Both the position numbers and the translations under genes were made by a program. Below the pieces are notes generated by a model, which made no database searches, had not been told where the DNA came from, and saw only the letters and a program-made list of their open reading frames with translations. Below are positions 1 through 42,419 of a stretch of 42,419 nucleotides of DNA, in pieces. The stretch is from assembly GCA_913056355.1 (NCBI GenBank), contig CAJXMX010000003.1:1-42419 (forward strand). The letters are read 5' to 3'. Every line of letters begins with the position of its first letter. The stretch's first letter is position 1. This DNA is from an uncultured Opitutales bacterium (GTDB lineage: Bacteria; Verrucomicrobiota; Verrucomicrobiia; Opitutales; Oceanipulchritudinaceae).

Positions 1-1
1 C

Positions 2-1432
2 GACGAGCAGTACCGCAACGTCAACCCCTCCGACCTCGATCCACCGATCCGCCGCTATCGCGACCTGGTGGAGGACAACATGGAGTACAAGGTCGATTTC
101 ACCCTTCCTTTCGGGCTGGATACCAGGCTCAAGTGGGGCGCCCTGGCCTCAGACTCCTCCCGCGAATACAATGAAATCACCTACTCGGTCACGCCGCTGA
201 CCTGGCAGGGGCAGCCGGACCCGGCCCTCGTACAGGCCATCTACACGGATCCCTACATCGGCTTCGACTGGGACCTGGTGGAGGAGATCGACAGCAACGG
301 GGACGGGACCGTCGACCGCTACAACCTGGGCCCGGCCCTGCAGGGACGCCACTTCATCGCCCGCGGCCGCGGGGGGAACATCTACGAGGGCGACGGTTCG
401 GTCGAGGCGGCCTACCTGATGACCGATTTCTCCCTCTTCGAGGACTGGCGCGTCATCACCGGGGCCCGCTTCGAGAGCAACCGGATGGATGTCCTGCAGT
501 ATCTCGAGCAGCAGGGCGCGGCGAACATCGAGGGCGGCTTCAAGTCCGATGACCTGCTGCCGGCCCTGAGCCTGGTCTACCAGCTGACTGAAAAGCAGAA
601 CCTGCGCTTCGCCTACGGGCGGACCATTGCCACCCCGACCTTCAAGGAATTGTCCCCGGTGGTCATCGTGGACTCCTTCACCGGCGACAAGTTCCAAGGG
701 AATCCCAACCTCAACCGGACCCTGATCGACAATGTCGACCTGCGCTGGGAATGGTTCATCGAGGGCATGGAGATGGTCGCCGTCTCCGCTTTCTACAAGA
801 AGATGGAGGATCCCATCGAGGTCATCTTCTTCGGCGGTGAGGACACCAACGGGGACGGGATCCTCGACAACAACGACATCCAGCCCTTCACCCGCGGCAA
901 CATCGTTCCCCAGAATGTCGAGGAGGCCACCATCTACGGCCTGGAGTTCGAGTGGCGCTACAACCTCGGCCGGCTCACGGAGGCCCTGGAACGCTTCAGC
1001 ATCGGCGGCAACATTTCCCTCATCGAGTCCGAGGTCTCCGTGCCGCAGGACGAGCAGGACTTCTTTGAGTCGGACCCGACCCGGCAGCTGGTCGGCCAGT
1101 CGCCCTTCCTGGTCAATTTCGATTTCGCCTACGACAACGACGATATCGGCACCTACCTCAATCTATCCTACAACTACACCGACGAGCGGCTCTCCGTGGT
1201 CAATCCCAGCAATACCGGGCTGGGCGACGTGTGGGAAACGGGAGTCGGCCGCCTGGACCTGACATGGACCCAGCGCCTGAACGGCAACATGAAGCTCAAG
1301 GTCGCCGTCAAGAACCTCCTCGATCCGGCCTTCGAGAAGTACTACGCCGTCAACGGCGGTCCCGACCGGATCTACGAAAGCTACACCGCCGGCATCTCGG
1401 CCAGTATTGGAATTACCTATACATTTGAATGA
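2..1432 (+). CDS. TonB-dependent outer-membrane receptor, C-terminal part (5' truncated by window edge)
   Basis: This is the beta-barrel half of a TonB-dependent receptor, which takes up a ligand across the outer membrane using TonB/ExbBD energy. The track starts the ORF at a GTG at base 68, but the frame is open back to base 2 (codons reading DEQYRNVNPS...), so the start lies outside the window. Family signs are the alternating amphipathic strands, the 'LRFAYGRTIATPTFKEL' segment followed by 'GNPNLNRTLIDNVDLRWEW', the late 'VAVKNLLDPAFEKYYA' segment and an aromatic-rich end (YTFE). Two Asp-rich loops, DSNGDGTVD and DTNGDGILDNND, resemble calcium-binding loops and probably lie in extracellular loops. 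The plug domain is not in the window, so the substrate cannot be inferred. The next gene starts 37 bp downstream on the same strand and encodes a secreted protein, a likely partner. Confidence 0.88.
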   Translation, partial: DEQYRNVNPSDLDPPIRRYRDLVEDNMEYKVDFTLPFGLDTRLKWGALASDSSREYNEITYSVTPLTWQGQPDPALVQAIYTDPYIGFDWDLVEEIDSNGDGTVDRYNLGPALQGRHFIARGRGGNIYEGDGSVEAAYLMTDFSLFEDWRVITGARFESNRMDVLQYLEQQGAANIEGGFKSDDLLPALSLVYQLTEKQNLRFAYGRTIATPTFKELSPVVIVDSFTGDKFQGNPNLNRTLIDNVDLRWEWFIEGMEMVAVSAFYKKMEDPIEVIFFGGEDTNGDGILDNNDIQPFTRGNIVPQNVEEATIYGLEFEWRYNLGRLTEALERFSIGGNISLIESEVSVPQDEQDFFESDPTRQLVGQSPFLVNFDFAYDNDDIGTYLNLSYNYTDERLSVVNPSNTGLGDVWETGVGRLDLTWTQRLNGNMKLKVAVKNLLDPAFEKYYAVNGGPDRIYESYTAGISASIGITYTFE

Positions 1433-1469
1433 TTGATTCTCTAACCGAAACACAAAACCCGATTATATC

Positions 1470-3050
1470 ATGAAAAAACAGTTGTTCCTGACAGCACTCA
1501 CCCTCGCGGGGGCCAGCCTGGCCTTCGCCCAGACTCCTCCCCGGCTCGGACCGCTGGTCGCCACCGACACCACCCTCGCGGCAGGTTCGGAGTGGTACAT
1601 CGACGGCGTGACCTATGTCGAGCCGGGCGTGACCCTGACCATCGAGCCGGGCGTCACCATCTACGCCAATGATGATCCCGGCGCCAACGCCACGGCCCTG
1701 ATCGTCACCTCCGGCGCCACCATCAATGCGGTCGGCACCCCGGATGCACCCATTGTCTTCACCTCCATTCTGGAAATGGAAACGCCCCTGGACCACAACG
1801 ATGTCGGTCTCTGGGGCGGGGTTATCCTTCTCGGTGAAGCCCGCATCAATGCCGACTCCGGCGACCTCGACAACCCGGAAGGCCTGCCGAATGTCCTGAC
1901 CAACCTCATCGAGGGCCTGGACCCGATCGGCCGTCACGGCCTCACCGTCGAGGCGGAAACCGCCTACCTGACCTATGGCGGCTCCAATGATACCGACAGC
2001 AGCGGGATGCTGAGCTATGTTTCCATCCGTCATACCGGCGACTCCATCACCGGCGACGAAGGGGACGAGATCCAGGGCCTGACCCTCGGCGGTGTCGGAT
2101 CCGGAACCATGATCGAGAACCTCGAGGTCTTCGGCTCCGACGACGACGGCATCGAGATCTTTGGCGGCACGGTGAACCTGCGGAACATCGTCCTGGCCTA
2201 CGCCACCGACGACACGCTGGACCTCGACCAGGGCTACCGCGGCATGGGCCAGAACATCGTGATCCTGCAGAGCAATTTCACGGATATCTTCGCCAATGCC
2301 AAGGACGCCGACAAGGGCGGTGAATGGGACGGTGCCGACAGCCCGGAAACCAATTACCCGCGCTCCCACGGGGTCTTCTCCAACATCACCTTCGTCGCTG
2401 AGGACGCCGGCGTGGGCACGGCCGTGAACCTCAAGGCCGGTGCCGTCTACCAGGTCTGGAATTCCGTTTACCTGGACTACGCCACCTGGCTCGACCTGCG
2501 CAACACCGCCAGCAACAACATCGTCCAGGATGCCGTCAGCAGCGGCGCCACCGATTTCGTGGGCAACATCTTCGAAAGCGCCAGCGCCACCTTCGCCGAC
2601 ATCATCACCGACAACTTCGACGGGGTTGACGCGGTCGGCATCTTCAGCGACGCCGCCAAGAAGAACCTGATCACCGCCGACGCCGGCATCATGGTGACCC
2701 GTGATCCTGACGGCAACAACATTGAAAAGGTCACCCTTTACGGCCCGGCGGAAGACAGCCCGGTCCTTGATTCGGCCAACGTGGTGGCCCTCCCCGACAA
2801 CGGCTTCTTCAAGCCGGTCAGCTATGTTGGCGCCTTCGACGGCCAGTCCAACTGGGCGGCCTGGACCTTCGCGGCCCGGAACGGGTACATCTCCATACCC
2901 GGTTGGACCCAAAGCGAGACCTACGGCAGCATTTACACCATGACCGGCAACCTGGCCCCCGGCCAGTGGGTGTATTCCGGCACCCTGCAGAAGTGGATCC
3001 TCATCGCCGCCGACGACGAAAACGGCAGCTGGATCTACATCGTCAAGTAA
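1470..3050 (+). CDS. Secreted right-handed beta-helix-like protein with aromatic C-terminal module
   Basis: 526 residues with a clear signal peptide (MKKQLFLTALTLAGASLAFAQ). After about residue 40 come turn-rich, Gly/Asp/Val-rich repeats such as 'VEPGVTLTIEPGVTIYAND', typical of parallel beta-helix proteins; 'GLTLGGVGSGTMIENLEVFG' and 'DDDGIEIFGG' look like further coils. No catalytic site was recognised. The last ~50 residues are a different, Trp/Tyr-rich module (WTQSETYGSIY... QWVYSGTLQKWILI... SWIYIVK), comparable to the tail of the 27714-28934 protein. It follows the TonB receptor by 37 bp and is closed by a terminator, so the two form a transcription unit. A surface-exposed ligand-binding partner of the receptor is plausible but inferred. 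The start is an ATG directly before the signal peptide, with no Shine-Dalgarno sequence. Confidence 0.85.
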   Translation: MKKQLFLTALTLAGASLAFAQTPPRLGPLVATDTTLAAGSEWYIDGVTYVEPGVTLTIEPGVTIYANDDPGANATALIVTSGATINAVGTPDAPIVFTSILEMETPLDHNDVGLWGGVILLGEARINADSGDLDNPEGLPNVLTNLIEGLDPIGRHGLTVEAETAYLTYGGSNDTDSSGMLSYVSIRHTGDSITGDEGDEIQGLTLGGVGSGTMIENLEVFGSDDDGIEIFGGTVNLRNIVLAYATDDTLDLDQGYRGMGQNIVILQSNFTDIFANAKDADKGGEWDGADSPETNYPRSHGVFSNITFVAEDAGVGTAVNLKAGAVYQVWNSVYLDYATWLDLRNTASNNIVQDAVSSGATDFVGNIFESASATFADIITDNFDGVDAVGIFSDAAKKNLITADAGIMVTRDPDGNNIEKVTLYGPAEDSPVLDSANVVALPDNGFFKPVSYVGAFDGQSNWAAWTFAARNGYISIPGWTQSETYGSIYTMTGNLAPGQWVYSGTLQKWILIAADDENGSWIYIVK

Positions 3051-3076
3051 GACCCTCTCTTCATAACACATCATTC

Positions 3077-3115
3077 GCAGGGCGGGCTCCCCTCGGGGAC
3101 CCGTCCTGCTCTTTT
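3077..3115 (+). terminator. Rho-independent terminator after the TonB receptor/beta-helix unit
   Basis: GCAGGGCGGG pairs with CCCGTCCTGC (10 bp, one G-U), enclosing a second short stem TCCCC-TC-GGGGA. It is followed directly by TCTTTT. It lies 26 bp after the stop of the beta-helix gene and before the next start at 3215. Confidence 0.8.
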
Positions 3116-3214
3116 CCCTCTCCCGGCAACGGCGCCCGGTGGCCCGTTGAATTGCGTTTGACCTTTTGCCGGGATACGTCTTCCTCTCCTTTTTTCACAA
3201 TTTCGACCACAACC

Positions 3215-3898
3215 ATGAGTAAGAAGAAACAGGAACCGCAGCTGCCCCCGAACCTGGATCCGGAGAGCGATCTTCCACCCGATGCCGACATCGAGGAGCG
3301 CTTTAACGATTTCTGGAAGAAGAACGGGGCCGGCATCTTTGGCGGGATCGCCATCGGGGCCGTGATTGTCATCGGGTTCCAGGTTGTCCAGTACATGGGA
3401 CAAAAGAAGGAGACGGCCATTCGCGAGGAGTTTGCCGAAGCCGCCACACCCGAAGCCAAACTCCAGTTTGTCGAGGAGCACCCGGACCACCAGCTGGCCG
3501 GGCTGGCCCAGCTGCAGGTGGCGGATACCCGCTACGCGGATGGATCCTTCCAGGAGGCCGCCGACCTCTATGCCTCGGCCTCCAAGGTTTTCGAGGATCC
3601 GACCCTCGTTTCCCGCTGCCTCATGGGACAGGGAGTCAGCCTCCTGCAGGCCGGCAGCGTCGAGAATGGACGCGCCCTTCTCCAGGCCGTGGCCCATGAC
3701 TCCAGCGCCCTCGACCAGACCCGTGGCGAGGCGGCTTATCACCTCGCGGTGTCCTACTGGGAAAGCGGCGAAAAGGACAAGGCCCTCGAGTTGACCGATA
3801 CCATCCTCCAGCTCGACGGCGCCCAGTTCTGGGCCTTCCGGGCCAACGCCCTGCGCGAGCGCCTGGGCGCGGATTCGGTCGAAATTCCCAATTCCTGA
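3215..3898 (+). CDS. YfgM/TPR-like single-pass membrane protein
   Basis: 227 residues from ATG at 3215; the track start at 2903 runs back through the terminator and the previous gene and is rejected. The N-terminus is charged (MSKKKQEPQLPPNLDPESD), then comes one membrane segment near residues 33-55 (GIFGGIAIGAVIVIGFQVVQYM). The C-terminal part is helical with TPR-like units: 'LAGLAQLQVADTRYADGSFQEAADLY', 'LVSRCLMGQGVSLLQAGSVENG' and 'GEAAYHLAVSYWESGEKDKALEL'. This architecture, a short cytoplasmic tail, one TM and a soluble repeat domain, matches the YfgM/TPR_21 group, which in proteobacteria acts near the Sec translocon and chaperones. The role here is inferred from architecture only. The next gene on the same strand starts 37 bp later. 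Confidence 0.72.
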   Translation: MSKKKQEPQLPPNLDPESDLPPDADIEERFNDFWKKNGAGIFGGIAIGAVIVIGFQVVQYMGQKKETAIREEFAEAATPEAKLQFVEEHPDHQLAGLAQLQVADTRYADGSFQEAADLYASASKVFEDPTLVSRCLMGQGVSLLQAGSVENGRALLQAVAHDSSALDQTRGEAAYHLAVSYWESGEKDKALELTDTILQLDGAQFWAFRANALRERLGADSVEIPNS

Positions 3899-3935
3899 AC
3901 CCGGTCTCCGGTCGCGATTACCGGACTCTCCCCCG

Positions 3936-5318
3936 ATGGCCAATCCCCAGCATGACAGCTATGATGCGGTCATCATCGGGGCGGGCCTGTCCGGCCTGTC
4001 CGCCGGCATCCGGCTCTCCCAGTTTTTCAAGCGGGTCCTTATCGTGGAGTCGCACAAGATTCCGGGCGGGCTCAATTCATACTACGAGCGGGGCAAGCCG
4101 CGCCAGCTGTTCAGTTCGGGCCTGCATACGGTGACCAACGCCCGGGTAACCAGCCGCAAGTGGGGTCTGGGCCTGATCGCCCGCAACCTCGGGATCCGGG
4201 CGGATGATTTCCAGATCCACCCGCCCCTGACCTCCTCCCGGATCACCACTCCCGCGGCCTCGGTCCGGTTCTCCAACGATCCCCGGATGCTGGCCGACGA
4301 GATCACCCGGGCCTTTCCGGATTCGGGAGAAGCCTTCCGCACCTTTGAGGAACGAATGGTCGAGCTGACCGCCGATCCCGCCGCCAGCCGGGCCGGTGCG
4401 CTGGAGTTTCTCCACTCACATTTCAAGAAACCGGAACTGGCCGACCTGCTGGCCCTCCCGGTCTTCACCTATGCCGGTTATTCCCGGGGGGATATCGACC
4501 TCCGGACCTTCGCCCTCCTCTATCGCTCCATTTTTCTCGATGGCTGCGGATCGCCGGTGGACATGAAGGCTTTTCTCGAGCTCCTCGTGAACCGGTTCCT
4601 GGAGAACGGCGGCGAGCTGTGTTACCGGGCCCCGGTGGATTCCATCCTTCATGAGGAAGGGAAGGTCCGGGGCATCCGCCTCCGGAGCGGAGAGGAGATC
4701 CAGAGTCCCTACGTCCTTTCCTCGGCCGGCCTGGCCGAGACCGGCAACCTGGCCGGGCTTTCCCTTGGCAAGCCGGGCACCGTTTCACTCTTCCAGGCGG
4801 CCTGCAGCTATGCGGAACCGCTCGCCAGCTACGGGGTCGGGGATGCCATCCACTTCCTGAGCCGGAAGGCGAAGCTGGACTGGACCTTCGACCGCGAGGA
4901 GGAGCTCTTCGGGATCCTGACTTTTTCCGCCCAGGACCAGTACGCCTTCGAGTCCGGCAAGCACCAGTTCAAGGCCTCCTGTTTCGATCGCATGGAATTC
5001 TGGAAGGACCTCGACAAGCACGCCTACAGGGCCCGCAAGGAGGAACGCTCCAGCCGCCTGATGGGCCTCGCCGCGGAGGTTTATCCCGGCCTGGCCAAGG
5101 CGGAGCCGCTCCTGGTGGACAGCTTTACCCCGAGGACCATCACGCGCTACACCTCCCATATCAACGGGACCCTCTACGGGGGCGAGGAGAAGGCCTTCGA
5201 CGGCCGCACGCCCGTCCGCAACCTCCTCATCATCGGCAACGACCAGGGCGGGATCGGCATCATGGGCGCGCTGACCAGCGGTATCCTGGTGGCCAACTAC
5301 AGCGTCCTGGTGGGCTAG
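3936..5318 (+). CDS. Phytoene desaturase/CrtISO-like FAD-dependent oxidoreductase
   Basis: 460 residues. The N-terminus has a textbook FAD-binding Rossmann motif (DAVIIGAGLSGLSAGIRLSQ), followed by an acidic residue at the end of strand 2 (VLIVESHKIPGG) and 'GGLNSYYERG'. The C-terminus carries the second FAD contact motif (NLLIIGNDQGGIGIMGALTSGILVA). This pattern is that of the COG1233 amine-oxidase/phytoene-desaturase superfamily, which includes carotenoid desaturases, carotenoid isomerases and retinol-saturase-like enzymes. No crtB, crtY or other carotenoid gene is nearby, so the substrate is open. The gene lies 37 bp after the YfgM-like gene. Its TAG stop is nested in a CTAG shared with the convergent exbB-like gene. 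Confidence 0.8.
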   Translation: MANPQHDSYDAVIIGAGLSGLSAGIRLSQFFKRVLIVESHKIPGGLNSYYERGKPRQLFSSGLHTVTNARVTSRKWGLGLIARNLGIRADDFQIHPPLTSSRITTPAASVRFSNDPRMLADEITRAFPDSGEAFRTFEERMVELTADPAASRAGALEFLHSHFKKPELADLLALPVFTYAGYSRGDIDLRTFALLYRSIFLDGCGSPVDMKAFLELLVNRFLENGGELCYRAPVDSILHEEGKVRGIRLRSGEEIQSPYVLSSAGLAETGNLAGLSLGKPGTVSLFQAACSYAEPLASYGVGDAIHFLSRKAKLDWTFDREEELFGILTFSAQDQYAFESGKHQFKASCFDRMEFWKDLDKHAYRARKEERSSRLMGLAAEVYPGLAKAEPLLVDSFTPRTITRYTSHINGTLYGGEEKAFDGRTPVRNLLIIGNDQGGIGIMGALTSGILVANYSVLVG

Positions 5319-5911
5319 GGCGGCGGATTGTTCTCCTCCTCCAGTTCCGCCGGTTCCCCGCGCTCCCGGATCCATGCCTCCAGTTCCTCCAGGCGCGTGT
5401 CCAGGCGGTTGCGCAGGACAAAGTAGAAGATCATGGCCGGAATGCCGATGGTCAGCCCGGTGGCGGTGGTGATCAGGGCCTCCCCGATGTCCCCGGCCAG
5501 CAGTTCCGGCTTCCCCATGCCCCCGGTGGCGATGGTCTGGAAGGCGCCGATCATGCCGCTGACCGTTCCCAGCAGTCCGACCATGGGGGCAATGGTGGCG
5601 ATAACGTTCATGTACTGGATCCACCGCAGGGTGTTGGTCTCCACGCTCTCCCCCTGTTCCCGCATGCGATCCGCGGCGGCACCGGTGCGGCTGCCTCCCG
5701 GCAATTCCTCAACCGATTCCTCCAGCTGCCGGATCAGCGGATAGCGGATCAGCCGGGATGGACGGAATCCAAACTGGCCGCGCGAGGTCTGGATCCAGAC
5801 ATACAGGATCAGGGCCAGGAGGACCATCGACAGGATGCCCAGCGGATACATGGCCCAGCCGCCTTGTTTGAGGAGTTCGAATAGGGTGATTTCAGCGAGT
5901 GGCAGTTCCAT
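5315..5911 (-). CDS. MotA/TolQ/ExbB proton-channel family protein
   Basis: 198 residues. Three membrane segments are visible: about 16-40 (GGWAMYPLGILSMVLLALILYVW), about 97-122 (VIATIAPMVGLLGTVSGMIGAF) and about 138-166 (IGEALITTATGLTIGIPAMIFYFVL). The second and third hold the Thr-containing family signatures of ExbB/TolQ (GLLGTVxGMI, EALxTTATGLTIGIPA). ExbB proteins form the channel core that couples proton flow to TonB or Tol work. Here no exbD, tonB or tolR follows: the gene is last in its transcription unit and meets the convergent FAD gene at a shared CTAG. It overlaps the 3' end of the preceding small gene by 20 bp, so translational coupling is likely. It is 3' of a large TPR gene, an arrangement I associate with Verrucomicrobia and Planctomycetes. 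Confidence 0.88.
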   Translation of the reverse strand: MELPLAEITLFELLKQGGWAMYPLGILSMVLLALILYVWIQTSRGQFGFRPSRLIRYPLIRQLEESVEELPGGSRTGAAADRMREQGESVETNTLRWIQYMNVIATIAPMVGLLGTVSGMIGAFQTIATGGMGKPELLAGDIGEALITTATGLTIGIPAMIFYFVLRNRLDTRLEELEAWIRERGEPAELEEENNPPP

Positions 5912-6593
5912 GGCCGTGTTTCCTTTCCGCAGGAATTGAATCCCGGAGTTGTTGCAATTCCGTCACCAGGGGTCCCTTGACCACCGGCACCTGGAGCGAT
6001 GGCAGGAGGGCCCAGAATTCGGCCTCCTCGAAATTCTTCATCCGCAGGGCCACCATGCCGGCCAGCCAGCACAGGCGCGGATCGGCCTCCATGGGGTCGA
6101 TGCGGGCGATCATTTCCCGCACCACGGAGCGACATTCCCCAAGCAGGCCCAGTCCCCACAGGCTCCAGGCATGGAGGATCCGGATCTCCATGCTGATGGC
6201 GGGCTCCTGCAGTTCCATCATCCGTGACGTCCACCGGTGAAGCTGCGCCCATTGTCCCGCTTTCGCCAGTCCTGCCAGGGCTTCCTCAAGCGCGGCCGCA
6301 GCTTGTGGGGATAGTCTGGGCAACAGGGGAAGGGCACTTTCCAGGGACGTCAGGATTCTATCGGGAATTCCTCCAGGAGCCTTTGGCTGTATCCATTCGA
6401 TGGCTGCCAATGGGATGCCGATTTGCTGGGACCCCTCCGAGCCGGTTGTTTCCAGGCTGAGGCTCTCCGGGGAGATCCGGATCACGGTTCCCCCGAAGGC
6501 CATGCCGTTGCGGGTCAGGCCCTCCCATTCGGTGCCGCGCACCACCAGCGGGTGCAGGAGCAAACACAGGACCACAAGCCCGGGACTACGCAT
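5892..6593 (-). CDS. Secreted protein of unknown function between TPR and ExbB genes
   Basis: 233 residues beginning with a signal peptide (MRSPGLVVLCLLLHPLVVRG, likely cleaved near 20). Residues 21-70 look like a small beta domain (GMAFGGTVIRISPESLSLET, then an IPLAAIEWIQP strand). The rest is helical and resembles degenerate TPR units (WAQLHRWTSRMMEL, IRILHAWSLWGLGLLGECRSV, LCWLAGMVALRMKNFEEAEFW). I do not recognise a named family. Its start overlaps the end of the TPR gene by 8 bp and its end overlaps the exbB-like gene by 20 bp, so the three genes are certainly co-transcribed. A periplasmic partner of the ExbB complex is a reasonable inference. Confidence 0.7.
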   Translation of the reverse strand: MRSPGLVVLCLLLHPLVVRGTEWEGLTRNGMAFGGTVIRISPESLSLETTGSEGSQQIGIPLAAIEWIQPKAPGGIPDRILTSLESALPLLPRLSPQAAAALEEALAGLAKAGQWAQLHRWTSRMMELQEPAISMEIRILHAWSLWGLGLLGECRSVVREMIARIDPMEADPRLCWLAGMVALRMKNFEEAEFWALLPSLQVPVVKGPLVTELQQLRDSIPAERKHGHGTATR

Positions 6594-9318
6594 GTCCGGT
6601 TTCCTCCGCGTCCCGTGCCCGCTGTTCCTCCAGCAGGGCCCGGGCCAGGTCTTGCTGGCTTTCCGCCAGGCCGGCCATTTCGTTGTACAGGGTCTCCGCT
6701 GTTTCGGATACGATCCCTTTCAACGCCGGATAGAGGGTCAGGATCCGCCGGCAGCCGACCAGGGCCCGTTCCGGGTGGGCATTACGGAAGTCCGCCCGCG
6801 CCCGCAGGAGGAGGCCCCGGGCGGCCTGGTCCGGGGTCAGGCCGGGCTTGCCCAGAAGCCGGTCCGTCGCCTCCAGGCAGTCCGGGTAGGCTCCCTGGTG
6901 CAGGCTGTACTCCGCCATCAGGAGGCAGGCCGGGGTATGGACCGGTGCATCCCCCCATTCCCGGATCACGCGGGAAAGCAGCCCGCGGGCTTCTCCGGTT
7001 TGCCCGGCCTCCCAGCGTTCCTCGGCCAGCATGGCCAGGGCTTCCGGCTGGCGCTCCGACTCCGGGAACTTCTCCAGGCAGGACTCCAGGAGCGCGGCCG
7101 CTTCGGGAAAGTCGTAGGCATGGGCAATGGCCGCCACCGCGAAAAATCCTCCTTCCTCCAGGAGATCCACGGGCGCCAGTTGGAGAATACGGATTTGCCG
7201 GGCATCGGCCGAGTCGGATCTTCCCGCCTGCCGCAGGCGACGGGAGGCCTCCAGCTGGAAGGTGACATAGGGGATCCAATCTCCCGCCTGCAGGGCCGTG
7301 TGGATGCGCTCCTCGATCCATGAATCGTAGTCCGTTTCTGCAACGGGGAGGCATTGCCGGTAGTCGGCCCAGCGGTCCCGGAGCAGCTCGAAGAGGATTC
7401 CGGCGGAGCTGTTGGAGGTGCCTTCCTGCAGGCCTTCAACCAGGGAGCGCACAAGGGCCCCGGGGAGGACCATGCGGCCGTGTTGGCGCTGGTACCGCAG
7501 GCAATCCTCCAGGGCCGGTTCCGGAATTGGATTCGAGGAGGACCGGCATTCGAGGATCCAGTCCAGGGCATGCTTCTGCAGCGCCTCCCAGTCGCCGCTG
7601 GTCCGGTAGATTCCGGAAAGTTCCCCGTGGGCGAGGGAGGCCAACGGCGGGCCTGCCTGTGGGACGATTTTCTGCAGCAGGTCGACTGCCTCACCCAGGC
7701 GGCCCTGCATCCGGAAGGCGGTGGCTGCCAGATGATCCACAATCAGGCCGTTTATTCCTTCCGGAAAAGCCTCGTGGTAGGCCCGCCAGTCCCGTTCCAG
7801 GGCCACCCAATCCATCCCGGACAGGCGCAGCTTGAGAATGTCGGTCCAGGCTCGCTCCCGGAGAATCCCGCTGGCCACGGGATGCTGGATAACCCTTTGG
7901 AAGTCCTCCGCAGCCTCCCTGTGCTGCCTTAAAGCCTGGCGGCACCGGGCCTTCTCAAGGAGTATATAGGGAGCCCAGTTGGCGGGGGAGTCCCCGGCCA
8001 GTTGCTGCAGGACTGCCAGTGCCTCCCCGGCCCGGCCGCATTCCAGCAGCCAGCCGGCTCCGGTCAGCTCCCATGACCGGCGGCGGGGGTGTTCCGGGAA
8101 GAGGTCGCGCACGCGTTCCAGAAGCGCGGTTGCCCGGTCCAGATCGTGCCTTGCGGCAGCGGTCCGGGCCTGCAGGAACAGGATATCCGGAAGGGCCGGA
8201 TCGTCCGGGAACTGGGTGGCAAAGCGTTCCGCCAGCTCTTCCGCCCGGAACCAGCGCCGCAGGTTGCGGCAGGCCTCGATGGCCCCTGCGTAGGCGGCCG
8301 ACCGCAAGGCCGCCGGTCGCTCCCGGTCACCCTGCAGCAGGGCCGTGGCCAGGACAAGGGCGGATTTGTTGCGGCCCGAGGAGAGAAGGATCAGCAGGCG
8401 CAGCCGGTACAGCTGTCCAAGGTCGGGCAGGTTCTCCAATCCGGATCCGGCCGTGGACTGGAGCCGTCCCAGCTGCCCGGACCAGTGCCGGTTCCAGATG
8501 GTCCCGCGAATTCCTGCCCGGGCACGATCCGGCCTCCGCAGGGAGGCCAGTTCACCGGCCAGCTTTTCCGGTCGGTCAAACCAGGTGGAGGCCAGCAGGG
8601 CTTCCTCGCCCTTGCCGTCCTGCATCAGTTGCCTGGCCAGGGCAGGTCCCAGCAAGGCCCGCCATGCCTGGAGCACCGGTGATGTGCCGCCCTCCGGGCA
8701 CAGGTTCTCCAGCCCGGCCAGGTGATCCCCGAGCCGCAGGCCCACGAGGGCCAGGGCGGCCCGGGCCAGGGCGTGGCCGCTGGAAGGCAATCGGTTCTCT
8801 TCAAGGACCTTCTCCAGATGCCCCTTGGCCTCGGTGAAGCGCTCCTGCCGGACCAGGTGGTCGGCCCACATCCAGTGGACCAGGGCGCATTCCGGAAGGT
8901 CCGGATGGTCTGCCAGGAAGCGCTCCCAGTGCTCCTGAGCGGCAGCATCATTGCCGCTGCCAATGTAGGCTTGGGCCAGCTGGAAGCGGATGAAGGCTGA
9001 GAAGGGCCCCTTTCCCGGGCTTCCCTCCAGCCATTCCTCGAGCAGGGGAATACCGCTCTCCGTGTCGCCGGTCTGCAGCAGCGTCAGGCCCCGTAACCGG
9101 AGGTAGGGTTCCCGGAATTCCGGATCCTGCACGGCCGGCTCCAGGCCGTACCAGGATTCGAACTCCTCCATCAGGGCAGCGGCCTCGGCGGCCCGCCCCC
9201 GGGACAGGGCCCGGCAGGCGGCGGCCCATTGATCCCGGAGGGGGAGGACGCCCTCGGCGGGGTGGAGGAGGGTAAGGGCCAAGGCCGGCAGGAGCAGTCT
9301 TAACGTGGATCCGGTCAC
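6586..9318 (-). CDS. Large periplasmic TPR-repeat protein upstream of ExbB
   Basis: The track starts the ORF at a TTG (9354), but the GTG at 9318 gives a better signal peptide (MTGSTLRLLLPALALTLLHPAEG), so I use it (910 residues); this choice is not proven. The protein is a long array of helical repeats with TPR character, for example 'AFIRFQLAQAYIGSGNDAAAQEHWERFL', 'LPDILFLQARTAAARHDLDRATALLERV' and 'LLMAEYSLHQGAYPDCLEATDRLL'. It is first of three overlapping genes with the small secreted protein and the ExbB homologue. In other bacteria, periplasmic TPR proteins coded with ExbB/TolQ take part in gliding, envelope integrity or transport complexes; which applies here is unknown. The C-terminus (ARALLEEQRARDAEETGHA) is probably a helix. 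Confidence 0.78.
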   Translation of the reverse strand: MTGSTLRLLLPALALTLLHPAEGVLPLRDQWAAACRALSRGRAAEAAALMEEFESWYGLEPAVQDPEFREPYLRLRGLTLLQTGDTESGIPLLEEWLEGSPGKGPFSAFIRFQLAQAYIGSGNDAAAQEHWERFLADHPDLPECALVHWMWADHLVRQERFTEAKGHLEKVLEENRLPSSGHALARAALALVGLRLGDHLAGLENLCPEGGTSPVLQAWRALLGPALARQLMQDGKGEEALLASTWFDRPEKLAGELASLRRPDRARAGIRGTIWNRHWSGQLGRLQSTAGSGLENLPDLGQLYRLRLLILLSSGRNKSALVLATALLQGDRERPAALRSAAYAGAIEACRNLRRWFRAEELAERFATQFPDDPALPDILFLQARTAAARHDLDRATALLERVRDLFPEHPRRRSWELTGAGWLLECGRAGEALAVLQQLAGDSPANWAPYILLEKARCRQALRQHREAAEDFQRVIQHPVASGILRERAWTDILKLRLSGMDWVALERDWRAYHEAFPEGINGLIVDHLAATAFRMQGRLGEAVDLLQKIVPQAGPPLASLAHGELSGIYRTSGDWEALQKHALDWILECRSSSNPIPEPALEDCLRYQRQHGRMVLPGALVRSLVEGLQEGTSNSSAGILFELLRDRWADYRQCLPVAETDYDSWIEERIHTALQAGDWIPYVTFQLEASRRLRQAGRSDSADARQIRILQLAPVDLLEEGGFFAVAAIAHAYDFPEAAALLESCLEKFPESERQPEALAMLAEERWEAGQTGEARGLLSRVIREWGDAPVHTPACLLMAEYSLHQGAYPDCLEATDRLLGKPGLTPDQAARGLLLRARADFRNAHPERALVGCRRILTLYPALKGIVSETAETLYNEMAGLAESQQDLARALLEEQRARDAEETGHA

Positions 9319-9419
9319 GCCTTGATGCTCAGCCAAAACCCGCAACCCGGACAAGCTGCCTCTCCGGTCATTTTTAGGTGCTCAGCCGTACCTGCTGGAA
9401 AAAGGCGGAATACTATTTT

Positions 9420-9487
9420 CTCACGGAGGCACAGAGGCACAGAGACCAAATTGTCTCCACTTCTCCGTGCCACCGTGGCTCCGTGAG
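9420..9487. repeat. Imperfect 27-bp inverted repeat of the 'cacggaggcacagag' type
   Basis: The left arm (9420-9446, CTCACGGAGGCACAGAGG...) and right arm (9461-9487, ...CCACCGTGGCTCCGTGAG) are reverse complements over 27 positions with about six mismatches, separated by a 14-bp loop. The arms contain an internal GGCACAGA-like tandem. It sits in the 186-bp gap between the fpg-like gene and the TPR gene, both on the minus strand. I recall near-identical 'cacggagncacagag' sequences scattered through many environmental genomes, so this is probably a dispersed intergenic repeat. A role as terminator or mRNA stem is possible. Confidence 0.7.
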
Positions 9488-9504
9488 AGATATCGAAACA
9501 GGTA

Positions 9505-10302
9505 TCAGGCCTTCTGGATGGCCGGGGAATAACAGGTGGTCCGCCCGCCGACGGTGATGAATTCCAGCGGCTGGCCGCTGACCGGGCAGGTTCCACCCCG
9601 TTTCCAGCGGTGGTTGAAGAGCCATGAGTCGGGTGGATTTCCCCAGTCCGTCCCGATGACCCGGAGGGCGTCCGCGCAGACCTCCTTGACCTTGCCGAAG
9701 AGCTGTCCCCGCTTGTAGGCGCTGAGCTCAAGCGGCCGGCTGGCCGGATGAATGCGGGCCCGCCAGAGAATTTCATCGGCCATCCAGTTGCCGACCCCGG
9801 GGAAGGATTCCTGGTCCAACAGGAGCGCTTTCAGCGGCTGGCGGGGGTGACGGGAGAGGATTTCGCGAAAGCGCTTCCGGTCGAAAGCCGACTCCTGCGG
9901 CTGGGGAGGCAGGCCGGCCCACCAAACGGGGGGACTGGCTGAGCGGTCGTGGAGCACCTTCCCGAACATGCGCGGATCCGTGAACACCAGGGCCAGCTTG
10001 TCGGTCACCAGGACCAGGTGCTCATGACGAGATGGCACGATCTCGGGATGGGCCGTCTGCAGGCGGCCGGACATGCCCAGGTGGATGCCCAGCCAGCTGT
10101 CATTGGAAAAGCGGAAGCACATTTGCTTCCCGTGGGCCAGGGAGTCGACCAGCCGGCTTCCCTTAAGCGCCTTCCCGATGGCCGTGGAGTCGGCCTCCCG
10201 GAATATCCGGGCCTTCGGGTGGAGCAGGACCTTCTCAATGGTCTGCCCCAGCCCCGGGGACCATTGCTTCCGGTAGAATTCGACCTCGGCTAGCTCCGGC
10301 AT
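9505..10302 (-). CDS. Fpg/Nei-family DNA glycosylase with degenerate zinc finger
   Basis: 265 residues. Starts MPELAEVEF: Pro2 is the catalytic amine that forms the Schiff base and Glu3 the general acid, as in Fpg. The conserved Lys sits in 'LAHGKQM', 'LGMSG' follows, and the helix-two-turn-helix reads 'LLDQESFPGVGNWMADEILW'. The C-terminal hairpin keeps the Arg of the finger (GGRTT). The four zinc ligands are not kept: where Fpg has CxxC...CPxC, this protein reads CPVSG and YSPAIQ, so only the first Cys remains. It is therefore a 'zincless finger' member of the family. The expected activity is excision of oxidised bases with AP-lyase activity. It lies 12 bp after the SLC13-type permease gene and is probably co-transcribed with it. 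Confidence 0.88.
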   Translation of the reverse strand: MPELAEVEFYRKQWSPGLGQTIEKVLLHPKARIFREADSTAIGKALKGSRLVDSLAHGKQMCFRFSNDSWLGIHLGMSGRLQTAHPEIVPSRHEHLVLVTDKLALVFTDPRMFGKVLHDRSASPPVWWAGLPPQPQESAFDRKRFREILSRHPRQPLKALLLDQESFPGVGNWMADEILWRARIHPASRPLELSAYKRGQLFGKVKEVCADALRVIGTDWGNPPDSWLFNHRWKRGGTCPVSGQPLEFITVGGRTTCYSPAIQKA

Positions 10303-10314
10303 GGCTCCACGCGG

Positions 10315-12135
10315 CTAGAAGGACCAGAGGATGGGAACCAGGATGACGGTCCCCACGAAATAGAGCGTATTCAGCGGCAGGCCGATGCGGGCGAAGTCGG
10401 CGAAGCGATAACCGCCGACCGAGTAGACGTAAGTGTTGGTCTGGTAGCCGATGGGGGTCGAGAAGCTGGCCGAGCTGGCCACGCAGACGGCAATGATGAA
10501 GGGCCGGGGATCGATCCCGAGGGCAATCCCGAGATGGATGGCAATGGGGGCCATCAGGACCACGGTGGCGTTGTTGGAGAGGATTTCCGTCATCACCGTG
10601 GAGGTCAGGTAGAGGCAGGCCAGGATCAGGAGGAGGTTCCAGTTGCCCGGCAGGTTGAGATTGTCCAGACCGGCCAGGAGGGAGGCCAGATGGTTGGAAA
10701 GCCCCGTCGTGCCCATGGCACTGCCCAGTCCCAGCATGCCGTAGATGAGGATCAGGATGCTCCAGTCGATCGAGGCGTAGGCCTCTTTCGGCCGCAGGAC
10801 CCCGGTCAGGAGGATAATCGCCACCCCGATAATGGCGGCCGCGGTGATGGGCAGGATATTCAGGGAGACCGAACCGACCACGCCGATCATGGTTCCCATG
10901 ACGATGGGAGCCTGCTTGCGGAAATCCTTGGGCGAGGTGTGGGGACGGTCCAGGAGCAGGATATCGTCTCCCCGGCGAATCTGTTCCCGGGCCTGGTCGG
11001 TTCCCATCATGAGGATGGTGTCCCCTTCCTCAAGGGGCAGGGTATCGATTCGCTCGCGCATGTTCATGCCCCGACGGTGAATGGCCAGGATGATCATCCG
11101 GAACCGCTGGCGGAAATTCAGTTCATGAATGGTTTTTCCAATAATGGTGGAGCGCGGGCCGATGACCCCCTCCACGATGGCCCCTTCATGGGCCGAGATG
11201 GTCTCCAGTCCCTCCCGCTCCTCCACGGCCAGGCGCAGCCCCTCCACCGAGCGGGCCTGGACAAAGCCGCTGGGCCGGCAGGCCAGGACCAGCCGGTCCC
11301 CGGCCATCAGGGTGCAATCCGCCAGTTTTTCCTCAACGGCCACCCCGTTGCGGATGATTTCCAGGAGCCGGACCCCCTTGACCTTCTGCAAGTCGCTGTT
11401 GCGGAAGGTCTTGTCGATCAACGCGCTGTTGGGCCGAATAAAGGCCTCGGTGAAGAACTCCTTGCGCTCCTCGTCACTCAGGATGGAGGTCAGGGTCTCC
11501 CGCACCGGCAATTGCCGGTTGGCGAAGAGAACCAGGTAAAGGATGCTCAGCCCCATCAGGGGAACCCCCACCTTGCTCAGTTCAAACATGCTTAGGGGGG
11601 GGTATCCGCCGGCCTCGATGATCCCGCTGGCCAGGATGTTGGTGCTGGTGCCGACGAGGGTGCAGACGCCGCCGAAAATGGAGGCATAGCTGAGCGGAAT
11701 CAGCAGCTTGGAGGCGGGGGTCTTGAGCTTCTTGGCCAGGGTCAGGACCACCGGCATGAAGATGACCACCACCGGGGTGTTGTTGATGAATGCCGAAATA
11801 AGGGCCACCAGGATAACCATGACGACCAGGAGCCCGCGGTAGCCCAGCTTGGTCAATCCGTCCAGGATCCGGGCCAGGTTGTCGATCAGGCCGCATTTCT
11901 CGAGGGCCGCGCTGAGGATAAAGAGGGCCCCGATGGCCAGCGGGGCGGGATTGGAAAAGACCGACAGCAGCTCCTCCAGCGAGGGCAGGGTCTCAGAGAA
12001 AGGAAGAAAGGTGGCCAGAATCAGGATGCCGAAGACCAGGATCGCGGTCATGTCGGTCGGGATGCGTTCCCAGACGAAGCTGACCAGCGCGGCCAGCAGC
12101 ACGAACAAAACAAAAATTTCCTCCCAGCTGAGCAT
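10315..12135 (-). CDS. SLC13/DASS-type permease with two RCK_C (TrkA-C) domains
   Basis: 606 residues from ATG at 12135 (MLSWEEIFVLFVLLAALV); the track's TTG at 12174 adds 13 polar residues and is less likely. The N-terminal half has hydrophobic helices of the CitMHS/SLC13 type (ILVFGILILATFLPF, LLVVMVILVALISAFINNTPVVVIFMPVV, with the family 'NNTPVVVIFMP' motif). The middle ~200 residues carry two RCK_C-like units (LIDKTFRNSDLQKVKGVRLLEIIRNG and IGKTIHELNFRQRFRMIILAIHRRG). The C-terminal helices hold a second signature (TEILSNNATVVLMAPIAI). Proteins of this layout import anions such as sulfate, dicarboxylates or silicate; the substrate cannot be read here. The neighbouring outer-membrane gene is divergent, with a 99-bp shared upstream region. 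Confidence 0.87.
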   Translation of the reverse strand: MLSWEEIFVLFVLLAALVSFVWERIPTDMTAILVFGILILATFLPFSETLPSLEELLSVFSNPAPLAIGALFILSAALEKCGLIDNLARILDGLTKLGYRGLLVVMVILVALISAFINNTPVVVIFMPVVLTLAKKLKTPASKLLIPLSYASIFGGVCTLVGTSTNILASGIIEAGGYPPLSMFELSKVGVPLMGLSILYLVLFANRQLPVRETLTSILSDEERKEFFTEAFIRPNSALIDKTFRNSDLQKVKGVRLLEIIRNGVAVEEKLADCTLMAGDRLVLACRPSGFVQARSVEGLRLAVEEREGLETISAHEGAIVEGVIGPRSTIIGKTIHELNFRQRFRMIILAIHRRGMNMRERIDTLPLEEGDTILMMGTDQAREQIRRGDDILLLDRPHTSPKDFRKQAPIVMGTMIGVVGSVSLNILPITAAAIIGVAIILLTGVLRPKEAYASIDWSILILIYGMLGLGSAMGTTGLSNHLASLLAGLDNLNLPGNWNLLLILACLYLTSTVMTEILSNNATVVLMAPIAIHLGIALGIDPRPFIIAVCVASSASFSTPIGYQTNTYVYSVGGYRFADFARIGLPLNTLYFVGTVILVPILWSF

Positions 12136-12212
12136 GAATGCTAATCGATGATGGTCATTTTCCTTCCCGAGCAAGGTAAAAATTCAGGCCCGACAATGGA
12201 GGGGCAATGTGG

Positions 12213-12241
12213 TTGACAGCGATTATGGGGCTCCATGGTAT
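12213..12241 (+). promoter_or_regulatory. Possible sigma-70-like promoter upstream of the outer-membrane barrel gene
   Basis: TTGACA at 12213-12218, a 17-bp spacer and TGGTAT at 12236-12241. The -35 is perfect and the -10 is poor. If it is real, transcription begins near 12248, after the track's ATG at 12235. That would favour the in-frame GTG at 12274, or a TTG at 12268, as the true start of the gene. Confidence 0.3.
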
Positions 12242-13470
12242 GCAGGCATAACCTTTTCAAAGATACGTTGCCCGTGAAATTTGGAAACAACTCTTCCCGG
12301 TTCCTGAAGCCGTCCCTTGTCATCGCCTTCCTGGCGGCCACTTCCTGTGCCTGGGCCCAGTCGCCCACCTACCGGCCGCCTCCGCCCCCGACCAAGGGGA
12401 CCGCCCTCGAACTGCGCCTGCGCTACCTCATGGCCCCCGATATCGGATTCGGGGGATTTGGCACCATCCCCATGCGGAATGTCTACGAGACGAGCGAGAA
12501 CATCTTTCTCGGAACCCAGCGCTATATCGAATACGACGATGGTTTTCTGTCCCAGGACTACAAGAAGGCCTCGCTGGTGGCCGGTGAAGCTCCCAACCAG
12601 GAGCGTGTTCCCTCCGACAACCGGGATGCCACCTCCTACTTTGCCTACAACGACGAGAGCCAGGTCAATCCCGATGATCCGACCTCCCTCATCTTTCACC
12701 GTTACGCCTCGGTCGGGGATCCCGATATCCAGATGGAAGGCAGCAGCAGTGGTTCCATGGGCTGGGAGTTGAATTATACCAAGGTCATCAACCGCCGGCG
12801 TAACCTGGGCTTCCTGGTCGGTTTCAGTTTCAACGGATTTGATTCCCGGTTCAACGATTCCATCGCCGCCGACCTTTATGTTGAGTCGTTCCAGCACGAC
12901 ATGTATCAAGGGGTTGACGTCCCGGATCTCCCGGATCCGATTGAAAACGACGACGGGACGGTAACCCAGGACCCTTACATCGGGGACCAGGTCCACCCGG
13001 ACGAGGGGACCACCGACCTCCTGGAATGGGCTGCCAGCCAGGAATCCGATGAGCTCATTGCCGACGGGGCCACCGTGGACGCCCAGGCCGACCTCCGCTC
13101 CAGCGTCTACAATTTCCGGGCCGGGCCCACCTACAACCTGGCCCTCGGCAATACCTTCGGGTTCAACCTTGGGGCCGGGGTCAGTGCCGTTTATTTCAAT
13201 GGCCGCTTCTCCGCCTACGAGATCCTTATGGGAACCGGGGCGGAAATCGATCCCAGCCGCTCCCTGACCACCACCGAGGAGAGCGAGTGGCAGCTGGGCG
13301 GCTATGTCGATGCCAGCGCCTATGTCAACGTGACGGAGCGGGTCAGCTTTTTCAGCGGCTTCCAGGTGCAGAGCGGCAGCACCTACACGCAACAGAATGA
13401 AGAGCGCCAGGCCAGTGTGGACTTCAACTCGCAAGTCTATGTCCACGCCGGAATGGGGATTAAATTCTGA
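12235..13470 (+). CDS. Outer-membrane beta-barrel protein, paralogue of 23943-25064
   Basis: 411 residues from the track ATG; a downstream GTG (12274) directly before '[28 protein letters not shown]' may be the real start. After the signal peptide comes a Pro-rich stretch ([11 protein letters not shown]), then long alternating strands: '[27 protein letters not shown]', '[25 protein letters not shown]', '[25 protein letters not shown]'. It ends in Phe (GMGIKF), as barrel proteins commonly do. The same strand pattern and end occur in the protein at 23943-25064, so the two are paralogues. No named family was recognised. fabA follows 44 bp downstream on the same strand. Function unknown; a small channel or structural barrel is likely. 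Confidence 0.68.
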
Positions 13471-13514
13471 TTGTTCCCCTTTCCCACATTTCAATACCAA
13501 CCACCGGAACCTCA

Positions 13515-14033
13515 ATGATTGAGCGCAAATCCTCCTATGACCGCGAAGACCTGATCAAATGCGGCCACGGCCAGCTGTTTGAACCGGGGCACGCCCTGTT
13601 GCCCCTGCCGGACATGCTGATGTTCGACCGGATCTCCCACATCACCGCGGATGGCGGCGCCCATGGGAAAGGGGAAGTGGTCGCCGAACTGGATGTCGAT
13701 CCGGAGTTGTGGTTCTTCGCCTGCCATTTCAAGGGGGATCCCGTCATGCCCGGTTGCCTCGGACTGGACGCATTGTGGCAGTTGGTCGGCTTTTTCATCA
13801 CCTGGTCCGGCCACCTCGGCAAGGGGCGTGCGCTCGGGGTCGGGGAAGTCAAATTTACCGGGCAGATCCTGCCCACCCACAAGAAGGTCACTTACCGGAT
13901 CAACATTCACCGCCTTATGACCAGCCGTCTCAAGCTGGCCATCGCCGACGGGGAAGTCCTCGTGGACGGGAAGTCGATCTACACCGCTTCCAACTTGAAG
14001 GTCGGCCTCTTCACAGAAACGACCAATTTCTAG
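13515..14033 (+). CDS. fabA: 3-hydroxydecanoyl-ACP dehydratase/isomerase FabA
   Basis: 172 residues, the usual FabA length. FabA dehydrates 3-hydroxydecanoyl-ACP and isomerises trans-2- to cis-3-decenoyl-ACP, the branch point to unsaturated fatty acids. The active-site block '[20 protein letters not shown]' contains the catalytic His71 and Asp85. The following '[16 protein letters not shown]' and the C-terminal '[21 protein letters not shown]' are almost the E. coli FabA sequence as I remember it. The absence of FabZ features and the adjacent fabB settle the identity. The ATG at 13515 lacks a Shine-Dalgarno sequence. The strong similarity to gammaproteobacterial FabA suggests horizontal origin or unusual conservation. 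Confidence 0.96.
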
Positions 14034-14036
14034 AGG

Positions 14037-14057
14037 CCCGAAACCCGAAACCCGAAA
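14037..14057. repeat. Three tandem copies of CCCGAAA between fabA and fabB
   Basis: Three perfect copies of CCCGAAA occupy 21 of the 40 bases between the fabA stop (14033) and the fabB ATG (14074). Similar short 'cccgaaa' tandem arrays occur in intergenic spaces of many environmental genomes as I recall. No hairpin is formed. Confidence 0.75.
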
Positions 14058-14073
14058 CCAGCAACCATTTATC

Positions 14074-15294
14074 ATGCAAAAACGTCGAGTAGTCGTCACC
14101 GGTATGGGCATTGTCTCCTGCATCGGGGAAGGGATTCCGGCCGTTACGGATTCCCTTCGCAAACTGAGCAGCGGGATCCGTTTCAACCCCCGTTACGCCG
14201 AGCTGGGGCTGCGCAGCCAGATTTCCGGCAGTATCCAGAATATCGAGGACCTGATCGCCAAGGTCGATCGCAAGCTGACCCGCTTCATGGGGGATGCGGC
14301 CCTCTTCGCCTATCTTTCCATGCAACAGGCCATTGAGGACAGCGGCCTTGAACCGGCCCTGGTCTCGCATCCGCGCACGGGCCTCATTGCCGGCTCCGGC
14401 GGCGGTTCGCCGGTCAACCAGGTGGAGGGCATGGAAATATTGCGGGACCGCGGCATCCGGCGCGTCGGCGCCTTCCGGGTTCCCCGGATCATGTCGAGCA
14501 CCGTCTCGGCCAACCTGTGCACGGCCTTTGCCATTCTCGGACTCAATTACTCCATCACTTCCGCCTGCGCCACCAGCGCCCACGGTATCGGGGCTGCCGC
14601 AGAACAGATCGCCTGGGGCAACCAGGACGTCATGTTCGCCGGTGGCGGGGAAGAAGAGAGCGCCGAACTGACCCTTTTCTTCGACGCCATGGGGGCCCTG
14701 TCCTCCAAGTACAATGACACCCCGCAAACGGCCAGCCGTCCCTTTGACGCCACCCGTGACGGCTTTGTCGCCGCCGGGGGCGGAGCCATGCTGGTCCTCG
14801 AGGAGTATGAGCACGCCAAAGCCCGCGGGGCGAAGATCTACGCGGAAATCATCGGCTACGGGGCCAACAGCGACGGGGCTGACATGGTCGCCCCGAGCGG
14901 TGAAGGCGCCGTCCGCTGCATGCAGATGGCCTTGAAGGATGTGGACCGTCCGGTGGACTACATTAACGCCCATGGCACCAGCACCCCGGCCGGCGACATG
15001 ACCGAGCTCAAGGCGGTCCGCAATGTCTTCGGGGAGCAGATTCCGGCCATCAGCTCAACCAAGAGCCTGACCGGACACAGCCTTGGGGCCACCGGTGCCC
15101 AGGAAGCCATCTACAGCCTGATCATGATGCAGGAGGGCTTCATTTCCGGCAGTGCCAACATCCAGACCCTCGATCCGGAGGCGGAAGGATTTCCCATTGT
15201 CCGCGAGACCCGGGAGGCCAGGCTGGATGTGGTCCTCAGCAACAGTTTCGGCTTCGGCGGCACCAACGCCTCGCTGGTCTTCGGCCGGGTTTAA
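14074..15294 (+). CDS. fabB: 3-oxoacyl-ACP synthase I FabB
   Basis: 406 residues, the normal length for the family. FabB elongates malonyl-ACP with acyl-ACP primers and is the condensing enzyme that carries cis-3-decenoyl-ACP into unsaturated fatty acids. The catalytic triad is visible: Cys165 in '[12 protein letters not shown]', a His in '[13 protein letters not shown]' near residue 300, and a His in '[13 protein letters not shown]' near 335. '[20 protein letters not shown]' and '[15 protein letters not shown]' are also family-typical. It resembles E. coli FabB more than FabF. It follows fabA by 40 bp, the classic fabAB pair. Its TAA stop is nested in a TTAA shared with the convergent exosortase gene. 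Confidence 0.95.
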
Positions 15295-16178
15295 CCGGCA
15301 GGCGGGACGCCTGCCGCACTGACAGGGTCCGGCTTTGACAGCCTCGGCATGAGGAGGAAGTAGAGGGCGGCCAGGCCGCCGTAGGTGGTGATGATGCCGA
15401 CCGTCTCGTGCATGGTCAGGTAAGCGCTGTCCGGCAGATGCGGGGCCAGCAGGATAATGACCACGATCCGCAGGCTGTTGAAGAAAAGCCCCAGGACGAG
15501 TGCCACAATGAGCCAGAGCAGGCGGTCAAACCACGAGAGCCGGCGGAAGAAGACAATGATGGTGGCCATCAGCAGGCAGGAGCTGACCATCCCGAAGCCG
15601 TTGCACTCGGGCGCGACGTGGAACGGTTGGCCGTTGTTGAGGAGCATCAACTTGGGTCCTTCCTGCGCGGAATAGATGCCCAGCTCGACCTGCTGGCCGA
15701 GCATCTGCAGGCCGGCCGCGGCCCACTTCCCGGCCAGGGTCCGCAAGGGCCAGTCGAGGAGCGGCATGATCACCGCGATGCCGGCGAAAAGGGTGAAGGC
15801 GACCAGGCTGGACCAGACCAGCCGTTTCTGCTCGTGGCCGAAGAGGTAGAGCAGGAGGGAGGCCAGGCACAGGCTCAGGGAAGCCAGGATGATGAGATTC
15901 AGCCGGGTGAAGATGGCCAGGACCAGGAGGGCATAGGAAACGACCAGCAACAGCTGCACCGTGTCGGTAAAGCGGAACACCGGCTTCAGGGAAATGTGCT
16001 TTTCGTAGACCAGCAGACCGACGGTGATGACCAGCACGATGAAGGCGTTGAGCAGCTGCTCGTGGGCGAAGGTCTGGCGGGTCAGCCAGTCCAGCACCGG
16101 CAGGAAGACCAGCCCCGAGATGACGAAAATCAGGATGGGCAGGACCCGTTCGGAATCGAGTTTTGCAGCCAGTTTCAT
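15291..16178 (-). CDS. Exosortase/archaeosortase family protein
   Basis: 295 residues from ATG at 16178; the track's start at 16415 lies inside dnaE in another frame and is rejected. About eight membrane segments span the protein. The three exosortase active-site residues are present in order: Cys in '[16 protein letters not shown]', Arg in '[12 protein letters not shown]' and His in '[11 protein letters not shown]'. Exosortases are membrane transpeptidase-like enzymes that process PEP-CTERM-type C-terminal signals of exported proteins. No such signal was found at the end of any other protein here, so the substrates lie elsewhere. The gene starts 10 bp after the dnaE stop. Its last residues, AAGVPPAG, come from a palindromic repeat (15296-15316). 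Confidence 0.88.
15296..15316. repeat. REP-like palindrome CGGCAGGCG-GGA-CGCCTGCCG
   Basis: Perfect 9-bp arms (CGGCAGGCG / CGCCTGCCG) with a 3-bp loop, two bases after the fabB stop. On the minus strand it is read in frame at the end of the exosortase gene as AAGVPPAG. I recall the sequence 'ggcaggcgtcccgcctgcc', and the peptide AAGVPPA it encodes, as recurring in many environmental bacterial genomes; this copy looks like a dispersed element inserted at a gene end. Confidence 0.75.
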
Positions 16179-16188
16179 CGACAGGTTG

Positions 16189-19100
16189 CTACCGTCCCCA
16201 GCGCGGCTGGGGGGCCACCGGAGGGGGGACGCTGATCTTGACGTCGCGGACCGCGGGATGCCTGCGAAGGGTCTGGAACTGTTCCTTGTTGAGCTGCCAT
16301 TCGAGGGAGCTGGCCAGGTCGGCCAGGACCATCTGTCCGTTGTCGAGGAGGATGCCGACCCGGACGGGCGTCTGGCCCATGCGCTGTTCCAGCTCGGTGC
16401 GAAGCAGCTGGACAAAGTCCCCCGACTGGCCGTTGGGGCTGATGACGAAGGTAATTCCCTGGACCAGGTCGGAGATGGCCGTTTCCAGGGGCCGCAGGCT
16501 GTTCATGGCCAGCTGCACCTCGTCGTCCTGGCGGCGCATGACCTGTCCCTCGAGGAGGACCAGTTTCCCTTCCTCGATGGCGGGTCCGAATTCCGCATAG
16601 CAGTTGGCGAAGGCGTTGACGGTATAGGTGTCGCTGGAGGTGGCGATGGTAACAATGGCCCAGGGCCGGTTGTCCTTGCGGGAAATCTTCCGGCCCACGC
16701 CGGTGATGACGCCGCAGAGGCGGAAGAGCTCCCGGTTTTCCATCAGCCGCCAGTCGTCTCCCTTGAAGGTGTCCACTGCCTGGGCCAGGTGCCGGAAGGG
16801 ATTCATCGGGTGGCCGCTGACATAGAACCCGAGCAGCTCGCGCTCGCACTTCAGCTTCTCGTTCAACGGCATGACCGGGCCTTTCTTCGTCGGGGCGGCC
16901 TGCTTCCTGTCCGCGGCCGGCTCGGCCATCTCGAACATGTCGAACATGTTGGCCTGTCCGACCTCCTCGTCCTTTCTCAGGGCCTGTATCTCGCCCAGGG
17001 TGGCGTCCAGTTCCGCCAGGATGGCCCCCCGGTCTTCCCCGAGGGTGTCAAAGGCGCCCGCCTTAACCAGGTTTTCCAGGACCCGCTTGTTGGCGGTTCC
17101 GGAATCCAGGCGGCGGGCGAAGTCGCCGAAATCCTTGAACGGGCCGCCTTCCGTGCGGGCCTCCAGGATGGCATGGGAAGGACCGCCCCCGACTCCCTTG
17201 ATGGCCCCCAGGCCAAAGCGGATGCAGGCCGTGTCATTTTCCATGACCGGGGCGAACGACTCCAGGGAGGCGTTCACGTCGGGACCGAGAACCTGGATGT
17301 CCATGGAGGCGGTTTCCTCGATGAAGTGGGCCACCTTGTCGGCGTTGCCCAGCTCGCAGCCCAAAACCGCCGCCATGAACTCGACCGGGTAGTTGGCCTT
17401 GAGGTAGGCGGTGCGGTAGGAGAGCATGGCGTAGGCGGCCGAGTGGGACTTGTTGAAGCCGTACTCGGCGAACTTGGCCAGGATTTCCCAGATGGCCTCG
17501 GCGTCGCGTTTGTCGATGCCGTTGGTCTCCCTGGCCTTCTCGACGAAAATCTTTTCCTGCTTGGCCATGATCTCGGGAATCTTTTTCCCCATGGCCCGGC
17601 GCAGGAGGTCGGCGTCCCCGAGGGTGTAACCGGCGATGATCCGGGCCGATTCCATGACCTGTTCCTGGTAGACCAGGACGCCGTAGGTCTCCTGGACCAG
17701 CTCCTTGAGCAGGGGGTGGGGGATCTGGACCTTGGCCGGATCCTTCTTCCCCTCGATGAACTGCGGGATGAACTTCATCGGCCCGGGACGGTAGAGGGCG
17801 ATCAAGGCGATGATTTCCTCGAACTTGGACAGGCCGATCTGCCGGCAAAGGGACTGCATGCCCTCGGATTCCAGCTGGAAGACCCCGATGGTATGGCCGG
17901 CGTTGAGCAGGTCGTAGGTCTTCTTATCGTCCAGCGGGACCTTCTCGATGTCGAAATCCTCCATTCCGGGCCGGCGGCGGATGTGGTCCTGGGCGTCGGC
18001 GATGACGGTCAGGGTCTTGAGGCCGAGAAAGTCGCACTTGAGCATGCCCAGGTCCTCGACCGGGCCCTTGGCGTACTGGGTGGTCAGGTCGCCTTCCTGC
18101 AGGGTGACCGGAACCAGGTTGGTCAGGGGCTGGTCCCCGATGATGATCCCGCAGGCATGCTTGCCGGTGTTGCGGACCATGCCCTCGATGACATGGCCCT
18201 GCTTGATGATTTCCGAAACCACCTGATCCGACTTCATTTCCGCCTGCAGCTCGAGGGATCGCTCGATAGCCTTGTCGAGGGAAATGTTGAGGTCGTCCGG
18301 GACCATCTTAGCCAGTTGGTTAGCCCGGGCGTACTCGACATCCATGACCCGGGCCAGGTCGCGGACCACCATCTTGGCCCCGAACTTGCCGTAGGTAATG
18401 ATGTTCGCCACCCGGTCTTCGCCGTACTTGTGGCGCACGTAGTTGACCACCTCATCCCGGCGGCGCATGCAGAAATCGACGTCAAAGTCCGGCGGGGAGA
18501 CGCGCTCGAGGGAGAGCATCCGCTCGAAAAGGAGGCCGAAGCGGAGCGGATCGATGTCGGTGATGCGGAGGGAATAGGCGATCAGGCTGCCGGCGCCGGA
18601 ACCGCGTCCCGGACCGACCGGGATGCCCTGGCTGCGCGCCCAGTGGATAAAGTCCCAGGTGATGAGAAAGTAGTCGACGAAGCCGGTGCCGGTGATGATG
18701 GCCAACTCGTAGTCCAGCTTGTCGCAGACTTCCCGGTCGAAGACGTCGCTGCCGGGCTCGAAATCCCCCTGGCCGATGGCATCCGGGCGGAGGAAATCCG
18801 GGTGATCCCGGCGGATGGCATCGTAGTCGATGCCGTACCGCTCCTTGAGCCCCTCCTTGCAGAGCTGGAAAAGGAACAGGCCGTTGCGGCGGTAGGCGGC
18901 CCGGGTTTCCTCGTCGAGGCTGACCGGCTCCTGTTCCTCCCGCAGCAGGACCTTGTTCTTCTCCTGCACGTAGATGTCGAGGATGACATTGAAGCGGTCC
19001 GGATCCTCCGCTACAGTGACCTCCTGCGGCTTTTCAAAGACCGGGTAATGGTCGACTCCGAACTCGATTTTCAGATCCACCATTTCCGCCACCTTGAGGG

Positions 19101-19974
19101 TGTTGTCCATGGATTCCGGCAGTTCCCCGAAGAAGACCTCCATCTCGCTGCGGCTCTTGAGGTAGAACTCATGGTTGGGGTAGCGCATGCGGTTCTCGTC
19201 GCTGATCCGCCGCCCGGTCTGGATACAGAGCAGGGCGTCGTGCGGCTGCCAGTCCTCCTTGTAGACATAGTGGACGTCGTTGGCGCAGACAATGGGGAGG
19301 TCGAACTCCCTGGCCAGCTTGACCAGCATGGGCAGGATTCGCTTCTGGGCCGGCATCCCGTGGTTCTGCAGCTCGATAAAGTAATTCTCCTTGCCGAAGA
19401 TGTCGATGAACTGGCCGGTCGCCTGCCGCGCCCCCTCGAAATCGTTGTAGATCAGGTGCTGGGAGGCCACGCCGTTGATGCAGCCGCTCAGGGCGATGAT
19501 CCCCTCGGCATGGGCGGCCAGTTTCTCCATGTCGGTCCGCGGACGGTAGTACATGCCGTTCACATGGGCGTCCGAGATCAGCTTGACCAGGTTCTGGTAG
19601 CCCTTGAAGTTCTTGGCTATCAGGGTCTTGTGGTGGATCAGGTTGGAGGGGAAGTTTTCCGGTCCCAACTCGTCCTCGGGGATGTCGTCGATATCGTCCG
19701 AGCGCTGGCGGTCCCGCTTGGGCCGCTCCGCCTGCCTGTGGTCGTGGACCAGGTAGATTTCGCAGCCGATGAGGGGCTTGATCCCGGCCTTCTGGCAGGC
19801 CCGGTAGAAATTGACCGCCCCGAAGAGGTTGCCGTGGTCGGTCATGGCCAGGGCCGGCATGTTCAGCTCCTGGCAGCGCTGCATGTAGCGGTCGATCCGG
19901 GCGCAGCCGTCCAGCAGGGAATAGTCGGTGTGACAATGCAGGTGGACGAAGGGCTTTTCTGGATCGGATGGCAT
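16189..19974 (-). CDS. dnaE: DNA polymerase III alpha subunit DnaE
   Basis: 1261 residues: the replicative polymerase. The N-terminal PHP domain reads '[16 protein letters not shown]' and '[17 protein letters not shown]'. The polymerase active site shows '[14 protein letters not shown]' and the catalytic Asp motif 'PPDFDVDFC', with Phe and Val in place of the common PDIDIDF. '[32 protein letters not shown]' follows, then helix-hairpin-helix and OB-fold segments ([26 protein letters not shown]). No intein or frameshift is seen. The ATG at 19974 has no obvious Shine-Dalgarno sequence. The exosortase gene follows 10 bp downstream, an unusual partner. The opposite strand is open for more than 3 kb by chance of codon structure (see rejected items). 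Confidence 0.97.
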
Positions 19975-20070
19975 GTTGGAATCTTTAGGCTGAACGGGTT
20001 CCCGGTAAAGTGTGTTCCCCTCTTTTTGTTCACATCTTCTTCCCCTTCGTTCAATCTCGGTGGAATCACG

Positions 20071-20790
20071 ATGGAGAATCGGTTGGTGAAATGGCGTAAA
20101 GGCCTTTATCTGCTCTTCTGTTTAATGTCCCTGATCCCGACAGTCCAGGCCCGTGAGACCGTCGTCCTGCTGCATGGACTGGCCCGGAGTTCCGGCTCCA
20201 TGGACCGGATCGGGCAGCGCCTTGAAGAGGCCGGATACCGGGTGGTCAACCTCAGCTACCCATCCACCGACTTCCCGGTCGAGGAATTGGCGGTCATGGT
20301 CCATGAGCAGGTTCTCCGGGAAACGCCGGAGGCGGAGAGGATCCACTTCGTCACCCATTCCATGGGCGGCATCCTGGTCCGCTACATACAGGCCAACTGG
20401 CCCCTGCAGAACCTGGGCCGGGTGGTCATGCTGAGCCCGCCCAACCAGGGCAGCGAGGTGGTCGACAAACTGGGCGGCTTCGGGCTATACCAGAAAATCA
20501 ACGGCCCGGCCGGGCGACAACTGGGGACCGATCCGGCGACCAGCATTCCCCTCCAGCTGGGGGCGGTCGATTTCGAGCTGGGCATCATCACCGGCGACCG
20601 CAGCATCAACTGGATCCTCTCCAGCCTGATACCGGGAAAGGACGACGGGAAGGTCTCCATTGAGCGGGCCCGCATCCAGGGCATGACGGCCTTCAAGGTG
20701 GTCCACGCCACGCACCCTTTGATCATGTACAAGAAGTCTGTAATTGCCGATATCCTGTCCTTCCTTAAAAGTGGAACCTTCAACGATTGA
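20071..20790 (+). CDS. Exported alpha/beta-hydrolase (lipase/esterase-like)
   Basis: 239 residues from ATG at 20071; the track's 1588-residue ORF beginning at 16024 is the antisense of dnaE fused to this gene. A signal peptide covers about 1-27 (KWRKGLYLLFCLMSLIPTVQA). 'VVLLHGLARSSGSM' provides the oxyanion region and 'FVTHSMGGILVRY' the nucleophile Ser97 in GxSxG-like context (THSMGG). A late His in 'VVHATHPLIMY' is the likely third triad member. The fold is that of PGAP1/LipA-like triacylglycerol lipases and esterases; the substrate is unknown. GGTGGA lies 7 bases before the ATG, one of the few plausible ribosome sites in the window. lacZ begins 6 bp after its stop, so the two are co-transcribed. 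Confidence 0.84.
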   Translation: MENRLVKWRKGLYLLFCLMSLIPTVQARETVVLLHGLARSSGSMDRIGQRLEEAGYRVVNLSYPSTDFPVEELAVMVHEQVLRETPEAERIHFVTHSMGGILVRYIQANWPLQNLGRVVMLSPPNQGSEVVDKLGGFGLYQKINGPAGRQLGTDPATSIPLQLGAVDFELGIITGDRSINWILSSLIPGKDDGKVSIERARIQGMTAFKVVHATHPLIMYKKSVIADILSFLKSGTFND

Positions 20791-25064
<4,274 letters not shown>

Positions 25065-25072
25065 GGCGGCGA

Positions 25073-27703
25073 TCAGGGATTTGCAATAACACGGTAAATG
25101 CGGAAATTGACCTCGGACGGCGGATGGTCGGTGGTTGGCGGACCCCGGTCGGTCCAGAAGAGCCGGCTTCCCTGGGTGTAGATGTAGGCGGGGTGGGCCA
25201 CGCGCCATCCACCGTTGTCATCCAGGTATTGTATCTGGAGACTGGATACGGAGGAGGTGTCGATCTCCAGCATCATGCCTCCGTCATCACGCTCCACCAG
25301 TTGATAAACGGTCACCGAGCTGCCGCTGTAGGTGTCGCTGTTCAGGATGTCCCCGGCGCTCAGGTAGATGCGGAGGCTGTCCGGGTACTGGTCAAGGTCC
25401 AGGCGCTGCACCGGAAACTGCTCCACGCCGGAGTTGCGGAAGTCCACATTGAAGCTGAAGGCTTCGTCTATAGCGTGGCGGGTCTGGTCGGACTCGTCGG
25501 TGAACTCCGGTTCGAGGACTGGAAGGTCCAGTGGCCAGAGGATGTAGCTGCGGTAGGTGGCGATATCCGCGTGATGATCGAGGAACTTCTCACCCTCCTC
25601 GAGGGTGTCCCCCTCCTGCAGGACGATCCGTTCGGTTCCCGTCGGGTAGCGCAGCCGGAACGGCGTGTACACATAGTACTCGAACTCCTCGTAGGTCTCC
25701 GGTACCGCGGGGGTGGTCTTCAGGCTGTCGTTGCCCGGCGAGGCAGGATAATCCGGATCATAGCTGGTCAGGTCGAAACTGATCTTGTAGGAGCGGTATC
25801 CGGTCAAGTCCCCATCGACGGATTCCGGCGGCAGGAAATCCCATCCAAGCTCATGCAGTCCCGTGATCCTGTTCAGGGGGGGCTGTCCGTTGGTCCAGTT
25901 ATCTTCCCGTAACTGAATTTCCCGGAAGAGGTCCGTGACATCAATATCGGGCATCTCCTTGACCAGGATGTCAATCGAGGTGGCCGTCCCGAATTCGGCG
26001 GTTGTGGATTCGGTGTCCAGGTTCCCGATGGAGAGCCGGATTGTATCGTCATCCTCGATGTCGTCGGCGGGAGCCTGTCCCGGGATGAGGGCGCTTTCCT
26101 GGTCGTCGTTGAGTCCGATATGGACCGTTGCGGTGGTGTAACCGGCGTAGATGGTCACCTCATGGGTCCGGTCGTCTTCCTGCCACGTGTCGGAAGAGGT
26201 TTGCAGCAGGTAGTCCCAGTCCTGCTCATCCGCATCCAGGTCGTTGTCGTAGGATGTCGCGGTCGTACCGCTACTTTCCAGGGTGAGGTCGAAAGTGATG
26301 TCGTGTTCGCTGGCCGCGCTCAGGTACACGGGAAAGGACAACTGGCCGTCGCTTTCCTTGATGATGCGTTCCGTTACTGGAATATAGCGCGGTTCCTCGG
26401 AATCGGTATCGTAGGCATCGTAGTCCGGATTGATCCGCCCGAAGCTGACTTTCACCGGATCGTTGTCCTCGATCTCAATGGAGAAGCTGGTGAACCCGGA
26501 AAACTCAATGACCGTTCCCGAGTCCACCGTGACCGGCGTGCCGAGCGTGATGTTGATCGTTTCCGTGGACTCGACCAGGTCGTCGTTCCAGGTGTAGATG
26601 GGAATGGTGACACTGTCGTCTCCACTTTCAAACAGCAGCGTATCGTTGTCCTCGAGGTAATCAGGATCGATATAGTAATCCGTGGTGTTCAGGGTGTCGT
26701 CCTCGTCCTCCCCCCGGGTGGCCGTTCCCGAGATCTGGAGGGGGATCTCCAGGTCCTCGGGAAGCGATCCGGAGATGGTCACCACCAGTCCAATGTAGGT
26801 GCCTTCCTCAACGCTGCGGGTGTTCTCCTCGTAATCCTCGTTGAATCCCGCGGTGACCGGATCGTTGTCGGTGACCGTGACCACGCATTCCGTGTCCCCG
26901 AGGGGATAACTGTCCCCGCTGTCCAGGCCGACTGCGCTCAGGATGCGGAAGATGAAGACTTCCTCCGATTCCTCGATCAGGTCGTCGAGCATCTGCAGGG
27001 TCACATAAGTCGAGGAGCTGTCCTCGGAAATTGTCGCCGTTCCGGTCAATTCCTCGTCTTCATCAAGGTCAAAGTCGCCTTCATCGACACTGACCAGCTC
27101 GAACTGGTAGGCGATGTTCAGGTCCTCCTCCATGGTGTCGCCCGCGGTCAGGTTGAAGTACAGCAGGTCTCCTTCCTCGGCATCCATTTCCGTGGTGGTC
27201 ACTTCGACCAGGCCGGTGGGTGCATCGCCGTCGAGGATGCTGAGGGTGTAGGTCATGGTCCCGACCGGACGGGCCACGGTAACCTCATCGGTCAGCACCT
27301 TGAGCAGGACGGTTTCCGTGTCTTCGTCAAGGTCATCCGAGGCGATGCTGACGGAGATGGTGAACTCCCGGGTTCCGGGGTCGAAGATCAGCACGCCCTG
27401 TCCGGTTTCCGGATCCCATGTGTAGCCAAGGTCCTCGTCGTCATTCTCCTCGATCCAGAAGTCATTGTCTTCGTCGTCGTCGCTCAGCATGATGGAGGCT
27501 GTCGAGGCGGGATCCACCTCGAAGGGGACGCGGACATCGAGGTAGGATTTCTCCGAGAGAACAAGGGTCACATCGACACTCGTTCCCTCCCGGGTGGTGT
27601 TTTCGATGTTCTCAAAGTAGAGAAGGGGATAAGCTCCGGCCCCGAGGGTGGCCAGGCCCATGGCGGCCAGGATGGAAAGGCGTTGCAGTTGACGAAGTCT
27701 CAT
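25073..27703 (-). CDS. Secreted acidic Calx-beta repeat protein
   Basis: 876 residues with a signal peptide (MRLRQLQRLSILAAMGLATLGAGA). About four Calx-beta-like repeats fill residues 25-620. Each has an EGTSVDVTLVLSE- or EEGDLLYFNLTAG-like start, a 'DDLIEESEEVFIFRIL' / 'NDDLVESTETINITLG' core and an end such as 'VTVTDNDP' or 'IEIEDNDP'. The protein is very rich in Asp and Glu (for example DDDEDNDFWIEENDDED), consistent with calcium binding. The last ~60 residues form a separate module (LQIQYLDDNGGWRVAH...RLFWTDRGPPTTDHPP...FRIYRVIANP) that I have seen at the ends of verrucomicrobial surface proteins. It starts 10 bp after the 27714-28934 gene. Likely an extracellular adhesion or matrix protein; the partner is unknown. 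Confidence 0.82.
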   Translation of the reverse strand: MRLRQLQRLSILAAMGLATLGAGAYPLLYFENIENTTREGTSVDVTLVLSEKSYLDVRVPFEVDPASTASIMLSDDDEDNDFWIEENDDEDLGYTWDPETGQGVLIFDPGTREFTISVSIASDDLDEDTETVLLKVLTDEVTVARPVGTMTYTLSILDGDAPTGLVEVTTTEMDAEEGDLLYFNLTAGDTMEEDLNIAYQFELVSVDEGDFDLDEDEELTGTATISEDSSSTYVTLQMLDDLIEESEEVFIFRILSAVGLDSGDSYPLGDTECVVTVTDNDPVTAGFNEDYEENTRSVEEGTYIGLVVTISGSLPEDLEIPLQISGTATRGEDEDDTLNTTDYYIDPDYLEDNDTLLFESGDDSVTIPIYTWNDDLVESTETINITLGTPVTVDSGTVIEFSGFTSFSIEIEDNDPVKVSFGRINPDYDAYDTDSEEPRYIPVTERIIKESDGQLSFPVYLSAASEHDITFDLTLESSGTTATSYDNDLDADEQDWDYLLQTSSDTWQEDDRTHEVTIYAGYTTATVHIGLNDDQESALIPGQAPADDIEDDDTIRLSIGNLDTESTTAEFGTATSIDILVKEMPDIDVTDLFREIQLREDNWTNGQPPLNRITGLHELGWDFLPPESVDGDLTGYRSYKISFDLTSYDPDYPASPGNDSLKTTPAVPETYEEFEYYVYTPFRLRYPTGTERIVLQEGDTLEEGEKFLDHHADIATYRSYILWPLDLPVLEPEFTDESDQTRHAIDEAFSFNVDFRNSGVEQFPVQRLDLDQYPDSLRIYLSAGDILNSDTYSGSSVTVYQLVERDDGGMMLEIDTSSVSSLQIQYLDDNGGWRVAHPAYIYTQGSRLFWTDRGPPTTDHPPSEVNFRIYRVIANP

Positions 27704-27713
27704 GGGTCGGAGG

Positions 27714-28934
27714 TCAAAAGGTTACCCGGGTCCAGGTGTCGTGGGAAATTGAGTACAGCCAGGCGTTTCCCCCGGTCGGGTATGCCAGGTACATGAATTC
27801 GCCTCTGGCGAAGTCGTACAGGTAGGGGAAGAGCTCCGTGGTGGTGTAGAGCCAGCTGTCGGAGATGGCCGGGCAGACCAGCCACATGGAATCGCGGTTT
27901 CCGGAGACGGGAGCGAAGCTCCAGCCCAGGCGGACCAGGTAGTCCCAAGTGGAGAGACGGTCGGAGTAGGTCCAGTCCTGCATCCACCGCATCAGGTACC
28001 AGCCCTGGCCGGTGTCTAAGTCGGCATACCAGGGAAACGGGATCTCCGAGGTGGCGGTGTCGGCGATATCCGGAATCTGGTCCCCATCTGCGTCCCCGGG
28101 GCTGTAGGCCGAGATGATATACAGGTTTTCCCACAATGCCGTCGGATCGGTTCCTTCCGGAATATAGCCCTCAAGGTCTTCTGCTTCAAGGTCATCGGAC
28201 CGGCTGATGGTCCCGATATAGTGACCATCCTGGTGGTAATTCAGGGTGCTGGTCCCGAAGATCCAGTACAGGTCCGTGTCCTCGTCGACGACCGGAAAGT
28301 CAAGCTGCCCGAGGTTTATGTTCACGCCGTACAATCCATAGGTCGTGTCCAGCGCGCGGACCTCGTCCACTCCATTGAAATTATAGTGGATTTCCCCCTC
28401 GAGGGTACGGATCGCATTATTTGGATACCAGTCCATCCACCCGGAAGCGCCGTCGAACATGCCTCCGGTGGAAACAGTCGGATAGGTTGCGATCCGCCTG
28501 GTCTTCCGGACAAAGCCAATCGTACCGGTGGAGAAGTAGGTGTCCGAATCGGGCATCTCTATGATCAGGTAGCCCAACTCCGGCACGGAGTAGGCGCTGT
28601 CCGTGGCGGAGGTATAGATGGCCTGGGTCAGGTACTCGTAAGTCGTTTCATCATCCTCATCCACCAGTTCACGATAGCGGATCTGGAAGTTGCGCAGAAT
28701 GAGCAGGGCGTCCTCCGGTTCGGAGCTATCCCCTTGCTGGACCGGAAAGTGGTAAAGGGCCTTGAAGGATGGAAAGTCAGCAAGGTCCGTGATTTGCCGG
28801 AAGGCCTGGATCTGGAATTCCAGGGTGCGTGCGTCCTCGGCCCGGATTTCCGGAAGACCGGCCATGGCCAGAGCGAAGAGGATGAAGGATGCGTGACGAA
28901 ACCATTTGAGGAGGTACGGAACTGGATTGCTCAT
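27714..28934 (-). CDS. Secreted protein with calcium-type motif and aromatic C-terminal module, first gene of cassette
   Basis: 406 residues, with a signal peptide near residues 10-32 (KWFRHASFILFALAMAGLPEIRA). The N-terminal ~270 residues are unrecognised and contain many Tyr, Thr and Asp. 'SPGDADGDQIPDIAD' resembles a thrombospondin type 3/dockerin calcium loop. The last ~100 residues repeat an aromatic pattern: 'GWYLMRWMQDWTY', 'LGWSFAPVS', 'MWLVCPAISDSWLYTTTELF', 'PYLYDFARGEFMYLAY', 'AWLYSISHDTWTRVTF'. I associate this Trp/Tyr module with many exported Puniceicoccaceae proteins; it may act in surface retention. The gene is followed by the Calx-beta gene after 10 bp. Its ATG faces the shared region with the two-component system, whose boxes lie 50-140 bp upstream. 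Confidence 0.72.
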   Translation of the reverse strand: MSNPVPYLLKWFRHASFILFALAMAGLPEIRAEDARTLEFQIQAFRQITDLADFPSFKALYHFPVQQGDSSEPEDALLILRNFQIRYRELVDEDDETTYEYLTQAIYTSATDSAYSVPELGYLIIEMPDSDTYFSTGTIGFVRKTRRIATYPTVSTGGMFDGASGWMDWYPNNAIRTLEGEIHYNFNGVDEVRALDTTYGLYGVNINLGQLDFPVVDEDTDLYWIFGTSTLNYHQDGHYIGTISRSDDLEAEDLEGYIPEGTDPTALWENLYIISAYSPGDADGDQIPDIADTATSEIPFPWYADLDTGQGWYLMRWMQDWTYSDRLSTWDYLVRLGWSFAPVSGNRDSMWLVCPAISDSWLYTTTELFPYLYDFARGEFMYLAYPTGGNAWLYSISHDTWTRVTF

Positions 28935-28985
28935 GCGGAGGTGCTGTAACCATTGGTTTTGAGCCTCGCATTAGGAACCTCCAAA

Positions 28986-29075
28986 ATGACAACCGAATGT
29001 CGCCGGGAATGACAGAATTGTCATAATCGCGATGGAATGAATCATGACAAAACTGACATCTTTGGTTACTTGTCA
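28986..29075. promoter_or_regulatory. Cluster of TGACA boxes, one perfect palindrome ATGACA-N4-TGTCAT, between the secreted cassette and the two-component genes
   Basis: ATGACAGAATTGTCAT at 29009-29024 is a perfect 6-bp inverted repeat around four bases. It differs at one defined position from ATGACAANNTTGTCAT, the CusR/CopR copper box as I remember it. Related half-sites occur at 28986 (ATGACAA), at 29044 (ATGACAA followed by a degenerate CTGACAT) and at 29070 (TTGTCA). They sit in the 173-bp region between divergent genes and next to an OmpR-type regulator gene. This is the expected place for its operators. Confidence 0.6.
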
Positions 29076-29078
29076 AAA

Positions 29079-29094
29079 GGGGGTCCCGCCCCCC
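29079..29094 (+). other. Short G5/C5 hairpin in the leader of the response regulator gene
   Basis: GGGGG, five bases, then CCCCCC, ending 13 bases before the ATG of the regulator. If transcribed it would form a small stable stem near the ribosome site. It may be chance. Confidence 0.3.
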
Positions 29095-29107
29095 ATACTT
29101 GGCGGTT

Positions 29108-29785
29108 ATGAAAGTGCTGGTGGTGGAGGACGAGAAGAAGATCGCCGACTTCATGATCAAGGGTCTGGAGGCGCGGGGATTCGCCGTGGATGCCTGTGAC
29201 AACGGTGACGACGCCCTGATCCTGGCCCTGACCCGTCCCTACGACACGATCATCCTGGATATCATGCTTCCCGGGAAGGACGGGATCTCCATTCTCAAGT
29301 CCATGCGCCTGAAGGGCGTCAATACCCCGGTGATCGCCGTTTCGGCGAGGAGCGAGCTGGACGACCGGATCACCGGACTCGATGCGGGAGCCGACGATTA
29401 CCTGGCCAAGCCCTTCTTTGTCGATGAGCTGATCGCCCGTCTGCACGCCATTAACCGCCGCACAACCGGGGCGCAGCTCAACCTGCGCCGGGTGGGGGAA
29501 CTGTCCCTGAACCTGGCCACCCGCGAAGTCCTGGTGGGGGAGGTCCGTATCGACCTTTCCCCGCGGGAGTTCAACCTGCTCGAGTTCCTCATGCGTTCGC
29601 CCGGACGGGTCTACACCCGGACCCAGATCATGGAGTATGTCTGGCAGTACGATTTCGATCCCAACACCAACATTGTCGATGTCTGCATCAAGCGCATCCG
29701 CAAGAAACTTGCGGAGGCCAGTCCGGTCAACTTCGTGGAAACCATCCGGGGTGTCGGATACCGGATGATTCGGGAGCCCTCATGA
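29108..29785 (+). CDS. OmpR/CusR-type response regulator
   Basis: 225 residues from ATG at 29108; the track's TTG at 29099 adds three residues and is less likely. The receiver domain shows the acidic pocket 'VVEDEKK', phospho-acceptor Asp51 in 'IILDIMLPGKDG', and the conserved Lys in 'DYLAKPF'. The C-terminal winged helix (LSLNLATREVLVGEVRIDLSPREFNLLEFLMRSPGR... VDVCIKRIRKKL) is of OmpR/PhoB type. The next gene, the kinase, overlaps its stop as ATGA. With the upstream TGACA boxes and the kinase type, it most resembles CusR/CopR-like regulators, but the signal is not proven to be copper. Confidence 0.94.
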   Translation: MKVLVVEDEKKIADFMIKGLEARGFAVDACDNGDDALILALTRPYDTIILDIMLPGKDGISILKSMRLKGVNTPVIAVSARSELDDRITGLDAGADDYLAKPFFVDELIARLHAINRRTTGAQLNLRRVGELSLNLATREVLVGEVRIDLSPREFNLLEFLMRSPGRVYTRTQIMEYVWQYDFDPNTNIVDVCIKRIRKKLAEASPVNFVETIRGVGYRMIREPS

Positions 29786-31311
29786 AACTCGGCACGGTCT
29801 GGCACTCCTTCCGCTTCAGGATCGTCATCCTGACCACCCTCGGGCTCTGGGCCCTGCTCTCGGTCTGGATGTACGGGGTCTATCGGTTGGTCCTGACCAG
29901 CCGGCTCAATGAAGTCGACGCCCAACTGAGCGCAGCCGGTTACCAGATGATTCCGGTCATGCTTTTCCACCAGCGGGAACGGGGCATCCAGTCCGGGGAA
30001 TTCCAGCCCGAACTCTGGCAGCGTCTCCTCCTTGCCTATGACCGCTCGGGCCAGCGGATCGACCTCAACGCGGACCTGCCGGAAACCGACCTGGATGTAC
30101 TGGGCCGCCTGATACCGGAATCCGCCCCGGGAATGGAGGAACATGGGGGACCGCCTCCCGGAGACCCCAACGATCCGGGCAGCCGGACCCAGGGCCCCGG
30201 CGTTGATCGGTTCCCGGAAATGCGGGTGCCGCCATTCCTCCAGCTCGATCCTGCTCCGGTGCGTCCGCGTATGGAACAATTCGATACGGAGCTCGAGCCG
30301 GTCACCGTCGAGCTCTCCAACGGCCGCTGGCGCTGTGTGGCCTTCAGCGGGGCAGGGGTGCGGTTTGTCTTGGGCGAAGCCCTGGATCCGGTCTACCGGC
30401 AAAGCAAGGATGTTCTCAAGCTGATGGCCTGGCTTAATCCGGCCCTGTTGGTGCTGATCCTTATGGTTACCTGGCTGGTGGTGACCCGGGCCCTGCGGCC
30501 GATCCGGGAAATGACCGAGCTGGCCGGCGGTATCGATGCCGACCGCCTGGACGTGAGGCTCAAGCCGGAAATGGTCCCTTCGGAGTTCCAGCGGCTGGTC
30601 GATGTCTTCAATTCCATGCTGGGCCGGCTGGAGCGCAATTTCTACCAGGCCCGGCGGTTCAGTGCCGACGCCGCCCATGAGTTGAAAACGCCCCTGACCA
30701 TTCTCCAGGGCCAACTGGAGCAGGAGATCGCCCAGGAGGAAACAGGATCCAGCCGCCAGCAGTCCCTCAGTTCGCTCCTCGACGAGGTGGCCCGGCTCAA
30801 ACACATCACGGAGGGTCTGCTATTGCTGGCCCTTGGCGACAGCGGACGCGTCCGCACCTACCAGCAGGACCTGGACCTGCGCCAGCTGGTGGAGGAAATT
30901 GCCAATGACTACGAAGACAGCGGGCTGTCCTGGGAAATTAATCCGCAGCCGGCCAATCCGGTTCCCTTCCGCGGCGACAAGGTTCTCCTCATGAAGGCAG
31001 TCCAGAACCTGGTCTCCAACGCCACCAAGTACAACCGGCCGGAGGGGCGGGTGCGGATCGAATTCCAGGAAGAAGGCCGCCAGTTGCGCTTTCGTATCGG
31101 CAATACCGGGCCGGCCATTTCCCCGGAAATCCAGCCCCACGTCTTTGACCGTTTTGTGCGTGGGGATTCCTCCCGCAACCGCAAGGTGGACGGCACCGGG
31201 CTGGGCCTGAGCATTGTCCAGGAGCTGGTCCGGATCCACGGGGGGACGGTGGCCCTCCTGTCCAGCCAGGACGACTGGACCGAGTTCGAGGTGGTCCTGC
31301 CCCGGGAATGA
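29782..31311 (+). CDS. Membrane sensor histidine kinase (CusS-like)
   Basis: 509 residues. Membrane segments near 12-36 (RFRIVILTTLGLWALLSVWMYGVY) and 216-237 (WLNPALLVLILMVTWLVVTRAL) enclose a ~180-residue periplasmic sensor. The sensor contains a Pro/Gly-rich piece (GGPPPGDPNDPGSRTQGPG). A HAMP domain follows (RPIREMTELAGGIDADRL). The phospho-accepting His299 sits in 'RRFSADAAHELKTPLT', a wording close to CusS-type kinases. The ATPase domain has 'NLVSNATKYN' and 'GTGLGLSIVQELVRIHGG'. It is translationally coupled to the regulator (ATGA). The sensor has no His- or Met-rich copper site that I can see, so the ligand is open; a calcium or other cation signal would fit the neighbours. Confidence 0.93.
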   Translation: MKLGTVWHSFRFRIVILTTLGLWALLSVWMYGVYRLVLTSRLNEVDAQLSAAGYQMIPVMLFHQRERGIQSGEFQPELWQRLLLAYDRSGQRIDLNADLPETDLDVLGRLIPESAPGMEEHGGPPPGDPNDPGSRTQGPGVDRFPEMRVPPFLQLDPAPVRPRMEQFDTELEPVTVELSNGRWRCVAFSGAGVRFVLGEALDPVYRQSKDVLKLMAWLNPALLVLILMVTWLVVTRALRPIREMTELAGGIDADRLDVRLKPEMVPSEFQRLVDVFNSMLGRLERNFYQARRFSADAAHELKTPLTILQGQLEQEIAQEETGSSRQQSLSSLLDEVARLKHITEGLLLLALGDSGRVRTYQQDLDLRQLVEEIANDYEDSGLSWEINPQPANPVPFRGDKVLLMKAVQNLVSNATKYNRPEGRVRIEFQEEGRQLRFRIGNTGPAISPEIQPHVFDRFVRGDSSRNRKVDGTGLGLSIVQELVRIHGGTVALLSSQDDWTEFEVVLPRE

Positions 31312-31377
31312 GATCCGGCCTTAGGGATTGTCTTTCCCCCGCTGTCTTGTTTTCTGGTGTGAAACCCTAAAGACACC

Positions 31378-32778
31378 ATGAATACATCCCGCCGCTCCTT
31401 TCTTACCGGAATCAGTCTCCTGGCCGCCAATGCCGCCCTCAGCGTCCCCAAGATGAAATGGGTCCTCGGCGACCAGAAGCTGCGCGTGGTGCTGGTCGGG
31501 ACCGGCATCCGCGGGACCAGCTTCTGGGGCAAAAGGCTGGTTGAGAATTATCCCGAGCTGATCCAGTTCGTCGGCCTTTGCGACATCAATCCCGGCCGCC
31601 TGGAGTACGCCCTTGAATACATGGGCGTCGACTGCCCGACCTACACCAATTTCGACCGCATGCTGGATGAGACCATGCCGGACCTGATCATCGTCACCAC
31701 CGTCGATGCCACGCATCATACCTACATCATCAAGGGCTTGGGCCGGAACATCGATGTCCTGACCGAGAAGCCCCTGACCATCGACGAGGAGAAGTGCCAG
31801 CAGATCATCGACGCCGAGCGCCGCTCCCGGGCCAACCTGATTGTCGGCTTCAACTACCGCTGGAGCCCCTACATGACCAGGATCAAGGAGTTGTTGATGG
31901 AGGAGACCATCGGGAAAATCACCTCGGTCGACTTCAACTGGTACCTCAACACCTACCACGGCGCCTCCTACTTCCGCCGCTGGCATGGGCTGCGCCAAGC
32001 CGGCGGAACCCTCTGGATCCACAAGGCCACCCACCACTTCGACCTGGTCAACTGGTGGCTCGATTCCGACCCCGCGGAAGTGTACGCCTATGGGGACCTC
32101 GAGCTCTACGGGGAGAACAATCCATTCCGCGGGGACAACTGTCGCTCCTGCCCCCACCAGGGCGACTGCAAGTTCTATTGGGACATCACCCGGGACCAGC
32201 GCCTCATGGACCTCTATGTCAAGAATGAGCACCACGACGGCTACATCCGGGACAACTGCCTCTTTCGCCGGGAGATCAACATTTACGACAAGATGTCGGC
32301 CCAGATCAGGTACGCCAACAACGTCGTGGTGAATTATTCCCTGACCACCTATTCCCCATTCGAGGGTTGGCGCATCGCCTTCAACGGGACCGATGGCCGC
32401 ATCGAGGCCTGGCAGGACATTCCCTACTTCCAGGAAATGGAGGTCGACCAGGCGGAACTGCACGCCGCCGAGATGGACCAGTCCGGTACTGAGGAATTCG
32501 ATACAAAGCACATCGTCGTCCACAAGCTGTGGAATGACTTCGAGGCCCTTCCGGTCAGCTACGAGCGGGCCGGCCACGGGGGAGGAGACCAGCGCCTGCA
32601 CGACCAGATCTTCCGGCACCCGGACCAGAAGGATCCCTTCGACCGGGCGGCCGGCATCCGCGACGGGGCCATGTCCATCCTCATCGGCGTGGCCGCCCGC
32701 AACAGCATCGAAACCGGCGACCCGGTCCGCATCGCCTCACTCACCAACCTCGAGCCCCGGGCCCGGCGCCTGTCCTGA
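31378..32778 (+). CDS. Tat-exported Gfo/Idh/MocA-family oxidoreductase
   Basis: 466 residues. The N-terminus carries a twin-arginine signal (SRRSFLTGISLLAANAALS). The dinucleotide-binding motif is 'VVLVGTGIRGTSFWG' (near 37-51), and the family 'TEKPLT' with Lys131 follows. 'TLWIHKATHHFDLVNWW' holds the His expected in the active site. An unusual insert with three cysteines (NCRSCPHQGDC, near residues 254-264) could bind a metal. Family members oxidise or epimerise sugars and inositols using tightly bound NAD(P); Tat export with bound cofactor is common for them in Verrucomicrobia and Planctomycetes. The NTF2-like gene starts 37 bp downstream. No Shine-Dalgarno sequence precedes the ATG. Confidence 0.88.
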   Translation: MNTSRRSFLTGISLLAANAALSVPKMKWVLGDQKLRVVLVGTGIRGTSFWGKRLVENYPELIQFVGLCDINPGRLEYALEYMGVDCPTYTNFDRMLDETMPDLIIVTTVDATHHTYIIKGLGRNIDVLTEKPLTIDEEKCQQIIDAERRSRANLIVGFNYRWSPYMTRIKELLMEETIGKITSVDFNWYLNTYHGASYFRRWHGLRQAGGTLWIHKATHHFDLVNWWLDSDPAEVYAYGDLELYGENNPFRGDNCRSCPHQGDCKFYWDITRDQRLMDLYVKNEHHDGYIRDNCLFRREINIYDKMSAQIRYANNVVVNYSLTTYSPFEGWRIAFNGTDGRIEAWQDIPYFQEMEVDQAELHAAEMDQSGTEEFDTKHIVVHKLWNDFEALPVSYERAGHGGGDQRLHDQIFRHPDQKDPFDRAAGIRDGAMSILIGVAARNSIETGDPVRIASLTNLEPRARRLS

Positions 32779-32815
32779 CGCCGGACAAGGGATTCTTTCA
32801 CCTGTTCCCAGCCCC

Positions 32816-33217
32816 ATGACCGATTCCCCAAAATACGACGCACTCCGGCAAGTCCTGCAGCAATGGCTGGACGGCATTAATTCCGGCGATGTCGACGGCG
32901 TCACCTCCCTCTACAAGGAGGATGCCGTGCTCCTGCCCACCTTCTCCAGCAGACGCCTGACCCGGCCCGCCGAGCGGCGGGCTTATTTTGAGCGGGTCAG
33001 CAGCAAGCTGAAGCTGTCCGTCGAACTGCACCAGCGGACCCTCGTCATGCAGCAGTTCTCGGATTCCATCCATGGCCTGAGCGGGATCTACCTCTGGCGC
33101 TTCGAGGAGGATGAGGAAATGCTCAGCTTTGAAGCACGGTTCACCTACACGGTGGACCTCAGCCGGCCCGACCCGATCCTGCACCACCACAGCTCCCAGA
33201 TCCCCCGCACGGTCTGA
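32816..33217 (+). CDS. NTF2/SnoaL-like (DUF4440/SgcJ-type) protein
   Basis: 133 residues from ATG at 32816 (MTDSPKYDALRQVLQQWLDGINSGDVDGV). The track start at 32393 lies inside the oxidoreductase and is rejected. The N-terminal helix, then 'SLYKEDAVLLPTFSS', 'GLSGIYLWRFEED' and 'SFEARFTYTVDL' match the cone-shaped NTF2-like fold, most like the CaMKII-association/SgcJ group. Such small proteins are binding domains or enzymes of varied specificity; none can be assigned. It is in the cytoplasm (no signal peptide). The last codons are partly duplicated 21 bp beyond the stop (see repeat). Confidence 0.75.
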   Translation: MTDSPKYDALRQVLQQWLDGINSGDVDGVTSLYKEDAVLLPTFSSRRLTRPAERRAYFERVSSKLKLSVELHQRTLVMQQFSDSIHGLSGIYLWRFEEDEEMLSFEARFTYTVDLSRPDPILHHHSSQIPRTV

Positions 33218-33257
33218 TCGGGGACGTATCTTTCCAACATCCCCCGGACCGTCTGAT
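33200..33257 (+). repeat. Imperfect 19-bp direct repeat at the end of the NTF2-like gene
   Basis: ATCCCCCGCACGGTCTGAT (33200-33218) recurs as ATCCCCCGGACCGTCTGAT (33239-33257), 17 of 19 identical, 39 bp apart. The first copy holds the last codons and stop of the gene; the second is intergenic. It looks like a small local duplication. Confidence 0.65.
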
Positions 33258-33278
33258 AGAATTACCGGCGGTGGACCT

Positions 33279-33306
33279 TTGACGTGGTACGGGTAAACGC
33301 TATTTT
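33279..33306 (+). promoter_or_regulatory. Sigma-70-like promoter, apparently leaderless, for the PL22-like gene
   Basis: TTGACG (33279-33284), 16 bases, TATTTT (33301-33306). The A of the ATG at 33313 is seven bases after the -10, where transcription would be expected to start. There is therefore no room for a 5' leader or Shine-Dalgarno sequence. Confidence 0.5.
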
Positions 33307-33312
33307 GATCTC

Positions 33313-34611
33313 ATGAAAACCCTCTTCACGATTCTCCTGACCCTTGTTTTCGCCACCTCCCTTACGGCCCGGATCGGGACCCGCTTCCCCTCCGAGCGGA
33401 AAGTGGTCACGGATCCGGTCACCGGGGTGGACCTGGTCTTCCTGACCAGCAAGCCGGCCGGTGATTCCAAGATCTATCCGACCCATGCCCAGTGGACCGC
33501 CGACGGAAAGTGGGTCATTTTCCGTTCCAACCGCGTTCCCGGCGAGGCCATGGCGGTCAATGAGGAGTCCGGCGACATTGTCCAGGTAACGGAGGGCGGC
33601 TACACCGGGCAGCTGTGTATCGCCCAGAAGTCAATGAAGCTCTACATCATGCGGGATCCCAACCGGGAAATCGGGGCCGGCCGGGATGTGCCGTATGGCG
33701 ACATGGAGGTGGTTGCCATCGACCTGGCAAAGCTCTTCGCCGACAGCGCCGCCGGAACGCTTCAGGACAAGTCCCACTACGAGACTGTTTGCGGTGCGGT
33801 CCCCGCCGGGATGGGAGCCCGGGGCGACATGGATCTTGATGCCAATGAAGACCTGGTGTACTTCCGCCTGGGAAGCGAATATGCGGCCCGGCACCTGCCC
33901 GGGGACGTCGAGGTGGTCGAGGATTACGGGCCCCGGAACATGGGAGCCGGACCCGGCGGAATCGCCAGGATGGACCTGGAGTCCGGCGAAGTCAGCCTGG
34001 TCACGGTGGTCGGTTTCCAGGTCGGGCACGTCCAGTCCAGCCGCTATGTGCCCGGCCAGGTCGTCTTTTGCTGGGAAACCGGCGGCAAGTCGCCCCAGCG
34101 TACGTGGATAGTCAACGGAGACGGCACCGGCCTGCGTCCCCTCTACAAGGAATCCTCCTTCGAATGGGTGACCCACGAGGCCGTCACCGGGCCCAACGAG
34201 GTGACCTTCGCCATCCTCGGCCACCGCCGTCCGGGACAAGTCGATGAATGGGGTGAGTGCGGCTCCCGCGACAAGCCCACCGGGCTGGCCATCATCAATA
34301 CCGAGACCGGCCTCATGAAAATCGAGGGACAAACCGACGAGGGCAGTGGCTTCTGGCACGTTCACGCCTCCTCGGACGGGCGATTTGCCTGCGGGGACGA
34401 CTTTTCCCGCAGCCTGTACCTGATCGACCGGCGAACCGGCGAAAAGATGATGCTGACCACCGGGCACAAACCGACCGCGCGGGACCATGTCCATCCCACC
34501 TTCAGCGAGGACGGGACCCGGATCCAGTTCCAGTCGGCCATGCTTTCCGAGGACGACCGCAGCATGAATATTTGTGTCGTCCATGTCCCCCGGGAATGGT
34601 TGGATCGGTAG
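33313..34611 (+). CDS. Oligogalacturonate-lyase-like (PL22) beta-propeller protein, secreted
   Basis: 432 residues with a signal peptide (MKTLFTILLTLVFATSLTA). The start of the mature protein (RIGTRFPSERKVVTDPVTG, VFLTSKPAGDSKIYPTHAQW) and the blade motifs 'WTADGKWVIFRSNR', 'SSDGRFACGDD' and 'HPTFSEDGTRIQFQS' match my memory of oligogalacturonide lyases (PL22), seven-bladed propellers that bind manganese through His and Gln. Candidate metal residues are the His in 'EWVTHEAV' and those in 'FWHVHASSDG'. The usual role is cleavage of pectin-derived dimers to ketouronates. No other pectin gene is in the window, so another uronate substrate, or a binding function as in TolB-like propellers, remains possible. 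Confidence 0.68.
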   Translation: MKTLFTILLTLVFATSLTARIGTRFPSERKVVTDPVTGVDLVFLTSKPAGDSKIYPTHAQWTADGKWVIFRSNRVPGEAMAVNEESGDIVQVTEGGYTGQLCIAQKSMKLYIMRDPNREIGAGRDVPYGDMEVVAIDLAKLFADSAAGTLQDKSHYETVCGAVPAGMGARGDMDLDANEDLVYFRLGSEYAARHLPGDVEVVEDYGPRNMGAGPGGIARMDLESGEVSLVTVVGFQVGHVQSSRYVPGQVVFCWETGGKSPQRTWIVNGDGTGLRPLYKESSFEWVTHEAVTGPNEVTFAILGHRRPGQVDEWGECGSRDKPTGLAIINTETGLMKIEGQTDEGSGFWHVHASSDGRFACGDDFSRSLYLIDRRTGEKMMLTTGHKPTARDHVHPTFSEDGTRIQFQSAMLSEDDRSMNICVVHVPREWLDR

Positions 34612-34660
34612 CTGGATTTTCATTACACGTCTTCTTTGGCCCGCAAGGGCTCCCTCTCCC

Positions 34661-35209
34661 ATGCCAGTAAATCCTCTCATCAAGGCACTCGTGCGAACCA
34701 AGTTCCGGTTCACCAGCCGGCAAACGGCGGACCGGCAGGCCGAGCGCTGGCTGCGCTACTACCTTGGTCTGGCCGGAAAGCTGGATGCCTCCGGCGGATC
34801 CCGCCCGGTCCGGGTGCCGGCCATGCAGGGGGTGGACGAGGACATGCGGGACTGGTCCTTCTTCATGCTTCTTGAGCACAACACCATCGTCAACCACGCC
34901 ATCAGCCGGGTGGTGGAGCGCCTGGCCAGGGGTTGGGATCCCGTCCAGCCCGGAGACATCGATCCCAAAACGGGCGTCATGCCCTCGGCCAATCCCGGGC
35001 CGGAACAGGTGGAGGCTTTCCGCGATTCGGTACGGAGTCACCTGAAAATGGTTGCCTCGTTGGGACAATTGCGCGGCACAAAAACCCGGGAACATCCGGT
35101 CTTCGGGACATTTGACGCCCATGCCTGGAACTGTATGTTTGGATTTCACCTTCAGGTTCACGCCCGGCAGGCGAAGTACATCGTGCAACACTCAGTTAAT
35201 ACCGGATAG
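34661..35209 (+). CDS. DinB-superfamily protein
   Basis: 182 residues from ATG at 34661 (MPVNPLIKALVRTKFRFTSRQ); the track start at 34574 overlaps the previous gene and is rejected. The four-helix pattern with 'FFMLLEHNTIVNHAISRVV' and 'FGFHLQVHARQAKYIVQH' supplies the His residues that bind a metal in DinB/YfiT-type proteins. Members include thiol-S-transferases and uncharacterised stress proteins; the exact role is unknown. The following gene starts 4 bp after its stop, so the two are co-translated. Confidence 0.72.
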   Translation: MPVNPLIKALVRTKFRFTSRQTADRQAERWLRYYLGLAGKLDASGGSRPVRVPAMQGVDEDMRDWSFFMLLEHNTIVNHAISRVVERLARGWDPVQPGDIDPKTGVMPSANPGPEQVEAFRDSVRSHLKMVASLGQLRGTKTREHPVFGTFDAHAWNCMFGFHLQVHARQAKYIVQHSVNTG

Positions 35210-35213
35210 ACCC

Positions 35214-35759
35214 ATGGAATCGGCATCAGAAGCGACTGGAAACGGGAATGGCCTCCTCTACTTCGCCTATGGTTCCAATATGGGCCAACGGCGGATGCTG
35301 GCCCGCATCCCCAGAGCAAGTTTCCAGGGAATCGCCACTCTCCCGTACCACGAACTGCGCTTTCACAAGATCAGCCTGATCGACGGGTCGGGCAAGTGCG
35401 ACGCCTACCGGACGGGTCTTGAGGAGGACCGGGTCTTCGGGGTCCTGTACCGGATCCGGACGGACGACCTCCCCGCCCTGGACCGTTTCGAGGGGCAGGG
35501 CCTCGGTTACGACCGGGAGGAAGTAAGTGTTCTTCTGGAATCAGGCGAGCAGGTCCGGGCCTTATCCTATTTCGCAACCCGGATCAATCCGGCCCTGCAA
35601 CCCATGGACTGGTACCATGAACACGTCCTCCACGGGGCCCGGGAAGCCGGCCTCCCGGAGGATTACCTGGCCCGGATCGAGACCGTGGTGCCGACTCCTG
35701 ATTATGACCTTTCGCGACGCGAGCACGAACTCTCGATTTACCAGTCGAACAATGAATAG
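35214..35759 (+). CDS. Gamma-glutamylcyclotransferase/AIG2-like protein
   Basis: 181 residues. The substrate loop 'LYFAYGSNMGQRRM' is the hallmark of the GGCT/AIG2 fold, and the catalytic Glu is Glu93 in 'LDRFEGQGLGYDRE'. 'VFGVLYRIRTDDLPALDRFEG' and 'ALSYFATRINPALQPMDWYHEHVLHGA' fit GGCT-like enzymes, which release 5-oxoproline from gamma-glutamyl peptides or amines. A ~10-residue N-terminal tail (MESASEATGNGNG) precedes the domain. It starts 4 bp after the DinB-like gene; the PhzF-like gene follows 30 bp later. Confidence 0.84.
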   Translation: MESASEATGNGNGLLYFAYGSNMGQRRMLARIPRASFQGIATLPYHELRFHKISLIDGSGKCDAYRTGLEEDRVFGVLYRIRTDDLPALDRFEGQGLGYDREEVSVLLESGEQVRALSYFATRINPALQPMDWYHEHVLHGAREAGLPEDYLARIETVVPTPDYDLSRREHELSIYQSNNE

Positions 35760-35789
35760 CCTGCCGGTCAGGAATCGGGTTCGTTTCCC

Positions 35790-36569
35790 ATGAGGCTGCA
35801 ATTGTACCAGGTCGATGCCTTTGCGGAGAAGCTCTTCACCGGCAACCCGGCCGCCGTATGCCCGCTTGAGGAATGGCTGCCCGAGGCGGTCATGCAGTCC
35901 ATCGCCCTGGAAAACAATCTCTCGGAAACGGCCTTCGTCGTTCGGGAGGCGAGCGGCTGGCGGATTCGCTGGTTCACCCCCGGGAGCGAGGTCGACCTCT
36001 GCGGCCACGCCACGCTGGCCACCGCCTGGGTGCTCTTTGACCTCGGCCTGGTCGATGGCAGCGAGCTGTTCCTCCAGTCCCGCAGCGGGAAACTGAAGGT
36101 GTCGCGTGACGACGGCCTGCTGACCCTGGACTTTCCAGCCCTTCAGGTGTCGCCATGCCTGTTGCCGGATTCGCTGGTGGCTGCCCTGGGCCGCAGGCCA
36201 GCGGAATTGTATCGGGCCATGGACTACATGGCGGTGTTCGACACCGAGGAGGAAATCCTTTCCCTCGAGCCGGATTTCAACGCATTGGGCCGTATCGACC
36301 TGCGCGGCCTGATCGTCACCGCTCCCGGGAAGGAAGCCGACTTCGTGAGCCGCTTCTTTGCCCCGCGGGTGGGCGTCAACGAGGATCCCGTGACCGGTTC
36401 CGCCCATTGCATGCTGACCCCGTTCTGGGCCGCCCGCCTCGGCCGCAACCGTCTCCAGGCCCGGCAACTGTCCCGCCGGGGCGGCTCCCTGGTCTGCGAA
36501 CTGCGCGGCGACCGAGTCCTGATCAGCGGGCGTTGTGTTCCCTACCTAAAGGGCACCATCGACATCTGA
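35790..36569 (+). CDS. PhzF-family isomerase/epimerase-like protein
   Basis: 259 residues, the normal length. 'YQVDAFAEKLFTGNPAAVCPL' opens the family pattern, the catalytic Glu46 lies in 'NNLSETAFVV', 'PGSEVDLCGHATLATAW' is the first-domain signature, and 'VGVNEDPVTGSAHCML' the second. The fold is two diaminopimelate-epimerase-like halves; PhzF itself isomerises DHHA in phenazine synthesis. No other phenazine gene is here, so this is a general PhzF-like protein of unknown substrate. Its 3' end overlaps the convergent BASS gene by 24 bp. Confidence 0.9.
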   Translation: MRLQLYQVDAFAEKLFTGNPAAVCPLEEWLPEAVMQSIALENNLSETAFVVREASGWRIRWFTPGSEVDLCGHATLATAWVLFDLGLVDGSELFLQSRSGKLKVSRDDGLLTLDFPALQVSPCLLPDSLVAALGRRPAELYRAMDYMAVFDTEEEILSLEPDFNALGRIDLRGLIVTAPGKEADFVSRFFAPRVGVNEDPVTGSAHCMLTPFWAARLGRNRLQARQLSRRGGSLVCELRGDRVLISGRCVPYLKGTIDI

Positions 36570-37511
36570 GCGCCTGGGATCGGCCTTCCGGGGCATCCGC
36601 AGCCGCCAGTATCCGGCCAGGATGCTGCCGATGACGGAATGGATAACCGCGGAGATCGCGCAGGGAATGGCCGTCAGCGGATTGGCGAAATGCGAGCGGG
36701 CCAGAACCGTGGCCAGCCCGGAATTCTGCATGCCCACCTCGATGGAAACCGTCCGGCAGATGATGGGGCCATACCCGAGCATCCGGGCGAAACCGTAGCC
36801 GCTGGCGAAGGCCGCGCTGTGCAGCAAGACCACCGCCCCGAGCAGCTTGAGTCCGGATTCCCGCACGTCTTCGGCGTTGGCCCCGATGATGCTGGCGCAG
36901 ATCAGGGCGATGACGAAGACGGCCACCAGCGGCCCGACCGGAAGGACCACCTTGACCGCCTTGGGAAAGAGGTGGTGCAGGCTGATCCCGAGCACCAGCG
37001 GAAGGAGGACGATCTTGACCATGCTGGCGAAGAGCTGCCAGCCGTTGACCGGCACGTACTGCCCGGCCAGCCAGGAGGTCAGCAGGGGAGTCAGGACAAT
37101 GGCCACTGCCGTGGAGCACATGGTCATCAGCACCGAGAGGGCCACGTTGGCCCGGGCCAGGTAGGCCACGACATTGGAGGCCGTTCCTCCCGGGCAGCAG
37201 GCGACCAGGATCAGGCCCACCTTGTAGGCCACCGGCAGGTCCAGCAGGTGGGCGATGCTCCAGGCACAGGCCGGCATCAGGAGGAACTGGGCCAGCAGGC
37301 CGGTCCCCACCGATCGGGGCATGGTCAGGACCCGCTTGAAGTCGTCCAGGCTCAGGGTGATGCCCATTCCCAGCATGATGATGCCCAGTCCCCAGACAAT
37401 GAAAGGCCGGTCGAACCAGGTAAACAACTCCGGTTGAAACAGCGCCGCCAGGCAGCACAGGAGCACCCACACGGGAAACAGGTTGGTGATGATGCTCAGG
37501 ATTCGCTGCAT
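36546..37511 (-). CDS. Bile acid:sodium symporter (BASS) family transporter
   Basis: 321 residues from ATG at 37511 (MQRILSIITNLFPVWVLLCCLAAL); the track start at 37568 adds a non-hydrophobic leader and is rejected. About nine or ten membrane segments. The family motifs are visible: 'IIMLGMGITLSLDDFKRVL', 'ILVACCPGGTASNVVAYLARANVALSV' (the sodium-site crossover region) and 'SIEVGMQNSGLATVLARSHF'. BASS proteins import organic anions (bile-acid-like compounds, pantoate, pyruvate, 2-keto acids) with sodium. The substrate is not readable here. The gene lies 3' of a strong terminator on its own strand, so it needs its own promoter in 37512-37595. Confidence 0.92.
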   Translation of the reverse strand: MQRILSIITNLFPVWVLLCCLAALFQPELFTWFDRPFIVWGLGIIMLGMGITLSLDDFKRVLTMPRSVGTGLLAQFLLMPACAWSIAHLLDLPVAYKVGLILVACCPGGTASNVVAYLARANVALSVLMTMCSTAVAIVLTPLLTSWLAGQYVPVNGWQLFASMVKIVLLPLVLGISLHHLFPKAVKVVLPVGPLVAVFVIALICASIIGANAEDVRESGLKLLGAVVLLHSAAFASGYGFARMLGYGPIICRTVSIEVGMQNSGLATVLARSHFANPLTAIPCAISAVIHSVIGSILAGYWRLRMPRKADPRRSDVDGAL

Positions 37512-37595
37512 GGCCGGGAAATGGTCGGGGGCTAAACGGTTTACAAACTCTTTGCCGCCGCCTGGCAATCCCGCAATCGTGCCGGCCTGAAGACA

Positions 37596-37631
37596 GAAAA
37601 AGCCGGCAGGCCTCTCGCGGAGCCTGCCGGC
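37596..37631 (-). terminator. Rho-independent terminator for the small gene/EF-hand transcript
   Basis: GCCGGCAGGC and GCCTGCCGGC form a perfect 10-bp stem with a 10-base loop. On the minus strand it is followed directly by TTTTTCTGTC. It lies 55 bases after the candidate small gene and 214 bases after the EF-hand stop, and insulates the BASS gene. Confidence 0.85.
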
Positions 37632-37686
37632 CGTATTCAGGACTTGCCGGATCTACCGTTTCAAACAACCCCTTGCCAGTTCCCCT

Positions 37687-37785
37687 CTAGACCTCCAGAT
37701 ACTCCAACCAGCGTCCACGCTGTTCCCCTCGCTCCAGACAGAGACCAACAAGGTGGCCAATTTGTGGGGTGCATGGACGCGGCAT
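37687..37785 (-). CDS. Candidate small protein gene, 32 residues
   Basis: The ORF is below the length limit of the track. ATG at 37785 is preceded by AGAGGAG with a six-base spacer, the clearest Shine-Dalgarno sequence in the window, where most genes have none. The peptide begins MPRPCTPQIGHLVGLCLERG and ends RWLEYLEV before TAG; it looks like one amphipathic helix with Trp and Leu. A strong terminator follows after 55 bases. Third-position GC is lower than in neighbouring genes, which weakens the case. No homologue is known to me, and it may instead be part of a long 3' untranslated region of the EF-hand mRNA. Confidence 0.4.
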   Translation of the reverse strand: MPRPCTPQIGHLVGLCLERGEQRGRWLEYLEV

Positions 37786-37845
37786 CACTAACTCCTCTGG
37801 GAACGTGGCATTGCTTTTCACGGCAGATACCGGCTTTTCACTACA

Positions 37846-38241
37846 TTAGGATCTATGGTGACGGGGCGGGTGGGGCCTCATGAAGATCACCAGAGCCTCC
37901 TCAAGCTCGGCTTCATTGAGTTCCCCATCCCCGTCCAGATCCGCGGTTGAAATCATATCCAGAGCCACCTGCCCGTGGTCCGGCTCGGGCGGTTCTTCCA
38001 TTTCCTCATCCCCGGGACGAGGCGGACGGTTATCATACAGGAAGGCCATGGCCGTGGCTAGTTCCTCGGCCTTCAGGGCGCCGTCCAGGTCGGCGTCAAA
38101 GTCGGCCACCAGTTGGGCCGCCATTTCTTCCGGAGGGGGAGGCGGGGGCGGGCGGTCCCCCCGTTGACATTCATTCTCGGCAGCCCCGACCGTCAGGCTT
38201 CCCAATCCCAGCAGGGCGATCACATACAGTTGGTTTTTCAT
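37846..38241 (-). CDS. Secreted Pro-rich protein with two EF-hands
   Basis: 131 residues from ATG at 38241 (MKNQLYVIALLGLGSLTVGAAENECQ, a signal peptide); the ATG at 38262 would add seven residues. A seven-Pro run (RGDRPPPPPPPEEM) precedes the first EF-hand loop DADLDGALKAEE. A Pro/Glu-rich linker leads to the second, DLDGDGELNEAE. Both have Asp at 1, 3 and 5, Gly at 6 and Glu at 12, so both should bind calcium. The tail is His/Pro/Arg-rich (PHPPRHHRS). Similar small Pro-rich EF-hand proteins are, as I recall, often coded near two-component systems in Verrucomicrobia. A TGACA box lies in its upstream region, shared with the IMPase-like gene. Confidence 0.82.
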   Translation of the reverse strand: MKNQLYVIALLGLGSLTVGAAENECQRGDRPPPPPPPEEMAAQLVADFDADLDGALKAEELATAMAFLYDNRPPRPGDEEMEEPPEPDHGQVALDMISTADLDGDGELNEAELEEALVIFMRPHPPRHHRS

Positions 38242-38316
38242 AGTTACTCTGTTTTCTTGCATCCCTTCATTGGGATTGTACGGGAGGGAGTATGACCGTT
38301 CCTGATGAACCCTTCA

Positions 38317-38342
38317 TGTCAGTTTAATGACAAATTGTTCAT
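38317..38342. promoter_or_regulatory. Second TGACA-type box between the EF-hand and IMPase-like genes
   Basis: ATGACAAATTGTTCAT (38327-38342) matches ATGACAANNTTGTCAT at 12 of 14 defined positions and is followed by TTT. Just before it, TGTCA (38317-38321) and TGACA (38328-38332) form an inverted pair. These resemble the boxes at 28986-29075 and suggest the same regulator. The element ends four bases before the ATG at 38347. Confidence 0.45.
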
Positions 38343-38346
38343 TTTC

Positions 38347-39405
38347 ATGTCGACGTCCGGAGATGCCTCCTGTTGCCATTCTGGAATGGACGCCGAATCC
38401 CAGTTGGACCCCATGCGGGACTTTCTCATCTCCGTGGGCGAGGCGGTGTGCGATGTTGCCCAGGCCATGCTGCGGCGGGAGGATGTCGAGCAGCGCACCC
38501 GGATCCGGTTCCATCATGACTCGGACGTGATCTACGCCATCGATGTCGAGGCCGAGGAAGTGATCGTCCGGATGCTGGAGGAGAATGCCGCCCGCTTCGG
38601 GGGCATCGTCCTGGTGGCTGAGGGAATCGGGAAGACCGGCGAGACGGTTTACCCCCGGGGCTCGTCCCCGGAACAGGCTCAATGGCGGGTGCTGCTCGAT
38701 CCGATCGACGGGACCCGCGGCCTGATGTACGACAAGCGCTCGGCCTTCTTCCTGGCCGGGGCGGCTCCGAACCGGGGAATCGGAACCCGGCTGCGCGACA
38801 TTGAGGTCTCCGTCATGGTGGAGATCAGCACCAGCCGCATGCATGTCAGCGATGTCCTCTCCGCCGTCCGTGGGGGCGGGGCGCAGGCCTACCGCCGCAA
38901 CCTCCTGGACAATTCCCGCGAGCCCTTCCGTCCGCAGCCCTCCCGGCACACCACCATCCGGGGCGGCTTTGCCCAGATCAGCCGCTTTTTCCCATCCGGC
39001 AAGGAACTGATGGCCCGCATCGAGGAGGAATTGATCGCCCGCCTATTTCCGGATGCCCCGGACGGGGAGGTGCTGACTTTCGAGGACCAGTACATTGCCT
39101 CCGGCGGGCAGCTGTATGAACTGCTGACCGGCAAGGACCGCTTCATCGCCGACATCCGCCCGGCGGTCTTCCAGCAGCTCCACGGGAGTGTGCGCCCAAC
39201 CCTGACCTGCCATCCCTACGACCTCGCGGCCCACCTGATCGGCGAGGAGTGCGGCCTGATCCTGACCGGCCTCGACGGAAAACCCCTGGATGGTCCCATG
39301 GACACCCTGACCCCGATGGGCTGGGTCGGCTACGCCAACCGGGAAATCCACAGCGAGGTGGGTCCCGTATTCATGGAACTGCTACAAATCCACGGGCTGG
39401 CCTGA
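38347..39405 (+). CDS. Inositol-monophosphatase/FBPase-superfamily protein
   Basis: 352 residues from ATG at 38347; ATGs at 38386 and 38413 are alternatives, since the first ~22 residues (MSTSGDASCCHSGMDAESQL) do not look conserved, and the track's start at 38305 crosses the box region. The metal site 'WRVLLDPIDGTRGLMY' (residues ~113-129) and the C-terminal 'HPYDLAAHLIGEECGLILT' are the two superfamily motifs; the usual 'GEE' is replaced by 'VAEGIG'. Members dephosphorylate inositol phosphate, PAP or fructose bisphosphate with magnesium. At ~350 residues with a long middle insert (GGGAQAYRRNLLDNSREPF), it is not a standard SuhB or CysQ. The convergent ABC permease gene ends 6 bp away. Confidence 0.8.
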   Translation: MSTSGDASCCHSGMDAESQLDPMRDFLISVGEAVCDVAQAMLRREDVEQRTRIRFHHDSDVIYAIDVEAEEVIVRMLEENAARFGGIVLVAEGIGKTGETVYPRGSSPEQAQWRVLLDPIDGTRGLMYDKRSAFFLAGAAPNRGIGTRLRDIEVSVMVEISTSRMHVSDVLSAVRGGGAQAYRRNLLDNSREPFRPQPSRHTTIRGGFAQISRFFPSGKELMARIEEELIARLFPDAPDGEVLTFEDQYIASGGQLYELLTGKDRFIADIRPAVFQQLHGSVRPTLTCHPYDLAAHLIGEECGLILTGLDGKPLDGPMDTLTPMGWVGYANREIHSEVGPVFMELLQIHGLA

Positions 39406-39411
39406 GCCCGT

Positions 39412-40643
<1,232 letters not shown>

Positions 40644-40647
<4 letters not shown>

Positions 40648-41909
40648 TCGTGTCGCAGGGCGTTGGCCGGATCCAGGCGGGCGGCCTGCCAGGCCGGGGC
40701 CAGTCCGGAAAGGACACCGGTCAGGATGGACAGGAGGCAGGCCAGGATGACCAGGTCGGTGGAGAAGGTGAAGGGAAAGCTCGGGAAGGCATGGGAGACG
40801 ACGGCTTTCATCCCATAGGCGATGCCCAGGCCGATGACCCCGCCCAGGAGGCAGATGGAAACCGCCTCGATGAGGAACTGCAGGAGAATGGCCTGCCGCC
40901 GAGCCCCGATGGCCCGCCGGGTTCCGATCTCCCGCGTGCGTTCCTTCACACTGACAAAGGTGATGTTCATGATGCCGATGGCCCCGACAAAAAGGGCCAG
41001 TCCGGTGACGAAGAATCCCGCCAGGGCCAGGCCCGACTTGACCGGACCCAGTTGTTCCTCGAGGGCTGCTGAACGGTTGATCTCAAAGTCATTCTCCTCT
41101 TCCGGAAGGAGGCCCCGGATACGCCGGTAGAGCCCGGTCAACTCGTCCATGGCGAGTGTGGAATCGGCCCCTTCGCGTACCTGGACCCGGATGCTGTTGC
41201 CCCGGTCCCAGCGGGTGATCTTCAGCAGCGCCGACAGGGGCATGATGACCTGCTTGTCGAAACTCTGCAGGCCAAGGAAGCTTCCCTGCCGCTCCAGGAC
41301 TCCGACCACATGGAACTTCAGGCCGCGGATGCGGATGTCCTCGCCTACGGCCTGCTCCTTGCCTTCCGGGAACAGTGTCTCCGCAACGTCGTATCCGATA
41401 ATGGCTACATTCTGCCGGCTGATGTCCTCGGAATGGGTGAAGAAGCGGCCGTAGAGCAGGTCGGCGGTATTCATCAGGGTGAAGTCCGCGCTGGTCCCGT
41501 TGATGTAGATTCCCGGAGCGCTGCGGTCGCCGCGGATAATGTTGGCTCCGTAGCCCTTTGAAGGGACGGCCAGGCGCAGGAGGCTGTCGGGATTGCGGTT
41601 GATCCAGTCGTTGATCTGTGTCGAACCGTCGAGGTCGATATCCTTCCGGTTACGGTACTTGTACCACTCGTCCCCGACATCTTTCCAGGGCCACTTCTCG
41701 ATGTACATGATGTCCTGGCCCAGCATGTCCAGGCTGTTGGTGAATCCCTTGTCGATGCCCTTGATGGCGGTCCCCATCAGGGTCACCGCGACGATGCCGA
41801 TAATGACCCCGAGGGCGGTCAGGAGGGAGCGCACCTTGTGGCTGCGCAGCTGTTCCAGGGCGATCCGGAACGCTTCGGTCCATTCACTGACTCGCTGGGC
41901 AAGGCTCAT
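40644..41909 (-). CDS. MacB/FtsX-type ABC transporter permease, first of pair
   Basis: 421 residues from ATG at 41909 ([46 protein letters not shown]); the track's start at 42140 lies in the ATPase gene and is rejected. The layout equals that of the next gene: TM1, periplasmic domain, three C-terminal helices and 'KERTREIGTRRAIGARRQAILLQF'. Two further shared pieces are 'GLLPEEENDFEINRSAALEEQ' here and 'GLQPEEENNFEIYSNDSLQEA' there. It overlaps the ATPase gene by ATGA on one side and the second permease by ATGA on the other, so the three are co-translated. Confidence 0.92.
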
Positions 41910-42419
41910 CTCGGTCGGGCCAGGGCCGGTTGGGGAATTGCGGTGTCGGATTCGATCAGGCCGTCCCGCAGCCGCACGCTGCGCCGGGCATGATTGGCGA
42001 TATCGTCCTCGTGGGTGACCACCAGGAGCGTCTGCCCCTGTTCGTAGAGGTCCTCGAAAAGGGCCATGATTTCCTGTCCGGTGCGGGAGTCGAGGTTGCC
42101 CGTCGGCTCGTCGGCTAGCAGCACGTCCGGTTCGTGGCAAAGGGCGCGGGCGATTGCGATCCGCTGCTGTTCGCCGCCCGAGAGCACGTCGGGATAGCTC
42201 GTAGCGCGCCCGGCGAGGCCGACGGCGTCGAGCAGCGATTCGATGCGTGCGTCGGCACGTTTCGTATCGACGCCGTTGAGTTCGAGCACGAGCCTCAGGT
42301 TGTCCGCCACCGGCAAGGTCGGCACGAGATTGAAGGCCTGGTAGACGAAGCCGATGTGGCCCCGTCGCATCGCCGTGCGCTGCCGGTCATCCATATGTGT
42401 CGTGGCGACGCCGCCGACA
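41906..42419 (-). CDS. MacB/LolD-type ABC transporter ATP-binding protein (5' truncated by window edge)
   Basis: The frame is open past the track's ATG at 42394 to the window end (residues VGGVATTH before MDDRQRT), so the start and Walker A lie outside. Visible are the Q-loop ([19 protein letters not shown]), the signature '[15 protein letters not shown]', Walker B '[14 protein letters not shown]' and the switch His in '[11 protein letters not shown]'. This is the MacB/LolD class that powers FtsX-type permeases. The gene overlaps the first permease by ATGA. Codon use changes inside it: the part nearest the window end favours ACG, GCG and CTC, whereas the last third uses ACC, GCC and CTG like the rest of the window. 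Confidence 0.93.

Follow-up and report, generated by a model that had tools for sequence, protein, structure and literature searches.

The locus described here raises the question of which genes are controlled, and which signal might be sensed, by a CusRS-like two-component system that lies among genes for calcium-type secreted proteins. In the window, by which we mean the whole stretch of 42,419 nucleotides that was analysed, a CusR/CopR-like response regulator of the OmpR family (225 residues; 29108..29785, forward strand) is followed by a sensor histidine kinase (29782..31311, forward strand) whose periplasmic loop, approximately 178 residues long, is acidic and rich in proline. The regulator consists of a receiver and a winged-helix output domain (Response_reg and Trans_reg_C) and the adjacent kinase contains HisKA and HATPase_c domains, all above the Pfam cut-offs, together with a HAMP domain. 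The best NCBIfam matches of the two proteins are the heavy-metal families TIGR01387 and TIGR01386 respectively, as would be expected if this were a classic copper or silver CusRS system for which the EF-hand and other secreted genes are incidental targets. Nevertheless, both scores fall below the curated cut-offs (229.5 bits against 279.2 for the regulator and 242.8 bits against 292.55 for the kinase), and the alignment to TIGR01386 is confined to residues 209-507, leaving the sensor region unaligned. By composition, the loop contains 2 His, 1 Cys and 5 Met in 178 residues, and the small number of His and Cys may also speak against a copper sensor. No solved relative of the sensor loop was found by sequence, and the kinase encoded in the window has no EF-hand.

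The region upstream of the regulator contains the perfect palindrome ATGACAGAATTGTCAT (29009..29024) and the three related half-sites that the initial annotation had placed there, at 28986-28991 (ATGACA, forward strand, the closest to the first gene of a divergent secreted cassette), 29044-29059 and 29070-29075 (TTGTCA, forward strand). The palindrome precedes the ATG of the regulator by 99 nt and is 75 nt away from that of the cassette; it is the best model match of the entire genome, and recurs as an identical 16-mer between the EF-hand and regulator genes of a related locus (L034). The site at 29044..29059 is a second box, ATGACAAAACTGACAT, with one mismatch to ATGACANNNNTGTCAT; its position at -64 is conserved upstream of regulator orthologues, since 19 of the 29 good boxes in relatives start between -60 and -66. 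A third box, ATGACAAATTGTTCAT (38327..38342), is located in front of the small EF-hand gene. It had been reported as a 12/14 match to the same pattern, a count that includes four free bases; the box itself stands, and matches ATGACANNNNTGTCAT at 10 of the 12 specified bases.

Loose matching is weakly informative here: when up to 3 mismatches to ATGACANNNNTGTCAT are allowed, the window yields 20 matches where 9.7 would be expected, and 1 of 100 shuffles reached 20. A matrix of 22 positions, built from the promoters of 21 relatives with the window left out, was more selective: its top three matches in the 42 kb window are the sites at 29009, 29044 and 38327 (22.0, 19.7 and 18.5 bits), and the fourth scores 6.0. 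The best scores of 60 simulated windows have a median of 5.7 and a maximum of 14.1 bits. Since the relatives' matrix ranks only these three sites high, the remark that no comparable box is present in the other intergenic regions holds, and the existence of the boxes in the window is confirmed.

The gene behind the third box (37846..38241, reverse strand) encodes a small secreted protein of 131 residues from the ATG at 38241, although the open reading frame can start at 38262. It contains two EF-hands (Pfam EF-hand_1, 30.3 bits, cut-off 25.4) and its N-terminus resembles a signal peptide. Predicted structure is of no further help, as the model of the protein alone has a mean pLDDT of 55 and is not usable, with helices flanking the expected loops. 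The gene lies approximately 6.5 kb beyond the kinase, and the genes that match it best in six other genomes are EF-hand genes next to the regulator; it is thus the orthologue of the gene that diverges from the regulator in relatives. Of 41 regulator orthologues, 17 have a divergent gene for a small secreted EF-hand protein, whereas none of 19 paralogues (p=5e-4) and none of 80 regulators from other bacteria (p=7e-10) has one, counts that are not phylogenetically independent; more than half of the orthologues are without such a neighbour. When the conservation of the boxes was checked in orthologous regions, as the initial annotation had proposed, 15 of the 17 divergent EF-hand-regulator promoters proved to carry one, against 0.48 expected. 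One genome (G045) contains, in addition, a remote second EF-hand gene with a perfect box (L131).

It could be argued that the regulator promoter is the sole real target, that the site at 38327 arises by chance or serves the neighbouring IMPase-like gene, and that in this genome the EF-hand gene has escaped control. The site is the weakest of the three, the covariance model did not report it at E<=10, and the gap in which it lies is common to both genes. However, its 18.5 bits exceed the simulated maximum, and the EF-hand promoters of two loci of the same genus carry a similar site at a nearly equal distance from the start (ATGACAAAAAATTCATTTTC at approximately 97 nt in L033 and ATGACAAAAAATTAAT at approximately 94 nt in L032; here the far edge of the box is 101 nt from the ATG), which makes this explanation very improbable. 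The box most plausibly belongs to the EF-hand gene itself, retained at the distance found in others of the genus, and control of the IMPase-like gene (38386..39405, forward strand, alternative starts 38305, 38347 and 38413; Pfam Inositol_P, 31.9 bits, cut-off 27) is unproven.

The divergent cassette comprises a first gene for a protein of 406 residues (27714..28934), the ATG of which is 52 nt from the nearest half-site, followed by genes for a Calx-beta domain protein of 876 residues (25073..27703; 32.4 bits, cut-off 27) and an outer-membrane-type protein of 369 residues that matches no Pfam family (23943..25052), all on the reverse strand. The 406-residue protein shows a weak C-terminal match to a protein encoded downstream of the kinase in L033. 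A distant paralogue of the 369-residue protein is encoded at 12235-13470. Other regulators were not seen to have a comparable cassette next to them, so the possible membership of these three genes in the regulon is suggested only by their position at the shared boxed intergenic region. The single regulon first envisaged is therefore partly supported: the EF-hand gene is joined to the CusRS-like system through boxes that recur in orthologous promoters, the case for the cassette is weaker, and the IMPase-like gene is unproven as a member.

A search of the full genome, the other check suggested at the outset, extends this picture. The assembly (4.3 Mb in 425 contigs) was searched by pattern and by model. 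The exact pattern ATGACANNNNTGTCAT occurs twice (at 29009 and at C226:6782) against 0 for a reversed-pattern control, and with 1 mismatch there are 9 sites against 2; the 1-mismatch palindromes outside the window were dropped, as on inspection they lie inside open reading frames. The model search, in which 150 of 495 first-look candidates were scored so that weak sites may be missed, returned two places, both promoters: that of the regulator and that of a secreted Cthe_2159-family protein. This family was rejected as a core target, since of 19 genomes it was detected in this one and G295 alone, and no box turned up in G295. VTC polyphosphate polymerase was likewise set aside, as a perfect box precedes it in G075 (L127) but none does so in the window's genome (L143) or in the two others read (L142 and L144).

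The system has a CusR-class palindrome in its own promoter, and the likeness of this box to that of E. coli CusR/HprR would again suit a copper regulator. In contrast, neither of the two places found in the 425 contigs lies upstream of a copper efflux or oxidase gene, within a search that may miss weak sites. Since no copper gene is among the genome-wide matches, the regulon appears unlike that of a classic copper system, in agreement with the initial annotation; the recurrent neighbours of the regulator are instead EF-hand genes, and we consider a copper or silver CusRS system improbable.

Further evidence comes from kinases in which the EF-hand is built in. Seven kinases (L085 and those of six genomes of family f49) contain within the periplasmic loop a pair of EF-hands that is similar to the free EF-hand proteins (E 1e-13 to 1e-8), and EF-hands are missing from most kinases whose neighbour is a free EF-hand gene. 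In L231 a Metal_resist protein of the CpxP/Spy type takes the slot of the EF-hand. The fused forms suggest, by homology, that the free protein may contact the sensor domain of the kinase. The presence of such fusions in some distant relatives suggests a system, so far undescribed, for sensing calcium or another cation.

We propose, with a little more confidence than doubt, that the locus encodes a CusRS-like two-component system, probably responsive to Ca2+ or another cation, whose EF-hand partner is autoregulated from a boxed promoter of its own. The regulator would bind a palindrome of the CusR/HprR class, consensus ATKACANNNNTGTMAT, and would control, positively or negatively, its own operon and the small secreted EF-hand gene; in this genome the divergent secreted cassette and, on another contig, the gene for the Cthe_2159-family protein are probable further targets. 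The EF-hand protein is most likely a periplasmic partner of the kinase, which would bind Ca2+ or another hard cation and then either report to the kinase or buffer the cation. If its gene is a target of the regulator, the protein would complete a feedback circuit of the kind that links CpxP to CpxA. The EF-hands make Ca2+ the presumed signal.

SilE/PcoE-type proteins are periplasmic buffers for silver and copper, and the EF-hand protein could similarly be an output only, buffering a cation with no action on the kinase. It is small and secreted from its own boxed promoter, and the kinase beside it has no EF-hand, as would be anticipated for a buffer; but in one clade the kinase loop itself contains homologous EF-hand pairs and a CpxP/Spy-type protein occupies the same slot in L231, and we regard a purely buffering role as unlikely, if still a serious candidate. 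A more specific form of partnership, in which the EF-hand serves a CusS-type kinase as a detachable subunit for sensing Ca2+, separate in most lineages, within the kinase in one clade and controlled by the regulator, is advanced tentatively, as somewhat short of an even chance. Lanthanides, too, can be ligands of EF-hand proteins, and some bacterial regulation responds to them, so that the hard cation might be a lanthanide and the protein a lanmodulin-like binder. However, lanmodulin is marked by EF loops with proline as the second residue, and neither loop here (DADLDGALKAEE and DLDGDGELNEAE) has this proline, rendering a lanthanide system extremely improbable. The main proposal is itself weakened by the same-genus proteins in L032 and L033, the loops of which are degenerate at position 6, and by the many orthologues and kinases noted above that have no EF-hand neighbour or no EF-hand of their own.

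To our knowledge, few bacterial calcium-sensing pathways are understood, and we know of no partner for most bacterial EF-hand proteins. The gene pairing, the conserved promoter box and the split and fused EF-hand kinases name such a partner and a testable circuit, and provide a signal hypothesis for sensors that annotation by similarity alone would label as heavy-metal. If the detachable subunit exists, this would be a calcium two-component system of this phylum.

Ca2+-responsive two-component systems include CarSR and CvsSR; the pairing of an EF-hand gene with a response regulator or kinase is undescribed in the literature searched, which was largely without subscription papers. The system resembles CusRS/HprRS of E. 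coli in its regulator and kinase families and in its class of box, the E. coli box being CATTACAAAATTGTAATG (PMC9302797), the core of which (ATTACAAAATTGTAAT) is found exactly in L070 and L081. It differs in its sub-threshold family scores and unaligned sensor region, and in having EF-hand and other secreted proteins as predicted targets where copper genes were not found. CpxP is a known accessory protein of the kinase CpxA, with a proposed feedback on it (PMC4160245), and is likewise a small periplasmic protein encoded beside the system and controlled by it, as is predicted here; the EF-hand protein, in contrast, does not have the CpxP/Spy fold, and its contact with the kinase is suggested by the fused forms. 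Pseudomonas aeruginosa also combines a periplasmic two-EF-hand Ca2+ sensor, EfhP, with a Ca2+-induced two-component system, CarSR, in one bacterium, but they are presented as separate components (PMC9132961), whereas in the present system the regulator has the EF-hand gene as its conserved neighbour and predicted boxed target. Another periplasmic EF-hand protein, CaBP of Caulobacter vibrioides, forms a mutual regulatory loop with the adjacent SigV (PMC13171946); there the regulator is an ECF sigma factor, whereas here it is a two-component system.

In a search of 373 genomes of the same order, orthologues of the CusR-like OmpR-family response regulator (29108..29785, + strand) were encountered in 44 other genomes, at 48-67% identity. 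A divergent gene encoding a small secreted two-EF-hand protein adjoins 17 of the 41 orthologues that reach 52% identity or more, and no such neighbour is found beside 19 more distant regulator paralogues (p=5e-4 versus orthologues) or 80 regulators drawn mainly from other bacteria (p=7e-10), these counts not being phylogenetically independent. The pairing recurs on a number of distinct branches of the regulator tree and extends to further groups within the phylum (L237, L242, L243 and L245). Related regulators are represented among named genomes in cyanobacteria, one betaproteobacterium and Verrucomicrobia MAGs. The window itself is probably verrucomicrobial. At two loci (L089 and L094) the gene divergent from the regulator encodes a larger secreted protein, which has several EF-hand loops as well as YHYH motifs. 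The regulator gene of G018 (L034:9421-10087) contains one in-frame TAA, reflecting either a broken gene or a sequencing error, with box and EF-hand neighbour intact. A Pseudanabaenaceae MAG (L150) encodes a related kinase as an 873-aa ORF with a very long, low-complexity periplasmic insert rich in Pro, Gly and Ser.

The palindrome and half-sites that the initial annotation placed between the divergent secreted cassette (23943-28934, - strand) and the regulator gene, together with a weaker box 9.3 kb away, are confirmed in the sequence. Loose consensus matches are only mildly enriched in the window (20 versus 9.7 expected), and a matrix was therefore made from the promoters of relatives, with the window left out. 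This matrix ranks 29009-29024 (22.0 bits), 29044-29059 (19.7 bits) and 38327-38342 (18.5 bits) highest in the 42 kb; the fourth site scores 6.0 bits, and the best score in 60 simulated windows never exceeded 14.1 bits. The boxes are also kept in relatives, one of two tests named in the annotation: among the 17 EF-hand-paired loci, 15 have upstream of the regulator a box that differs from ATKACANNNNTGTMAT at two positions or fewer (0.48 expected from shuffles), and 12 have one that differs at a single position or none (0.03 expected). Its position is fixed, 19 of 29 good boxes starting 60-66 nt 5' of the regulator start codon. The window box at 29044 lies at -64 and the perfect palindrome at -99; since -64 falls at the relatives' fixed position, 29044 is the conserved site and the palindrome an extra one. 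In a sub-clade (L082, L091, L094 and L096) an ATTAAT-N4-ATTAAT-type palindrome replaces the ATKACA form upstream of the regulator, which suggests drift of a putative binding site.

Box forms differ by lineage, being ATGACA..TGTCAT in some relatives and ATTACA..TGTAAT in others; the latter form is the core of CATTACAAAATTGTAATG, the box bound by CusR/HprR in E. coli (PMC9302797). A classic copper role for the kinase/regulator system is less likely, as first suspected: the family scores of both proteins are under the cut-off with the sensor region unaligned, the loop of the window kinase (29782..31311, + strand) has 2 His in 178 residues, and there are no copper genes among the genome-wide box matches. 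The best of these matches, the second named test, are promoter sites. When a sequence model built on the sites of relatives was run against the complete 4.3 Mb genome (150 of 495 first-look candidates scored), it found two places only, 29008-29026 and C226:6782-6799. It gave no match at 38327, which is thus the weakest of the three boxes on sequence alone; support for this distant box comes from comparative evidence.

That evidence concerns the window's EF-hand gene (37846..38241, - strand), which is separated from the kinase gene by about 6.5 kb of unrelated genes. The best matches of its product in six other genomes are all regulator-adjacent EF-hand genes, and G003, of the same genus and without a regulator orthologue, has no match to it. 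The far edge of the box lies 101 nt from the likely ATG in the window versus about 97 and 94 nt in two same-genus neighbours, and the box sequences are similar (ATGACAAATTGTTCATTTTC in the window, ATGACAAAAAATTCATTTTC in L033). The most parsimonious explanation is that the EF-hand gene, together with its side of the promoter, split off from the regulator with the box retained. A second, remote EF-hand gene in G045 likewise has a perfect box (L131).

The initial proposal of a regulon thus holds best for the EF-hand gene, with its kept box and the regulator-adjacent orthologues of relatives; the case for the Calx-beta cassette is weaker, resting on a shared boxed intergenic region with the cassette ATG 75 nt from the palindrome. 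Near other regulators we saw no similar cassette, bar a protein in L033 that weakly matches the C-terminus of the window cassette's first protein. A distant paralogue of the cassette's outer-membrane-type protein (23943-25052) is encoded 11 kb off in the window (12235-13470; 25.5% identity, E 3e-14). The IMPase-like gene (38386..39405, + strand) shares the gap containing box 38327 and has no independent support as a target. The sole other strong site in the genome is a perfect box at C226:6782-6799. It begins 63 nt before the probable ATG of a gene (L019:4404-6734) for a secreted Cthe_2159-family protein whose N-terminal repeats are rich in W. In G075, perfect boxes are located upstream of both a VTC-domain gene and the gene for a secreted arylsulfotransferase (L127:608-1402 and L134:1594-3016). 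These three kinds of target look lineage-specific. An arylsulfotransferase-like gene is the divergent neighbour of the regulator in L244 and L246. In the window's own genome, TGACAATTGTGTCA (C262:5688-5701; L017 around 1501) lies just upstream of a gene for a stand-alone receiver-domain protein, which may be an additional, weak target.

In one regulator clade the EF-hand pair is found within the periplasmic loop of the kinase itself (L085 and 6 of the 8 matching genomes of family f49). Seven fused histidine kinases carry a canonical pair there (L085, L245, L247, L248, L261, L264 and L265), and all four that were scanned contain Pfam EF-hand motifs, three at or over a cut-off and L248 just below. 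Compared with free EF-hand proteins from close relatives, the insert gives matches at E 1e-13 to 1e-8 and has in common with them an EFDGP motif between the two loops. Only the free protein is present in G416, a member of this clade; several other genomes of the clade have the fused form and show no free neighbour in the stretch that was read, and G582 (L245/L262) and G716 (L264) have both a fused kinase and a divergent free four-EF-hand protein. When a domain occurs both free and fused within a clade, this is usually a sign of functional contact, here a probable one between EF-hand protein and kinase sensor. The divergent slot in L231 holds a weak Metal_resist (CpxP/Spy-type) match, below cut-off (22.3 versus 29.2 bits), which fits a slot for accessory proteins like that of CpxP-CpxA (PMC4160245).

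We propose that the kinase would sense a periplasmic state and that the regulator would bind the palindromes in its own promoter and the EF-hand promoter; the cation-bound EF-hand protein would be a partner acting back on the kinase, or else the protein would be a cation buffer. The ligand is most likely Ca2+, since canonical EF loops recur and the proline that lanmodulin loops carry at position 2 is absent. Two relatives of the same genus, however, have degenerate loops, and there is no EF-hand in the window kinase; the ligand and the feedback are thus points that we infer. OmpR-type systems, the CusR-class box, EF-hand proteins and accessory proteins are each already known singly; in the literature searched we found no account of their combination, with phylum-wide recurrence and split and fused forms. 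The nearest precedents found are EfhP and CarSR (PMC9132961) and CaBP-SigV (PMC13171946).
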